From Cyanobacteria bacterium GSL.Bin1 (lineage in GTDB: Bacteria > Cyanobacteriota > Cyanobacteriia > Cyanobacteriales > Rubidibacteraceae): a DNA stretch of 64,000 nt. Shown here piece by piece: positions 1-64,000 of the stretch. The stretch lies in contig JAAANX010000187.1 in NCBI GenBank assembly GCA_009909085.1, forward strand, positions 1 to 64,000. Reading direction: 5' to 3'. The translations under genes and the position numbers were made by a program. How positions within the stretch are numbered: position 1 is the stretch's first letter; every line of letters starts with the position of its first letter. The notes beneath the pieces are model-generated. The model was not told the DNA's origin and ran no database searches. It saw only the letters and a list, made by a program, of their open reading frames with translations.

Positions 1-89
1 GTTTCTTGAAAGAGAGATTTTCGAGAGTCGGTTAATTCGATGGAGTCTGTGTTCATTAACCTTCCGTCGATACATGACTTCTCTTTCAT
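1..89 (-). CDS. possible 5' end of an unknown gene, cut by the window edge
   Basis: On the minus strand an ATG at 89 opens a frame that stays open to base 1 (about 29 residues). A second in-frame ATG lies at residue 12, preceded by GGAAGG, which could be the real start. The fragment is hydrophilic and matches no family I recognise. An open frame this short is weak evidence and it may be chance. Confidence 0.25.
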   Translation of the reverse strand, partial: MKEKSCIDGRLMNTDSIELTDSRKSLFQE

Positions 90-181
90 TGTAAAAGGAC
101 GATTTATTTATTGCAGCACTCTAAAGGGTAAGGCGTGTTGTCTCATTCTTGACTCGCTTTTTCCTACTCTGTCAACAGAAC

Positions 182-1384
182 CTAGGAAAATGACATAAAA
201 ATTTCTCGACTGGCTGGAAACAAAAAGAGATTGTAAAGGGCTTTTTCTCGTTCAGTGGGCGACTCTTCTCCCCATTTCCAGAGACTTTCATAGAAAAAGA
301 ACGACATTCCGGCAAAACCGCGATCGCGCACTTCTTTGACTTGCTGCTCAAGAATGGGCATCGGCATCGAACGATTTTTTAAGCCACTTAAAATGCCAAT
401 CGCAACTGGAATATGAGAGTTGGCTAGCTGCACTTCTGTGCGTTGTAATTCATCTACAAAACGCTCCATATCGGAGCGATAAACTTGTAAGACTAGTTCT
501 TCAATATAACCTTTTCGTTCCCAAGTTAACCAATCTTGCAAATGGGCCGGTAAAGCAAAATGAAGGGGGTTGGGAGAAACCGAAACCAAACAATCCGGAT
601 TGGCCGCTTTAATTGTATGAAAAACTTTCCCCATAAATTCATTGAGTTGATCCGCACGCCAACGCACCCAAAAGGTTTCTCGGGGTTCCTCAGGGGGAGT
701 CTCATTCACATCCCACTGGTAAAGCTGAGTCGTGTAGTCATCATAACCAAACGCAACCGGTAAACCAAAATGATCGTCAAATTGAATCCCATCCACATCG
801 TAATTGCTAACAATTTCTGTGATTAAATCCAAAATAAATTGTTGCACGTCGGGATGAAAGGGGTTTAACCAGACGACTTCATCTTCACCTTTGACCTCAA
901 CCGTACTGCCATCGCGGCGCTGGGTTAACCATTCGGGATGTTGTTTAGCCAAGGGCGAATCAACGGGTAGCATAAAACCAAACTCAAACCAAGGAATCAC
1001 GGTCATTCCTAATTGATGACCTTTGTCTAGCACTTCTTGCAACATATCTCGTCCTTGCAAGCGTGAGTCAGGATAAATGCTTTCGCCAAAGCGATTGGTG
1101 GTGACCTGACTGGGATAGAGAGAATAGCCTCCTTGCCAAACGGTCGGATAAATCGTGTTCAGGTGAATATTATCTAAACGCTTTAAAGCCGACTCAACGC
1201 CCCGGGCTGAAAATAAAATTTCGCTATCTACATTCGTCAGCCAAGCCCCTCGAATTTCTCTTTGGCTTGGCAATCCATAACTTTTAACAACCGCTTGTAA
1301 ACCGACAATAACACTGACAAAAACGGCCAGAAAAATAATGAATTGATGTTTCCTTCTCAAGGATGGCTTCCCCCAAACAATCAT
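182..1384 (-). CDS. GHL10-type (DUF187) glycoside hydrolase-like protein, membrane-anchored or secreted
   Basis: A 400-residue protein of the glycosyl-hydrolase-like GHL10 family. An N-terminal hydrophobic stretch (about residues 14-33) after a basic start suggests a signal anchor, so the domain should face the periplasm. REIRGAWLTNVDSEILF begins the TIM-barrel, followed by NTIYPTVWQGGYSLYPS, GMTVIPWFEFG and VDGIQFDDHFGLP, the last with the acidic pair typical of the active site. Substrate is unknown; family members are thought to act on polysaccharide or cell-wall glycans. It lies 76 bp downstream of cbiM on the same strand but looks functionally unrelated. The family call is firm, the substrate is not. 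Confidence 0.85.
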   Translation of the reverse strand: MIVWGKPSLRRKHQFIIFLAVFVSVIVGLQAVVKSYGLPSQREIRGAWLTNVDSEILFSARGVESALKRLDNIHLNTIYPTVWQGGYSLYPSQVTTNRFGESIYPDSRLQGRDMLQEVLDKGHQLGMTVIPWFEFGFMLPVDSPLAKQHPEWLTQRRDGSTVEVKGEDEVVWLNPFHPDVQQFILDLITEIVSNYDVDGIQFDDHFGLPVAFGYDDYTTQLYQWDVNETPPEEPRETFWVRWRADQLNEFMGKVFHTIKAANPDCLVSVSPNPLHFALPAHLQDWLTWERKGYIEELVLQVYRSDMERFVDELQRTEVQLANSHIPVAIGILSGLKNRSMPMPILEQQVKEVRDRGFAGMSFFFYESLWKWGEESPTEREKALYNLFLFPASREIFMSFS

Positions 1385-1460
1385 GGATCTGTAATTGTGC
1401 GATTAGTTACAGTTAACCAGCAACTTCATTCCTAATCCCTCTATTTTTCAGGGGAATTGA

Positions 1461-2108
1461 TCAATTGTCAATTGCATCGGAAAGGAGTTCCGGTTTAACC
1501 CGTCGGAAAAAGGAAACGAGCAGCATGGTAAAAGTTCCCTCAATTACGGCTTGCACACTGTAACCGGCTAAACCAATATAGATCGCTCGCCGTTCTAATT
1601 CTGCATTAACTTCTGCCGGAATGGTTGTCACTACTAAAACCGTAAAAATCAGTGCGGCTAGCCCTAAGGCACCGCCACCGGCGAGGAAAGCAAAGGCATT
1701 TGCCCACCGTTCTCCTTGGGGGAAAGAATGATGGAGTTGAAAAAGATGATAAGCGAGTATGGCAGGAATCCCCATCATCGCTGCATTCACTCCCAGAGAA
1801 GAAAGTCCGCCATGTTGGAACATAACCGCTTGAAAAAATAAACCAATCAAAATGGCAGGAAAGGCAAAGTATCCTAAGACGACGCCGACTAACCCATTCA
1901 ATACTAAATGAATACTCGAAGGGGGAATGGGAATATGAATTAAGGAAGCGACAAAAAAGCCAGCTGTCAGTAAAGACGCTTTCGGAATTTGCTCACTGGG
2001 GTTATGAGAACGACTAATTTTCCGTAGAGAGTACCAAGTCATCCCCCCGGTGATCGCATAACCGCCGATGGCAACTGTAGGTGGTAAAATTCCGTCTGGA
2101 ATGTGCAT
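1461..2108 (-). CDS. cbiM: CbiM/NikM-type substrate-capture component of a Co2+/Ni2+ ECF transporter
   Basis: A 215-residue polytopic protein starting MHIPDGILPP, the diagnostic CbiM/NikM N-terminus whose amino end and His2 coordinate the metal. About six or seven hydrophobic segments follow. The start codon shares one base with the stop of the upstream NikL-like gene (TAATG), so the two should be translationally coupled. CbiM normally works with a CbiQ/NikQ permease and a CbiO/NikO ATPase; neither is in this operon, though an unattached CbiO-like ATPase lies at 12065-12718. Nickel or cobalt cannot be decided from the protein, but the CsoR/InrS-like palindrome upstream (3512-3530) favours nickel. 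Confidence 0.9.
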   Translation of the reverse strand: MHIPDGILPPTVAIGGYAITGGMTWYSLRKISRSHNPSEQIPKASLLTAGFFVASLIHIPIPPSSIHLVLNGLVGVVLGYFAFPAILIGLFFQAVMFQHGGLSSLGVNAAMMGIPAILAYHLFQLHHSFPQGERWANAFAFLAGGGALGLAALIFTVLVVTTIPAEVNAELERRAIYIGLAGYSVQAVIEGTFTMLLVSFFRRVKPELLSDAIDN

Positions 2109-2581
2109 TATTTTTTCTCGGATTGATTACGGGCAAAGAAAAGGGCAGTACCAATAAATCCCCAAATCCCCAAAGCAGCCATCATTGCTTTTTGTAGTGG
2201 GGTGTAATTTCCCCCTCGCCAACTATCACTCGCTTGGGCTTGATTAGCAGCGGTAGTTGCTTCCGTATTCTCTACCGGAATACTCACCAAGTCGCCATGT
2301 CCGGACTGACGGACTTTCACATCCCAATCACCGCTGATATCGGGATCCGGAACAAAGACAAATGTCCCCTCTTCTGTCGTCGTTCCCTTTAACCAAGGCT
2401 TGGTGGGATCACTGGGGGCATAAACGGTAACTTGCGCGTTTGCCATCGGTTCCCCACTGTCGTAAGTGGCACGAATTTCGATCGCGCTGGTTCTCCGATG
2501 TTCAATCGCCGCCCCATGAGCGAATACGGGGGCAGCACTGAAGAAAGAAAGGGTTAAATAGAGAAAAAATTGCCAACGCAT
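2108..2581 (-). CDS. NikL/NikK-like periplasmic protein with C-terminal membrane anchor
   Basis: 157 residues: a signal peptide (about 1-21, ending VFAHG), a carboxypeptidase-regulatory-like beta-sandwich (about 30-105), a low-complexity linker and one C-terminal transmembrane helix (about 131-150) followed by a basic tail. This layout matches the accessory NikL/NikK proteins found beside CbiM/NikM in nickel ECF systems. The mature N-terminus would start near HGAAIEHRR, which is histidine-rich and could touch metal. It directly precedes cbiM with overlapping stop/start codons. The name is inferred from architecture and context. Confidence 0.7.
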   Translation of the reverse strand: MRWQFFLYLTLSFFSAAPVFAHGAAIEHRRTSAIEIRATYDSGEPMANAQVTVYAPSDPTKPWLKGTTTEEGTFVFVPDPDISGDWDVKVRQSGHGDLVSIPVENTEATTAANQAQASDSWRGGNYTPLQKAMMAALGIWGFIGTALFFARNQSEKK

Positions 2582-2599
2582 ATCAAAATTGAGTGGAGT

Positions 2600-3442
2600 T
2601 TAAGCTTCTGTTTCTTTACAATGTCCTTCGCCCACATGACCTAACCCTTGAATCGCTTTCTCTAGAGTTTGATAGTTTTCTGGGGAAAGTTCTTGCTCTA
2701 AGGTTGCCAGATCGACATTCAGGCTACCATTATCGGCTAGTTCTGCCATGGGATCAAAGCCCACGGCACCGGTATTAATCGCATCATCAGCCGGTGCTTC
2801 GGCATCCCCAAAAATATGATCAAAGTGGAAGGTGGTTTCTAATTCCGTTTGCGTGTCGGCTTCTAAGAAACCTTTGCGGGCATCGCCCACATATTCCCCA
2901 CATTGATAGGCCAGGGGTTTGTCTAGATTTAAGACAAAATCAATGGTGCGGTCCTCTTTTTGTGCCGTTCCTTCTAGAACCATCGCACTATTCACGTCTC
3001 CCGCTTCTGGCGTGACAAGTTGCCAGGCCAGGGCATTGTACATACCGGGGCTGGCTTTTTCTTCCGTCACCTGAATTGGAGCGGCTTCTGCGCCTCCAGC
3101 GGCTAAATCAACTGTTGTCGGTTCACTGACTAAGGTCACTTCGTTTTTTGCCTGAATGTCTTGATCTTGATCAGGGTCAAACGCTGGCTCACTTTGATAG
3201 GCGGTCACATCATTAAGGGTGACGTAAACATGATCAAAGTCAACTTGCCAACCATCTTTAGTAACAAATCCTTGACGCACAAAATCTTCACCATTGGCAA
3301 CGAGTGTAATTGTTCCGGAACCGCTTGTTGATGGCGATTCGCTGGTTGTTGTTTCTTCATCGGAGGGGGTTGTTCCACCACAACCGAGTGTAAATAAGGG
3401 AAGTCCAATCGCGAAAGCGGTTAATAATACTTGTTGTTTCAC
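2600..3442 (-). CDS. periplasmic lipoprotein, first gene of the cbiM operon
   Basis: About 280 residues with a lipobox (LFTLGC) near residue 21, so probably a membrane-tethered lipoprotein. After a Ser/Thr/Glu-rich linker comes a beta-rich domain (GTITLVANGEDFVRQGF, WQVDFDHVYVTLNDV) and an acidic, His-containing tail (LGHVGEGHCKE) that could bind metal. GTG at 3442 is the likely start, with GGGG about 10 nt upstream; a TTG lies one codon earlier. It is 18 bp upstream of the NikL-like gene, so a role in metal capture is a reasonable inference. I do not recognise the family with certainty. Confidence 0.65.
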   Translation of the reverse strand: MKQQVLLTAFAIGLPLFTLGCGGTTPSDEETTTSESPSTSGSGTITLVANGEDFVRQGFVTKDGWQVDFDHVYVTLNDVTAYQSEPAFDPDQDQDIQAKNEVTLVSEPTTVDLAAGGAEAAPIQVTEEKASPGMYNALAWQLVTPEAGDVNSAMVLEGTAQKEDRTIDFVLNLDKPLAYQCGEYVGDARKGFLEADTQTELETTFHFDHIFGDAEAPADDAINTGAVGFDPMAELADNGSLNVDLATLEQELSPENYQTLEKAIQGLGHVGEGHCKETEA

Positions 3443-3445
3443 CAA

Positions 3446-3780
3446 ATTTTGCCCCTACAATCTTCTTACAATCTCTCTTGCTTAGCTTGCTAGTTTTTGC
3501 TTAGAATTTCAATACCCCCCTAGGGGATATCTCAAAATTGGATCAGAGTGACCATTATTTAAACATTAGGGAAATACTGTCTTGATGCAAGCGTTTTTTC
3601 ATCGTTGATAACCCCTAATTTTCCTAGCCGTTCATCATCCCCAATCCAAGCGAAAGCAATAACCAATGTTGACGATTGGGAACACAGATCAAAACAAGCG
3701 TTTGCGATATTGTTAATTTGTCCCTTGCACCATAAGATATCAATTGTTAAGTCTTGCTTTATTTAAAAGTGATTGAATGA
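3446..3780. other. 335-bp divergent intergenic region
   Basis: Lies between the minus-strand cbiM operon and the plus-strand TPR gene and must hold both promoters. Apart from the C/G-tract palindrome at 3512-3530 I see no gene, and I did not find a cobalamin riboswitch-like structure. The half nearest the TPR gene is AT-rich without a clear ribosome-binding site. Confidence 0.5.
3512..3530. promoter_or_regulatory. G/C-tract palindrome resembling a CsoR/RcnR/InrS operator
   Basis: The sequence ATACCCCCCTAGGGGATAT is an imperfect palindrome of C- and G-tracts flanked by ATA/TAT. Such G-tract dyads are the recognition style of the CsoR/RcnR family, including the cyanobacterial nickel sensor InrS. 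It lies about 70 bp upstream of the lipoprotein-NikL-CbiM operon. No candidate regulator gene is in the window, so the assignment is inference. Confidence 0.5.
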
Positions 3781-4902
3781 ATGATTGTGCATAAAATTAG
3801 CCGTCTGGGAAGTCTCGTCATTGCTGCTGCTGTTGCGCCAATTGTTTTCTTGCCCTCGATCTCGCTCAGTGAAAGGATAGAAGTGAACTTTCAGGAAAAT
3901 ACCCAGCTTGGCCAAGAAAATCGCCAAGATGAATTGCGTCAGTTATTGGAGCGCGGACGAAAATTGGCAGATGCGAAGGAATATGAAGCGGCAACGGCAG
4001 TGTATAAAAAAGCGGCTGGTCTCGGTGCGAATAATCCTAAGATTTTCTCAGGTATTGGCTATCTCGAAGCCCAACAGGGGAATTATGAGACGGCGGTTTG
4101 GGCGTATCGCCGAGCGGTAGAACTGGCGCCCGATAATGCTGAGTTCTATTATGCTTTGGGTCATACCCTAGCGAAAATTGAAAAGTATTCCGAAGCGTCC
4201 ACCGCTTTTTTCCGGGCAACCGAATTGGACGAGCAAAAGCTAGAAGCCTATTTAGGGTTAGGGGCAGTGCTCTTACGTCAAAATGATCGGGCAGGCGCTT
4301 CGGCAATCTACCAAAAACTTTTGACCATTCAACCTAATCACGTAGAAGCGAATGCAATTTTGGGGTCTTTACTCGTCCGACAAGGGAATTATCCCGCCGC
4401 GATCGCGCACTTAAAAAACGTTATTCAGATCGCTCCCCAGGAAAGTTCAGCCTGGTTTAATCTCAGCACAGCTTATCAGCAACAGGGCCAATTCTCTCAA
4501 GCTTTGGCAACCATTGAAACGTTCTTGCAACGCTACCCGAATCAGGGGATGGGCTACTATTACCAAGGAAAACTACTGGAACAAGGAGGTGACCGACAAG
4601 CGGCAATATCAGCTTATCAACAAGCGATCCGTCTCGATCCGCAACCGGTTACAGCCTTAGTTGCCTTAGGAGAAATCCAACTGAAGCAACAAGATTATTC
4701 ACAAGCGATCGTTACGTATCGTCGCCTCACCGAACTCGTTCCCGATAATCCCAGTATTTATTACAATCTAGGGCTCGCCCTCAAAGGACGCGAGCGACCC
4801 AGTGAAGCCAGACAAGCCTTTCAAACCGCTTATGAACTGTATCGGAAAGTGAAGCATCAAGATGGCAAAGATCGCTCCCAGATGCAACTACGAACCCTGT
4901 GA
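3781..4902 (+). CDS. secreted or periplasmic tetratricopeptide-repeat protein
   Basis: 373 residues: an N-terminal hydrophobic signal (about 10-30), then roughly eight or nine TPR units from about residue 50 to 350, with repeated A..Y..A......P.... signatures such as AVWAYRRAVELAPDNAEFYYALG and AISAYQQAIRLDPQP (spacing 34). TPR arrays bind proteins; no partner is indicated here. Its last 15 bp overlap the 3' end of the convergent GH57 gene. No obvious Shine-Dalgarno precedes the ATG. Confidence 0.8.
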   Translation: MIVHKISRLGSLVIAAAVAPIVFLPSISLSERIEVNFQENTQLGQENRQDELRQLLERGRKLADAKEYEAATAVYKKAAGLGANNPKIFSGIGYLEAQQGNYETAVWAYRRAVELAPDNAEFYYALGHTLAKIEKYSEASTAFFRATELDEQKLEAYLGLGAVLLRQNDRAGASAIYQKLLTIQPNHVEANAILGSLLVRQGNYPAAIAHLKNVIQIAPQESSAWFNLSTAYQQQGQFSQALATIETFLQRYPNQGMGYYYQGKLLEQGGDRQAAISAYQQAIRLDPQPVTALVALGEIQLKQQDYSQAIVTYRRLTELVPDNPSIYYNLGLALKGRERPSEARQAFQTAYELYRKVKHQDGKDRSQMQLRTL

Positions 4903-7437
4903 TTCCAATTTTTGTAGCCAAGGACGAACATCAACTGCTAAATCGAGTCCCAGTTGCAGCAAACTGCGTAGTTCTTGAGACAATCCTTGTTGGGAATGGT
5001 TTTGTAACCAGTTGTAGTAGAGTTCTTGGCAGCGATCGAGCATTAGTCCGACATCGAGTAAGTGTCCCAAATCAATCAGCCGTTTCGTATATTTGCCAGT
5101 TGTCGGATCTTGGGGACAGTTATGAAGTAAATGCCACAGCGATCGTAAAGTGAGCCGTTCTAAAATTTTTCTGCCCTCTGGAATCTCCAAGGTGAGTTCT
5201 AAACGATGGGCTTCATTGGTCGTCATTTCCAATTCCTGCAACAGCTCGTTGCGCGCGGCAATATCCTCTTCCACTTGTTCTAGCTGCTGTAAACTGTTTA
5301 AGCAGCGCTGAGAAAGCGTAATTTCGGCAGCCACCTGTAGCTCTCGGGGAACGGGTAAGCGATCTTGATGAAATGCCACTAAAATACTGTAATTATCGCG
5401 ATAGATCTGAGTGTAAAGTTCGTGCAAGCGGTTTTTAGTTTGTTGGGCGAGTTGCTGCATAATCTCCATCCGCTTCTCCACCAAGAGATTTTCTAAGCCC
5501 AATGACTGTTCTCCAAAGTGGGCTTTCATAGCTAGAATTGTCTTCCCTACGCTGCCGTGTTTAAAGGTGCCAAAGATTTGTTCGAGCTGCATAACATAAG
5601 TAGTTCGTCCCGGAAAGGGTTGCACGCAGCAATGAAAGTCCCATCCCCCTAGATGTAAGACAGCAAAAACGACATGGGCAATTTCTCCGGTGGTGCGGGA
5701 CTGCATTTTTAATTCCCCCATGGCTAAGGTGAGAGCGCCAATGGTTTGACGATGGTAGTCTTTTTGTGTCACATTATATGCGTAATGATAATCTTGCTTC
5801 GGTTGCGCTTGGAATAAAGAACTAAAGGCGTAGTGGGCAGCAATTTGTTCGAGGGTAATTTGAGCGGGCTTGACCAGATACTGATAAACCTCAGCACCAT
5901 TTTGGAAATTTTGGTTATTACTGGGGGCTTGGGCGAGTCGTCCTATAAACTCAGTTTCCAGGAATTGGCCGGAGACGGTTTCTGCTAATTCGATCGCGCG
6001 GCAGGCATACTGTAAAATTTGTACCCCTTCGGGACGAGAAATTTCCTCAAAGAACCAACCGCAACTGGTGTACATGAGCAGGGCATTGCGTTGCATTTCT
6101 AGCAAGCGTAAAGCGGTAACTTGTTCTTGGGGGCGGAGCGGGTGATTGCGATGATGCAGGAGAAACGACATGACCTGAGCGCGATCATGCAAGACTTGCA
6201 GATAGTCATTACGAGCTGCCCACGGATCAACAAACAGTTTGCTCCCTTCTGTCGTAAAAATTTCTGCCAGCTGATCTCGCAACCAATCTAAACTTGTTCG
6301 CAGCGGTTGGCGCCAATTTTGCTGTGAGTGAGCACTGCCCCCGCAACCGCAAGCACTGCGCCAGCGTTCTATCCCATGGGGACAACTCCAAGAACTGACG
6401 GGCTTAAGCATCACTTCCCAGGTTGGGAGATTTTGGCTAAGATAATGCCCATAGTTGGTCACTTGCCAATCTCGGGCAGGAAATTCACGAGTAAAGGCAT
6501 AAGCTAGGGATTTTTCGGTTCCGGGTTTATGGTGACCAAAGGTTTCGCCATCTGTCGCCACATTAATCAATTGTGAGGGCAGATGACCCCCTTGAATGGC
6601 TTGTCGGAGGCGTTCGGCAAAATATTGCGAGGTCTGTAAGACATCATGAAAGCCCATATCTGCCGAAATTGGACCATCGTAGAAAAAGATATCAATAAAT
6701 TGGTCAGAGTCAACAAAACAGCGATAGGGGCGGGAGGGATTAATTTGAGACCCGCCGACTTCGTGCCAGATCCGAGGGGTCGAATTGTCCTGACTCGGCA
6801 GAGGACGACAGCGCTGGGCTTGGGAAGGAGAGAGGATAATGAAACGAATCTTTTCTGCAATCAGGGCTTCTAAGGTGGGATAGTCCACAGCGGTTTCCGG
6901 TAGCCACATGCCTTCCGGTTTCCGTCCAAACCGCCGTTGAAAATCTGCTTTTCCCCAGCGAATTTGCGTAATTTTATCTTCCCAGTTAGCCAGGGGAAGA
7001 ATGAGATGATTATAGGGTTGCGCGATCGCGTTGCCATGTCCATTGAGGCGTTCACAACTGGCGCGATCGGCTTCAATTATCTTTTGATAAACCTCTAAAT
7101 CGTATCGTTCTAGCCAGGACATCAAAGTCGGACCAACATTAAAACTGAGGTACTCAAAATTATTAACAATATCAATCACTTCTCCTCGTTCATTCAAGAC
7201 TCTCGCAAAGACATTCGGGCGATAACATTGATGATGAATCCGTTCATTCCAATCATGGAAGGGTTCTGCCGTTGGTTGCCGTTCAATGGCTTCTAAAAAA
7301 GGATTTTCTCGTGGCGGCTGATAAAAATGCCCGTGAACCGTCACATATACCCCCGTCTTGGTTTCTGATTCTCTTGCTGGATGAAGGGGTTTTAATAATT
7401 CTTTCATCACAGTAGCCCGACTGTCTTGACGATCCAT
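4888..7437 (-). CDS. glycoside hydrolase family 57 protein with DUF3536
   Basis: An 849-residue protein. The N-terminal GH57 part has VHGHFYQPPRENPFL, a long NERIHHQCYRPN region and GMWLPETAVD, where the Glu of the MWLPE motif is the expected nucleophile. The rest (about 300-850) is the helical DUF3536 region typical of cyanobacterial members. GH57 enzymes act on alpha-glucans, so glycogen metabolism is likely, but the specific reaction is unknown. ATG at 7437 is preferred: AAGGAGG at 7447-7453 is nine bases upstream, whereas the in-frame GTG at 7446 abuts it. It ends inside the 3' end of the convergent TPR gene. Confidence 0.85.
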   Translation of the reverse strand: MDRQDSRATVMKELLKPLHPARESETKTGVYVTVHGHFYQPPRENPFLEAIERQPTAEPFHDWNERIHHQCYRPNVFARVLNERGEVIDIVNNFEYLSFNVGPTLMSWLERYDLEVYQKIIEADRASCERLNGHGNAIAQPYNHLILPLANWEDKITQIRWGKADFQRRFGRKPEGMWLPETAVDYPTLEALIAEKIRFIILSPSQAQRCRPLPSQDNSTPRIWHEVGGSQINPSRPYRCFVDSDQFIDIFFYDGPISADMGFHDVLQTSQYFAERLRQAIQGGHLPSQLINVATDGETFGHHKPGTEKSLAYAFTREFPARDWQVTNYGHYLSQNLPTWEVMLKPVSSWSCPHGIERWRSACGCGGSAHSQQNWRQPLRTSLDWLRDQLAEIFTTEGSKLFVDPWAARNDYLQVLHDRAQVMSFLLHHRNHPLRPQEQVTALRLLEMQRNALLMYTSCGWFFEEISRPEGVQILQYACRAIELAETVSGQFLETEFIGRLAQAPSNNQNFQNGAEVYQYLVKPAQITLEQIAAHYAFSSLFQAQPKQDYHYAYNVTQKDYHRQTIGALTLAMGELKMQSRTTGEIAHVVFAVLHLGGWDFHCCVQPFPGRTTYVMQLEQIFGTFKHGSVGKTILAMKAHFGEQSLGLENLLVEKRMEIMQQLAQQTKNRLHELYTQIYRDNYSILVAFHQDRLPVPRELQVAAEITLSQRCLNSLQQLEQVEEDIAARNELLQELEMTTNEAHRLELTLEIPEGRKILERLTLRSLWHLLHNCPQDPTTGKYTKRLIDLGHLLDVGLMLDRCQELYYNWLQNHSQQGLSQELRSLLQLGLDLAVDVRPWLQKLESQGS

Positions 7438-7625
7438 ATTGCACACCCTCCTTCTTAACTGACTTTAACTCTGACAATGATTATTTTTCTAAAAGTAATT
7501 TTGTTCAGGGAATTGTGCTTAATCTTACTTTTATATAAAGACTTTCAAAAAGTATCCCTGTATTCTATGATCAATGTTCAAATTAGGGTATTATCTATCA
7601 TTAATTGTTAACTCTCCAGCTTAAA

Positions 7626-8750
7626 ATGATGTTCAATCGCAATACCTTATGGTTTATTCTATTACTATTTGTTCCCATTTCAATCATTGGTCATTGGTTA
7701 CATTGGGATGAAGTAACGATCTTTATCATGGCGAGTTTAGGGATTATTCCTCTCGCCGCTTTTATGGGTGAAGCAACAGAAGAAATTGCGGTTGTTGTGG
7801 GACCAACATTAGGGGGGCTCCTCAATGCAACTTTCGGTAATGCTACTGAATTAATCTTAGCTTTTATTGCTCTAAAAAGTGGTCTAATTAATGTCGTTAA
7901 AGCAACAATTACTGGATCAATTATCAGTAATTTATTATTGGTCATGGGCTTTGCCATGCTTTTAGGGGGATTGCGTTATAAAGAACAAATTTTTCAGTCG
8001 GAAGTGGCGCGGGTCAATGCGTCTTCTATGAATTTAGCGGTGATTGCCATTTTACTGCCAACGGCAGTTGAACATACCTCAAATGGAATTGGCGAAGCCA
8101 CGTTACAAAAATTATCGGTTGCCGTTGCCATTGTGTTAATTATTGTCTACGGATTAACGCTTTTATTTTCAATGAAAACCCATGCCTATCTTTGCGAAGT
8201 CGGAGCAGTGGATCAACAGTCACAATTATCAGTTGAGTCCACTCCAACAGAAGCAGAAAAAAAGCCAGAAGATGTGAATCTTTGGTTCTGGGTTGGAATT
8301 TTATTTGTTGTTACAATTACAGTCGCGATCGAGTCAGAATTATTGGTGAGTTCGTTAGAAGCAGCCACAGAAAGTTTAGGGATTACTGCTTTATTTACAG
8401 GGGTCATTCTGCTTCCTGTCATTGGCAATGCAGCAGAACACTTTACAGCGGTCACGGTTGCCATGAAAAATAAAATGGATTTGTCTTTATCAGTTGCTGT
8501 TGGTTCAACGCTCCAAATTGCCCTATTTGTTGCCCCTGTCTTAGTAATTACAGGTTGGATAATTGGTCAACCCATGGATTTAGACTTTAATCCCTTTGAG
8601 TTAGTCGCAGTGGCCGTTTCAGTTTTAATTGCCAACTCTATTAGTTCCGATGGCAAATCCAATTGGTTAGAAGGAAGTTTACTCTTAGCAACGTATATTG
8701 TGATTGGGTTGGCGTTTTTCTTTCATCCGGTTGTCCCCGGAATTGGTTAA
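7626..8750 (+). CDS. cax: Ca2+/H+ antiporter of the CaCA (CAX) family
   Basis: About 374 residues with ten or eleven predicted membrane segments in two homologous halves. Each half has the CAX alpha-repeat: GGLLNATFGNATELILA in the first and LPVIGNAAEHFTAVTVA in the second, carrying the Gly-Asn-Ala-(Thr/Ala)-Glu residues that bind cation. A short acidic, Lys-rich loop (about residues 200-220) separates the halves. ATG at 7626 (or 7629) is a better start than the TTG at 7605. It likely exports Ca2+ across the plasma membrane. It is isolated between divergent and convergent neighbours. Confidence 0.92.
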   Translation: MMFNRNTLWFILLLFVPISIIGHWLHWDEVTIFIMASLGIIPLAAFMGEATEEIAVVVGPTLGGLLNATFGNATELILAFIALKSGLINVVKATITGSIISNLLLVMGFAMLLGGLRYKEQIFQSEVARVNASSMNLAVIAILLPTAVEHTSNGIGEATLQKLSVAVAIVLIIVYGLTLLFSMKTHAYLCEVGAVDQQSQLSVESTPTEAEKKPEDVNLWFWVGILFVVTITVAIESELLVSSLEAATESLGITALFTGVILLPVIGNAAEHFTAVTVAMKNKMDLSLSVAVGSTLQIALFVAPVLVITGWIIGQPMDLDFNPFELVAVAVSVLIANSISSDGKSNWLEGSLLLATYIVIGLAFFFHPVVPGIG

Positions 8751-8778
8751 CGTTTAATCACGATTCGTCATAGCCAGA

Positions 8779-9354
8779 CTATCCTGTGACAAAAGGAAGA
8801 CTCAATCTGTCATCTTGATAGAAACGATACAGTAATTCCTCGTCTTTAAACTCATGTTTATCCCAAGTGTGGTGTAGCCAACCTTGATCAATCAGTGACT
8901 GTCCCACTTTAACGGCATCCTTGCGGGAACAGTTGAGATAATCACATAACCAATCGACTAGTTCGGTTCCAATAATGGATTTTGGATAGACTCTCAGCTT
9001 CTGGCGATTGTTCTTGATTAAGCCGGAAGTTTCACGTATGGCTTCCACAAGTGCTGCTAAATCTTCCTTGGTTTCTGTCGTGGGCACGTTTTCGTCTAAG
9101 GGTTCCAGTTCCGAATCTTGATAGCACAGTACATATTTTTGATTCCGCTCATCCATTACTAAAATACACAGTTTGCCGGCATCCAGTTTTTCTCGGGCTT
9201 GTTGAATTGCAATCTCCCGTTCTGCTGCTAAATAAGATTCTCCTTTGGTAAATAACCATTGCCGATAAGCAATTGCAACCAGTTTTTCGACTTGTGAGTT
9301 ATGACGTCGAATGGCTCGCTGAGGGCTAACTTGGTCAGCAGTAAGAATAAACAT
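8779..9354 (-). CDS. DEP-domain protein
   Basis: 191 residues. The C-terminal half (about 108-185) is a DEP domain: YPKSIIGTELVDWLCDYL, then KDAVKVGQSLIDQGWLHH and the final YRFYQDD strand. The N-terminal half is charged and predicted helical (residues 20-60) with no family I recognise. Some cyanobacterial proteins pair DEP with a short N-terminal module; no catalytic motif is visible. DEP domains act in membrane or phospholipid docking and signalling, so a regulatory role is likely but unproven. It converges on the cax gene, leaving only 28 bp between them. Confidence 0.75.
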   Translation of the reverse strand: MFILTADQVSPQRAIRRHNSQVEKLVAIAYRQWLFTKGESYLAAEREIAIQQAREKLDAGKLCILVMDERNQKYVLCYQDSELEPLDENVPTTETKEDLAALVEAIRETSGLIKNNRQKLRVYPKSIIGTELVDWLCDYLNCSRKDAVKVGQSLIDQGWLHHTWDKHEFKDEELLYRFYQDDRLSLPFVTG

Positions 9355-9521
9355 AGGATCAACCAGTCTGAATGGTATTACACTTATTATTGATTTTAAT
9401 CATACATTTTTATTGCGGAAAGTAAAGTTTAAGGTGAAGAAATGCTTAAAAATCCCTGAGCATTCTTCCTCATTTTGCCCCAATCAACGCCAAAATAGAA
9501 AAGGACTTTGGAGAATTACGA

Positions 9522-11207
9522 ATGTCAGATAATTTAAGAAGTAAAGCCGTTACTCAAGGGACACAACGCGCTCCCAACCGGGCCATGTTAAGGGCAGTCG
9601 GATTTGGGGATGACGATTTTACGAAGCCGATTGTGGGACTCGCTAATGGATATAGTACGATTACTCCCTGTAATGTGGGGATTAATGATTTAGCCCTCCG
9701 GGCGGAAGCGGCTTTTAAAGAAGCGGGAGCGATGCCCCAAATGTTTGGTACGATTACCATTTCCGATGGTATTTCCATGGGCACGGAGGGAATGAAATAT
9801 TCTCTTGTTTCCCGTGATGTCATTGCCGATTCCATTGAAACGGTGTGTAATGGACAGAGTATGGATGGGGTGCTAGCGATTGGCGGCTGCGATAAGAATA
9901 TGCCAGGGGCAATGATTGCCATGGCACGCCTCAATATTCCCTCGATTTTTGTTTATGGCGGAACAACCAAACCGGGACATTATGAGGGGAAAGATTTAAC
10001 CATTGTCAGTGCCTTTGAAGCGGTGGGAGAGTATAGTGCGGGCAATATTGATCAAGCCCATCTCACTGAAATTGAACGCCATGCTTGTCCGGGGGCTGGT
10101 TCATGTGGGGGAATGTTTACTGCCAATACCATGTCCTCGGCGTTTGAAGTGATGGGGATTAGTTTGCCCTATTCTTCCACTATGGCAGCGGAAGATGCGG
10201 AAAAAGCCGATAGTGCTGAGAAATCGGCGTTTGCTTTAGTCGAGGCGATTCGTAAGCAAATTTTGCCCAGTCAACTTTTAACACGGAAGGCCTTTGAAAA
10301 TGCGATTTCTGTGATTATGGCAGTGGGTGGCTCGACGAACGCAGTTCTGCATTTACTGGCGATTGCGAATACCATTGGTGTGGATCTGACCTTAGAAGAT
10401 TTTGCGACAATTCGCGATCGCGTTCCGGTTTTATGTGACCTCAAACCGTCCGGTCGGTTTGTGATTACAAACCTCCATGATGTGGGTGGAATTCCACTCG
10501 TGATGAAAATGCTCCTGGAACATGGTTTACTTCACGGTGATACCCTCACAATTACCGGAGAAACCACCGCAGAAATCTTAAAAGATGTTCCCAGTACCCC
10601 ACCCCCCAATCAAGAAGTGGTTCGCCAGTGGGATAATCCTGTGTATGCCCAAGGACACTTAGCGATTCTGAAAGGAAATTTAGCTGCAGAAGGGGCAGTG
10701 GCAAAAATTAGCGGCGTGAAAACACCAAAAATTACCGGTCCGGCGCGAGTGTTTGAGTCAGAAGAAGACTGTTTAGATGCGATTCTTGCTGGCAAAATTA
10801 ACGCCGGAGATGTCGTCATTGTCCGCAATGAGGGTCCGAAAGGGGGTCCTGGGATGCGGGAGATGTTAGCCCCCACTTCAGCGATTATTGGCGCGGGTTT
10901 AGGCGATTCCGTGGGCTTAATCACCGATGGACGTTTCTCCGGTGGCACTTATGGTCTGGTGGTGGGTCATGTAGCCCCTGAAGCGGCGGTTGGTGGCAAT
11001 ATTGCCTTGGTAGAAGAAGGAGACACCATTACTATTGATGCTGCAGCGCGATCGCTGCAGCTTCATGTGAGTGATGAAGAATTAGCCCAACGTCGCAGCA
11101 ACTGGCAACCGCCAGCGCCCCGTTATCCGCGCGGTGTTCTCGCTAAGTATGCCAAGCTCGTTTCTTCGAGTAGTTTGGGTGCAGTTACCGACTTAAATCT
11201 CACTTAG
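9522..11207 (+). CDS. ilvD: dihydroxy-acid dehydratase
   Basis: 561 residues, the normal length. It dehydrates 2,3-dihydroxy-isovalerate and -methylvalerate to 2-oxoacids in valine/isoleucine synthesis, using an Fe-S cluster. Cluster ligands are visible in the [11 protein letters not shown] and [14 protein letters not shown] motifs, with [12 protein letters not shown] near the C-terminus. A short GGAG precedes the ATG. It is monocistronic, followed by a hairpin at 11221-11246 and the convergent map gene. Confidence 0.96.
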
Positions 11208-11220
11208 ATCGGTCGAGTCA

Positions 11221-11246
11221 TTGGGGCGGATCACGGTTCGCCCCAA
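11221..11246. terminator. hairpin between convergent ilvD and map
   Basis: TTGGGGCG and CGCCCCAA form a perfect 8-bp GC-rich stem around a 10-nt loop, exactly between the two convergent stop codons. No T-run follows on either side, so it may be an RNA-stabilising or weak bidirectional terminator. Confidence 0.55.
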
Positions 11247-11260
11247 CTGAAATCCTGGGT

Positions 11261-12025
11261 CTATGCCGGTAAAGTTAAGATTTCAACTCCTTCTCGGGTC
11301 ACCGCGATCGTATGCTCAAATTGAGCGGATAACTTCCCATCTTTTGTTACGGCTGTCCACTTGTCATCCAGCACTTGCGCTTCATAAGTCCCTTCATTAA
11401 TCATCGGTTCAATGGTAAAAACCATGCCCGGACGGATCCGTTTTCCTTTTCCTTTAGTCCCGTAATGGGGGATTTGCGGTGCCGTGTGGAACACGCGATT
11501 AATGCCATGCCCCACAAAGTCGCGTACCACAGAAAACCCTTGGGCTTCTGCATACTCTTGAATGGCAGCGCCAATATCACCGATTCTTCCCCCCGGCTTG
11601 ACCGCCGCAATCCCACGCATTAAGCATTCTTTGGTGGTTTCCACTAACTTTTTCGCTGCCGGTGAGGGGGTACCCACAATAAACATTCTGGAGGTGTCGC
11701 CATGATAGCCATCTAAAATTGGCGTGACATCAATGTTGATAATATCGCCATCTTTCAAGATTTCTTTTGCATTTGGAATCCCATGACAAATCACTTCATT
11801 GACACTGGTGCAAATCGATTTCGGGAAACCGTGATAGCCTAAAGGCGCACTGGTTGCCCCGTGGGCTTGGGTCCAGCGTTCCGCTTCATCATTGAGTTCT
11901 AAGGTGCTGACCCCAGGTTTAATCATTGTTTCTAGATGATCCAGGAGTGCTGCCGCTAACCGTCCAGCACTGCGCATTTTTTCAATTTCTCGATTTGATA
12001 ATAAAGTAATCGTTTCGCTTCCCAT
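11261..12025 (-). CDS. map: type I methionine aminopeptidase
   Basis: 254 residues. Removes the N-terminal Met from nascent proteins using a dinuclear metal site. Visible metal and catalytic motifs: CHGIPN (catalytic His), NIDVTPILDGYHGDTSRMF (two Asp ligands), GHGINRVFH (His ligand), FTIEPMI (Glu) and QFEHT (Glu). Length fits the bacterial type Ia form without the N-terminal zinc-finger extension. It converges on ilvD and reads away from the ABC ATPase upstream. Confidence 0.95.
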   Translation of the reverse strand: MGSETITLLSNREIEKMRSAGRLAAALLDHLETMIKPGVSTLELNDEAERWTQAHGATSAPLGYHGFPKSICTSVNEVICHGIPNAKEILKDGDIINIDVTPILDGYHGDTSRMFIVGTPSPAAKKLVETTKECLMRGIAAVKPGGRIGDIGAAIQEYAEAQGFSVVRDFVGHGINRVFHTAPQIPHYGTKGKGKRIRPGMVFTIEPMINEGTYEAQVLDDKWTAVTKDGKLSAQFEHTIAVTREGVEILTLPA

Positions 12026-12064
12026 GCGTTTGATTGATTCCTAGCAGATTCTATAATACTAAAA

Positions 12065-12718
12065 TTAGCGATTTCCAATGGCTTGTGGCATCTCCACCGA
12101 GGATAATTCCCCATTTTGAATCCGCCAACACTGATCGGCCACTGACACTAATTCCTTAGCATCATGAGTGACCACTAATAGTGTCCAATGTTCTTTTAAT
12201 TTTGCCAATAATTTCACTAATTGGCTGCGCATTGACCAGTCTAACCCGGCAGTGGGTTCATCTAACATCAGGACATTGGGCTGGCGGATTAATTGCACCG
12301 CTAAGGCTAAACGTCTTTGTTGTCCACCACTTAAGGCATGAGGCGAAGTATTCAAGGAAAGATGATCTAATCCCACTTCTTCTAAGGCATTTTTGACTTG
12401 GGTGAGACTTAACTCGGGATGACCAAAGCGCAATTCTTCTAGAATCGTTCCGCCACAAAAATGCCGTTCTGGAAACTGGAAAACCAGTCCGGCTAATTCT
12501 TGCAGATTATAAGACATGAGGGATTGACTCCCCCACAAAATTTCTCCTTTTGTTGGTTCGGCTAACCCCGATAAAATTTCTAAGAGAGTGCTTTTTCCAG
12601 AACCGCTAGGACCGATAATCAATCCTAACTGTTGGGGAGGAAGTTGTAGCGTGATTCCTTTTAAGATGGGTTCGGGAGTCGCGGGAGGATGATAAGTTAA
12701 ATTTTTGAGATATAACAT
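12065..12718 (-). CDS. CbiO/EcfA-like ABC transporter ATP-binding protein
   Basis: 217 residues forming a single nucleotide-binding domain: Walker A GPSGSGKST (about 37-45), Q-loop FQFPERHF, signature LSGGQQRRLALA, Walker B VLMLDEPTAGLD and the switch His in VVTHD. The Q-loop PE.HF pattern and overall style resemble CbiO/EcfA ATPases. There is no permease gene next to it, so the partner must be encoded elsewhere; the lone CbiM at 1461-2108 is one formal possibility. It lies 39 bp upstream of map on the same strand. Confidence 0.8.
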   Translation of the reverse strand: MLYLKNLTYHPPATPEPILKGITLQLPPQQLGLIIGPSGSGKSTLLEILSGLAEPTKGEILWGSQSLMSYNLQELAGLVFQFPERHFCGGTILEELRFGHPELSLTQVKNALEEVGLDHLSLNTSPHALSGGQQRRLALAVQLIRQPNVLMLDEPTAGLDWSMRSQLVKLLAKLKEHWTLLVVTHDAKELVSVADQCWRIQNGELSSVEMPQAIGNR

Positions 12719-12913
12719 GCAGTGAGAGTAAAGACCTTAAAAGTATCAAGCCGAGCTATTCACTATTTTAAGGGAAAGCATGATTGTGGTGAGAGTCGAA
12801 TTAATTTAGTAACTTCTATTTTGATATGCTTATTAGTTCTCTCAACTGCGTGTTCATCTGTTGGCACTTGCAAGCGCAAAGGATTAGTGCCTAAGGCATA
12901 ATGTTGGCGACAC

Positions 12914-13129
12914 TTATTCTTTGAGCACTGTTTGTTTGCGACTTGGCTTATCAATATGTAATTCACCGCCAACTGCCCAATTTTCTCGTTCAAATTCATC
13001 GATATGAATAGTGACCCATTCTGGTCGGGTTCCTAAATTTGCTACGAGGGTATCGGTAACAGCTTTCGCCAATTTACGCTTGTCTTCAACGGAATGACCG
13101 TCGGCAATTTGAATGGTAACAAATGGCAT
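12914..13129 (-). CDS. 4-oxalocrotonate tautomerase family protein
   Basis: A 71-residue small tautomerase starting MPFVTIQIADGHS. Pro2, which becomes the N-terminal catalytic proline after Met removal, fixes the ATG at 13129; GGAGG lies seven bases upstream. The rest (EDKRKLAKAVTDTLVANLG, VTIHIDEFERENWAVGG) matches the 4-OT fold, which works as a hexamer or dimer of trimers. Substrate unknown. It is unconnected to the nif genes except by position at the island's left edge. Confidence 0.85.
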   Translation of the reverse strand: MPFVTIQIADGHSVEDKRKLAKAVTDTLVANLGTRPEWVTIHIDEFERENWAVGGELHIDKPSRKQTVLKE

Positions 13130-13265
13130 GGTATAACCTCCAATGTTAGTCAAGGTGATTCAGCATCAAACAGTCGATTTTTATTAAGACTGCATCTTTA
13201 TTATCAAATTAATAATGATTAATTAATCCTTGATCGCTTCTTGCTTTGAGTAATAGTTCAACTGA

Positions 13266-13874
13266 TCAGGCATTTGTTGCATGAACTGTGCGATCTGGCG
13301 AAGGGACTGCCCTTTGATCATCGCACTGATAATGATTCGCTAACAAAGCAGTCAGATTCTGTGGATCGACATAATTATATACAACTTTACCCGGCATCAG
13401 AATAAAGCTTGGGGCTTTTTTACATTGTTTTTGGCAGCCAGTGAGTTCAATTGAAACTTGATTTTTTAAGCCTAATTTTTCAAGCGCTTCTGCTAAAGCA
13501 AAATAGAGGTTTTTACCTCCCTTTTTCGCACAGCCAGATTTATAACAGAGTAAAATCTTCCCTTTTTTAGTCGGTGAAGTTGAGCCAAAAACAAGCGGTT
13601 TACGATCAGTATTCAGCTTTTCCAGGTGTTGCGTTTTCAGCTTTAAGCAACTCCCTTTTCCTACTCCTTTTTTCTCCAAGCTAACTAATAAATGATCGCC
13701 CTTGACCAGTTTTTGACTCACGGGTTTCCGTAAGTCTTTGGCAAGTTTAACCGCTATTGTCCGTTCTCCCACTTGCAACTGCATATATTTAAACGCGTTC
13801 TTGGGGTTGGGTAAAAAGCCGAGAAATTCGCCTTCGATTTGATGGGTTGCGATTGGTGCTTTTTTCTGTTTCAT
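13266..13874 (-). CDS. (2Fe-2S) thioredoxin-like ferredoxin domain protein at the nif island edge
   Basis: 202 residues. The N-terminal part (about 1-95) is basic and beta-rich with no clear family. The C-terminal part (about 105-180) is a thioredoxin-like [2Fe-2S] ferredoxin: ILLCYKSGCAKKGG supplies two Cys and ELTGCQKQCKKAPSF the other two. Such modules carry or sense electrons. It ends the minus-strand nif arm, 20 bp downstream of cysK, so it may be co-transcribed with the sulfur genes. The exact role is unknown. Confidence 0.7.
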   Translation of the reverse strand: MKQKKAPIATHQIEGEFLGFLPNPKNAFKYMQLQVGERTIAVKLAKDLRKPVSQKLVKGDHLLVSLEKKGVGKGSCLKLKTQHLEKLNTDRKPLVFGSTSPTKKGKILLCYKSGCAKKGGKNLYFALAEALEKLGLKNQVSIELTGCQKQCKKAPSFILMPGKVVYNYVDPQNLTALLANHYQCDDQRAVPSPDRTVHATNA

Positions 13875-13894
13875 GAAATTGTTCCTTGGTTTTA

Positions 13895-14857
13895 CTAAGT
13901 AACGACTAATGTTTTTTCCTCTTCTAAATCCTGAAAGAGAGGGGTACTCAAATACCGTTCGCCAAAACTGGGCTGAATCATGACAATCAGCTTGCCAGCA
14001 TTTTCTTTTCTTTTGCCCACGGCAATGGCAGCGGCTAAAGCGGCGCCGGTGGAAATTCCAGAGAGTAAACCCTCTTCGCGGGCGAGACGACGACCATATT
14101 GAATCGCGTCTTCATCAGTAACGGTTATGACTTCATCAATGACATCAACCTTCAAGATTTCGGGTACAAATCCCGCACCAATGCCTTGAATCTTGTGGCT
14201 TCCAGAACTGCCTCCAGAAAGGATAGGGCTATTGGCGGGTTCAACCGCGATCGCGCTGAGTTCAGGTTTGCGCTGTTTGAGGGTTTCTGCCACGCCAGTG
14301 AGGGTGCCCCCTGTACCGACTCCAGCAATAAAAAGGTCAATTTCGCCATCGGTATCAGACCAAATTTCTTCGGCAGTGGTTTGGCAATGAATTTGGGGGT
14401 TAGCGGGATTTTGGAACTGTTGCGGCATAAAGCTATCGGGGAGACTGCTGGCGAGTTCTTCTGCCCGCGCGATCGCGCCTTTCATGCCGGCATTAGCCGG
14501 AGTTAACTCTAACTGCGCCCCATAAGCTTTCAACATCGCCCGTCGCTCTTGACTCATGCTTTCCGGCATGGTCAAAATAATGGAATAGCCTTTGGCTGCT
14601 GCTGCCATCGCCAGGGCAATGCCTGTATTGCCAGATGTGGGTTCAATGAGGACTGTTTTTCCAGGGGCAATTAAACCCGCTTGTTCAGCGGCATTAATCA
14701 TACTAACGCCAATGCGATCTTTCACTGAAGCGGCGGGATTCATACTTTCTAATTTGACCACAATTTGAGCCAAACAGCCTTCAGCAAAGGGAATGGAATT
14801 TAAGCGAACTAAAGGGGTTTTTCCCACTAATTCTGTAATGTTATCGGCAATTTTCAT
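13895..14857 (-). CDS. cysK: cysteine synthase A (O-acetylserine sulfhydrylase)
   Basis: 320 residues, normal length. PLP-dependent synthesis of cysteine from O-acetylserine and sulfide. PLP Lys in [11 protein letters not shown], substrate loop [11 protein letters not shown], phosphate-binding [10 protein letters not shown] and the C-terminal SGISTGAA are visible. Placement in the same strand and arm as the serine acetyltransferase nifP suggests a nif-dedicated cysteine pathway that feeds NifS. A housekeeping copy elsewhere in the genome is expected. Confidence 0.93.
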
Positions 14858-14872
14858 CGGTATAAAAGGGAC

Positions 14873-15139
14873 TTATTCTTGAGGTGAAGATTGGTTAGCA
14901 AGTTCGGGATAAAACCCTAATTGTTTAGAAAGCTCACGGGCAATAAACATTAGAAATTGAGAGGCTTCTTGATTATTTCCATGTGCCATTGCTGTCGCCA
15001 CTTGGATTAAGGTTTTAATGAAGTCTTGATCCAGCAAATCGCTTCTAGAATCTAAGACATCTGGTTCTTTTCCATTTGGGCAATGGAGTAAGCGGTCAAT
15101 TAATTCAAAATATTCTTCTTGGCGTTGATTATCAGTCAT
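14873..15139 (-). CDS. 88-aa protein of unknown function in the nif arm
   Basis: 88 residues, acidic, predicted all-helical (FELIDRLLHC, FIKTLIQVATAMAHG, SQFLMFIARELSKQLGF). The central helix pair resembles a short N-terminal module seen in some cyanobacterial TPR/CHAT proteins, here standing alone; I cannot name a family with confidence. It sits 15 bp upstream of cysK and 18 bp downstream of a 51-aa membrane peptide gene, so it is probably part of the fdxB-cysK transcript. No membrane segment or metal motif. Confidence 0.6.
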   Translation of the reverse strand: MTDNQRQEEYFELIDRLLHCPNGKEPDVLDSRSDLLDQDFIKTLIQVATAMAHGNNQEASQFLMFIARELSKQLGFYPELANQSSPQE

Positions 15140-15157
15140 GATCGCTTTTCTTCTCTC

Positions 15158-15313
15158 TTATTTAAGACTTGTGGCTTCTATCAGTGATAATTTTCCCAAA
15201 AGAGGTGACTCTTTAAAAAGCTCTGGACTGTAGTAAATCGAAGTTAAAACCAAAGTCAGAATTAGAGCCAAAATTGTGACACTTCCCTCTTGATAGGGGT
15301 CTGGATATTTCAT
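15158..15313 (-). CDS. 51-aa single-span membrane peptide next to fdxB
   Basis: A small frame from ATG at 15313 to TAA at 15158. It begins MKYPDPYQEG, has one hydrophobic span (VTILALILTLVLTSIYY, about residues 12-28) and ends in a polar tail. GAGGAAG lies five bases upstream of the ATG, an excellent ribosome-binding site. It fits tightly between fdxB and the 88-aa gene on the same strand. Function is unknown; a membrane-associated helper of the fdxB/nif functions is only a guess from position. Confidence 0.6.
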   Translation of the reverse strand: MKYPDPYQEGSVTILALILTLVLTSIYYSPELFKESPLLGKLSLIEATSLK

Positions 15314-15403
15314 GATCTCTTCCTCAAAAGATAAAACTTTGGGATGGGATGAGATCTCTCTCTGCTATCGCACAGCAGAGGAGATCAAGGCATTTTTTAG
15401 TTC

Positions 15404-15703
15404 TTAAACGGCTAAAGCTTCGTGAGTGTGACAATTTTTTGGACAAATGCGGGCACACGCTTCACAACCGATACATTTGGCAGCATTAATAATGGTCATG
15501 ACATAACGTTCGATATCGTCATCATCATCATCTTCATCATCAATCAATTCACCAAATTCATTCATGGCTTGCATTCCCAGAACATTGCGACCACAGACTT
15601 TATGGCAGCGACCGCAGCCGAGACAAACATCTTTATCAATTGCTGTAATAAATTTCGGTTCCCAGGTAGAACCATCTTTTGTGAAAGCTGTAAGTGTAGG
15701 CAT
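15404..15703 (-). CDS. fdxB: nif-specific ferredoxin III
   Basis: 99 residues from the ATG at 15703, which has GAGGAG seven bases upstream; an upstream extension lacks support. Two Cys clusters, CLGCGRCHKVCGRNV and CIGCEACARICPKNC, bind two [4Fe-4S] clusters; an acidic loop of seven consecutive Asp/Glu residues lies between them. FdxB is the nif-cluster ferredoxin III, thought to supply electrons to nitrogenase maturation or reduction. It belongs to the nifP-nifV-nifT-fdxB arm. Confidence 0.92.
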   Translation of the reverse strand: MPTLTAFTKDGSTWEPKFITAIDKDVCLGCGRCHKVCGRNVLGMQAMNEFGELIDDEDDDDDDIERYVMTIINAAKCIGCEACARICPKNCHTHEALAV

Positions 15704-15781
15704 GAGTTTTCTCCTCTGTTTAATTCGTGTGTACTGAGCATCATTAATAATCAAAATTACATTTGAATTACTAATGAAAAA

Positions 15782-15982
15782 TTACAGTTTTGTCGCATTG
15801 AAAGTTTGAGGGAGTTTACTATCATCAGTTAACCCCTTAAAAGAAAGTTGCCAACCATTGGCTAAGGTTAAAATTTTGCCATCAGCCGTAATGGATTGCT
15901 CAACCACTTCTTCTTCCAAATCTTTCTTCGGAACATAAACTGATAAATGTCCGACTTGATTTTGATGCAACATGACTTTCAT
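15782..15982 (-). CDS. nifT: NifT/FixU family protein
   Basis: 66 residues starting MKVMLHQN; the N-terminal MKVM and the WQLSF strand near the C-terminus are typical of NifT. It is a small nif-associated protein of unknown biochemical role. It lies 46 bp downstream of nifV on the same strand. The upstream extension to a start at 16036 would overlap the nifV stop and adds a non-homologous hydrophobic stretch, so 15982 is preferred although its ribosome-binding site is weak. Confidence 0.88.
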   Translation of the reverse strand: MKVMLHQNQVGHLSVYVPKKDLEEEVVEQSITADGKILTLANGWQLSFKGLTDDSKLPQTFNATKL

Positions 15983-16028
15983 GAGTTTTAAGCCTTGTAA
16001 GTGGATAAGGATCAGTCTTGAAAAGAAC

Positions 16029-17153
16029 CTAACCAACGGGAGTATATTGAGAGACTAAGTTCAATAACTCATCGGGGGTTAAATTGCGTTTTAACTCAAC
16101 TGATAAGGTACGGATTGCCTCCAGCAGCGATCGCGCTTCTTGGGCACTGAGCGTAATTCCCTGTTGTTGTAGGAAGTTCACTAGCAGATGCTTACCAGAA
16201 TGTTTGCCAATAACAAGATCCCGTTTACATCCGACTTCTTCTGGGGTAAAGGGTTCATAAGTCGCCGGATCTTGTAAAACCCCATGTCCGTGAATCCCCG
16301 CTTCATGGGCAAAGGCATTTTTTCCCACCACGGCTTTCCAAGGAGGAACATCATAGCCGGTGGCGTTGACAACAAATTCCGATAGGGCCTTAAATTGGCA
16401 GGTATCAATGCCAGTTTTGATGCCATAGATCTGCTTCAGTGCCATCACCACTTCTTCTAAGGCAGCATTACCGGCTCTTTCTCCAAAACCATTAACGGTG
16501 GTATTCACTGACGTTGCCCCTGCTTGAATGCCTGCTAAAGCATTGGCAGTTGCCATTCCCAAATCATTATGGGTGTGCATTTCCACCGTAATGTTGAGGC
16601 AGTTGACCAGTTGCTGAATTTTGCTGTAAGTGGTTAGGGGATCCAAAATCCCCACCGTATCGCAAAAGCGAAAGCGAGAAGCCCCCGCCTTCTGCGCCGC
16701 CAGCGCCACCTCAAGGAGAAAGTTGGGATCCGCACGGGAAGCATCTTCCCCACCGACAGAGATATACAAACCGCGATCGCGCGCATAGTGAACTGTCTTT
16801 TGGAGGCGATCAAACACCTGTTGTTTGTCCCCTTGAAATTTCACGGCGATTTGCCGATCTGAAACGGGAACCGAAATATGCACCCGCTGTACCCCACAGG
16901 CGAGAGAGGCATCAATATCCGCTTGCACCGCACGATTCCAACTCGTAATCTGGGTTTTTAAACCGAGGTGAGTGATCGTGCGAATGGCTTCGGCTTCGGC
17001 ACCGCCCATGGCGGGAATGCCCACTTCCAGTTCTTGCACTCCGATCGCGCTCATGAAACTGGCAAAGGCAACTTTTTCCGCGACGGTGAAGGCAATACCA
17101 GCTGCTTGTTCACCATCTCTGAGGGTTGTGTCATTGATATGAATGGGTTGCAT
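16029..17153 (-). CDS. nifV: homocitrate synthase
   Basis: 374 residues from ATG at 17153 (AGGA upstream). It condenses acetyl-CoA and 2-oxoglutarate to homocitrate, the organic ligand of FeMo-co. DmpG/HMGL-type TIM barrel with NDTTLRDGEQAAG (metal and substrate site), FRFCDTVGILDP and the metal-binding HTHNDLGMATANALAG. Located between dps and nifT. Its position and the homocitrate-synthase-type start distinguish it from leuA. Confidence 0.93.
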   Translation of the reverse strand: MQPIHINDTTLRDGEQAAGIAFTVAEKVAFASFMSAIGVQELEVGIPAMGGAEAEAIRTITHLGLKTQITSWNRAVQADIDASLACGVQRVHISVPVSDRQIAVKFQGDKQQVFDRLQKTVHYARDRGLYISVGGEDASRADPNFLLEVALAAQKAGASRFRFCDTVGILDPLTTYSKIQQLVNCLNITVEMHTHNDLGMATANALAGIQAGATSVNTTVNGFGERAGNAALEEVVMALKQIYGIKTGIDTCQFKALSEFVVNATGYDVPPWKAVVGKNAFAHEAGIHGHGVLQDPATYEPFTPEEVGCKRDLVIGKHSGKHLLVNFLQQQGITLSAQEARSLLEAIRTLSVELKRNLTPDELLNLVSQYTPVG

Positions 17154-17196
17154 AATTTTGTCCTTTGTTGTTCGTCCTTGAACCAATGACGAATGA

Positions 17197-17739
17197 CTAT
17201 TGACCAATAAAGCCTAGGGTTAAGCTGTCGGGTGCGAGGAAATGATCGAGATGAAACGCCCGTTCTTCTGTCTTCAGGAGAATTTCTTCATACAGATAAC
17301 GGGTCGCGCGATCGCCGACACTTTCCGTTTGCGCTGCTTGTGAGCGGAGTAATTCGATGATGCTCTGCTCTGCTACCAAATCATGCTCAATCATTTGGCG
17401 ACAGTCAAAAATGCCATCCTCTTCTGGGGTAAAGCAGCACAGTTGAGCAAGTTTGCTAAAACTAGCTGCCGGGGTTCCACCCAAGCCATTTAAGCGTTCA
17501 CCAATTTCATGGGCGTGACCTTGCACCGCCTCGTAACTTTCTTGGAAATAGTCATGAATCGAAACAAATTCTGACCCTTCAATCACAAAATGATGCTTGA
17601 GGTATTGCAAATAAAGACCTTGAAAGCTAGCAAGGGCAAGATTTAACCCTTCGCACACTGAAATCGTGATGTCTTGATCAAGACGAACCGGGTTCGTTTT
17701 TACATCTCCGAAAGCTTGAATAACGGTTTTTTGTGTCAT
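17197..17739 (-). CDS. dps: Dps-family ferritin-like protein in the nif arm
   Basis: 180 residues, four-helix ferritin-like fold. The inter-subunit ferroxidase ligands are visible: His in [10 protein letters not shown], His/Asp in [11 protein letters not shown] and a following Glu; LNGLGGTPA is the usual Dps turn. Dps stores iron and removes peroxide, which would protect nitrogenase and buffer iron for it. It is placed between nifV and orf136 on the same strand, 43 bp upstream of nifV, so co-expression with nitrogen fixation is likely. Confidence 0.85.
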
Positions 17740-17751
17740 ATGTTTGAACTC

Positions 17752-18162
17752 CTAGTGATAAGAGGTGGCTAAAATGGACGTGGTCCAGCAGCGGTCTAAC
17801 CAATCGGCTAACTCGGAACGCGAATTAGTAAACTGATGAACCGTGCTGCGGAGGAGCGTTGCCCCGACACAACCCTCGATTTCAACCCAGAGCGTGCCAT
17901 CTTGGGGACACCAGCAGGAAATGCCTAACTCTTTTAAGCGACGATAAACCTGCCAGCGATCGCTACGTTGAATGGTGACGACTCGACTCACCAAGGCATC
18001 AGGGCGAGCCGCCCGTTCCCTAGAATTTAATTCTGAGGCGGGGTTGTCAGAGTGCTGAAATGCATTCGGCACAGCACCTTTGGCTTGCGAGTCCGAGATG
18101 ATGCCTTCCTCAATCGAAGGCACCTGCTCTGACCGTTGTTCACCGTTGGTGAATTGATTCAT
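17752..18162 (-). CDS. nif-linked protein of unknown function (orf136)
   Basis: 136 residues from ATG at 18162, with GAGGTG six bases upstream. The first about 50 residues are polar and probably disordered. The C-terminal domain (about 55-130) has [27 protein letters not shown] and LADWLDRCW, an alpha/beta pattern with conserved-looking Trp and Cys. I have the impression that homologues sit beside nifP in other cyanobacterial nif clusters but cannot name the family. It overlaps nifP by 23 bp, which implies coupling. Confidence 0.6.
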
Positions 18163-18973
18163 AGTTTTCACCTCGACAGGAGGATAGGGTTTGTATTTGT
18201 TGTTCCAAAGTCTCAATCCGCTCTAAAAGTGAGCGAATCGTTGTTGCTTCTGGATCAGGAAGTTTGCCATGTTCCAGGGGACAACCATAACCCGTGCGAA
18301 CAATCCGACCCGGAACCCCGACCACCGTGCAATCTTCTGGAACATCTCGCAGCACGACCGACCCCGCACCAACGCGCACATGATCCCCAAGATTGATATT
18401 CCCTAAAACTTTTGCTCCCGCCCCCACCACAACATTTTGTCCGAGGGTGGGATGGCGTTTTCCCGTTTGCTTACCTGTACCGCCTAAGGTGACATTTTGG
18501 TAAATTAAACAGTAATCTCCCACAATTGCAGTTTCGCCAACTACCACTCCCATTCCGTGATCAATAAAGACCCCTTGACCAATGCTTGCCCCGGGATGGA
18601 TGTCAATCCCTGTGAGAAAGCGTCCGCAGTGGGATAAAACACGCGGTAGGAGAGGGACTTGTTTTCGCCACAGCCAATGGGCAAGCCGATGTAAAGCCAA
18701 GGCATGAACACCGGGATAACAAAGCAGGATCTCTAACCAGTTGTTCGCTGCCGGATCACGCTCAAAGATAATTTTGATATCATCCCAGATGATAAATCGA
18801 GAATGGCGAATTGACTTGAGGTGGCAGGGGCTTTGGCTCTTTTTTTGTTTGTGGGGAACTGTAAATGAGGGTTGCATAACTGTTGTTAGGGGTAGGTGAG
18901 CCGGTTCGGTTTTCATTGCTTTGTAATGCTCCTTATAGCAATTCCCGATTTGTTGCCAACAGTCATTGCTCAA
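18140..18973 (-). CDS. nifP: nif-associated serine O-acetyltransferase
   Basis: Up to 277 residues; starts at 18973, 18916 or 18877 are all possible and none has a strong ribosome-binding site. The core matches Cys[21 protein letters not shown], then left-handed beta-helix hexapeptides [29 protein letters not shown] and [14 protein letters not shown], with the catalytic His in FIDHGMG. It makes O-acetylserine for cysteine synthesis, raising the supply for NifS. First gene of the minus-strand nif arm, divergent from nifB. Confidence 0.9.
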
Positions 18974-19210
18974 GGTTAGATTGATTAGATTAATCAGAGG
19001 GTACTCATTAACTCTCGATCCAGATGAAATCGCGGTTTGAGCATTTAAAAAATTTCTTTGGGGGGCAACCTACTAGTATTTTGACCGATACCCCTGAGTA
19101 TTATTTGGTCAAGCAACGAGTATTGAGTACTCAAGATGAAATGACTGATATCCCAGACCCACTCCAGCATCTAGGGAGCCATTCTCTTCAAAAATAAGGT
19201 ACTCACCCTC

Positions 19211-19224
19211 GTATGAGACAGTAC
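19211..19224. promoter_or_regulatory. NtcA-type site GTAN8TAC
   Basis: GTATGAGACAGTAC matches the NtcA consensus GTAN8TAC exactly, 10 bp beyond one of the TACTCA hexamers. Nitrogen-stress activation of nifB, nifP or both would fit, but no -10 box at the usual spacing is convincing in either direction. Confidence 0.55.
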
Positions 19225-19407
19225 AAAGACAAAACCCAAGCAGGGTCTGTTTTGTAGCTTTTGTTACTCTTTTTTAAAATCATTAATTATTTCTGATCAA
19301 ACTCACTCAAAATAATAATGTTAATTTAGATACGGATTGAAAAAAAACTGCATTGAATTCTCTCAAGCGACAAAGTAATAAAAGACAATTGAGTACAACG
19401 AACTGAG

Positions 19408-19434
19408 GGGGAATTTACCTAGGTGTAGTTCCCC
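19408..19434. promoter_or_regulatory. nested palindrome upstream of nifB
   Basis: GGGGAA and TTCCCC form an outer 6-bp dyad enclosing the 8-bp palindrome ACCTAGGT near its centre. It could be a protein-binding dyad or a hairpin in the nifB leader, about 300 bp before the start codon. Confidence 0.4.
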
Positions 19435-19735
19435 AAAAGCCTTGCTCTCACTACAATTGGTCGAGAGTAACGCAAATACTAGTGGTGTCAGAAATAAATA
19501 CTCACGCCCCTTCTAAAAATTCTCGTCCCGCGACCCACAAAAAAATTTTTCTCTGCACTAGACAAGGGTTTCAGGGACTGAGTACAACCTAATTATTTTA
19601 ATAAAACAAACTCAGCAAGGCTTTTACCCTCACCGAAATCCCCGTTGCTATAACTGTCATAACTTCATCGAACTCATCTGAGACTGAGTTTGATTTAATT
19701 TCGGTCTGAGTCCACATCATGCGGAAGGCAATGCA

Positions 19736-21178
19736 ATGTCACCCACTCCTTATTCCACGTTCCAAAAAGCCAAGGAAACTATAGCCCAATCAACACAAAG
19801 CTGTGGTTGTACTTCTCCGATGCCTCAAGCTCTTGATCCTAAACTTCAAGAAAGAATCGAGAATCATCCCTGTTACAGCGAAGAAGCACACCACCACTAT
19901 GCCCGGATGCATGTTGCAGTTGCCCCCGCTTGCAACATTCAGTGTAACTTCTGTAATCGCAAGTATGATTGTGCGAACGAAAGTCGCCCTGGGGTGGTTA
20001 GTGAACTCCTCTCTCCGGAAGAAGCCGCTCATAAAGCACTCGTTATTGCTGGCAAAATTCCGCAAATGACTGTTTTAGGAATTGCGGGACCGGGGGATCC
20101 GTTAGCGAACCCCGAAGAAACCTTCCGTACCTTTGAGTTAGTAAGAGAGAAAGCACCAGATATTAAATTGTGCTTATCTACCAACGGCTTAATGCTTCCT
20201 GATTACATTGATCGCATCAAAGCATTAGATATCGATCATGTCACGATTACCATTAACATGATTGACCCGAAAATTGGCGCACAAATCTATTCCTGGGTGC
20301 GCTATCAACGGAAACGCTGGACGGGAGAAGCTGCCGCACAAATCCTTCACGAACGACAAATGGAAGGCTTAGAGGCGCTACAAGAAGCGGATATTCTCTG
20401 CAAAGTGAACTCTGTGATGATTCCGGGGATTAACGATCAACACTTGGTTGATGTTCATGAAGCAATTCAAGCGCGGGGGGCTTTCCTCCATAACATTATG
20501 CCCTTAGTCTCTGCCCCTGAACATGGCACGTACTTTGGCTTAAATGGACAACGCGGTCCCACGCAAAAAGAGTTAAAAGCCTTACAAGATCAAGTTGAAA
20601 CGGCTGATGGTGGAGCAAGTAATATGAAAATGATGCGTCACTGTCGTCAATGTCGTGCCGATGCCATTGGTTTACTCGGTGAAGATCGCTCTCAAGAATT
20701 TACGAAAGACAAATTCTTAGAGATGACCCCGGAATATGACCTGCAAAAACGCCAAGAAGTTCACGGTGATATTCAGCAAATTAAGGCAGCGATGAAAGCA
20801 GCCAAAGCCGAAAGAGAAGCTGCGAAAAAACAACGAGGCGAAAAAATCTTCGTTGCAGTTGCCACAAAAGGCGGTGGCGTTGTTAATCAACACTTCGGTC
20901 ATGCTAAAGAGTTTCAGATCTTTGAAGTGGATGGTGTGGAAGCAAAATTTGTGAGCCACCGTAAAGTTGACCATTACTGTCAAGGCGGTTATGGCGAAGA
21001 AGCAACCCTCAACAACATTATCAACACCATCCAAGATTGCAAAGCAGTTCTGGTTTCTAAAGTTGGGGATTATCCGAAAGAGCTCTTACAAAAAGCTGGG
21101 GTTGAACCCGTGGAAGGCTATGAAACCATTGATGCTTTAGCGTTGAAGTTCTACGAAGAATTTGTTGTTAGTCATTAG
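19736..21178 (+). CDS. nifB: FeMo-cofactor core synthase NifB
   Basis: 480 residues. Radical-SAM domain (about 50-300) with AdoMet cluster motif [14 protein letters not shown]; auxiliary-cluster Cys in CGCTSP near the N-terminus and HCRQCRADA near residue 305. The C-terminal domain (about 365-475) is NifX/NafY-like ([20 protein letters not shown]). It fuses two [4Fe-4S] clusters and inserts carbide and sulfur to make the NifB-co core. Heads the plus-strand arm downstream of the candidate CnfR region. Confidence 0.97.
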
Positions 21179-21239
21179 TCATTCGTGATCAAATTCCAAA
21201 AGACAAACAACCAAAAACAAATAACAGAGGACAAAAACC

Positions 21240-21605
21240 ATGACTTACCAAATTTCTGAAAACTGTATTGCTTGTGGCAAGTGTTTACCGAGTTGTCCAA
21301 CAGGCGCAATTACAAAAACCGACAACGGTCAATTCGCGATTAATCCTGATCTTTGTAATGACTGTGTTGGGGCTTACGGTGTCGCTCAATGTATGTCAAT
21401 TTGTCCAACGAATAGCGGTTGCACTCCCTTGCTTTCTAGCGTGATTCAATCAGCACAAGCTGCTACTGCAAACTACTGGGATCAATGGTTTACAACCTAT
21501 CAACGCCTCACCTCTCGTTTGCAAGCAAAACGAGAAACCCAATACTGGCACAGTTGGTTTGATGCCTATTCCCAAAAATTACAACGTTTGATTACTAGTC
21601 ATTAG
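21240..21605 (+). CDS. fdxN: 2[4Fe-4S] ferredoxin FdxN
   Basis: 121 residues. Cluster motifs CIACGKCLPSCPTG and CNDC...CMSICPTNSGC bind two [4Fe-4S] clusters; the C-terminal 50 residues form a Trp-rich helical tail without Cys. It lies between nifB and nifS as usual in cyanobacteria, and donates electrons during NifB-co synthesis. The gene is intact, with no excision element. Confidence 0.94.
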   Translation: MTYQISENCIACGKCLPSCPTGAITKTDNGQFAINPDLCNDCVGAYGVAQCMSICPTNSGCTPLLSSVIQSAQAATANYWDQWFTTYQRLTSRLQAKRETQYWHSWFDAYSQKLQRLITSH

Positions 21606-21625
21606 TCATTAGTCATTAGTCATTC
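21598..21625. repeat. heptamer repeat cluster after fdxN
   Basis: Four tandem copies of GTCATTA (the last GTCATTC) run from the 3' end of fdxN into the fdxN-nifS gap. It belongs to a family of heptamer tracts found at many nif junctions of this window. Confidence 0.8.
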
Positions 21626-21650
21626 GTTATCGAACCACAAAGGACAAAGG

Positions 21651-21672
21651 TGTTCCTGAGCCTGTCGAAGGA
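21651..21672. repeat. dispersed GTTCCTGAGCCTGTCGAAGG-type repeat
   Basis: The 20-mer GTTCCTGAGCCTGTCGAAGG sits in the fdxN-nifS gap. I recall very similar CCTTCGACAGGCTCAGG words as dispersed intergenic repeats in many unrelated bacteria. Its function is unknown. Confidence 0.45.
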
Positions 21673-21708
21673 CAAACAACAAAGGACAAACAACAGAGGA
21701 CAAAAATA

Positions 21709-22914
21709 ATGAATGAACCCATTTACCTCGACAACAATGCCACCACTAAAATCGATGAAGAAGCATTTGCTGCCATGCTGCCCTATCTCAGCATCTATTA
21801 CGGCAATCCTTCGAGTATGCATACCTTCGGCGGACAAGTGGGTCGCGCAGTTCGTGAGGCAAGAGGGCAAGTCGCTTCCCTGCTTGGGGCTGAAGAGTCA
21901 GAAATCATCTTTACCAGTTGTGGCACGGAAGGGGATAACGCCGCCATTTTGGCAGCACTGAAAGCCCAACCGAACAAAAAACAGATTATCACCACTGAAG
22001 TCGAGCATCCTGCTGTCCTGAATCTCTGCCGAAAACTGGAGAAAGAAGGTTACACAGTGACTTATCTTTCCGTGAATCAAGAAGGTCAGCTCGATTTAGA
22101 TGAACTACAAGCGTCAATCACAGGGAATACGGCTGTTGTTTCGGTGATGTATGCGAATAACGAAACCGGCGTTGTTTTTCCCATTGAGGAAATTGGGCAA
22201 ATCGTTAAAGAATACGGTGCGCTGTTCCATGTGGATGCGGTGCAAGCGGTGGGAAAAATTGCCCTCGATATGAAAACGAGCACCATTGACTTCCTCACGC
22301 TTTCGGGTCATAAAATCCATGCACCGAAAGGAATTGGGGCATTATATGTGCGCAAAGGGGTTCGTTTTCGTCCTTATCTCGTCGGTGGACACCAAGAACG
22401 CGGACGCAGAGGCGGCACCGAAAATGTCCCCGGTATTGTGGCACTAGGACGAGCCGCAGAACTGGCTGAACAACATTTAGCGGGCGTTATTAAGGAACAA
22501 CGGTTGCGAGACAAGTTGGAAGCAGGAATCTTGAGCACGATTCCCAATACTGTGGTCAATGGTACTCGCGCTCATCGGTTACCCAATACCACCAATATTG
22601 GCTTTAAGTACATCGAAGGAGAAGCCATTTTACTTTCTCTCGATCAGTATGGGATTTGCGCTTCTTCCGGGTCGGCTTGTACCTCGGGTTCGCTTGAACC
22701 CTCTCATGTTCTCCGCGCTCTGGGTTTACCGTATAGCCTCCTTCACGGTTCGATTCGTTTCAGTCTCTCTCGCTTTACCACCGAAGAAGAAATTGATCGC
22801 GTTTTAGAAGTTCTTCCCCCTATTATTAATCGCCTACGAGAACTTTCTCCCTTCAATAGCGATGAGGCGGGCTGGTTACAGGAACAAGAACAAGCATTAG
22901 TCATTGGTCATTAG
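21709..22914 (+). CDS. nifS: nif-specific cysteine desulfurase
   Basis: 401 residues. PLP enzyme converting cysteine to alanine and enzyme-bound persulfide for Fe-S assembly on NifU. PLP Lys in SGHKIHAPKGIGA, catalytic Cys in SSGSACTSGS, DNNATT at the N-terminus. Followed by heptamer repeats and, unusually, an antisense gene before nifU. Confidence 0.95.
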   Translation: MNEPIYLDNNATTKIDEEAFAAMLPYLSIYYGNPSSMHTFGGQVGRAVREARGQVASLLGAEESEIIFTSCGTEGDNAAILAALKAQPNKKQIITTEVEHPAVLNLCRKLEKEGYTVTYLSVNQEGQLDLDELQASITGNTAVVSVMYANNETGVVFPIEEIGQIVKEYGALFHVDAVQAVGKIALDMKTSTIDFLTLSGHKIHAPKGIGALYVRKGVRFRPYLVGGHQERGRRGGTENVPGIVALGRAAELAEQHLAGVIKEQRLRDKLEAGILSTIPNTVVNGTRAHRLPNTTNIGFKYIEGEAILLSLDQYGICASSGSACTSGSLEPSHVLRALGLPYSLLHGSIRFSLSRFTTEEEIDRVLEVLPPIINRLRELSPFNSDEAGWLQEQEQALVIGH

Positions 22915-22917
22915 TCA

Positions 22918-23286
22918 TTAGTCATTTGTTTTTCCAATGGAGTTTAGATATGCGTTTAACTTTGGAGCTAACTGATCAAGTATTGTTTTTAATTTATCTA
23001 ATTGTTCTTGGGTTAGTAAATGACGATAATAAGCTCTTCTCAACCAATGCTGTGTTTCATACAAAGAACCCCTTGCTATTTTCACAAATCTTTTATTGTC
23101 TTGAAAACTACCTCGACCTACCCCCTCAGCTATGTTTGCCCCAATACTATCTGCAGAGCGAATAATTTGTTTACCTACTGTATCTTGGGCTAATGATTGC
23201 CATTCTCCAACTATCCTCCAAATTTCTTCTGATAGTTCTTCTGCTAGCCGATACACATTCAAATCTTGAAACCGCTTACTAACCAT
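22918..23286 (-). CDS. four-helix-bundle protein (23S rRNA-IVS/S23 family) antisense inside the nif operon
   Basis: 122 residues from ATG at 23286. Motifs FQDLNVYRLAEELSEEIW, IRSADSIGANIAEGVGRGS and LYETQHWLRRAYY are typical of the small four-helix-bundle family first seen as ORFs in 23S rRNA intervening sequences. Function unknown; the family is mobile and often lies in intergenic gaps. Here it sits on the opposite strand between nifS and nifU. Its last codons run into the GTCATTA heptamer tract after nifS, so it may have arrived with or between such repeats. Confidence 0.85.
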   Translation of the reverse strand: MVSKRFQDLNVYRLAEELSEEIWRIVGEWQSLAQDTVGKQIIRSADSIGANIAEGVGRGSFQDNKRFVKIARGSLYETQHWLRRAYYRHLLTQEQLDKLKTILDQLAPKLNAYLNSIGKTND

Positions 23287-23396
23287 TATCAACTCTAAGT
23301 AATGATCCAAAACAACTCTACTAGAAAATTAAACAGGAAGGATCAATCAGTTTCTCAACAACGAATGACCAACGACTAAAGACAAAGGACAAAACT

Positions 23397-24290
23397 ATGT
23401 GGGACTATACCGAAAAAGTAATGGAACACTTCCATAATCCGCGCAATCAAGGCACGATCGCGCAGAAGCAGGAAGGAGAAACAATTGTCACTGGAGAAGT
23501 CGGGAGTATTGCTTGTGGCGATGCCCTCAAACTCCACCTCAAAATCAACGAAGCGACACAAACGATTCTTGATGCTCGCTTTCAGACCTTTGGCTGTGCC
23601 AGCGCGATCGCGTCCTCTTCTGTGTTAACCGAACTCCTTAAAGGCAAAACGGTTGAGGAAGCGTTAAATATAACGAACAAAGAAATTGCGACCTCTCTTG
23701 ATGGCTTGCCGGAAGCAAAAATGCACTGTTCGGTAATGGGACAAGAGGCGTTAGAAGCGGCAATTTATAACTATAAAGGGATTCCCCTTGATATTCACGA
23801 AGAAGATGAAGGAAATCTTATATGTGAGTGTTTTGGTGTAACGGATACAAAAATTAAACGCATTATTCGTGATAATAATCTTATAACAGCAGAACAAGTT
23901 ACTAACTATGTCAAAGCTGGTGGCGGTTGTAGTTCTTGTCTCGCTGATGTCGATGATTTACTCGCAGAAATTGCCACTGAAAAAGAGAAAAGTCTAGAAG
24001 TTGCCACTGAACTTGCTAACACCAATCCGTCATTTTCTGCCGAGCCAAAAGTTTTAACCAACCTCCAAAAAATCACGTTTATTCAACAAGTGATTGACGA
24101 AGAAATTAGACCCGTTTTAGCAGAAGACGGCGGCGATATGGAACTATTTGATGTGGAAGGAGATGTTGTCAAAGTCATTCTTAAAGGTGCTTGTAGCGGC
24201 TGCGCCTCTTCCACTGAAACCTTAAAACTTGCCATTGAAGCCACACTTAAAGACCGAATTTTACCCACCTTAACCGTGGAGGCAGTATAA
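23397..24290 (+). CDS. nifU: Fe-S cluster scaffold NifU, three-domain form
   Basis: 297 residues: an IscU-like domain (Cys in GSIACGDALK, FGCASAIASSS and KMHCSVMG), a central [2Fe-2S] ferredoxin-like module (CECFGVTDTK ... GGGCSSC), and a C-terminal NFU domain (GACSGCASS). Assembles [4Fe-4S] clusters from NifS sulfur for NifH and NifB. Separated from nifS by an antisense gene but otherwise normally placed before nifH. Confidence 0.95.
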   Translation: MWDYTEKVMEHFHNPRNQGTIAQKQEGETIVTGEVGSIACGDALKLHLKINEATQTILDARFQTFGCASAIASSSVLTELLKGKTVEEALNITNKEIATSLDGLPEAKMHCSVMGQEALEAAIYNYKGIPLDIHEEDEGNLICECFGVTDTKIKRIIRDNNLITAEQVTNYVKAGGGCSSCLADVDDLLAEIATEKEKSLEVATELANTNPSFSAEPKVLTNLQKITFIQQVIDEEIRPVLAEDGGDMELFDVEGDVVKVILKGACSGCASSTETLKLAIEATLKDRILPTLTVEAV

Positions 24291-24401
24291 GACCATGTTA
24301 ATTTCCTATCCCAGTCATGACGGAGCGCGATCGCCTCCAAAGCCGAGCTTTCACGCCAATCCATTAGTCGTCACTCCTTGATTATCGCCCAAACCACATA
24401 A

Positions 24402-25340
<939 letters not shown>

Positions 25341-25355
25341 CTGACTGAGTTTTTA

Positions 25356-25392
25356 GGGATGGGAAAGAGAGTGGGGCTCTCTCTCCTATCCC
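25356..25392 (+). other. long stem-loop in the nifH-nifD gap
   Basis: A 16-base arm at 25356-25371 pairs with 25377-25392 around a TGGGG loop: fourteen Watson-Crick pairs, one G-U and one mismatch. Such a structure right after nifH could stabilise the nifH message or mark a processing point, explaining NifH excess over NifDK. No T-run follows, so it is not a classical terminator. Confidence 0.7.
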
Positions 25393-25428
25393 CCAAGCCA
25401 AATCTAATTATGTTTAAGGAATAACATC

Positions 25429-26874
25429 ATGTCAATTGTAGAACGAAATCAAGAATTAATTAAAGAGGTTCTCGAAGCCTATCCAGAGAAAGCCGAGAAA
25501 CGACGTAGTAAGCACCTCAATGTTCAGGAAGAAGGAAAATCCGACTGCGATGTTAAATCGAATAAAAAATCAGTTCCAGGCGTTATGACCACCCGTGGTT
25601 GTTCCTTTGCTGGGGCAAAAGGCGTGGTCTGGGGTCCCGTGAAAGATATGATTCACCTCAGTCACGGTCCTGTCGGCTGTGGTTACTACTCCTGGGCGGG
25701 TCGTCGGAACTACTACACCGGCACCACTGGCGTTGATACCTTCGGCACCATGCAGTTTACCTCTGACTTCCAAGAAAAAGATATTGTTTTTGGCGGGGAT
25801 AAAAAACTGGATAAACTCATTGATGAAGTGGAAACCCTCTTCCCTTTAAACAATGGCACCACGATTGAATCAGAATGTCCGGTTGGGTTAATTGGGGATG
25901 ATATTGAAGGCGTTGCCCGTAAAAAAGGCAAAGAAACGGGCAAACCTGTGATTCCCGTTCGTTGTGAAGGATTCCGTGGGGTTTCGCAATCGTTAGGTCA
26001 CCACATTGCTAATGATACGGTCCGAGACTGGGTATTCCCAAAAGCGGATGAATATCGCAAAACCGAAGATGGGTTTGAAAGCACCCCTTACGATGTCAAC
26101 ATCATCGGTGACTACAACATTGGGGGAGATGGCTGGCCCAGCCGTCTCTTGCTGGAAGCCATTGGCTTGCGGGTGATCAGTCAATTTTCAGGGGATGGCA
26201 CCTTCAATGAGGTGACAATGGCGCCTTTAGCCAAAATGAATCTCATCCACTGCTATCGTTCCATGAACTACATCTGCCGTCACATGGAAGAAACGTATGG
26301 CATTCCTTGGATGGAATATAACCTATTTGGTCCGACGCAAATTGCCAAATCTCTGCGGAACATTGCGGCTCAGTTTGATGAAACGATTCAGGAAAATGCG
26401 GAGCGAGTAATTGCCCAGTATCAAGCTGATATGGATGCAGTGATTGCCGAATACCGTCCCCGCTTAGAAGGCAAAACCGTGATGATTATGGTCGGTGGAT
26501 TGCGTCCTCGTCACATCATCCCCGCCTTTGAAGATTTGGGAATGGACGTAATTGGAACGGGTTATGAATTCGGTCATAACGACGACTACAAACGGACTGC
26601 CGACTATGTCAAAGATGGCACCATTATCTATGACGATGTCAGCGGTCATGAGTTTGAGGAATTTGCGAAAAAACTGAATCCAGACTTGATTGCAGCGGGG
26701 ATTAAAGAAAAATACGTCTTCCAAAAAATGGCGTTGCCCTTCCGTCAAATGCACTCCTGGGATTATTCCGGTCCTTATCACGCTTATCACGGCTTTGCGG
26801 TCTTCGCTCGTGATATGGATTTAGCGATTAACAACCCCACCTGGAGTTTAATCGAAAATCCTTGGAAAAATTAG
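25429..26874 (+). CDS. nifD: nitrogenase MoFe protein alpha chain
   Basis: 481 residues, intact. P-cluster ligands Cys in [21 protein letters not shown] and ESECPVG; FeMo-co ligands are the Cys region near residue 280 ([10 protein letters not shown]) and His in the [10 protein letters not shown] segment. NifD and NifK form the N2-reducing heterotetramer. No excision element interrupts the gene, unlike many heterocystous strains. Confidence 0.98.
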
Positions 26875-26932
26875 TAGCTAGCTTGGGTTGAGGTCACAAA
26901 ACCCAATCGCAATTTGTTCGGGGGTGAACAAC

Positions 26933-26968
26933 GATCCCCCCTAGCCCCCCTTAGAAAGGGGGGAACTA
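26933..26968. repeat. dispersed hairpin repeat in the nifD-nifK gap
   Basis: CCCCCCTAGCCCCCCTTAG continues into AAAGGGGGGAAC. CCCCCC at 26945-26950 and GGGGGG at 26958-26963 form a hairpin. This word is a familiar dispersed intergenic repeat in cyanobacterial genomes. In the nif message it would form a stable stem between nifD and nifK. Confidence 0.6.
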
Positions 26969-27058
26969 AACCAAGGATGTTGGGTTTCACTTCGTTCTAC
27001 CCAACCTACCTTCAACTAACGACAAAGAACAAATAATAAGAACAAAGGTAACGTCATC

Positions 27059-28633
27059 ATGACTGAGAACACAGAAAACACGAACAAGGAAAACATAGTA
27101 ATCGCCTCCGATCCTCATGAAGTGCAAGACCACTTTGATCTCTTCCAGACTGACCCCTATCAAAAACTCTTTGAATACAAGCGTCAGTTTGAAGGGGCGC
27201 ACAGCAAGGAAGAAATCACTGAAGTTGGCGAATGGACAAAAACTTGGGATTACCGTGAGAAAAACTTTGCTCGTGAAGCCTTAACCATTAACCCCGCGAA
27301 AGCCTGTCAGCCTTTAGGTGCTTTATTCCTAGCTGCAGGCTTTGAAGGGACGCTTCCTTACTCTCATGGCTCACAAGGTTGCGTGGCTTATTTCCGGACT
27401 CACCTCACTCGTAATTATAAAGAACCCTTCCAAGCGGTTTCTTCTTCCATGACTGAAGATGCTGCGGTGTTTGGCGGTTACAAAAATCTGGCTGACGGGC
27501 TTGCCAACTGCTACACCCTTTATAAACCGAAAATGATTGCATTATGCACCACCTGCATGGCAGAAGTCATTGGGGATGACTTGAGTGCCTTCGTTGAAAA
27601 CGCCAAACATGAGGAAGCAATTCCCCAAGAGATTCCGGTTCCTTTTGCTCATACACCCAGCTTTGTCGGCTCTCATGTTACGGGCTATGACAATATGCTC
27701 AAGGCAATTCTCGGCAATCTCACGAAAGGAAAGAAAGCAGAGACCACCAACGGCAAGTATAACTTTAACCTCGGCTTTGATCCTTATGTGGGCAATATTC
27801 GTGAACTGAAGCGGATTCTGAACTTGTTTGAACTGGACTACACCATCCTTTCCGACAATGCCGATGCGTTTGATGCTCCCAATACTGGCGAGTTGGAAAT
27901 GTACAACGGTAAGACGACGTTAGAGGAAGCGGGTGATTCGATTAACGCCGAAGGCAGTTTCTTTTTCCAAAAATATACGACACCTAAAAGTCAAGCCTTC
28001 TTTAAGGAAGCGGGTCAGGAAACCTTTAATTTCCGCCCCTTTGGCATTCGTGGCACTGATGAATTTATTACGAAGCTGTCAGAAATTAGCGGTAAGGAAG
28101 TTCCACAGCAACTCATAGAAGAACGCGGTCGCGCAGTGGATGCGATGACAGATTCCCAAGCCTGGATTCACGGCAAGCGCGTTGCCTTATATGGCGATCC
28201 GGATCATGTATTTGGTTTAGTTAACTTCCTCTTAGAATTAGGTGCTGAGCCCGTTCATATTGTTGTTTCCAACAGCAACAATAAATTTGAAAAAGAACTG
28301 CAAGCAGTGCTGGATGCAAGCATCTACGGTCAAAAAGCAACGATCTGGGGCAAAAAAGACCTCTGGCACTTGCGGAGTTTAATGTTTACTGAACCGGTGG
28401 ATTTATTGATTGGTAACTCTTACGGGAAGTATCTCTGGCGGGATACCGAAACACCTTTTGTTCGCATTGGCTATCCCATCTTTGATCGCCACCATATGCA
28501 CCGCTATGAAACCCTTGGCTATCGTGGCGCGTTTAATCTCCATAACTGGATTGTGAATACCATTCTCGATGAGCTTGATCGCAAGACCATTATTCCGGGA
28601 AAAACTGATATTTCCTTCGATTTGATTCGTTAA
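27059..28633 (+). CDS. nifK: nitrogenase MoFe protein beta chain
   Basis: 524 residues. P-cluster ligands Cys in NPAKACQPLGA, GSQGCVAYFR and CTTCMAEVIGDD. The N-terminal 20 residues are polar, as in other cyanobacterial NifK. It follows nifD after a 184-bp gap that holds the hairpin repeat and heptamer-like sequence; the ATG is preceded by AAAGGTAACG. Confidence 0.98.
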   Translation: MTENTENTNKENIVIASDPHEVQDHFDLFQTDPYQKLFEYKRQFEGAHSKEEITEVGEWTKTWDYREKNFAREALTINPAKACQPLGALFLAAGFEGTLPYSHGSQGCVAYFRTHLTRNYKEPFQAVSSSMTEDAAVFGGYKNLADGLANCYTLYKPKMIALCTTCMAEVIGDDLSAFVENAKHEEAIPQEIPVPFAHTPSFVGSHVTGYDNMLKAILGNLTKGKKAETTNGKYNFNLGFDPYVGNIRELKRILNLFELDYTILSDNADAFDAPNTGELEMYNGKTTLEEAGDSINAEGSFFFQKYTTPKSQAFFKEAGQETFNFRPFGIRGTDEFITKLSEISGKEVPQQLIEERGRAVDAMTDSQAWIHGKRVALYGDPDHVFGLVNFLLELGAEPVHIVVSNSNNKFEKELQAVLDASIYGQKATIWGKKDLWHLRSLMFTEPVDLLIGNSYGKYLWRDTETPFVRIGYPIFDRHHMHRYETLGYRGAFNLHNWIVNTILDELDRKTIIPGKTDISFDLIR

Positions 28634-28717
28634 TGATTGGTCATTCGTCATTGGTCATTTGTCATTGGTTATGCCGGCAAGTGGTCAATGACTGACTACA
28701 AGACAGAGGACAAAACT

Positions 28718-28978
28718 ATGAAATTAGATGAGGTTGAACTCGATCGCGAGCCGGATTTTGACCTAGAGTGTAAGGTTCGAGTCCGTAAAAACATAAAAAA
28801 TGATGGCACTTTCCCTGGGGCAGAAATTGGCGAAAGGCTCGTTAATAAAGGGGAAGAAGGCTACATCATTGGCATTGGTACGTTTTTGCAAACTGCTTAT
28901 ATTTATTCGGTTCATTTCTTAGAAAGTGGCAATGTCGTCGGTTGTCTCGCCAAAGAATTGGAACGGGTTAGTGATTAG
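28718..28978 (+). CDS. nifZ: NifZ
   Basis: 86 residues from ATG at 28718 (AGAGGACAAAACT upstream). Matches NifZ: KVRVRKNIKNDGTFPG, GEEGYIIGIGTFLQ, YSVHFLESGNVVGC. NifZ helps form the second P-cluster of NifDK. In many cyanobacteria nifZ lies between nifV and nifT; here it lies between nifK and nifE, which is a rearranged order. Confidence 0.88.
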   Translation: MKLDEVELDREPDFDLECKVRVRKNIKNDGTFPGAEIGERLVNKGEEGYIIGIGTFLQTAYIYSVHFLESGNVVGCLAKELERVSD

Positions 28979-29038
28979 TCACTAGTCATTGGTCATCGGT
29001 CATTCGGCTACCCAGGACTAACAACAAAGGACAAAAAA

Positions 29039-30412
29039 ATGACAAAACCAAAAACCGCAGACCTCCTAACGGAACCGGGTTGCGAACACAATCACAAAAA
29101 AGGACAACAGGGCAAGAATAAAGCCTGTCAGCAGCAAGCGAAACCCGGGGCAGCACAAGGGGGCTGTGCCTTTGATGGCGCGTCAATTACGTTAGTTCCG
29201 ATTACCGATGCTGCCCATCTCGTTCATGGACCGATCGCGTGTGCGGGCAATTCTTGGGGCAGTCGCGGCAGTCTTTCTTCGGGTGCAACCCTTTACCAAC
29301 TGGGCTTTACCACCGACATCAGCGAAAATGACATTATCTTTGGCGGTGAGAAAAAGCTATATAGCGCGATCGCGCAAACGATTGAACGCTATAATCCAGC
29401 AGCGGTTTTTGTTTACTCCACCTGCGTTACTGCCCTCATTGGCGATGATATTGATGCCGTTTGCCATACCGCCAGTCAAAAGCTAGGCAAACCCGTGATC
29501 CCGGTTCATTCCCCGGGTTTTGTGGGAAGTAAAAACTTAGGCAACCGACTTGCCGGGGAAGCGTTACTGGATCATGTGGTGGGAACCGCCGAACCCGAGT
29601 ACACCACCCCTTACGACATTAATTTAATTGGCGAATACAATGTTGCCGGGGAACTGTGGGGAGTGCTTCCCCTCTTTGAAAAAGTTGGCATTCGCGTCCT
29701 CTCCAAAATCACCGGTGATGCAACGTTTGAGGAAATTTGCTACGCCCATCGTGCCAAACTGAATGTGATGATTTGCTCCAAAGCCCTAATCAATATGGGG
29801 CGCAAAATGGAGGAAAGATATGGCATTCCTTATCTGGAAGAGTCTTTTTATGGCGTTGCCGATCTCAATCGTTGTTTACGGGATATCGCGCAAAAATTAG
29901 GCGATTCTGAATTACAGGCCAGAGTGGAAACGGTCATTGCTGAAGAAACGGCGAAACTGGATCTTGCCCTTGCCCCTTATCGCGAGAGACTACAAGGCAA
30001 ACGCATTGTCCTTTATACCGGTGGCGTGAAAAGTTGGTCGATTCTTTCTGCGGCCCAAGATTTAGGGATCAAAGTGGTTGCCACTAGCACGAAGAAAAGC
30101 ACCGAGGAAGATAAAGCCAGAATTAAGCAATTATTGGGTCAAGATGGCATTATGCTCACTCAAGGTAATGCGAAAGAACTTTTGCGCGTCGTTGCGGAAA
30201 CAAAAGCCGATATGCTCGTTGCTGGGGGGCGCAACCAATACACTGCCCTCAAAGCCCGGATTCCTTTCCTCGATGTCAATCAAGAACGCCATCACACTTA
30301 TTCGGGTTATGTCGGACTGGTCAATATGGCGAAAGAGTTTGATCATGCTTTGCATAGTCCGATTTGGGAACAAGTCCGGCAGCCTGCGCCTTGGGAAACA
30401 GTTAGTCATTAG
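29039..30412 (+). CDS. nifE: FeMo-co assembly scaffold NifE
   Basis: 457 residues. NifD paralogue that with NifN carries NifB-co maturation. Cys ligands in GGCAFDGA, GPIACAGNSWGS and STCVTALIGDD. The N-terminal 40 residues are Lys/Gln-rich and contain an extra Cys-His stretch (PGCEHNHKKG). Heptamer repeats flank the gene on both sides. Confidence 0.96.
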   Translation: MTKPKTADLLTEPGCEHNHKKGQQGKNKACQQQAKPGAAQGGCAFDGASITLVPITDAAHLVHGPIACAGNSWGSRGSLSSGATLYQLGFTTDISENDIIFGGEKKLYSAIAQTIERYNPAAVFVYSTCVTALIGDDIDAVCHTASQKLGKPVIPVHSPGFVGSKNLGNRLAGEALLDHVVGTAEPEYTTPYDINLIGEYNVAGELWGVLPLFEKVGIRVLSKITGDATFEEICYAHRAKLNVMICSKALINMGRKMEERYGIPYLEESFYGVADLNRCLRDIAQKLGDSELQARVETVIAEETAKLDLALAPYRERLQGKRIVLYTGGVKSWSILSAAQDLGIKVVATSTKKSTEEDKARIKQLLGQDGIMLTQGNAKELLRVVAETKADMLVAGGRNQYTALKARIPFLDVNQERHHTYSGYVGLVNMAKEFDHALHSPIWEQVRQPAPWETVSH

Positions 30413-30514
30413 TCCTTGGTCATTAGTCCTTGGTTGTTGGCTTTCATGCAAAACAAGTGACTAATGATAAATCACGACGAATGACAAATAACAAATGACG
30501 AAGGACAAATAACC

Positions 30515-31840
30515 ATGACTACGATTAAAAGTCCTAAAAAACCCGTTGCAGTTAATCCGCTGAAGCAGAGTCCGCCGTTAGGGGCTGCGTTAGCCTTCCT
30601 CGGTTTGAAAGGGATGGTTCCTCTGTTCCATGGTTCGCAGGGTTGTACGGCGTTTGCAAAAGTGATTTTAGTGCGCCATTTCCGGGAAGCGATTCCGGTT
30701 GCTACGACTGCCATGAGTGAGGTTTCAACGATTTTGGGCGGTGAAGACAATATTGAACAGGCGATTTTGACTTTGGTGGAAAAAGCCCAACCGGAAGTAT
30801 TGGGGTTGTTAACGACGGGGTTAACGGAAACGAGAGGGGATGATATGCCCCACATCCTCAAATCAATTCGTCAGTCGCATCCAGAACTTGATGATTTACC
30901 GATTATTCTGGTCTCCACACCGGATTATAAGGGCGCGTTACAAGAAGGGTATGCAGCAGCGGTGCAGGCGATTGTTGCTCATGATTATGGGACGCCAACG
31001 GAAGTTTCTCAAGACCCAGTGACGATTTTAGCGGGATCTTTGCTCAATCCCGGCGATGTGGCGGAAATTAAAGAAATCGTAGAAGCGTTTGGCTTAAAAC
31101 CGTTAGTGATTCCTGATCTGTCAGAGTCGATGGACGGACATTTAGAGGATGATGATTATTATGCTAAAACCCCTGGTGGCACTGCTTTAGAGGACTTGAA
31201 ACAGTTGGCGCGATCGCGCTTTACTATTGCCATTGGCGAAAGTATGCGTCCGGCAGCAGAAACCCTCCAACAAAAATATGGTACCAATTACACGGTTTTT
31301 CCCCGTTTAACGGGCTTAAATGCAGTTGATCAATTGATCTGGTTACTGGCTCAAATGGCGACTGATCTTGATCGGGGGAATGGGGAATGTCAGCCAAACA
31401 TCCCGACAAAATATCAACGTCAGCGTCGGCAACTGCAAGATGCGATCCTCGATTCCCATTTCTTTTTTGGCGGTAAAAAAATAGCCCTTGCTTTAGAACC
31501 GGATCTCCTCTATCAAACCAGTTGGTTATTAACTGAAATGGGGGCAAAAATCAACGCTGCTGTCACCACTACTTCATCTCCAATTCTGGAGCAATTACCC
31601 ACTGATAGCGTTATAGTTGGCGATTTAGAAGACTTAGAAAATTTAGCAACGGATTCCGATTTAATTATTACGAATTCTCAAGGAAAAAGAGTTGCTGATC
31701 AGCTCAATGTTTCCCTGTATCGGTTAGGCTATCCCATTTTTGATCGCTTGGGGAATGGGTCACGATGTTGCGTTGGCTATCGCGGAACGATGCAAACCTT
31801 ATTTGAGATTGGTAATCTTTTTATCGACAATACGCATTAG
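30515..31840 (+). CDS. nifN: FeMo-co assembly scaffold NifN
   Basis: 441 residues. NifK paralogue: NPLKQSPPLGAALAFLG, GSQGCTAFAKV and TTGLTETRGDD. The residue aligning with the first P-cluster Cys of NifK is replaced (KQSPPLGA), as expected for NifN. Partner of NifE. Leads into nifX after 19 bp. Confidence 0.95.
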   Translation: MTTIKSPKKPVAVNPLKQSPPLGAALAFLGLKGMVPLFHGSQGCTAFAKVILVRHFREAIPVATTAMSEVSTILGGEDNIEQAILTLVEKAQPEVLGLLTTGLTETRGDDMPHILKSIRQSHPELDDLPIILVSTPDYKGALQEGYAAAVQAIVAHDYGTPTEVSQDPVTILAGSLLNPGDVAEIKEIVEAFGLKPLVIPDLSESMDGHLEDDDYYAKTPGGTALEDLKQLARSRFTIAIGESMRPAAETLQQKYGTNYTVFPRLTGLNAVDQLIWLLAQMATDLDRGNGECQPNIPTKYQRQRRQLQDAILDSHFFFGGKKIALALEPDLLYQTSWLLTEMGAKINAAVTTTSSPILEQLPTDSVIVGDLEDLENLATDSDLIITNSQGKRVADQLNVSLYRLGYPIFDRLGNGSRCCVGYRGTMQTLFEIGNLFIDNTH

Positions 31841-31859
31841 AAGTTAGGAGGTTGGAAAA

Positions 31860-32252
31860 ATGAAAGTTGCATTTGCAACCCAAGACAATATTCATATTAA
31901 TGCTCATTTTGGTTGGGCAAAAAAGTTTGATATTTACGATGTTTCGGTTGAAGGCTATCACTTTCTGCAAACCATCGACTTTGGCGAAAATCTCAAGGAA
32001 GATGGCAAAGAAGATAAGTTAATTCCGAAAATGAATGCCGTTGCTGATTGCGCGATCGTCTATGTTTCTGCCATTGGCGGTAGTGCAGCGTATCGGTTAC
32101 TGCAAGCCGAAGTAACCCCCCTCAAAGTAGAAAACCAAGAAGAAGAAATTACCAATGTTCTCGATAGTCTGATCCAAACCTTAGGGAATCCACCCCCTTG
32201 GTTACGAAAGACATTAAGAGGAAAAGTTAAGTTGTCTAATTTCGATGAATAA
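31860..32252 (+). CDS. nifX: NifX cofactor-carrier protein
   Basis: 130 residues starting MKVAFATQDNIHINAHFGWA, the NifX/NafY cofactor-binding fold; AGGAGG lies ten bases upstream. It binds and shuttles NifB-co and VK-cluster between NifB and NifEN. Directly follows nifN and precedes the DUF269 gene. Confidence 0.94.
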   Translation: MKVAFATQDNIHINAHFGWAKKFDIYDVSVEGYHFLQTIDFGENLKEDGKEDKLIPKMNAVADCAIVYVSAIGGSAAYRLLQAEVTPLKVENQEEEITNVLDSLIQTLGNPPPWLRKTLRGKVKLSNFDE

Positions 32253-32278
32253 GTTCTAAAAATAATGAGGAATGACTC

Positions 32279-32755
32279 ATGACTAAACCCGCACCAATCC
32301 CCGAAGCAGACTCCGAATTAGTGGCAGAAAATGCCTTTCTTCAAGAATTAGTACAGCAAGTCCGTGCTCAAGATAATTATGGTGTTTACCGCAGTTGGAA
32401 AGATGAATTAGTCATTGCGAACTTTGTTGTACCGAAGGAAAAGAAACGAGAAATTTCTGTAGAGAATAATGTTGATCTCGCGACACAGTTAAGAATTCTT
32501 TATTTCCATCGCGCGATCGCAGCACGGATTGAAAAAGAAACCGGAAAACTCTGTCAAGTTGCTATTGATTTATCCCACGAAGGCTTTGGCTGGGCACTGG
32601 TTTGGACCGGACATTTAATGGTTGTCTCTCGCACGTTACGAGATGCTCACCGTTTTGGCTATCCCTCTTTCAAAAAGTTAGCTGCCCAAGGGGAACGCTT
32701 TGTGGAATCAGGAATTAAAGCGATTGAACAATTTCCGGATGCTGCTAATGCTTAA
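32279..32755 (+). CDS. NifX-associated protein (DUF269)
   Basis: 158 residues of the NifX-associated family: SELVAENAFLQELVQQVRAQD, RSWKDELVIANFVVPKEKK, LSHEGFGWALVWTGHLMVVS. Biochemical role not established; always linked to nifX. 26 bp after nifX, with GAGGAATG before the ATG. Confidence 0.9.
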   Translation: MTKPAPIPEADSELVAENAFLQELVQQVRAQDNYGVYRSWKDELVIANFVVPKEKKREISVENNVDLATQLRILYFHRAIAARIEKETGKLCQVAIDLSHEGFGWALVWTGHLMVVSRTLRDAHRFGYPSFKKLAAQGERFVESGIKAIEQFPDAANA

Positions 32756-32897
32756 TGATTATCTATGAATCAAACCACAGAGACACAGAGGACACAAAGA
32801 GTTTATAAACTCAACTGTAATTTAATTTTGGAGAGAGGATGTTACTAATTTATAGTCTTTGAGATGAACATGAATAAGGAAAATGGAGGAGAAAAAT

Positions 32898-33134
32898 ATG
32901 ATTCAATTTGTTACTCCAAAACCAACCCCGGAAGCTGTGGCTGATTTGAAGAAAAGAGTCAAACGTCTCAGTAGTAAAGCCGGTCAAATGAAAATGGATC
33001 TCCATGATCTGGCAGAAGGCTTACCGACTGATTACGAAAAACTTATTGACGAAGCCACAAAAACTTACGAAATCTATCAACAATTAGCTGAACTGAAACA
33101 ACAACTCAAAACTTGGGAGGAACAATTACAATGA
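32898..33134 (+). CDS. CCE_0567-like nif protein
   Basis: 78 residues from ATG at 32898, with GGAGGAG about eight bases upstream; the earlier ATG at 32883 lacks one. Predicted long helices (EAVADLKKRVKRLSSKAGQM, YEKLIDEATKTYEIYQQLAE), matching the small coiled-coil protein CCE_0567 family found in nif clusters and reported as a metal-binding protein. Its stop overlaps the nifW start by four bases (ATGA), implying translational coupling. Confidence 0.85.
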   Translation: MIQFVTPKPTPEAVADLKKRVKRLSSKAGQMKMDLHDLAEGLPTDYEKLIDEATKTYEIYQQLAELKQQLKTWEEQLQ

Positions 33135-33475
33135 CTTTTTCTGAAACCAAACCTAAAACTTTAGCTGCTTTTAAAAGTCTGACCACTGCCGAAGAGTATT
33201 TACAGTTTTTTGAGATTGATTATGATCCGCAATTTGTTAACGTCAATCGTCTCCATATTCTCAAACAATTTTCTTTATTACTGAAGGACGTTGATCAGGC
33301 GTTCCCTGATCTGAGTGAAGCGGAAAGATTAGAGAAATATCGTCTTGCCTTAGAAGAAGCCTATCAAGTGTTTCTCACTTCTAGTCCCCTAGAAACAAAG
33401 CTATTTAAGGTCTTTCAAAACAAGCCAAAAAACTTTGTTTCCTTAAATGACCTAACCGCAAAAGCAGAAGAATGA
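33131..33475 (+). CDS. nifW: nitrogenase-stabilising/protective protein NifW
   Basis: 114 residues from ATG at 33131 with GGAGG ten bases upstream. NifW features: LTTAEEYLQFFEIDYDPQFV, NVNRLHILKQFS. Helps mature and protect MoFe protein against oxygen. Overlaps the upstream gene by four bases and hesA by four bases, so three genes are coupled. Confidence 0.92.
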   Translation: MTFSETKPKTLAAFKSLTTAEEYLQFFEIDYDPQFVNVNRLHILKQFSLLLKDVDQAFPDLSEAERLEKYRLALEEAYQVFLTSSPLETKLFKVFQNKPKNFVSLNDLTAKAEE

Positions 33476-34260
33476 TGTTAACCCCAAAAGAACGAGAACG
33501 TTACAGCCGACAAATGCAGCTTCCTGAGTTAGGGGAGGCGGGACAAAATGCCCTGAAAAATAGCACTGCCCTGGTTTCTGGGGTGGGGGGGTTAGGGGGA
33601 ACCGTTGCCCTATATTTGGCGGTGGCGGGAATCGGTAAATTGATTCTCGTGCGGGGTGGGAATCTGCGTTTGGATGATATGAACCGGCAGATCTTAATGA
33701 CCGATGACTGGGTGGGTCAACCGCGAGTGACGAAAGCACAGGAAACCTTGAATCAAATCAATCCTGATGTGGAAGTGAGCGCGATCGCGCAATATATTAC
33801 TTCGGAAAATGTCGATTCTTTAGTTCAAAGTGCCGATATTGCCCTCAGTTGCGCCCACAATTTCCCAGAACGGGATTTACTCAATGGGGCTTGTGTGCGG
33901 TGGGAAACCCCCATGGTTGAAGCAGCAATGAACAGCATGGAGGCCTATCTCACCACGATTATTCCCGGTGAAACCCCTTGTCTGTCTTGTCTGTTCCCAG
34001 AAAAACCCGATTGGGATCGTCGCGCTTTTGGCGTTCTCGGTGCAGTTTCCGGCACACTCGCCTGTTTGGCTGCGTTAGAAGCGATCAAGGTGATTACAGG
34101 ACTCGGTAAACCCTTATCAGGCTATTTACTCAACATGGATTTAGCCCATAGCGAGTTCAAAAAACTCCACCTGTACAAAGATCCGAATTGTCCCGTGTGC
34201 GGTGAGACTAACAACGCCAGAAGTCCACTCACCCAAAATGCTATCCCGATTTGTCCTTAG
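33472..34260 (+). CDS. hesA: HesA (ThiF/MoeB-like E1 family)
   Basis: 262 residues. Rossmann ATP-binding motif VSGVGGLGGTVALYLAVAG, the RQILM Arg-finger region, CLSC/CPVCG zinc ligands at about residues 174-177 and 244-247. Adenylates small sulfur carriers; in nif clusters HesA is linked to metal or sulfur loading of cofactors. Two adjacent ATGs at 33472 and 33475. Confidence 0.9.
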   Translation: MMLTPKERERYSRQMQLPELGEAGQNALKNSTALVSGVGGLGGTVALYLAVAGIGKLILVRGGNLRLDDMNRQILMTDDWVGQPRVTKAQETLNQINPDVEVSAIAQYITSENVDSLVQSADIALSCAHNFPERDLLNGACVRWETPMVEAAMNSMEAYLTTIIPGETPCLSCLFPEKPDWDRRAFGVLGAVSGTLACLAALEAIKVITGLGKPLSGYLLNMDLAHSEFKKLHLYKDPNCPVCGETNNARSPLTQNAIPICP

Positions 34261-34278
34261 TTGTTAGTCCTTTTTCCC

Positions 34279-34341
34279 AATGACGAATGACGAATGACCA
34301 ATGACTAATGACCAATGACTAATGACCAATGACCAATGACT
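34279..34341. repeat. nine-copy heptamer tract between hesA and hesB
   Basis: Nine consecutive units of AATGAC followed by G, C or T (order G,G,C,T,C,T,C,C,T). This is the longest tract of the heptamer family in the window and the reverse complement of the GTCATTx units seen elsewhere. Confidence 0.9.
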
Positions 34342-34361
34342 AATCCAAAAGGAGACCTCCC

Positions 34362-35080
<719 letters not shown>

Positions 35081-35145
35081 TTTTGTCCATTGAAAATCAA
35101 TATCGGGGTTAACAGCAGTTAGCCCCGATCGTTACAGAAGCCACC

Positions 35146-35943
35146 ATGATCAAAACTACTTTCGCTTGGAAAAATCTTCTCCCTTTTTTTTGGGGAAGTT
35201 TAGTGGGAATAATGGGTGGATTAATTGGTTTGGGAGGGGCAGAGTTTCGATTACCAATTTTGATCCAAATTTTTAGATATCGTACCTTACAAGCGATTAT
35301 CCTCAATTTAGTGGTTAGCTTAATTACTGTTATTTTCTCATTATTATTCCGTAGTGAAACCATTAGTTGGAATTTGTTATTCGCCAACTCACCCATTATT
35401 ATCAATATCTTAGCCGGTTCGTTATTTGGGTCTTATATTGGAGTTAACTCTGCAACTCGAATTAACGAAAAACAGTTAAATAAAATTGTTGTTATCTTCC
35501 TGATTTTTATCAGTTTTATTTTAATTGGACATGAGCTAATTTTTAATCTGGATACGTGGGAAATTGCCAGCTATTTTCAAATCATCGCAGCCTTAGTTGC
35601 TGGTGTCGTAATTGGAATTTTCAGCAGTTTGCTAGGTGTTGCCGGAGGAGAACTCATTATTCCCACAATTATTCTGATTTTTGCGGTTGATATTAAACTC
35701 GCAGGGAGTTTAAGTCTTGCCATTAGTGTTCCCACCATTTTAATGGGTTTATTTAAGTATCATCGCCAACATAAACTACGAGAGATTAAATCCGAATCGG
35801 GTTTTATTTTGATGATGGGGATGGGATCAATAGTTGGTGCATTTATTGGCAGTTATCTGTTGCAATATTTTGCCAGTTCTATTCTTTATTGGATTCTGGG
35901 CACAATTTTATTGATTTCTGCCTTTAAACTAGCAAAGCATTAA
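35146..35943 (+). CDS. TauE/SafE family membrane permease
   Basis: 265 residues, seven to nine hydrophobic spans in two half-repeats: GSLVGIMGGLIGLGGAEF and GIFSSLLGVAGGELIIPT, the TauE/SafE signatures. Substrates in the family are sulfur-containing anions or small organic acids. Placement between fdxH and feoB suggests a nif-linked transport need such as sulfur, but this is a guess. No strong ribosome-binding site. Confidence 0.85.
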   Translation: MIKTTFAWKNLLPFFWGSLVGIMGGLIGLGGAEFRLPILIQIFRYRTLQAIILNLVVSLITVIFSLLFRSETISWNLLFANSPIIINILAGSLFGSYIGVNSATRINEKQLNKIVVIFLIFISFILIGHELIFNLDTWEIASYFQIIAALVAGVVIGIFSSLLGVAGGELIIPTIILIFAVDIKLAGSLSLAISVPTILMGLFKYHRQHKLREIKSESGFILMMGMGSIVGAFIGSYLLQYFASSILYWILGTILLISAFKLAKH

Positions 35944-36033
35944 TCGCTTTACTAAGAAGATATTTTTTGTATTTTGATTGACAGTTTTCTTCAGATAATT
36001 TTCGCTACTTTGATAAAAATGGAGGAAGCATAA

Positions 36034-36657
36034 ATGAATTGTTACGATTGCCATCAAAGCTGTCATCCTAAACGACGTAGGGGACGTTGGCATTTCTTAA
36101 ACTCTCTTTCCCAACCCCGAGCCAAAAATAACGTTTCTGCAGAGGGAACAAAGATTGCACTGGTTGGTTCTCCAAATGTCGGTAAAAGTTTAATTTTTAA
36201 CTTACTCACTGGAACTTATGTTACTGTTTCTAACTATCCCGGAACAACAGTTGAACTGACAGCAGGAAAAGCGATTATTGCCGGTGAAAAAGTGACGTTT
36301 TTTGATACGCCCGGAATGTATTCTCTGCTACCCATTACGGAAGAAGAGAGGGTGAGCCGAGATTTGATTATGAACCAAAAAATGGATTTAATTATTCATG
36401 TAGTAGAAGCGAAACATTTAGGGCGAATGCTGAACTTAACACTACAGTTAATTGAAACCCAATTGCCGGTTATTTTAGTGGTGAATATGATTGATGAAGC
36501 CGAAAAATTGGGCATTCACCTGAATGAAAATCGACTGACAGCAAAATTAGGCGTTCCAGTTGTTTTGATGTCAGCAGCACGCAAAGTCGGACTTAAACAA
36601 TTAATCGCTCAACTCACCCACTATGTCCAGCCCACTCTTATATCCGTTACCCATTGA
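36034..36657 (+). CDS. feoB: FeoB G-protein domain (N-terminal piece)
   Basis: 207 residues. An N-terminal Cys/His patch (CYDCHQSCHPKRRR) precedes the FeoB GTPase: G1 GSPNVGKS, G2 TVSNYPGTTVE, G3 DTPGMYSLLP, G4 VNMIDE, G5 MSAARKVG. It stops at TGA 36657, and the FeoB sequence continues in the +1 frame from an ATG at 36623, a 35-bp overlap. This may be a natural split into BN and BC proteins or a frameshift. GGAGG precedes the start. Confidence 0.85.
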   Translation: MNCYDCHQSCHPKRRRGRWHFLNSLSQPRAKNNVSAEGTKIALVGSPNVGKSLIFNLLTGTYVTVSNYPGTTVELTAGKAIIAGEKVTFFDTPGMYSLLPITEEERVSRDLIMNQKMDLIIHVVEAKHLGRMLNLTLQLIETQLPVILVVNMIDEAEKLGIHLNENRLTAKLGVPVVLMSAARKVGLKQLIAQLTHYVQPTLISVTH

Positions 36658-37979
36658 ACGTGCGATTTCTAAGATTGAGTCCTTATTAGAAAATCGTACA
36701 GATGCCATTTCTTCTCGTAGCATTGCTTTACTTTTATTGCAACAAGATGCGACTTGGAAAGCGCGTCTGCAAAATGAGCCCTATTTCCCAGAAATTGAAA
36801 AAATTATAACGGAAACTCAAGCCAAGTTTTCCGACTCTCTTGGCTTAGAAATTGCCCAATCTCGCCATCAACAAGCGATGGCAATTGCCGAGGAAGTAAC
36901 AACTCACAACACTAAAAAACAAGCGGTAAAGCAGGAGTGGTTACATCAATTAACCACGCATCCGCTTACCGGAATTCCCATTCTTTTTTTAGTCCTCTAT
37001 TTTGGAATTTATCAGTTTGTCGGAGTCTTTGGTGGGGGAATCTTAGTCGATGGCATTGAAGGCTTTTTTGAGTCGCAAATTAACCCCGTTGTTAATACCA
37101 TTATTGCAACGATTTTTCCTTGGCAAGTGCTGCAAGATTTATTGGCCAATGAATATGGAATTATTACCTTAGGGATGCGTTACGCGATCGCGATTGTTTT
37201 ACCGGTTGTTGCAACGTTCTTTTTAATGTTTTCCCTATTAGAAGATAGCGGCTATTTACCCCGCCTTTCCTTATTAGTGGATCGTTTATTTAAAACCATT
37301 GGCTTATCCGGGCGATCGATTATTCCCCTGATTTTAGGCTTAGGCTGTGGGACAATGGCAACGCTGGTGACGCGTTGTAGCCCTCCTCTCCCAAGAACCT
37401 GCAGCCTTATTGGTTTGGGCGTTAGTGATGATGGGAATCTTTTTAGGCATTGGTTTCTTAGCCGGAAAAGCGGTTCCCGGACAAGCCTCGTGTTTTTACA
37501 TGGAAATTCCCCCGTTAAGAGTTCCCCGCTTACAAGCAATTCTTACCAAAACTTACGTCAGATTGAAATGGTATTTCTGGGAAATTTTACCCTTATTTAT
37601 CGTTGCTTCGGTTTTAATTTGGATGGGCCAACTCACCGGTTTATTTAATGTCGTTGTCAGTGGCTTAGAACCGGTTGTGGTGGGGTTAGGTTTGCCTACA
37701 GAAGCAGCACCCACTTTCCTTTACGGCTTTTTCCGTCGCGATTATGGGGCAGCCGGAATGTTTGATTTGCATTCCTCAGGCATTTTAGCAGGACAACAAT
37801 TAGTGGTCGCAGCGGTAACATTAACCCTGTTTATTCCTTGCATTGCCCAACTGCAATTTATGTTCAAAGAACGTGGGTTAAAAACGACGATCGCGATCGC
37901 GAGTTTTGTCATTTTCTTTGCTTTCTCTACAGGCTACATTCTCAATCAAATTTTTACCCTCATGGAGTTCAATTTTTAA
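36623..37979 (+). pseudogene. feoB: FeoB membrane part, disrupted by an out-of-frame deletion
   Basis: Translation from 36623 gives the FeoB linker and first membrane helices to GLGCGTMATLVTR (about 37376), then drifts out of frame. The homologous sequence resumes in another frame at ALLSQEPAALLVWALV (about 37380-37430) and runs to 37979. FeoB relatives have about 26-30 residues between these two segments, including the PCSAQ gate motif, so roughly 80 bp are missing. Fe2+ uptake through this protein is probably lost. A sequencing error would not easily remove that many bases. Confidence 0.75.
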
Positions 37980-37980
37980 G

Positions 37981-38235
37981 ATGCTAACGCAAGGTTTTTC
38001 TGTTTACTATTCCCCGCTCAACTTTTTAGAAGCACGAACTGAAGGCAAAATTACTGCCATTAGAAATCAAGACGAGGAGATGCTCAATAAATTATTAGCA
38101 ATGGGACTTTATAAGGGAAGTTATATTACCCTTGAACAAACTTTTCCTGCTTTTGTGATTAAAGTCGGTCAAACTCGCCTTGCCATTGATGAAGAAGTTG
38201 CCCAGTCCATTAAAGTGAGAGTCACTTCACCATAA
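37981..38235 (+). CDS. feoA: FeoA-domain protein
   Basis: 84 residues, SH3-like FeoA: GKITAIRNQDEEMLNKLLAMGLYKGS and LAIDEEVAQSIKV. Stimulates or modulates FeoB. It starts one base after the feoB stop, so it was a co-translated partner; it remains intact although feoB upstream looks broken. Confidence 0.85.
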   Translation: MLTQGFSVYYSPLNFLEARTEGKITAIRNQDEEMLNKLLAMGLYKGSYITLEQTFPAFVIKVGQTRLAIDEEVAQSIKVRVTSP

Positions 38236-38328
38236 TCATGGCTTCAGCTTGCTACGAAAGTAGCAGGAGATACAGATGCGTCCTTTATCATGGGACTAGC
38301 CTAAATAATGACAAAGGACGATTTAGAG

Positions 38329-38538
38329 TTACTCAACCGCGATCGCGACATCCGTTGATTTAATTAAAGCATACGCTTCTTTTCCTTCGACTAACTCTAA
38401 CCGTTCTGCTGAAGACTTTGTAATCACAGAAACCACTTCTACTCCCGGTGCAATTTCTATTGTGATTTCAGCATTAACTGTTCCTAAATTGACGTTTTTT
38501 ACCGTCCCTTTAAAAGAATTTCGAGTGCTTAATTTCAT
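38329..38538 (-). CDS. mop: molbindin (single Mop domain)
   Basis: 69 residues, one Mop/TOBE domain: STRNSFKGTVKNVNLGTVNAEI, ITKSSAERLELVEGKEAYALIKSTDV. Binds and stores molybdate as an oligomer. Divergent from modA with 93 bp between them; that gap holds the small dyad AGTATTATATACT (38581-38593). The adjacent modA/modBC lack Mop domains, so this separate protein may serve storage. Confidence 0.9.
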   Translation of the reverse strand: MKLSTRNSFKGTVKNVNLGTVNAEITIEIAPGVEVVSVITKSSAERLELVEGKEAYALIKSTDVAIAVE

Positions 38539-38631
38539 CAGTTACTCCTCTGATCATTTAGCTAAATTTACTAGACACTAAGTATTATATACTAACCCCT
38601 TAAAAATCACTATATTTTTGGAGAAAAGAAC

Positions 38632-39459
38632 ATGAAAAATCGCAAAATTTCCAGTTTTTTGAGTCTTGGTATTGTCTCTTTACTATTCCTAACTGGATGT
38701 GAAAGTCCTGAAACCAGTCAATTAGAAAATTCGAGTCAAGAAACTACTGCTAACCAATTAACGGTATCCGCAGCAGCAAGCCTGCAAGATGTCATGAAGG
38801 CGATCAAACCCCTTTACGAAGAAGCCTATCCCGACCGAGAAATTGTTTATAATTTTGCCTCTTCGGGGTCGCTGCAACGCCAAATTGAACAAGGCGCACC
38901 TGTAGATGTATTTATCTCTGCTGCGGTTGATAAAATGGATGCCCTTGCAGAAAAAGATTTAATCATCACTGAAACGCGACGCGATCTATTAAAAAATCAA
39001 ATGGTTTTAGTGATTCAAGAAGGCAATAAAGCCCGTATAAATATCACTGATTTTGAAGATTTGAATACAGAAAAAGTTAACTTAATTGCACTGGGAGAAC
39101 CCGAAAGTGTCCCTGCGGGAAGATACGCCCAAGACGTCTTAAATTCCTTCAATATTGCCGATAAAGTCAATGCGAAAGCCGTTTATGGCAAAGATGTCCG
39201 TCAAGTATTAAATTATGTCGCAACGGGAAATGTGGAAGCAGGGATTGTCTATCGCACCGATGCGCAAGTTTCTGATAACGTGGAAATTATCGCCACTGCA
39301 CCGGAAGAGAGTCATTCTCCTGTTATTTATCCCATTGCGGTGATTAAAGATAGCGATACCCCAGAAACTAGCAAAGAATTAATCCAATTTTTAACCACAG
39401 AAGAAGCCCAAGTCGTCTTTGAAGACTATGGATTTGTTCCAGTGACTAATAATCAGTAA
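38632..39459 (+). CDS. modA: molybdate ABC transporter, substrate-binding lipoprotein
   Basis: 275 residues. Lipoprotein signal ending LFLTGC; ModA motifs LTVSAAASLQDVMKAIKP, NFASSGSLQRQIEQGAPVD (anion-binding Ser residues) and AGIVYRTDA. Captures molybdate for nitrogenase. modBC lies 1.26 kb downstream, separated by a toxin-antitoxin pair and a methyltransferase. GGAG precedes the ATG. Confidence 0.93.
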   Translation: MKNRKISSFLSLGIVSLLFLTGCESPETSQLENSSQETTANQLTVSAAASLQDVMKAIKPLYEEAYPDREIVYNFASSGSLQRQIEQGAPVDVFISAAVDKMDALAEKDLIITETRRDLLKNQMVLVIQEGNKARINITDFEDLNTEKVNLIALGEPESVPAGRYAQDVLNSFNIADKVNAKAVYGKDVRQVLNYVATGNVEAGIVYRTDAQVSDNVEIIATAPEESHSPVIYPIAVIKDSDTPETSKELIQFLTTEEAQVVFEDYGFVPVTNNQ

Positions 39460-39497
39460 TCAATCTTTCCAAAACCTAATCGAATCTTTAGTTGTAA

Positions 39498-39752
39498 TCA
39501 ATGATTTTGATTCAATTCTTCTCTAACGACTCTCCGTAGGGTTTCTTCCAACGATTCGCGGTTTTCTTCAATATATTGCCGTAATGCTTCATTAATCAAC
39601 GCTTGATAGTCTCCACCTCCTGAAAGATGGACTGAGCGCCGAAACCAATCCAAAATATCATTGTCAATAGAAATGGTGATGCGAGTTTGTCTTGATGGGG
39701 TTGGGTCGATTGCCCCTCGTTTTCCTTGACTAAAATCATATTCTGCTTCCAT
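39498..39752 (-). CDS. brnA: BrnA-family antitoxin
   Basis: 84 residues with a ribbon-helix-helix core, TRITISIDNDILDWFRR, and ALINEALRQYIEE. It follows brnT by two bases on the same strand, the standard toxin-first order. As in the family it should bind its own promoter and neutralise BrnT. Inserted between modA and modBC on the opposite strand. Confidence 0.87.
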   Translation of the reverse strand: MEAEYDFSQGKRGAIDPTPSRQTRITISIDNDILDWFRRSVHLSGGGDYQALINEALRQYIEENRESLEETLRRVVREELNQNH

Positions 39753-39754
39753 CG

Positions 39755-40021
39755 CTATCCCTCCTGATATTGTTGTTGTTCTTTCCGAGTTGCTTTCCGC
39801 GCTGAAATGAGACGAATTTCATCACCACGCACAGTATAAACAACGACCAAAACCCTTCCTAAAGCATCTATCCCAATGGTGACATATCGTTCTTCCTCAA
39901 ATCGTTCATCAAAAATTGTAATTGCTAAATCATCTTTAAAAATGGATACTGCATCAGCAAAATCAATACCATGTTTTTTGAGGTTACCAGTTGCCTTTTT
40001 ATTGTCCCATTGATATTTCAT
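39755..40021 (-). CDS. brnT: BrnT-family RNase toxin
   Basis: 88 residues: WDNKKATGNLKKHGIDFADA, the conserved BrnT N-terminus, and RLISARKATRKEQQ with the catalytic His/Arg region. RelE-like fold ribonuclease. Upstream of brnA. No inverted repeat suggesting a larger mobile element is evident around the pair. Confidence 0.87.
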   Translation of the reverse strand: MKYQWDNKKATGNLKKHGIDFADAVSIFKDDLAITIFDERFEEERYVTIGIDALGRVLVVVYTVRGDEIRLISARKATRKEQQQYQEG

Positions 40022-40134
40022 TTCAATTGGAAAGTGTACATTACTGGTAGATTTTAATCGGTCTCAGTAGAAGCGCGATCGCGCCATTGAGTAACCCAGT
40101 TGCTGATAGATAACTAATAACATCACCAATCACC

Positions 40135-40722
40135 ATGACTAAAACAAAACGCGACTGGAAAAATTACTACAAAGCAATTGGAGAACGTCCACCGAGAAAG
40201 ACAATTTTAACCGCCCTTGCTAACTTTGAAAAACCGGGATTTGCCATCGACCTCGGCTGTGGAACTGGGAGAGATACCGTCCCAATTTTAGAACAAGGTT
40301 GGACGGTTTTAGCGATTGATAAAGAACCAGAAGCCATTGCCAAATTACAAGCAAAATTTGCCGATCATCCCCAACTCACGACTCAAGTTTCTACCTTTGA
40401 AAATTTACAAATTGCTCAACCGGTTGACTTGATTAATGCCAGTTTTTGCCTCCCTTTTTGTTCTCCTGAAGCCTTTCCTAGCCTCTGGAATCAAATCTTT
40501 AATGCTTTAAAGAATGGGGGAAGAGTTTGCGGACATTTATTCGGCGATCGCGATTCGTGGCAAGACGGCGGTTTAATTCATTGTCAGACTCGTTCCCAAG
40601 TGGAAACCTTACTCCAGCCCTACGAGATTGAACTCCTCGAAGAAGAAGAACATCCCGGAACAACCCCTCTCGGAGAAGACCGCTACTGGCACATTTTTCA
40701 CATCGTCGCGAAAAAACCATGA
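40135..40722 (+). CDS. class I SAM-dependent methyltransferase
   Basis: 195 residues. SAM-binding motif AIDLGCGTGRDTVPILEQG and acidic strand-2 end (LAIDKEPEA); TehB-like fold. Substrate unknown. Its stop overlaps the modBC start by four bases (ATGA), so it is translationally coupled to molybdate transport, which is odd for a methyltransferase. Confidence 0.85.
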   Translation: MTKTKRDWKNYYKAIGERPPRKTILTALANFEKPGFAIDLGCGTGRDTVPILEQGWTVLAIDKEPEAIAKLQAKFADHPQLTTQVSTFENLQIAQPVDLINASFCLPFCSPEAFPSLWNQIFNALKNGGRVCGHLFGDRDSWQDGGLIHCQTRSQVETLLQPYEIELLEEEEHPGTTPLGEDRYWHIFHIVAKKP

Positions 40723-42551
40723 CTGATTTTTCTCCCATCTGGATCTCCCTGAAAACAGCCATCACGGCAACCCTGATTACATTTTTTATGGGTATCGCGA
40801 TCGCGCGGTGGATGCTAGGCAATAAAGGAAAAGGTAAGGGATTTCTAGAAGGGATTTTAACTGCCCCCTTAGTGCTTCCACCAACCGTCGTCGGGTTTTT
40901 ATTACTCCTTTTACTCGGAAAAAACGGCTTCCTCGGTCAACTTTTAGATGCCTTTGGGGTGAGAATTATTTTCTCTTGGTGGGCAACGGTTATCGCTTCG
41001 ACTGTGGTTGCCTTTCCCTTAATGTATAAAACTGCCTTTGGGGCATTTAAGCAAATTGATGGCAATCTCATCGCCTGTGCGCGCACGCTTGGGGCATCAG
41101 AATGGACGATATTTTGGCGGATTCTGTTACCGTTAGCCAAACCCGGGTTAATTGCCGGAACTTTACTGGCCTTTGCCCGGGCTTTGGGGGAATTTGGGGC
41201 AACCTTAATGTTAGCGGGGGCAATTCCAGGAAAAACGGAAACCATCCCTATAGCCATCTTTCTAGCAGCGGAAGGCGGATCAATGGATCGCGCCTTGATG
41301 CTAGTTGTAATCATGCTGGTAATTTCCCTGGGCGTGATTACTGCTGTAAATTATTGGACCCATGACAAGCCCAATTATGCCTCTCATCATCCCTTGACTC
41401 CCTTGTTTGCTAAGTTATCCAGTCGCGCTGCCTCCAAACGCAAACCGGTAAAAAAAACGCCCTTACCCCCAGCGCCCATTGAATTAATCGTTGAAATCAA
41501 AAAACAACTCTCCGATCTCGATCTCGATGTTGCCTTTACCACCAACCAAACTCCACTCGGCTTACTGGGTGCATCCGGTGCCGGAAAAAGTACCCTTGTC
41601 CGCTGCATTGCTGGATTGGAAACCCCAGATCAGGGGAAAATTATCTTAAATGGGCGGGTGTTATATGATTCCGAAAGAGGGATTAATCTGCCGCCGCGCG
41701 ATCGCGCTTGTGGGTTTTTATTCCAAAACTATGCCCTGTTTCCTCACCTCACTGTCACGGAAAATATCGCCTTTGCCATGGCAAAAGGAAAACCGCATCG
41801 GGAAATCAAGCAGGAAGTAGAAAAAGCCTTAATTGCCGTCAATTTAGAAGGCATGGGCAATCGCTATCCGGGGGAACTCTCAGGCGGGCAACAGCAGCGA
41901 GTAGCACTCGCTAGGGCAACAATCAATCAACCGGATATCTTACTCCTCGATGAACCTTTTTCCGCTTTAGATACTTATTTGCGCGATCGACAAGAAAAAC
42001 TGCTGCGCCAAAACCTCAGTTACTATCAAGGGGTTACCCTCTTTATTACCCATAATCTAGAAGAAGCCTATCGCGTTTGTCCTAACTTACTAATTGTGGA
42101 TGATGGTAAAGTAATTGCCAATGGGTCAAAACAAGACATTTTTGAACGTCCCCCCAACTGGCGCACTGCCCAACTTACTGGCTGTAAGAACTTCTCTCGT
42201 GCCGTGGCTTCCGCTCAAAATCAGATTCGCGCGATCGACTGGGATTGTACCCTCGATGTCATTGAACCGATCCCGCCCTCTCTAGAATATGTCGGTCTTC
42301 GCGCCCACCAATTCATCTTTCCCGACACAGAAGAAGAAAGCAATACGTTTCCCTGCTGGCTAGCGACGGTTAGCGAAACCCAACACCGCATGACTCTCTA
42401 TCTCAAGTTAAATCAACCGGCAAACCATCCCGATGACTATCACTTGCAGGCAGAAGTGTTTAAGGAAAAGTGGCAAGAATTAAAAGCCCGTCCCTTTCCT
42501 TGGCCAATCCAACTTTCGGAATTACGATTAATGTTGTTATCCCGTCTTTAA
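40719..42551 (+). CDS. modBC: ModBC fusion: molybdate permease plus ATPase
   Basis: 610 residues. Residues about 1-220 are ModB (APLVLPPTVVGFLLL, EAA loop ALGEFGATLMLAG). After a Lys/Pro linker, residues about 255-490 are ModC: Walker A GASGAGKST, LSGGQQQRVALARA, LLLDEPFSALD. The last 120 residues are divergent, without a clear Mop domain. One chain supplies permease and ATPase, a fusion known in cyanobacteria. Partner of modA. Confidence 0.93.
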   Translation: MTDFSPIWISLKTAITATLITFFMGIAIARWMLGNKGKGKGFLEGILTAPLVLPPTVVGFLLLLLLGKNGFLGQLLDAFGVRIIFSWWATVIASTVVAFPLMYKTAFGAFKQIDGNLIACARTLGASEWTIFWRILLPLAKPGLIAGTLLAFARALGEFGATLMLAGAIPGKTETIPIAIFLAAEGGSMDRALMLVVIMLVISLGVITAVNYWTHDKPNYASHHPLTPLFAKLSSRAASKRKPVKKTPLPPAPIELIVEIKKQLSDLDLDVAFTTNQTPLGLLGASGAGKSTLVRCIAGLETPDQGKIILNGRVLYDSERGINLPPRDRACGFLFQNYALFPHLTVTENIAFAMAKGKPHREIKQEVEKALIAVNLEGMGNRYPGELSGGQQQRVALARATINQPDILLLDEPFSALDTYLRDRQEKLLRQNLSYYQGVTLFITHNLEEAYRVCPNLLIVDDGKVIANGSKQDIFERPPNWRTAQLTGCKNFSRAVASAQNQIRAIDWDCTLDVIEPIPPSLEYVGLRAHQFIFPDTEEESNTFPCWLATVSETQHRMTLYLKLNQPANHPDDYHLQAEVFKEKWQELKARPFPWPIQLSELRLMLLSRL

Positions 42552-42657
42552 ATCAGGTGAGAGACATAGCTGTAATTGGCTGTTGGCGAATCAACCAAAC
42601 ACCTAATAACAAAGCTAAAATATGTCCCTCCCTCAGCGTGAAGATAACGAAAAAGAG

Positions 42658-44265
42658 TTACGCCTCAATTTGTAAAATCTTCTGCAACTTAATCCGGTCG
42701 TTTAACTTGGCAGAAAAGCGACCATTTTCTAAATCTCGAATCCAACTTTGGCTTTTATCGAGATATTGGGCTAACTTTCTTTGACTGAGGCCTAAGCGTT
42801 TTCTGGCACTGGCAATTTGTTCGGCACTCAAGGGGAAAGCTTTCTGCTTGCGATGTTTATGACGGGTTTTTTGTTGTTTCTTGTTTTCCCAATGCGAGAG
42901 TTGTTCATCCCATTCTGGGGGCAATTCAAATTTCAGAATTCGTGCTTTCATCAGTAAATTCCATTTTCCCCGGGGGGCAGCATCAGTAATACGAGTATCA
43001 TTACAGGCATCGTTAATCCAAAACTCCATTGCCTCATCTGCATCATCAGGAATATCGCTTAATCTTGCCCACAATGGCTGAATATTTGTTGGATAAGTAA
43101 CCGGATCAAAAACTGGTTTGATGCCATATTCATTCAGCGATTCTAGGTCACTTTCAAATTTCCGCATCAGTCGTTTGCGGGGTTCTCGACTGAACGTCGC
43201 TTCTTTGACTTTATCCTCCCCGTAGGCAACATACATCAATTTCGGAACTGTAATCCGTTGTTCTCTGCCCATTTTCGCTTTGAACAACAGCCACAGCATC
43301 ATGCGAACTGCCCCTTCATGTTGATGCCAAATCGTCATTACAGTTGAAAGAATAAACTTGGGCAAAGTGCCATATTGATAGAAGGCAACAGATTTTTTAT
43401 ATCCCTGTTTGTTGAGGAAATACTCTGCCCAAGCACCGGCTTTAATCTTAAAGGTCATGCCCACTAAATGCTTATAACCTTGGGCATCTTCCTGAAAGTG
43501 ATTTTCGATGCCCATCAGATGCCAAATCCGGTCTTTTGCCACCGAAAATGCCTTAATTTTCCCTTGTCGCGGCCAATCAATGGCAGTTAGTAGTTTACAG
43601 GGTTGTTGAACTAGAGATTTAATCAAACTCAGTTTGGTGGCTTTATTCAGGTCTTTGCGTTTATCTAACCCTAAATAAGCTTCAATTTGCTTATTGTCAA
43701 TGGCAAACTCTTGTTCCCAGGGGCGCTCGATCGCGACGGCATAAGCAGCAAAAATCAGATGCAAACAAGCCGCCCGCATATCCATTCCTTCTACTGTTGG
43801 TACCGCTTCAATCGAGTTGAGAATCTTGGGATCATTGGACACCACATCATTCGTTAGCCAAAAGTCAATTTTCCCTTTGCCTTGTTTCACCGGACGTTGA
43901 AAATAAAGTTGGTCGTCTTTATTCGTTTGCCAGGATACGGCTGACCCTTTTGCTAAAATATTGCAGGCTTCCCAAACCACCATTGCCGTCGCCATGGGAT
44001 TGGTTTGACCATTGGCAAACAGACCATGCGTATTTAAGACGCGGGGTTCAGCTTTATATCTGCCTTTTTTGGCAGGTAAGGGTAAGGGTAAATGATCCGG
44101 ACAACTACTCACACACAGCGGATTCTGATTTTTATCCTCACAGTGGTTACACAGCGTCGGTTCCACCCAATATTCCTCTTTGCCATCGAGTTGAATTGCC
44201 CCTGTTGGACATTCGGGCAAACAGATACCGCAATGAGTACAATTTTTCGGAATGGTATAAGACAT
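42658..44265 (-). CDS. cnfR: CnfR/PatB, master activator of nif genes
   Basis: 535 residues. Two N-terminal [4Fe-4S] motifs (CTHCGICLPECPTGAI and CNHCEDKNQNPLCVSSCPDH), a long middle part, and a C-terminal helix-turn-helix (LGLSQRKLAQYLDKSQSWIRDLENG). Oxygen-labile clusters let it sense low O2 and turn on nif promoters. Unlinked in strand from its presumed targets. Its leader holds a perfect 13-bp inverted repeat at 44332-44373 and a GTAN8TAC site at 44449-44462. Confidence 0.93.
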   Translation of the reverse strand: MSYTIPKNCTHCGICLPECPTGAIQLDGKEEYWVEPTLCNHCEDKNQNPLCVSSCPDHLPLPLPAKKGRYKAEPRVLNTHGLFANGQTNPMATAMVVWEACNILAKGSAVSWQTNKDDQLYFQRPVKQGKGKIDFWLTNDVVSNDPKILNSIEAVPTVEGMDMRAACLHLIFAAYAVAIERPWEQEFAIDNKQIEAYLGLDKRKDLNKATKLSLIKSLVQQPCKLLTAIDWPRQGKIKAFSVAKDRIWHLMGIENHFQEDAQGYKHLVGMTFKIKAGAWAEYFLNKQGYKKSVAFYQYGTLPKFILSTVMTIWHQHEGAVRMMLWLLFKAKMGREQRITVPKLMYVAYGEDKVKEATFSREPRKRLMRKFESDLESLNEYGIKPVFDPVTYPTNIQPLWARLSDIPDDADEAMEFWINDACNDTRITDAAPRGKWNLLMKARILKFELPPEWDEQLSHWENKKQQKTRHKHRKQKAFPLSAEQIASARKRLGLSQRKLAQYLDKSQSWIRDLENGRFSAKLNDRIKLQKILQIEA

Positions 44266-44331
44266 AGCAACTTCCCTTCGCAGACAATTTTTGTACAGAC
44301 AACACGAGACCAGGCCTCCAAAAGTTAAACG

Positions 44332-44373
44332 GGTTCAATAACAGCTTTTACTCAGTCAAACTGTTATTGAACC
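44332..44373. promoter_or_regulatory. perfect 13-bp inverted repeat upstream of cnfR
   Basis: GGTTCAATAACAG and its exact reverse complement are separated by 16 bases that include TACTCA (44349-44354), the hexamer repeated in the nifB and NafY-like control regions. It lies 67 bp upstream of the cnfR ATG. Could be an operator or a leader hairpin; no T-run follows on the minus strand. Confidence 0.75.
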
Positions 44374-44448
44374 ATCAGAAACTACACCGGCTTTAAGAAA
44401 AGGTGCTTGTTCTAACCGTAAGTCAAAAAAGCATGACATAATGAAACT

Positions 44449-44462
44449 GTATCTTCCTCTAC
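44449..44462. promoter_or_regulatory. NtcA-type site GTAN8TAC upstream of cnfR
   Basis: GTATCTTCCTCTAC fits GTAN8TAC exactly, 184 bp upstream of the cnfR start. It would place cnfR under nitrogen-stress control. A -10 box at the usual spacing is not obvious. Confidence 0.5.
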
Positions 44463-44673
44463 ATTTTCGATTTTGCTTTTTTCCTTACTGAGACTTTCGA
44501 GTTGACTCTTTACTCTTCCTTATTTCTATAAATATTGCTCGATATCGGCAGACAATTTTGTTAAATATGTTAGTTTTTAGCCGTTTTTAAGGATTCTTTA
44601 TAGTCTTTTAATTTTTTATTTAAAGTGAATCAAACAGATCATTGCTGCAAAATAAAACCTTACAATTGCTCTA

Positions 44674-44716
44674 GAGTTAATTCAATCTAATTCCCTAGAT
44701 TCGTCGTAATTAACTC
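44674..44716 (-). other. compound hairpin downstream of the RHH gene
   Basis: GAGTTAATT pairs with AATTAACTC (nine bases), and inside it AATCTA pairs with TAGATT, separated by small bulges. It lies 38 bp beyond the RHH stop codon. No T-run, so it may stabilise the message or be a weak terminator. Confidence 0.5.
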
Positions 44717-44753
44717 AAAGATAATCCAATATTCAACTGTGTCAAACTCTACT

Positions 44754-44918
44754 TTAGGGATCCTCTTTATGTCCGTTTTGAGCGGCTGCCTTAGTGCTAG
44801 GCGTCCACTCTCGAATCAGTTGCCGAACCACATCATTCATGGAAATATGAAGTTCTTCACAATAACTTTTGAGCTTGAAATATTCTGCTTCTGTTAATCT
44901 CAAAGTAAATCTTTTCAT
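44754..44918 (-). CDS. 54-aa ribbon-helix-helix (CopG-like) DNA-binding protein
   Basis: Minus-strand ATG at 44918 to TAA at 44754. MKRFTLRLTEAEYFKLKSYC is an RHH strand and helix, followed by ISMNDVVRQLIREW, the second helix; the tail is polar. RHH proteins bind DNA as dimers and often repress themselves. Two tandem copies of a 30-bp element (44916-45009) overlap its start and promoter. No toxin gene is adjacent. Lies between cnfR and the NafY-like gene, so a nif link is possible. Confidence 0.75.
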   Translation of the reverse strand: MKRFTLRLTEAEYFKLKSYCEELHISMNDVVRQLIREWTPSTKAAAQNGHKEDP

Positions 44919-45009
44919 GGTATTAATATGACATCAATTTGGCATTCATTACGACTAGCAAGAAACGATTAAATGCCAACATGGTATTATTTTGACACCA
45001 TTTTGACAT
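44916..45009. repeat. tandem 30-bp elements at the RHH gene promoter
   Basis: CATGGTATTAATATGACATC and the following ten bases recur 64 bp upstream as CATGGTATTATTTTGACACC and following bases, 25 of 30 identical. Between them TTGGCATT (44939-44946) and AATGCCAA (44972-44979) form an inverted repeat. The layout fits operators for the RHH protein itself. Confidence 0.65.
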
Positions 45010-45147
45010 CGCTAAATTTTTAACCCAAAAATCATAGAAATGAAATTGAAAATAAACTTAGTGGTTTCAACCGTTGTTTTATTATCTTCTCTAACGGAAG
45101 TTTGATGGTAAGCATACAGTTGAAATTGATTGAATTAGTTAAGGATG

Positions 45148-45473
45148 TACTCAAAGCGCCTCCCTCTGACTTCGTAGGACTCGAAGCTTTAGTTAAGGAA
45201 AGAAGGGTCAGTATTTTCGGGGTCTGGGATGAGTATTCATAGGTAAAACGACTAGTATTTTTAACAAAATTGCACTCTGGTCATCCCAACTGATTGGAGC
45301 GTAAAGATAAAAGGTCAATCTCTGATCCTGTCGGGAGTAGCTGCTCTGATTCGATTTTGGATGAGTATCATCATAATTTGTTGGTTTCCCGTAGGGTGGC
45401 AAAAAAATGCTCGTCCCTTGTGCCAAACCGAATTTGTATTCCTGATTTGAAAACCGTTTGAGAAAGATGAGTA
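45148..45473. promoter_or_regulatory. TGAGTA-rich control region upstream of the NafY-like gene
   Basis: TGAGTA or TACTCA occurs at 45148, 45230, 45362 and 45468. The last, in AGATGAGTACCCTCTTG, nearly matches the reverse complement of the element at 19002 (AGAGGGTACTCAT). The gap from 44919 to 45571 has no convincing gene; a minus-strand frame here is rejected. These are probable CnfR sites by shared motif. Confidence 0.65.
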
Positions 45474-45571
45474 CCCTCTTGATCAATTTAATCTCAATCT
45501 CTAATGCCTCTTGTTTGATGAGGAGCTGTTATAAGTTCTATACAGACTGATTTTTGCTACAGGAGTTTCCC

Positions 45572-46255
45572 ATGCCAACCCCCTCTATTTCCAATGCAGT
45601 CGCCCTGAGAATTGCATTGGCATCTAAAAACTTGCCTCAGCTCTCTCTCCCCAATTTAATTACTGCTTTGCAAACCCAGCTTGATGATGAGGTAACGGAA
45701 ACATCACTAAGTCAACTAACAGTGACTCAATTAGAACAATCCTTGAGCAATTTTGAAGACGCAGAGATTGACCGCAGCACTCTCAAAGAAGTCCTCCGCA
45801 TCTTGTGGGGAGAAACTGATGAAGACCTACCGATCATCCCCTATCAAGAAGGAGATTTACCCCACTCAGTAAGAATTGCCGTGGCTTCTAATACGGGAGA
45901 AGAACTGGATGGACATTTTGGATCCTGCCATCGTTATTTGATTTATCAGTTAGCAGTGGATCAGATGCAATTGATTGATGTCAGATCGGCAATTGAAGCC
46001 GATTTCGCCAAAGATAAAACAGAATTTCGCGTGAACTTAATTAAAGATTGTGCCTTGGTTTACCTGGTTGCCATCGGTGGACCGGCAGCAGCAAAAGTCA
46101 TCCAAGCCAATATTTACCCCATGAAGAAAGAAGAAGGAGGCGCCGCCAGAGAGCATTTAGCGGCTCTGCAACAGGTACTTGCTACTTCTCCACCCCCTTG
46201 GTTAGCCAAAGCCCTCGGTTTAAAGCGCAAGCAACCCCTGGTCAATACGAACTAA
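45572..46255 (+). CDS. NafY-like FeMo-co binding protein (NifX fold with N-terminal domain)
   Basis: 227 residues from ATG at 45572 with AGGAG about seven bases upstream. The N-terminal part (1-95) is helical, like the NafY N-terminal domain. The C-terminal part (SVRIAVASNTGEELDGHFGS, KDCALVYLVAIGGPAAAKVI) is the NifX/NafY cofactor-binding fold with the HFG motif. Probably holds FeMo-co or escorts apo-NifDK. Stands alone behind four TGAGTA motifs. Confidence 0.85.
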   Translation: MPTPSISNAVALRIALASKNLPQLSLPNLITALQTQLDDEVTETSLSQLTVTQLEQSLSNFEDAEIDRSTLKEVLRILWGETDEDLPIIPYQEGDLPHSVRIAVASNTGEELDGHFGSCHRYLIYQLAVDQMQLIDVRSAIEADFAKDKTEFRVNLIKDCALVYLVAIGGPAAAKVIQANIYPMKKEEGGAAREHLAALQQVLATSPPPWLAKALGLKRKQPLVNTN

Positions 46256-46361
46256 TCGGTGATCCATTTTGTGTTTAAGGATGAGGGTGCTGAAATTGTC
46301 TCCCTTGTCTTCCTTGTCTTCCTGATCTCCTCTGACTGCTCCTTGCCAAACTAACAGACAA

Positions 46362-47414
46362 CTAGAGTTCTTCCGCATCTTCCCAATCTTTACACCATTC
46401 CTGTAAATCTTGATTCTGTTGTCGTCGCGAGTCCCGACGGTACTTTTTACGCTCTAAACGCGGTTCGTAGCGACGTTCTCCTGAGCCTTTCATTTTGACT
46501 TTTAAACTCTCCTCCGCATCCGTTGTTTGTTCTCGCTCGATGGATTGCGCGATCGCGCTTTCTAGGAACTCTAAATAGTGCTCATACCGTTCCCAGTCGC
46601 CCCGCACGACACAGTTCGGTTCATCTCGATGCAAACAATCACTAAACTGACAGCTCTCCTGAGCTAGGCGTGCTCTGGCTTCAGGAAAATAGTGAGCTAA
46701 GGTGGCAGGCTCACAATTGAGATCCGGTTGATTAAAGCCTGGGGTATCCGCTAGCAACCCCCCCTCAGGCAAGTTAAATAACTCCACATGGCGCGTAGTA
46801 TGGCGTCCCCGTTGCAATTTTCCGGATACTGCACCCACCCGTAACTGCGCTTGGGGAATCAGGAGATTAATCAAACTCGACTTTCCCACCCCAGAAGGAC
46901 CGGCGAGAATAGTAATTTTATTCCGGAGTTGGTGCTGGAGTGCCTCTAAGCCAGCGCCCGTTTCCACACTGATCAAAAAGGGCGCATAGCCCCAGCCTTG
47001 CAAACGACGATTCCATTCCTGTTGTGCCTCTTCCGAAACCAACTCTTGCTTATTCAAGCACAAACATAAATCAATTCCCGTTGATTCGGCTTTCACTAAA
47101 AAACGGCTGAGCTGGAATGGTTCCAACGGCGGTTGGGCGAGAGCAAAAACAAGGACTAACTGATTAGCGTTAGCAACCGGTGGTCGATCGAGTTCCGTTT
47201 TGCGGGGAAAAACCTTGGTAATCACGCCTCGTTGATCCGTCCAATCCGGTTCTTCCACCACCACGCGATCGCCGACCATGACCTTCTGTCCAATTTTTTT
47301 CAAGCGCGATCGACGGGTACATAACAAGCGGGTTTCATCTGTGTCCAACTGTACCTGATAAAAGTTGGCTTGTACCGCAACCACAGTTCCTGTCAGTTGA
47401 TCTTGATCCGCCAT
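46362..47414 (-). CDS. rsgA: ribosome small-subunit maturation GTPase RsgA
   Basis: 350 residues: OB-fold (GTVVAVQANFYQVQLD), circularly permuted GTPase (G4 LNKQEL, then G1 GPSGVGKSSL and G3 DTPGFNQP) and a C-terminal zinc knuckle (CQFSDCLHRDEPNC). Checks 30S maturation. Last gene of the grpE-dnaK-dnaJ-tusA block, two bases after tusA. Confidence 0.94.
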   Translation of the reverse strand: MADQDQLTGTVVAVQANFYQVQLDTDETRLLCTRRSRLKKIGQKVMVGDRVVVEEPDWTDQRGVITKVFPRKTELDRPPVANANQLVLVFALAQPPLEPFQLSRFLVKAESTGIDLCLCLNKQELVSEEAQQEWNRRLQGWGYAPFLISVETGAGLEALQHQLRNKITILAGPSGVGKSSLINLLIPQAQLRVGAVSGKLQRGRHTTRHVELFNLPEGGLLADTPGFNQPDLNCEPATLAHYFPEARARLAQESCQFSDCLHRDEPNCVVRGDWERYEHYLEFLESAIAQSIEREQTTDAEESLKVKMKGSGERRYEPRLERKKYRRDSRRQQNQDLQEWCKDWEDAEEL

Positions 47415-47416
47415 AT

Positions 47417-47683
47417 TTACTCTGCCGAGCGTCGCACCCGCAGTGCAAAAAACTCACCGCGATCGTCAAGACTTTCAATGGGGTAGCCTTCCATTTTCAG
47501 GCTATCAGGAACTTGCTCGATCGGTTCGCCGGGATCTAACCAAACTTCTAATAAAGTGCCGGGTTCCATTTGTTCTAAACGGAGTTTCGTGCGCACAAAG
47601 TTAATCGGACAAGGCGTTCCTCGTAAATCTAACTCAGCATCAGGAAGCGATTGTGGATTAGTAGAAGAAATTGACTGACTCAT
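47417..47683 (-). CDS. TusA-family sulfurtransferase
   Basis: 88 residues. [19 protein letters not shown] carries the CPxP motif with the sulfur-accepting Cys. Sulfur relay protein; the exact acceptor is unknown. Overlaps the dnaJ stop by four bases and abuts rsgA. Confidence 0.88.
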
Positions 47684-48816
47684 CCACCAAACACCCGTCC
47701 TAAAAATCCTTCTAAGCCACCTTTACCAGTGCTCTCTCCTTTGATCTTAGCGAGCTTTTCCAGCAACTCCCGTTCTTCGGCATTCAAACGGGTGGGAATT
47801 TCCACATGAATTGTAATCAACTGATCGCCGCGACTGACGGGATTACCCAGTTTTGGCACCCCCTTGTTTTCCAAAGTGAGCACTGTATCCGGTTGCGTTC
47901 CTGCAGGAATATGTAAGTCTTCTTCACCGTCAACTGTATTCACTTTGAAACGACAACCCAAAATAGCCTGTAAATAACTCACTGTAATTTCAGAGTGAAT
48001 ATTGAGTCCATCGCGCTTAAATTCAGGATCCGGTTCAACCGTCAAATAGACATATAAATCACCGGGAGAACCACTACGCAAACCGGCATCGCCTTCTCCA
48101 GACACTCGCAGCCGCGTGCCATTATCAACACCGGGCGGAATTGTAATCTTCAGTTTTTTCGTTTCTCGTTTGCGACCAGCCCCGCCACAGCTTTCACATT
48201 TTTCTTCAATGACCCGCCCTTCGCCATTGCAGGTGGGACACACTGACACCTGAGCAAAACTGCCAAAAGGCGTGCGAGTGGCTCGTCTCACTTGTCCACT
48301 GCCCGAACAAGTGGAACAGGTCGTAGCACTGCTTCCCGGTTTGGCACCACTCCCTTCGCAAGTCTGACAAGTTTCCAGGTGAGGAATCCGAATTTCTTTT
48401 TCGCCGCCAAAAACCGCTTCTCGGAACTTAATTTTCAAGTCGAGGCGTAAATCGTCGCCACGGGTGGGTCCGCTTCGACGGCGAGTGGAACCTGCCGCAC
48501 CAGCACCGCCAAACCCACTAAAGATGGTTTCAAAGATATCGGCAAATCCACCCATATCGGTGGCAAAGTCTTGGTAACTTGCACCACCAGCACCAGCACC
48601 AACGCCTGCTTCACCAAAGCGGTCATAACGCGCTCTCGTTTCCGGTTCAGAGAGAACTTCATAAGCGCGGTTAATTTCCTTAAATCGTTCTTCCGCTCCC
48701 TCTTCCTTATTCACATCAGGATGATATTGTCGTGCTAGACGACGGTAAGCACGCTTAATATCTTCCTTACTTGCGTTGCGGGAGACTCCTAAGAGTTCGT
48801 AATAATCGGCAGCCAT
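47680..48816 (-). CDS. dnaJ: chaperone DnaJ
   Basis: 378 residues: J domain with HPD ([10 protein letters not shown]), Gly-rich region (about 75-115), four CxxCxGxG zinc motifs ([32 protein letters not shown]) and the C-terminal substrate-binding domain. Stimulates DnaK ATPase. Directly downstream of dnaK. Confidence 0.96.
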
Positions 48817-48919
48817 AGAGCAGTCGTTTAGTGTATAGTGTTTATCTTAAATAATTATGTCTTCTTTTGAGAGTAGCAAGTGTTGACAAAGGCTTCAATA
48901 ATGATTCGTTTAACTCTGG

Positions 48920-51130
48920 TTATTCCACAGCCTCGAAATCATCACTCCAGGATTCGTCTTCTTCCTCAAATTCTTCAAACTCCTCAAAGGGGTTAAAGTC
49001 TTCATCGTCAAGGTCAAACCTCGTCTGGGTGTTCTCGCTTGCATCTCCTAAATCTATCGCATCATCAGATGGGGTGGCAACATCGGAACTTTGTGTTTGA
49101 TCGTCAAATGTGCTAAAAACTGCTTCTAGTTCAGACGTATCTTTATCTTTATTGGCTTTAGGTTGAGGTGGACTGAAAGTTTGATCAGAATTTGTTGTTT
49201 CCCTAGCACGGTCAAAATTAGAATGGGTTGTTTCCCGGGTAATCTCTTCTTCGCCAACAGTTTCGTAATCCCGCGACGATGATTCTCCCCTATAGCTACT
49301 GCCTTGATTGTATACCTCGGCTCCCATGGTTAAGACAGCTTGTCGATAGCCCTCAAGGCGAGTTTGCAGCACCCCCAGGTCCACTTTCGGATCGTCTAAT
49401 ACTTGCACTAATTCCTCTTTTTTCTCCTCAGCAGCTATTTTGAGTTTTTCTGGAATCAAACCTTCATTATCTCGCAGTGTGCTTTGATGGCTATAGAAGA
49501 GACTATCAGCTTGATTACTCAGTTCAATCCGTTGCATCCGTTTGCGGTCTTCTTCTGCATAGTGCTCTGCTTCTTTTTGCATGCGGTCAATTTCTTGTTG
49601 AGAAAGACCCCCAGTTTCTTTAATCACAATGCTTTGCTCACGCCCCGTGCCTTTATCTTCAGCAGACACCTTTAAAATGCCATTAACGTCAATGTCAAAG
49701 CTAACTTCAATTTGGGGCACGCCTCTCGGCGCCGCAGGAATTCCGGTGAGCAAGAACTTACCTAGGGTTTTATTATCCTTCGCCATTGCGCGTTCCCCTT
49801 GCAAAACATGAATTTCAACGGATGTTTGTCCATCACTCGCCGTGGAAAAGACTTGGGAGCGACTGGTTGGAATTGTTGTATTACGCTCAATTACTTTGGT
49901 CGAGACTTCACCGAGAGTTTCAATCCCTAAAGATAAGGGAATGACATCTAACAGTAAGAGATCATTCACTTCCTGTTCTTGCCCTAAAACACCGCCTTGA
50001 ATCGCTGCGCCCAGTGCGACTGCTTCATCCGGGTTAATTGACCGCTCCGGTTCTTTACCATTAAAGAAATCTTTTAAGGTTTCTTGCACCGCCGGAATCC
50101 GGGTTGAGCCTCCAACTAACAAAATGCGATCAATCTCTTCTCTGCTTAAGCCTGAATCTTCAATCGCTTGCGTTAAGGGTTGAATCGTCTTTTGGACTAA
50201 CTCCCGGGAGAGTTCATTAAATTTGGCTCGACTTAAGTCTAATTTCAAGTGTTTGGGACCTAACTCCCCCCCGCCTTTACTAAAAGCGGTAATAAAAGGC
50301 AAATTAATTGATGTGGTGGGGCGGGTAGACAGTTCAATCTTGGCTCGTTCTGCGGCTTCCCGTAGCCGTTGCATTGCCATTTTGTCTTCATTGAGATCAA
50401 TGCCTTCTTGCTCCTTAAAGGCTAAAAGCATCCACTCAACGATGACATTATCAAAATCATCTCCCCCTAAATGATTATTTCCGGCTGTGGCTTTAACTTC
50501 AAAAACACCATCTCCTAGTTGCAGAATGGAAACATCAAAGGTACCGCCTCCCAAGTCATACACAAGAACGTTCTGTTGTTGTTCTTGCTTATCCAGACCA
50601 AAAGCTAGTGCGGCAGCGGTGGGTTCATTGACAATCCTCATCACATCTAAACCCGCGATGGTTCCCGCGTCTTTGGTCGCTTGCCGTTGCGCATCTGTGA
50701 AATAGGCAGGAACAGTGATCACAGCTTCAGTGATAGTTTCGTTCAGATAACTTTCTGCACTGGCTTTCAGAGTTTGTAAAATCATCGCTGACAGTTCTTG
50801 GGGCGTGTATTGTTTGCCCCGGCATTTCACATCTACTGTTTGATCTCGTCCCGGAACGCAACGATAAGAAACTCGACTGCGCTCTTGTTCTGTATCTTCC
50901 CAGCGTCGCCCAATAAACCTTTTGATGCTGTATATGGTATTTTCTGCATTCGTCACCGCTTGCCGTTTTGCGAGTTGACCCACTAAACGCTCTTGTTCTT
51001 TCGTAAAAGCAACAATACTCGGTGTGGTACGCCCTCCGTCTAAATTCTCAATAACTAGGGGCTTGCCGCCTTCTAAAACAGCAAAGCAACTATTTGTGGT
51101 GCCGAGATCAATACCAATAACTTTTCCCAT
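48920..51130 (-). CDS. dnaK: DnaK (Hsp70) chaperone with extended acidic tail
   Basis: 736 residues, about 100 longer than standard DnaK. ATPase domain starts [23 protein letters not shown] and [10 protein letters not shown] are visible; the linker [10 protein letters not shown] leads to the substrate domain. Residues about 600-736 form a polar linker and a very acidic tail ending [19 protein letters not shown]. Cyanobacteria have several DnaKs; gene order with grpE suggests the DnaK1 type. Followed by dnaJ. Confidence 0.95.
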
Positions 51131-51186
51131 GAGCTTTGGAGATAGATGAGGGTTTTCAAAGATGAGTGATGATTGAGAAGTTTACA

Positions 51187-51238
51187 GAAAGTTTTCCCTC
51201 CCGAGTCAGGGAAAGTTACGGAGAGTGAAAAAACTTTC
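51187..51238. other. hairpin in the grpE-dnaK gap
   Basis: GAAAGTTTT and AAAACTTTC form a 9-bp outer stem, and TCCCT/AGGGA an inner one. It lies seven bases after the grpE stop (minus strand). It may be an mRNA processing or attenuation element; no CIRCE sequence is seen. Confidence 0.4.
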
Positions 51239-51245
51239 AGTGGAT

Positions 51246-52001
51246 TCAAGCCAGTTGTTCTTCGTTATTGTTATGCTCATTACCACTTTCCTCTGATTCA
51301 GTGGTGGGTTCTGGTGCCGCTGCTACCTTGACCATAGCATGACGGAGAACACTATCGCCCAACATATATCCTGATCTCAACTGTTCAATCACAGTGCCTT
51401 CAGTATAGTCATTCGTCGGTTCTCGTAGCATTGCTTCGTGGTAATAGGGATCAAAGGGTTCTCCTTCCGGACGCATTTTAGAAACACCGAGGCTTTTGAG
51501 GGCTTCGACGAGTTGTTTATAAACCCCTTGGTAACTTTTGTGAATATTTTTTTCGCCTTCAGTTGTCGGTTTGATTTGCGATCGCGCTCTTTCAAAATTA
51601 TCGACAATTTCTAAAATTTTAGATAAAGTCTCTCGCTTTTCATTTTGTTTAATTTCTTCTTTTTGCGTCTCACTGCGGCGACGGAAATTTTCAAAATCAG
51701 CAGCAAGGCGTTTGGCTTGCGCAGTGACAGCTTCTCGTTGCTGGGTTTCTTGTTCTAATTTTTGCTGTAGCGCTTGGATTTCTGCTTGTAATTGCTCTGT
51801 GTTCGCTGATTCCTCAGTTTGCTGAGGTTGTTGTTCGCCTTCAGCCTCTAACGATTGAGCCTCTGCTTCTTCGGATTGATTTTCTACGACTTCTGCCGAA
51901 ACAACTTCCTGCTCTTGGGTTGCCGATTCTACATCTTGCGTTTGTTCTTCTTGAGGAATTTCATTATTCATTGCGTCTTGTTGTTTATGCTCGTCCATCA
52001 T
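51246..52001 (-). CDS. grpE: nucleotide exchange factor GrpE
   Basis: 251 residues: a long acidic, Gln-rich N-terminus (1-70), coiled-coil (about 75-130), then [11 protein letters not shown] and the beta-wing ([32 protein letters not shown]). Releases ADP from DnaK. First gene of the heat-shock block; two adjacent ATGs at the start. Confidence 0.95.
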
Positions 52002-52087
52002 AATTGATCTTTTTTCACACTCTATCGCATTCTAGATTAACAGTTTTCATCCTCTTCTCAATCAGTGTAACCGGTTCGGTTTTAACA

Positions 52088-52124
52088 ATAAAAAACCAGC
52101 ATCTAATCCACTTAAAGATGCTGG
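52088..52124 (-). terminator. Rho-independent terminator of chlP
   Basis: On the minus strand CCAGCATCT pairs with AGATGCTGG (nine bases) around an 11-nt loop, followed by TTTTTTATTG. It lies 29 bp after the chlP stop codon. Confidence 0.85.
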
Positions 52125-52152
52125 CAATGATGACAATTTTAGAGGTTTCAAT

Positions 52153-53373
52153 TTAAGGGGCGAGGGCGTGTCCTCGTAGTAAACTACCGACGGTTTTTGC
52201 GGTAATTTTCATTTGGACAAAAGGATTGCCAGGGGTGACTGTTTTATAAAGATAGCTATCAAAGGTCATCCGTTGGACATCTTTATCGGAACACATTTCC
52301 ACAAATGCTTCCCGGCTGGCATCAGAACGATAGAAGACCCGTTGCAGTAAATCAAGAACCAGATAGGTCATGCCATACTGTTTATCCCAGCGTTTGAGGT
52401 ACAGTTTCAAATCTTTTTCCGTGGGAACGCGCTGTCCATTTTTGGAAGTTTCCACAATGGTTTCGGCGCACATCCGGGCTGATTTGGCAGCAAAGTAGAT
52501 CCCTTCACCCGAGGATTTCGTCACCGTTCCCGCTGCATCTCCGACGAGAGCAACGCGACCGCGTACCCGATGGGGACGAGGATGTTCCGGGATCGGATGG
52601 GCTTCCACTTTAATAATTTCGCCACCGGTAATCCGTTCAGCAGCCCGGGCGCGAATTCCTGCTTGTAGGTCTTTGATCTTGGCTTTATTGACTTTCATCG
52701 TACCGGTTCCCACTGCCACATGGTCGAATTTCGGGAAGACCCAAGCATAAAAATCCGGAGACACATCATCGCCGACATACATTTCGGCGAGTTCCTCGTA
52801 GTAGCCCATTTTGTTTTCGGGAATCCGAATCCGTTCTTGGAACGCGATCGCGTAATTGTAATCACCCGCATCAATGGCTTTGGCGACACGGGAATTGGCC
52901 CCATCCGCACCAATGACTAAATCCACTTGCAAGGTTTTTGCCGTCCCGACAGAACTGCCATCGGAGTGGTCGGCATAGTGCAGAGTGTAAGGCTCATGAT
53001 CACTTTGCGGTAAGTCTAAGCGATGCACCGTCCCATTAATTAAATTGGCCCCAAGCTTAGCGGCGCGGTTTCTTAAAAAGCCGTCCAGGACTTCCCGACG
53101 GCACATACCAATATATTCGTCTTCGTTTTCTAAATTAATATCAACCGTGACATTTGAAGGTGAAATCATCTTCATTTTTCTCACCCGACGATCAATAATT
53201 TCGGGCGGGAGATCAAATTCACTGACCATGCAGAGGGGAATTGCCCCACCGCAAGGCTTCGCATTGTCCAGTTTCCGTTCAAATAAATACGTTTCGATTC
53301 CTGCTTTGGCCAATACTTCTGCCGCAGACGATCCCGCCGGTCCTGATCCGACAACAGCAACCCTTAACACCAA
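52153..53373 (-). CDS. chlP: geranylgeranyl reductase
   Basis: 406 residues. FAD-binding GSGPAGSSAAEVLAKAG at the N-terminus, PCGGAIPLCM, and VALVGDAAGTVTKSSGEG. Reduces geranylgeranyl groups to phytyl for chlorophyll and tocopherol using NADPH. Monocistronic with its own terminator. Length is normal. Confidence 0.95.
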   Translation of the reverse strand: MVLRVAVVGSGPAGSSAAEVLAKAGIETYLFERKLDNAKPCGGAIPLCMVSEFDLPPEIIDRRVRKMKMISPSNVTVDINLENEDEYIGMCRREVLDGFLRNRAAKLGANLINGTVHRLDLPQSDHEPYTLHYADHSDGSSVGTAKTLQVDLVIGADGANSRVAKAIDAGDYNYAIAFQERIRIPENKMGYYEELAEMYVGDDVSPDFYAWVFPKFDHVAVGTGTMKVNKAKIKDLQAGIRARAAERITGGEIIKVEAHPIPEHPRPHRVRGRVALVGDAAGTVTKSSGEGIYFAAKSARMCAETIVETSKNGQRVPTEKDLKLYLKRWDKQYGMTYLVLDLLQRVFYRSDASREAFVEMCSDKDVQRMTFDSYLYKTVTPGNPFVQMKITAKTVGSLLRGHALAP

Positions 53374-53505
53374 GGTTTATCTCCTCTACTTAGCTATTGA
53401 ATACTCACCTTTGGCATCGTACCACGCTGTTTTCCGGTGTTCCCCCCCCAACTCTACAATTTAGGAACATTTTGAAACACTCTTTAACACTGCTCAAACA
53501 AATCT

Positions 53506-54072
53506 TCATATTTCCGGATTGGAGACTTCCGGTTCTGCAATTAAGGCTAATTCGACGCAGTCGGGTTGAGGCTGGCTCAGTTTGACTCGGATATTGGGAC
53601 CAAAAAAGCGCTCGATTTTTTCTTGCTTTTCTTGCCAAGTCTCCCAAGAGACAAGAGAGGATTCAAACTCTAAAATTAGGGCATAAGCGCCATCAATTGC
53701 TTCTTCGCGCAGTCCGGTTAAAATGGGTCGTTCTTCATCGGTTGGGCTGAGTCCGAGGCGTTCTAACGATTCTTCAAGATGCACTTGCTGTCCGTAGCGA
53801 TAACGGGTAACATCTTTGCGAATTTGATTTTGGGTGGGGGTGGCTTGTTCTTCCCGTAATTTAACCACCTCTGGCGGTGTTTCTTTCGTATAAGGAGTTG
53901 GCTTTAATTCCGCTGCCTTGAGGGCGAGTCCGCCTAAAAAAAGGGGAATCCCGTAAAAAAAACCGGCTAAATTGAGAGTGGCATTCCCCGCACCGTAAGC
54001 GATAAAGCCCATGATCGCCAGCGTTCCCCCAACAATCATTCCCCATTTTCCTAAAGAGATTTGACCGAGCAT
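53506..54072 (-). CDS. DUF2854 membrane protein
   Basis: 188 residues, conserved in cyanobacteria and plants. Two membrane helices (GMIVGGTLAIMGFIAYGAG and LAGFFYGIPLFLGGLALKA) then a soluble domain with LRKDVTRYRYGQ-type charged stretches (IRKDVTRYRYGQQVHLEESL). No known activity; plastid counterparts suggest a thylakoid role. It reads toward chlP on the same strand. Confidence 0.8.
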   Translation of the reverse strand: MLGQISLGKWGMIVGGTLAIMGFIAYGAGNATLNLAGFFYGIPLFLGGLALKAAELKPTPYTKETPPEVVKLREEQATPTQNQIRKDVTRYRYGQQVHLEESLERLGLSPTDEERPILTGLREEAIDGAYALILEFESSLVSWETWQEKQEKIERFFGPNIRVKLSQPQPDCVELALIAEPEVSNPEI

Positions 54073-54144
54073 CTTGACATTATGGTGTATTGAGCATTTA
54101 TAGTCTATCGTAGAGCTACGCCAGGAAGATCATAATTTGGGGTT

Positions 54145-54321
54145 ATGGATAAACAAACGCTCATTGAACGAATTCGTAGAATTGAAAGCAAGCGTGAGGT
54201 TTTGGTTGACCTAATGGAGCAACCTAACATCGGTAATTTACGTTTAGATGTCAATCAAGCTTTAGAAGAATTAGACGATTTACTCGAAGAATTCAAAGCC
54301 ACGTTTCCCGAAGCACAATAA
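54145..54321 (+). CDS. 58-aa acidic helical protein
   Basis: ATG at 54145 to TAA at 54321. MDKQTLIERIRRIESKREVL and VNQALEELDDLLEEFKATFP predict two helices, perhaps a hairpin or coiled coil. GGGG precedes the ATG. It converges on the response regulator with two bases between the stops, so both boundaries look real. Family unknown. Confidence 0.6.
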   Translation: MDKQTLIERIRRIESKREVLVDLMEQPNIGNLRLDVNQALEELDDLLEEFKATFPEAQ

Positions 54322-54323
54322 AA

Positions 54324-54719
54324 TTAATGGTTATGTCCCAGTTGCTTGATGAGATCAACTAACTCTTCGGTGGATGTTTCTTTCGTGCAGAAGGCATCAA
54401 TTGGAGCGGATTGGGACATTGCCTCAGTTTGTGCATCTTCGAGGGAGGAGTAGGCAATAATCTGCGCCGTTGAGTATTCTTGCTTAATGGCAGTTGATGC
54501 TTGCAAGCCATCCATGACTGGCATTTGTAAATCCATCACCAACACATCGGGAGCGTGTTTTATTGCCATCTCTAGGGCTTCTTTCCCATTACAAGCGGTT
54601 CCAACAAGGGTGATTGCCTGTCGGGTCGATAAGACAATTTGCAAAGCGTAGCGAGTTAACTCGTGGTCGTCAGCGATCAGGACACGTAAGGTTTTTTGCT
54701 GTGTGGCTGGTTTACTCAA
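54324..54719 (-). CDS. single-domain response regulator
   Basis: 131 residues, receiver only. Acidic pair in LIADDHELTRYAL, phospho-Asp in DVLVMDLQMPVMDG, the switch Ser in IAYSSLEDAQ and conserved Lys in FCTKETSTEE. No output domain. The sequence resembles NarL/LuxR receivers. No kinase is nearby. Confidence 0.88.
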   Translation of the reverse strand: MSKPATQQKTLRVLIADDHELTRYALQIVLSTRQAITLVGTACNGKEALEMAIKHAPDVLVMDLQMPVMDGLQASTAIKQEYSTAQIIAYSSLEDAQTEAMSQSAPIDAFCTKETSTEELVDLIKQLGHNH

Positions 54720-54863
54720 GGCTCACTGGGGGTCACTTAACTTCTAATCATTATGCATTCTAGGCTGGTTTACTGTCACTTTTCCTCTGTCATTCGAGAG
54801 AAGTCTTTCCTGATAGTTTCAACAGTCATTTCTTCAGATCGAAGTTAACAGAGGAGGGATAGG

Positions 54864-56870
54864 CTATTCTCGATAGTTAGCATTGAGATAAGTATAGTTT
54901 CCTAGCCCTTGCTGATAATTATTGAGTAAACGACGTGACTCAGGGAGGGAAATTAAGTTTTTTTCTAAGGCTTGTTCGGTATGACGGCGGAGATTTTCCA
55001 GTAATTCTTCGCTAGAGTATTGGGTTTGGGCGAGGACTTCAGTAATGGTATCGCCACGGACAAACTGTTCAATTTTGTAGCCTTTGGGATGGGTGCGAAT
55101 ATGCACGACATTGGTATCGCCAAAGAGATTATGGAGGTTCCCCATAATTTCTTGATACGCCCCAACTAAAAACATGCCTAAGTAATAAGGTTGATTTTCA
55201 GTTAAGGGATGAAGTTCTAAAAAGTCTTTCGGCTTTTGTCCTTTGGGGTTAATAAAGTGACTAATTTTACCGTCACTATCACAGGTTAAATCAGCTAAAA
55301 TAGCACGCTTGCTAGGAACTTCATGCAAGCGATGAATGGGCATAATCGGAAAGAGTTGATCAATGGCCCAATGATCAGGCGTAGATTGAAAAACGGAGAG
55401 ATTAATGTAATAGATGGCAGTGAGAATATTGGCAATTGATTGCAATTCCTCACTTACGGTTTCTTGATGTTTAATAATTTCAAAAACTTTGGCACAACAC
55501 GCCCAATACAGTTGTTCTGCTCTTGCTCGTTCTTGTAAAGTTAAGTAGCTAAAATTAAATAAACCAATGGCTTCTTGTTTGAATTGAATGGCGTCGTGAT
55601 AGTGTTCTTGGTAATTTTCGTCGTTAATCAGTGCATAAGTTTCCCAAAGATTGCGAATAATTAAATGTTCTTCTTCTTCGATCACCGGTGGTGGGGTGAT
55701 GGGCGGTTCATTACTGCCTAAAACATCAAAAATGAGCACCCCTTGATGTGACGCGATCGCGCGACCGCTTTCACTAATTAGGGTGGGAACCGCAATCTCT
55801 GCTTGGTCACAAGCTTCTTTGACTTCCGCGACAATATCATTGGCATAGTTTTGCATATTGTAGTTTTTGGAAGCATTATTTTTATTGGTTTTTGACCCGT
55901 CGTAGTCAACGGCTAAGCCGCCCCCAACATCGAGATACTTTAAATTTCCGCCTAAAGCAGTGAGTTCAGCGTAAATTTGGGCGGCTTCGCGAATCGCTTC
56001 TTTAATCACGCGAATGGAAGAAACTTGCGACCCCACATGAAAATGAAGGAGTTGTAAACTGTCTAATTGGTTGTAAGCTTTGAGGGTTTCGACCGCTTGT
56101 AAGATCTGCCAAATCGTTAAGCCAAACTTAGCGCGATCGCCAGTGGAAACGCCCCAGCGTCCTGTTCCCCGCGTTCCCAATTTGGCTCGGATACCAATCA
56201 CCGGAGAAATGGCTAATTCTTCACTAATTTCTTGGATCAGTTCCAATTCTTCTAACTGTTCGACAACAATAATCGTTTGATAGCCTAAGCGCCGAGAGAG
56301 TAATGCTGTTTCGATATACTCACGGTCTTTATAACCATTACAGATTAAGAGGGATGCTTGTTCTTGCTTGGGGCTAGTGGGTAAGGGATTCAGCGTCGCT
56401 AAGGCAATCATTAATTCCGGCTTTGATCCCACTTCTAATCCCAGTTGGTGTTTGTTTCCGCATTCGACTAATGATTCGACCAAATGGCGATGTTGGTTAC
56501 ATTTAATCGGAAATACACCACGATAACTTCCGGGATAGTTGTAGCGAGAAATAGCGCGATCAAAACAGGCATAAAGTCGTTCCACGCGATCGGCTAGAAT
56601 TTCCGGAAAGCGAATGAGAATGGGCAGCCCGATGTTACGTTTTCTCAGGGCAGTGACCAGTTCATATAAATCTAGAGAAGTACCACGATCGCCCTGTGGG
56701 GAAACTGTGATATGTCCAGCACGATTGATGGAAAAATAGGGGTCGCCCCAGCCTTGAATTTGATAAATTTGTTCACTCTCTTCGATGGTCCATTCAGGTT
56801 GATTTGATTCATTTTTCTCTGAGTTGACACTCCCTTCCAGTGAAGAAAAAGACTGGGGTTGAACAGACAT
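54864..56870 (-). CDS. speA: biosynthetic arginine decarboxylase
   Basis: 668 residues. PLP Lys in GVFPIKCNQHRHLVES; LHFHVGSQVSSI and YLDVGGGLAVDYDGS bind PLP phosphate; the Cys in the CDSDGKI motif is catalytic. Makes agmatine for polyamine synthesis. Normal length. Monocistronic. Confidence 0.95.
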   Translation of the reverse strand: MSVQPQSFSSLEGSVNSEKNESNQPEWTIEESEQIYQIQGWGDPYFSINRAGHITVSPQGDRGTSLDLYELVTALRKRNIGLPILIRFPEILADRVERLYACFDRAISRYNYPGSYRGVFPIKCNQHRHLVESLVECGNKHQLGLEVGSKPELMIALATLNPLPTSPKQEQASLLICNGYKDREYIETALLSRRLGYQTIIVVEQLEELELIQEISEELAISPVIGIRAKLGTRGTGRWGVSTGDRAKFGLTIWQILQAVETLKAYNQLDSLQLLHFHVGSQVSSIRVIKEAIREAAQIYAELTALGGNLKYLDVGGGLAVDYDGSKTNKNNASKNYNMQNYANDIVAEVKEACDQAEIAVPTLISESGRAIASHQGVLIFDVLGSNEPPITPPPVIEEEEHLIIRNLWETYALINDENYQEHYHDAIQFKQEAIGLFNFSYLTLQERARAEQLYWACCAKVFEIIKHQETVSEELQSIANILTAIYYINLSVFQSTPDHWAIDQLFPIMPIHRLHEVPSKRAILADLTCDSDGKISHFINPKGQKPKDFLELHPLTENQPYYLGMFLVGAYQEIMGNLHNLFGDTNVVHIRTHPKGYKIEQFVRGDTITEVLAQTQYSSEELLENLRRHTEQALEKNLISLPESRRLLNNYQQGLGNYTYLNANYRE

Positions 56871-57201
56871 AGCAATGAGTAATGCTTCGTTAACAATTAT
56901 CTAATATAACGCCAGTTCAGGATACACTAATAAAATTCACCGATGCACGGGAGGCACACGCTCTACCCAAAGAGTGAGCATTGATGAGGAAGAGTGCGTT
57001 TAAGTAAGGGGGACTCTGCGAGAAGCCGCTTTGCGCCAATGATGTCAATTCTTTTCAGGATAGTTGCTCTATGAGAGCGCGATCGCGCCGAACTCAATTA
57101 GGCATTTACTCGAACTCCTAACTGAATCAGTTCTATATGAACTACACGCAATCCGCCTTCGCCTGAGATTGCGGTTTCTGACGCTTCCTTGCGGTTTCCC
57201 G
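56871..57201. other. 331-bp gap between speA and the tnpB remnant
   Basis: No gene is evident. It must hold the speA promoter near 56880-56960. The stretch 57000-57200 contains short GC-rich inverted words and could be the 3' flank (omega-RNA tail or element end) of the tnpB element, but I cannot define an end. Confidence 0.4.
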
Positions 57202-58342
57202 CTAAGGTGCGCTTTCCAATGCGGAGGAAACCTCCGCTTGGGTCGCACCTCTTTTCGCCCCTAGTTGCCTCATGCTTCCGCAGGAGGTAGAGCTAGATGA
57301 CTCTGCGTCTGACGAGGCACGTCCCGCACCCCGTAACGCCGCCTCAAGCATAACTTGAGATGCGTTTTATATCACGATCTTCGGAATGACCACAATGCTG
57401 GCAGTTGTGAACTCGGTCATTTAGGGTCTTTTTGGTGAGCTTCCAACACTTAACACAGCGTTGAGTGGGTTTAACCGTTCGAGTTGGGATTTCGGTGTAG
57501 ACACCACCAGCTTCCTCAACCTTATATTTGATGTTGTCTTTGTCTTTGGTCATTCCAATGGCAACATCAAGCAGAGAACGATTGAGACCAGTTTTCTGTT
57601 TTTTACCCTTGCTTTTAGCCTTGCGGGTCATCCCTTTCAGATTAAGTTTTTCTGTAGCAACCAAGCTATTATCGCTAACTATTTGTGCTGCTACTTGATG
57701 TGACCAATCCTGTCTTTGATTAGAAACTCTACGCTTAACCTTGCTGATCTGCTTTTGATGCTTCTTCCATCTCCGTGATGCTCTGAGCTTTCCTTTTTCT
57801 GGACGACGTTTTCGTCGGAGCTTTTTAGAAAGTTGATTGACTTGCTCTTGAGCTTTGGCTTGAAACTTTGGGGCTTCTATCAACTCACCGTTAGAAGTAG
57901 CAACTGCTACCTTACACCCAAAATCCAAACCGATTGCTCCTTTTCCTGTTGCCCTCGTTGGTTCGCACTTAACTGTAATCGAGGCAGACCAGTCTTTTCC
58001 ATCCCAAAAGATGGTACAAGTATTAGCAGTCCCCCAAGTTCTTGCTTGACCTCGCATTTTGATTTTTAATCCCAAGTCTTTGAGCTGAAGATAGCCATTT
58101 TTGCCATCAGAATCAGCTTTCCAACCTGCCTGGTCTGGATAGGTCCAGCCCCGATAGTTTCTTCTTTTCTTGAATCGAGGAGACTTCCCTAATCCTTTGA
58201 AAAAGCAAGGTAAGTTTCTTTCCTCTGTTTGACCAACGGTCAAAGCAGGCGCCTTCCGTTTTCCGAAGGCGTAATCTTTGACCTCCGCAACCGATTTAAG
58301 ATCAAAGTAGAGCGTTTCTATGGGAGGGCGGGGATGACACAC
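57202..58342 (-). pseudogene. tnpB: decayed IS200/IS605-type TnpB (RNA-guided nuclease)
   Basis: From about 58200 the protein is a TnpB core: RuvC I GLDFGCKVAVATS, RuvC II ATEKLNLKGMTRKA, zinc finger CVKCWKLTKK...CQHCG, RuvC III SEDRD. After SEDRDI one extra A in the run at about 57358 shifts the frame to a stop at 57344; ignoring it gives NASQVMLEAALRGAGRASSD to TAG at 57202, a normal TnpB tail. The first 45 codons do not look like TnpB and overlap hairpins, so the usual N-terminal 80 or so residues are missing. No TnpA is present. Confidence 0.8.
58228..58271. other. two adjacent hairpins at the 5' side of the tnpB remnant
   Basis: TTTGACC-AAC-GGTCAAA (58228-58244) and CGCCTTC...GAAGGCG (58250-58271) are perfect 7-bp stems. 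They lie just upstream of the cobN-like start and may be a transposon end or a leader structure. They argue that the 5' part of the overlapping tnpB frame is not protein-coding. Confidence 0.5.
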
Positions 58343-61300
58343 CGTATCGTTCTGATTGCTGGCTTTGAATCATTCAATGCTAATTTGTATCGGGAAGCAG
58401 CAAAAGTTGCTCAGCAACAATGTCCTGAGTTAGAAATTTTTGTCTTTAGTAATCGTGATTTAGCCAATTCTCCTGAGAAGATAGAGACTGCTTTACAAGA
58501 GGCGCAAGTTTTCTTTGCCAGTTTACTCTTCGACTATGATCAGGTGATTTGGTTACGGGAACGGATTCAAAATATCCCGATTCGCCTCGTGTTTGAATCC
58601 GCACTGGAACTGATGGCGCTGACAAAGGTGGGAACGTTTACCCTTAGCGAAAAACCTAAGGGAATGCCAAAACCGGTTAAATTTATCCTCAGTAAGTTTG
58701 GGAATAGTCGGGAAGAGGACAAGTTAGCGGGCTATCTAAGCTTTTTGAAAGTGGGACCGAAGTTGTTGAAGTATCTTCCCGGTCGGAAGGTGCAAGATTT
58801 ACGCCATTGGCTGACGATTTATAGTTATTGGAATGCCGGGGGTGCCGAAAACGTCGCCACGCTGTTTACCTATATCGCGAAAACTTATCTCGATTTACCC
58901 GTCGGTGAGATTCCACCGCCTATAGAAACGCCCAATATGGGTTTGTTACATCCCGATTATGAGGGTTATTTCACTTCCCCGCAAGATTACTTACACTGGT
59001 ACACACAGCAGAAACCCGAAGCAACCGATCGCGCTGTGGTTGCCATCCTCCTTTACCGGAAGCATGTCCTGACCCAGCAACCTTATATCCCCCAACTGAT
59101 TCGCGCCTTTGAAAGTGCTAATCTGTTACCGATTCCTCTGTTTATTACAGGAGTGGAAGGGCATATTGCCGTCCGAGATTGGCTAACCACCACTTATGAA
59201 CAACAGCAGCGGGAATTAGGCAAGATTGCCACGCGATCGCTGAAAAAAGAGGCAGTAAGGGTGGATGCGATTGTTTCTACCCTTGGCTTTCCCTTAGTGG
59301 GGGGGCCCGCCGGTTCCATGGAAGCAGGACGACAAGTAGCAGTCGCCACTCGCATCTTAAACGCTAAAAATGTCCCCTATATTGTCGCTGCACCCCTTTT
59401 AATCCAAGATATTCACTCCTGGACGAGACAGGGGATTGGTGGGCTGCAAAGTGTGGTACTGTATGCCTTACCGGAGTTAGATGGCGCGATCGAGCCGGTG
59501 CCATTAGGGGGTTTAGTCGGAGATGATATCTATCTGGTTCCCGAACGAGTACGACGCTTAACGGGACGGGTGAAACAGTGGATTGCGCTGCGGGAGAAAC
59601 CTCCGCGCGATCGCAAAATCGCAATTGTCCTCTATGGCTTTCCCCCCGGCTATGGCGCAACGGGAACCGCTGCACTGCTCAATGTTCCTCAATCTTTAAT
59701 GCGCTTATTACGAGAACTGCAAGCGCAAGGATATAACGTCGGTGAACTGCCAGAAAGTGGCGAAGCGTTGATTCAGCAAGTGCGAGAAGCAGATGAGGCT
59801 TATTCCGGTCAACTCCCGCACATATCAGATTTGAGTGCCAGTGGGATTACAACGGTTAAAGCTAAAGCCCTTCATAAATGGCTGAAACCAATTCAACGCC
59901 GACGGATTGAGAAGCAGTGGAAATCGTTAACGGGGAGTGGAATTCGGACATTGGGCGATCACTTCTTACTCGGTGGGGTGCAACTAGGGAACATCTGGAT
60001 TGGCGTGCAACCGCCTTTAGGCTTATCTGGCGACCCGATGCGCTTGATGTTTGAACGGGATCTTACCCCGCATCCCCAATACGCAGCGTTTTATAAATGG
60101 CTACAGGAAGAATTCCAAGCCGATGCTGTGGTTCATTTCGGGATGCATGGCACGGTGGAATGGTTGCCGGGTTCTCCATTAGGAAATACGGCTTATTCTT
60201 GGCCCGATACCTTATTGGGAAATCTGCCGCATCTCTATATCTATGCGGCAAATAATCCGTCTGAGTCCATGTTGGCTAAACGGCGAGGCTATGGGGTGTT
60301 AATTTCTCATAATGTTCCCCCTTATGGTCGCGCTGGTTTGTATAAAGAACTGGTAACACTACGAGATTTAATCACTGAATATCGCGAAGATCCGGAGAAA
60401 AACTTCCCGTTGAAAGAAGCGATTTGTACTAAGGTCGTTGATACGGGGTTAGATGCAGATTGCCCACTCCCTGCGCTACAAGAGCAAAATCTCACCTTTT
60501 CTTACCAAACGGTCAGTCAACTTGCACCCGAGATTTTTGATGCTTATCTCAAGGATCTCTATGACTATCTACAAGTGTTAGAAAATCGTCTGTTTTCTTC
60601 AGGATTGCACGTTTTCGGCCAACCTCCGAATCCTGAACAATTGGCGAGTTACTTGCACGCCTATTTTGATGGGCAATTGCCAGAAGAGGTTTTAGACGCA
60701 ATCGCGCAAGGGGAAACCCCCATTGCAGAAGACCCACTTTTAGAAGAAGCCTTAGAAATTCGCGATCGCCTGAGTCAGACAACGGATGAAATCACTAATT
60801 TATTGCGAGGTCTCAATGGCGAATACATTCCCCCTGCGCCCGGTGGCGACTTGTTGCGAGATGGTCCCGGCGTGTTACCCACAGGGCGCAATATTCACGC
60901 CCTTGACCCCTATCGGATGCCCTCTCCTGCTGCCTTTGAACGAGGAAGCGCGATCGCGCAACAAATTATCGATCAACATTTAGCCGAAACTGGCACGTAT
61001 CCGGAAACCGTCGCGGTGATGCTATGGGGCTTAGATACGATTAAAACCAAAGGCGAATCCCTGGGCATTGTCCTCGGCTTAGTGGGTGCCAAGCCGGTGA
61101 AAGAAGGGACAGGGCGCATTGTTCGCTATGAGTTAGAACCGTTAGAGCGCCTCAATCATCCGCGCATTGATGTCCTGGGCAATCTCTCAGGGATTTTCCG
61201 CGATAGCTTTGTTAATGTCATAGAATTGTTGGATGATTTGTTTCTACGCGCAGCAACCGCTGATGAACCGCGCGATCGTAACTTCATTCGCAAGCACGCT

Positions 61301-62065
61301 TTAGAACTGCAAGCGCAAGGGGTAGAAAATCCCTCTGCACGACTCTTTTCTAATCCAGCTGGCGATTTTGGCTCGCTAGTCAATGATCGCGTTTCTGACG
61401 GTAACTGGGATACCGGGGAAGAACTGGCGGACACTTGGCAAGGGCGCAATGCCTTTAGTTACGGTCGCAACGATAAAGGTCAAACCCGCCTGGAAATCCT
61501 TAATAATCTCCTCAAAAGCACCGGTCGCATTGTCCAACAAATTGATTCCGTTGAATACGGACTCACTGATATTCAAGAATATTACGCCAATACGGGCGCA
61601 CTGAAAAAAGCAGCAGAAGTGCAAGGAGGAAAACCAGTGACCGCCAGCGTCGTGGAAAGTTTCTCTAAAGATTCCACCCCTCGCAAACTAGAAGATGTCT
61701 TGCGCTTAGAATACCGCACCAAACTGCTCAATCCCAAATGGGCAAAAGCAATGGCCGATCAAGGATCAGGCGGGGCTTACGAAATTTCCCAACGGATGAC
61801 GGCTTTAATGGGCTGGGCGGGAACCACTAACTTTCAAGAAAACTGGGTGTATGACCAAGCAGCAGAGACCTACGCCCTTGATCCAGAGATGGCAGAACGT
61901 TTACGCCAAGCGAACCCGGAAGCCTTTCGCAATATTGTCGGGAGAATGCTGGAAGCCCAGGGACGTGGATTTTGGGAAGTCGATGAAGATCGCTTGCAGC
62001 AGTTACGGGCACTGTACAATCTGACGGATGCAGAATTAGAAGGAATCGTCAACCCTGCTGGTTAG
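58334..62065 (+). CDS. CobN/ChlH-family chelatase large subunit
   Basis: 1243 residues from ATG at 58334 (GGGAGG nine bases upstream). It starts MTHRIVLIAGFESFNANLY, not like the main cyanobacterial ChlH, and contains HFGMHGTVEWLPGSPLGNT, NPSESMLAKRRGYGV and GEYIPPAPGGDLLRDGPGVLPTG-type motifs of the CobN/ChlH family. It probably inserts Co2+ (CobN-like) or is a second Mg-chelatase H. No ChlI/ChlD or CobS/T neighbours. The tnpB remnant abuts its start without breaking it. Confidence 0.85.
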   Translation: MTHRIVLIAGFESFNANLYREAAKVAQQQCPELEIFVFSNRDLANSPEKIETALQEAQVFFASLLFDYDQVIWLRERIQNIPIRLVFESALELMALTKVGTFTLSEKPKGMPKPVKFILSKFGNSREEDKLAGYLSFLKVGPKLLKYLPGRKVQDLRHWLTIYSYWNAGGAENVATLFTYIAKTYLDLPVGEIPPPIETPNMGLLHPDYEGYFTSPQDYLHWYTQQKPEATDRAVVAILLYRKHVLTQQPYIPQLIRAFESANLLPIPLFITGVEGHIAVRDWLTTTYEQQQRELGKIATRSLKKEAVRVDAIVSTLGFPLVGGPAGSMEAGRQVAVATRILNAKNVPYIVAAPLLIQDIHSWTRQGIGGLQSVVLYALPELDGAIEPVPLGGLVGDDIYLVPERVRRLTGRVKQWIALREKPPRDRKIAIVLYGFPPGYGATGTAALLNVPQSLMRLLRELQAQGYNVGELPESGEALIQQVREADEAYSGQLPHISDLSASGITTVKAKALHKWLKPIQRRRIEKQWKSLTGSGIRTLGDHFLLGGVQLGNIWIGVQPPLGLSGDPMRLMFERDLTPHPQYAAFYKWLQEEFQADAVVHFGMHGTVEWLPGSPLGNTAYSWPDTLLGNLPHLYIYAANNPSESMLAKRRGYGVLISHNVPPYGRAGLYKELVTLRDLITEYREDPEKNFPLKEAICTKVVDTGLDADCPLPALQEQNLTFSYQTVSQLAPEIFDAYLKDLYDYLQVLENRLFSSGLHVFGQPPNPEQLASYLHAYFDGQLPEEVLDAIAQGETPIAEDPLLEEALEIRDRLSQTTDEITNLLRGLNGEYIPPAPGGDLLRDGPGVLPTGRNIHALDPYRMPSPAAFERGSAIAQQIIDQHLAETGTYPETVAVMLWGLDTIKTKGESLGIVLGLVGAKPVKEGTGRIVRYELEPLERLNHPRIDVLGNLSGIFRDSFVNVIELLDDLFLRAATADEPRDRNFIRKHALELQAQGVENPSARLFSNPAGDFGSLVNDRVSDGNWDTGEELADTWQGRNAFSYGRNDKGQTRLEILNNLLKSTGRIVQQIDSVEYGLTDIQEYYANTGALKKAAEVQGGKPVTASVVESFSKDSTPRKLEDVLRLEYRTKLLNPKWAKAMADQGSGGAYEISQRMTALMGWAGTTNFQENWVYDQAAETYALDPEMAERLRQANPEAFRNIVGRMLEAQGRGFWEVDEDRLQQLRALYNLTDAELEGIVNPAG

Positions 62066-62361
62066 ATGGTTGGGTTAACTCAACCTACTCCTAAAGGTCG
62101 TGGAATTTCATGTTTTTTGTCACTAGTCATTAGTCATTGGTACCAAGGATTTTGTTGGGATGAGCATCGCTAAAATGTCCTCATTACCTCAAACTTAGCG
62201 GGCAACAGGAATTCTTGAAGAAATGTCAAACTGTTGCTGCCAGGGAAAAGTTAAATTAATAAATAATTGACAAGTGAAAATCAATAATTGACAATAACGG
62301 CAACGTAGCTGATTTTCCTGATGAGGAGGAAAAAGCCAAGCGGTTATTATTACTTATTATT
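62066..62361. other. gap after the cobN-like gene
   Basis: GTTGGGTTAACTCAAC just after the stop is a short inverted repeat that may end the upstream transcript. GTCACTA/GTCATTA heptamers occur at about 62113-62135. The rest up to the antiporter start is AT-rich and shows no gene. Confidence 0.5.
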
Positions 62362-64000
62362 ATGTGGTCAAACCTAATTGAAAGTCCCTTATTTTCCTTC
62401 ACAATTTTATTACTAGTTGTTCTGATTGTACCGCCCATTTTTGAGCGTTTGAAACTGCCAGGATTAGTGGGATTAATTGTTGCGGGAATTGCTTTGGGTT
62501 CTGACGGATTGGGCTTTTTAGATTCGCAATCAGAAACAATGAAATTGCTTTCTGATGTAGGCAAAATTTATCTCATGTTTGTCGCAGGATTAGAAATTGA
62601 TCTCAATGAGTTTCGGAAAGCAAAAGGAAAAGCGTTGGGTTTTGGAATCACCACATTTCTCTTCCCCCTTTTAACTGGAATTTTAGTCAGTTCTTTATTT
62701 GGATATGGCATCAATGCTGCGATTGTCATGGGATCTTTAATGGCATCTCATACCTTACTAGGTTATCCGATTGTCACTCGCCTAGGGGTGGAGCGCAATC
62801 CAGCAGTCGTGGCGACGATTGGGGCAACGATTTTTACTGATATTGCTTCCCTTTTAGTATTAGCGATTTGTTTATCGATTCATCAGGGGGATTTTTCTGC
62901 TGCTAGTTTAATCTTTCAATTAATTGCTTTAGGGATTTATGCAGTCCTAGTTTTATTCGGTTTAGATTGGGCAGGAAAATTTTATTTCCGGCGCACGGGA
63001 GAGGAAGAAAGTAATCAGTTTTTGTTTGTTTTGTTAGCTGTCTTTTTAACAGCAGCAGGAGCACAATTGATTCAAGTCGATCAAATTGTTGGTGCGTTTC
63101 TTGCTGGATTAGCAGTTAATGATGTGGTGGGACGCAGCCAAGTTGAAGAAAAGATTACGTTTGTCGGGAGTACCCTCTTTATTCCCTTCTTTTTTGTGGA
63201 TATGGGATTATTACTCGATTTATCAAGTTTGCGGCAAACCTTAACGGGAAATTTAGCGTTAACTGCAGCACTGGTTGGAGGATTATTTTTTAGTAAAGGT
63301 ATCGCTGCAGCGATCGCGCAATGGATATATGGTTATTCCCGTACCGAAGGCTTAACCATGTGGTCTCTGTCCTTACCGCAAGTTGCTGCTACTCTAGCGG
63401 CAGCTTTAGCCGGTTTAAATCAAGGCTTGCTCGATCGCGCTTTGTTTAATGCTGTGATTATGTTAATGCTGGTAACAGCAATGGTTGGTCCCATTCTCAC
63501 CCAGCGGTTTGGGCGTCAGTTACAAAGCCCTCGCCGTGCCCAACCGTTAAGATCACTCACGATTCCAGAAACGTTTGTTACCTATCCCCCTTCGCGTGTC
63601 TTGGTTTCCCTAGCCAACCCAAATACGAAAACCCATTTAGTCGAAACTGCTGCTTTACTTGCCCGCCAAGGAGAGGGAAAAGTCATTTCTTTGGCGGTCG
63701 TTATCGATGGGATGGCAGCGACCGACGATATCGAACACGCGCAATCTTTACTTGAGGAGACTCAAGAACTGAGTAATCATTTCGATGTTTCTATCCTGCC
63801 GGTGCTACGTTTAGATGACAATATTGCCCAAGGCATTACTCGCACCGCACGGGAACACGGTGCCACTTGGATTGTCATGGGCTGGAGTCCCACGACACTT
63901 CGGGAACGCTTCCTCGGTAAAACCATTGATCATGTCTTTTGGACGGCACACTGTCCAGTGGTCGTGATGAACCTCCATGAAGACCCAACGGAAATTAAAC
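62362..64000 (+). CDS. cation:proton antiporter (CPA2) with C-terminal USP domain, 3' end outside the window
   Basis: ATG at 62362, open to the edge (546 codons). Starts MWSNLIESPLFSFTILLL; twelve or so membrane spans with GLVGLIVAGIALG, MFVAGLEIDLNEF and VGAFLAGLAVNDVVG motifs of KefB/NapA-type Na+(K+)/H+ exchangers. From about residue 410 a universal-stress-protein-like domain follows (VLVSLANPNTKTHLVETAAL, GATWIVMGW). Likely in salt or pH homeostasis. Incomplete at the C-terminus. Confidence 0.9.
   Translation, partial: MWSNLIESPLFSFTILLLVVLIVPPIFERLKLPGLVGLIVAGIALGSDGLGFLDSQSETMKLLSDVGKIYLMFVAGLEIDLNEFRKAKGKALGFGITTFLFPLLTGILVSSLFGYGINAAIVMGSLMASHTLLGYPIVTRLGVERNPAVVATIGATIFTDIASLLVLAICLSIHQGDFSAASLIFQLIALGIYAVLVLFGLDWAGKFYFRRTGEEESNQFLFVLLAVFLTAAGAQLIQVDQIVGAFLAGLAVNDVVGRSQVEEKITFVGSTLFIPFFFVDMGLLLDLSSLRQTLTGNLALTAALVGGLFFSKGIAAAIAQWIYGYSRTEGLTMWSLSLPQVAATLAAALAGLNQGLLDRALFNAVIMLMLVTAMVGPILTQRFGRQLQSPRRAQPLRSLTIPETFVTYPPSRVLVSLANPNTKTHLVETAALLARQGEGKVISLAVVIDGMAATDDIEHAQSLLEETQELSNHFDVSILPVLRLDDNIAQGITRTAREHGATWIVMGWSPTTLRERFLGKTIDHVFWTAHCPVVVMNLHEDPTEIK

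Follow-up and report, generated by a model that had tools for sequence, protein, structure and literature searches.

The closest described relatives of the locus analysed here are the CnfR-responsive nif promoters of Anabaena variabilis and Leptolyngbya boryana, and the original paper on the motifs of the L. boryana CnfR element is reportedly that of Tsujimoto from 2016. In the excerpts of the published reports on which we draw here and below, three conserved cis-acting elements are described upstream of nifB in both A. variabilis and L. boryana and are presumed to be CnfR sites; without either the first or the second element, nifB1 transcription fell by ~50%, and without both it fell by 75% (PMC8510180). 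The same excerpts are the source for the dependence of nifB and nifP on CnfR and for the loss of nifB1 expression upon removal of the conserved sites (PMC8510180, PMC4284476). For A. variabilis, a conserved TGAGTATA motif was found at three places upstream of nifB1, together with an extended −10, and the figure legends put a transcription start site at −328 from the nifB start codon (PMC4284476). According to the excerpted text, the two divergent nif2 operons share a single apparent CnfR site, so two arrays are not always needed (PMC8510180). For L. boryana, the excerpted report describes divergent nifB and nifP promoters that are activated by CnfR and share one intergenic region with several short motifs (PMC5943405).

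The DNA analysed here is a stretch of 64,000 nucleotides from Cyanobacteria bacterium GSL.Bin1, referred to as the window, in which nifP, encoding a serine O-acetyltransferase (18140–18916, minus strand; TIGR01172, 251 bits versus a cut-off of 211), and nifB (19736–21178, plus strand; NCBIfam TIGR01290, 656 bits versus a cut-off of 344) are likewise divergent. A sequence-only reading had reported eight TGAGTA/TACTCA hexamers at 19002–19584, and all eight exact copies were recovered at the positions it gave, 19002(−), 19095(+), 19124(+), 19128(−), 19200(−), 19390(+), 19499(−), and 19579(+). Its estimate that chance would give well under one copy was also borne out, as the 2278 copies counted on both strands of the whole genome (4,822,295 bases) correspond to 0.36 per 762 bp, the distance between the nifP and nifB ORFs as listed. 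The Poisson probability of at least eight copies in a single given 762-bp stretch is 5e-9, or 1e-7 for at least seven when the overlapping pair is counted once, and only 3e-5 clusters of at least eight would be expected across all 762-bp stretches of the whole genome. Of all hexamers found in 18974–19735, TGAGTA/TACTCA shows the strongest excess over the rest of the window, and it also ranks first in 45101–45553, which holds four copies. An explanation by chance or base composition could draw on the fact that this hexamer is not rare, the window as a whole holding 34 copies, 12 of them inside the two array-bearing intergenic regions, against a mean of 19 in shuffled sequences; set against the Poisson value and the conservation of order, spacing and flanks in other genomes, the likelihood of this explanation is negligible. 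We assign a probability of about 0.9 to the reading that the hexamers mark two divergent cyanobacterial CnfR-responsive promoter modules, of which they are the most conspicuous letters.

Each arm of the intergenic region carries a full module, and the two arms are mirror images of each other. The module consists, in order, of an element E1, a distance of 72–74 bp, an element E2, three AAATACTnGnnCCC-type repeats ~22 bp apart, an element E3, and TGCTATAA 67 bp past E3. In the nifB-facing arm (plus strand), E1 (TTGAGTACAAC, 19390–19395) lies 74 bp before E2, which the model alignment places at the degenerate AGAGTA of 19464–19469 with an E2–E3 spacing of 115 bp; the three repeats occupy 19474–19525 (starting at 19474, 19496, and 19517, 21–22 bp apart), with the TACTCA of 19499 inside the middle one, and E3 (CTGAGTACAACCTAATTATTTTAATAAAA, 19579–19584, placed by the model alignment) is followed, 67 bp after its start, by TGCTATAA at 19646–19653, the presumed extended −10 of nifB. 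In the nifP-facing arm (minus strand), E1' (19200–19205) lies 72 bp before E2', which reads as the palindrome TTGAGTACTCAA (19123–19134) with its overlapping hexamers 19124(+) and 19128(−); three AATACT-type repeats 22 bp apart (19073–19124) include the TGAGTA of 19095(+) in the middle one, E3' (19002–19007) lies 126 bp after E2', and TGCTATAA at 18933–18940, 67 bp after the start of E3', is the presumed extended −10 of nifP. The TTG start listed for nifP at 18973 is probably wrong, because the first ATG, at 18916, sits downstream of this presumed −10. A consensus from 55 aligned arrays gave E2 as TGAGTACA, followed by three AAATACTnGnnCCCC units ~22 bp apart, an A/T-rich spacer, AGGGTTTGAG, and E3 as TTGAGTACAnnCTTAATnAATTCAATAAA.

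The eight hexamers can thus be assigned to the slots E1, E3, E1', E2', and E3', to the opposite, overlapping strand of E2', and to one inner repeat in each arm (19095 and 19499). The sequence-only reading had treated them as a single class of site, a view that did not hold, since the hexamers at 19095 and 19499 fall in AAATACTnGnnCCC-type repeats, and since the E2 element AGAGTA at 19464 had been overlooked because its letters depart from the exact hexamer. Nor are there two copies that share a palindrome: TTGAGTACTCAA occurs once in the window, the supposed two being its overlapping strands, and the nearest nif-bearing relative lacks it. The palindrome supplies two of the eight hexamers and was rejected as an operator, having only one further copy elsewhere in the genome; it arises at E2' because E2 is there followed by a T, as is the case at 8 of the 114 array places whose E2 could be read. 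Of the extended copies described as several, TTGAGTACAAC is read only at 19390, and the copy at 19579 reads CTGAGTACAAC.

Compared with A. variabilis, the same three TGAGTA-type motifs that precede an extended −10 upstream of nifB1 and nifB2 in the excerpted reports (PMC4284476, PMC8510180) are found here upstream of nifB in the order E1 (19390), E2 (19464, with one mismatch), and E3 (19579), with conserved order and spacing, and the presumed extended −10 lies downstream of them. The printed A. variabilis motif TGAGTATA compares with the consensus TGAGTACA obtained here. Two differences were noted: the nifB-side E2 is degenerate here, and a mirrored second copy in the same intergenic region serves nifP, whereas nifP lies elsewhere in A. 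variabilis in the excerpted description (PMC4284476). The likeness to motifs I to IX of L. boryana is one of general arrangement, as the excerpted text describes it (PMC5943405). The module belongs to a kind already known from the literature, where three motifs preceding nifB are described as presumed CnfR sites; the nifP–nifB region is an ordinary, well-preserved example. Among the literature matches listed for TTGAGTACAA or TGAGTAC with nif and cyanobacteri, no title dealt with nif control.

Conservation upstream of nifB was assessed at 80 other cyanobacterial loci, using upstream regions of 900 bp (shorter in four of the 80). At least one TGAGTA was present in every locus and exactly three in 42, with a mean of 3.3 per 900 bp upstream of nifB versus 0.36 downstream; the highest counts were seven (L020) and eight (L074). 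The copy number between nifP and nifB, described earlier as unusually high, is thus that of two ordinary arrays, other nifB upstream regions often holding three copies and the two nif-bearing congeners six and five. In the nifB upstream regions the recurring order is E1, E2, E3, and then a TAAT..CAATAAA-like block, and in Nostoc-type loci E1–E3 precede the start codon by ~590 to 390 bp, which, together with the A. variabilis start site at −328, fits the distances measured here. An array on the nifB strand was found in all 80 loci, and a second, opposite array, sought within at most 3 kb upstream of nifB, in 34 of them. A profile trained on 58 nifB upstream regions of other genomes matched the window at 19385–19663(+), 19134–18931(−), and 45263–45123(−), and a fourth match at 45402–45542(+) had an E value of 0.012, just outside the inclusion threshold; none was found elsewhere in the window. 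The remaining 22 loci had been omitted from training (21 without the E3 pattern used, one cut short), and all 22 matched the profile with E values of 2.4e-11 or better. Close relatives agree with this picture. Both nif-bearing congeners, G003 and G001, conserve the arrangement upstream of nifB: G003 carries six hexamers in the same slots, without the palindrome and without the 19095 copy, and G001 carries five that are placed less regularly. The other six of the nine family genomes searched matched neither nifB at 1e-100 nor cnfR at 1e-40.

The distances within the arrays are also constrained. Over 128 array places (the arrays of the 80 loci, the window and the congeners, the two G001 nifP–nifB arrays being counted twice because L087 lies inside L105), the E2–E3 spacing was 114–120 bp in 44, 125–128 bp in 69 and unreadable in 15. 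These two groups are about one helical turn apart, and the window has both (115 and 126 bp). At 80 of 114 places, a TGAGTA precedes the second base of E2 by 71–75 positions (70–74 bp between hexamers, mostly 71–72), and TGnTA[TA]AA occurred 117 times 66–70 bp past E3 over 127 arrays (the two G001 arrays again counted twice), the distance being 67 bp for both nifB and nifP here. Such spacing speaks for a mode of binding in which one face of the helix would be occupied, at a fixed distance from the polymerase.

Next, the whole genome was searched with an E2–E3 model built from 55 arrays of other genomes. Among the best 150 of 1686 first-look candidates that were scored, four matches were significant, with E values of 2.1e-19, 6.6e-14, 2.0e-12, and 5.4e-6, and all four lie in the window, the next best candidate having an E value of 0.15; in this search the module is thus confined to four of the genome's promoters. 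A dispersed repeat or a mobile element in the intergenic region might also leave mirror-image copies and short repeated units behind. With no more than four significant copies in 4.8 Mb, each of them within the nif-bearing window, with the same placement upstream of nifB in other families and with the specificity for promoters across genomes, such an origin is hard to defend, and its probability is vanishingly small. Neither the hexamer count over the whole genome, nor the genome-wide module search, nor the comparison with relatives contradicted the promoter-element reading proposed earlier, and good support for the proposal of candidate CnfR-type elements controlling nifB and nifP comes from the 80 of 80 nifB loci, from the co-occurrence of CnfR and NifB with the arrays and from the printed motifs. 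The presence of cnfR in the window was likewise confirmed (42658–44265, minus strand), with a 4Fe-4S domain at the N-terminus (residues 5–58) and an HTH_3 domain at the C-terminus (residues 484–533), and the genome gave no other CnfR match at E ≤ 1e-40.

Across 244 genomes of the phylum, some of which may share species with the genomes behind the model, an array at E ≤ 1e-3 was found in 47 (148 places) and no other of the 244 passed the threshold, under strict filters and with the best 12 candidates per genome scored, so weak arrays may escape. CnfR matches at E ≤ 1e-40 were present in 52 genomes and NifB matches at E ≤ 1e-60 in 51, and each of the 47 array-bearing genomes matched both CnfR and NifB, the latter below 1e-200. 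Shortened CnfR matches among the array bearers were those of G135 (residues 274–532) and G182 (residues 1–481, in a 564-aa frame). In G135 (C6:715366–716543), the CnfR match lies in a 279-aa frame, and an array lies ~300 bp upstream, at the place expected for the N-terminal half. The five CnfR matches without an array were all partial (G010, G073, and G212, residues 88–91 to 446–447; G123, 48–524; G125, 66–260, with a stop), and the four NifB matches without an array (G010, G073, G123, and G218) were weak and partial.

These counts alone cannot name the binder, because CnfR and NifB co-occur in all 47 array genomes. Another regulator linked to diazotrophy, such as NtcA, a ribbon-helix-helix (RHH) protein or an unknown factor, could bind the module, with CnfR acting indirectly; besides the inseparable presence of CnfR and NifB, this view can point to swaps of the HTH domains between CnfR1 and CnfR2, which changed promoter choice little in the excerpted account (PMC8510180). 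We regard it as improbable. RHH ORF matches were found in 8 of the 244 genomes versus arrays in 47, which makes an RHH protein unlikely as the binder, and G010, G073, and G123, whose CnfR and NifB matches are weak or partial, showed no array under the strict filters. In G010, the CnfR-like ORF beside the nif cluster had no Pfam HTH or Fe-S match and the genome had no detected array, which is what recognition of the array by the CnfR HTH would predict, and this case leans towards the CnfR HTH as the putative reader. The divergent nif cluster of G010 (L144, G010:C1:3390000–3409900, 2027–18721) has the order nifS-nifU-nifH-P-II-like-nifD-nifK-nifE-nifN/K-like-nifB, the NifB match being partial, and also nifV. 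In G073, NifB-like and CnfR-like matches lie at a distance similar to that in G010.

With CnfR as the preferred binder, the module would work as follows. At low oxygen and low combined nitrogen, CnfR, with its N-terminal Fe-S clusters and C-terminal XRE-type HTH, would occupy the E elements and would recruit RNA polymerase to the extended −10, 67 bp past E3, and nifB would be fired one way and nifP the other. We infer direct binding by CnfR, the elements that it binds and a cooperation along one helical face. The order, spacing and fixed −10 distance provide a quantitative description of the module that is usable for predicting the CnfR regulon in other cyanobacteria, and in this genome the module predicts four CnfR target promoters. 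Moving the L. boryana nif cluster into another host depended on CnfR acting at promoters of this type, according to the excerpted report (PMC5943405).

The other two predicted promoters point away from each other in the DNA that separates cnfR from a nafY-like gene, and this second divergent pair is the new and less expected part of the locus. The third array (45119–45262, minus strand; E 6.6e-14 in the whole-genome search) faces a CopG-like RHH ORF and cnfR, and the fourth, a partial one (45400–45493, plus strand; model positions 54–147; E 5.4e-6 in the same search), faces the nafY-like gene and has TGTTATAA 59 bp after its E3. The nafY-like gene (45554–46255, plus strand) encodes DIMCO_N and Nitro_FeMo-Co domains, its NCBIfam nifX score of 107 bits lying under the cut-off of 112. 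The RHH ORF (54 aa, 44757–44918, minus strand; RHH_1 19.6 bits, just under the cut-off of 20.5) comes first on the cnfR-facing arm, and ~490 bp separate it from cnfR. E2 is unreadable in both arrays of this pair; together with the AGAGTA of 19464, these departures of E elements from the hexamer count against the reading of the arrays as CnfR-responsive modules. The second pair is also present at cnfR in G003 and G001, and the RHH ORF sequence is kept in both. The cnfR-facing arm of the window contains no TGnTATAA; in G003, one lies 68 bp past E3.

Judged from the placement of the third array, CnfR is predicted to drive the RHH ORF, or cnfR itself, and the arrays beside cnfR raise the question whether the master regulator is under feedback control. 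The nafY gene of L. boryana is described in the excerpted text as separate from the nif cluster and mostly constitutive (PMC6428710), whereas the nafY-like gene here carries an array; in L. boryana, cnfR is absent from the CnfR-dependent genes named in the excerpted report (PMC5943405). We tentatively suggest, at odds somewhat below even, that in this genus CnfR may act at its own locus, with the nafY-like gene and the gene of the 50–54-aa RHH regulator (cnfR following ~490 bp on) under CnfR, in a feed-forward or positive-feedback loop absent from L. boryana. cnfR may be served by its own promoter. In the neighbourhood of cnfR, a scan for consensus sequences gave four promoter-like sites versus 4.2 in shuffled sequences and two terminator-like sites versus 1.0. 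NtcA sites have the form GTAN8TAC, and a scan of the DNA upstream of cnfR gave one such sequence, at −197 of cnfR (about 44449–44462) in the window and in G003, and none at that place in G001, a single match of this kind being not unlikely by chance.

An array within 1 kb of a cnfR match was found in 4 of the 47 array-bearing genomes (G000, G001, G163, and G135). It faces the nearby cnfR only in G000 and G001, as it does in G003, which is outside the 244, and points away in G163 and G135. In G092, an array is aimed at cnfR from a distance of 2 kb, and in G177 a strong relative of the RHH ORF, 71% identical, lies on a contig with arrays and cnfR.
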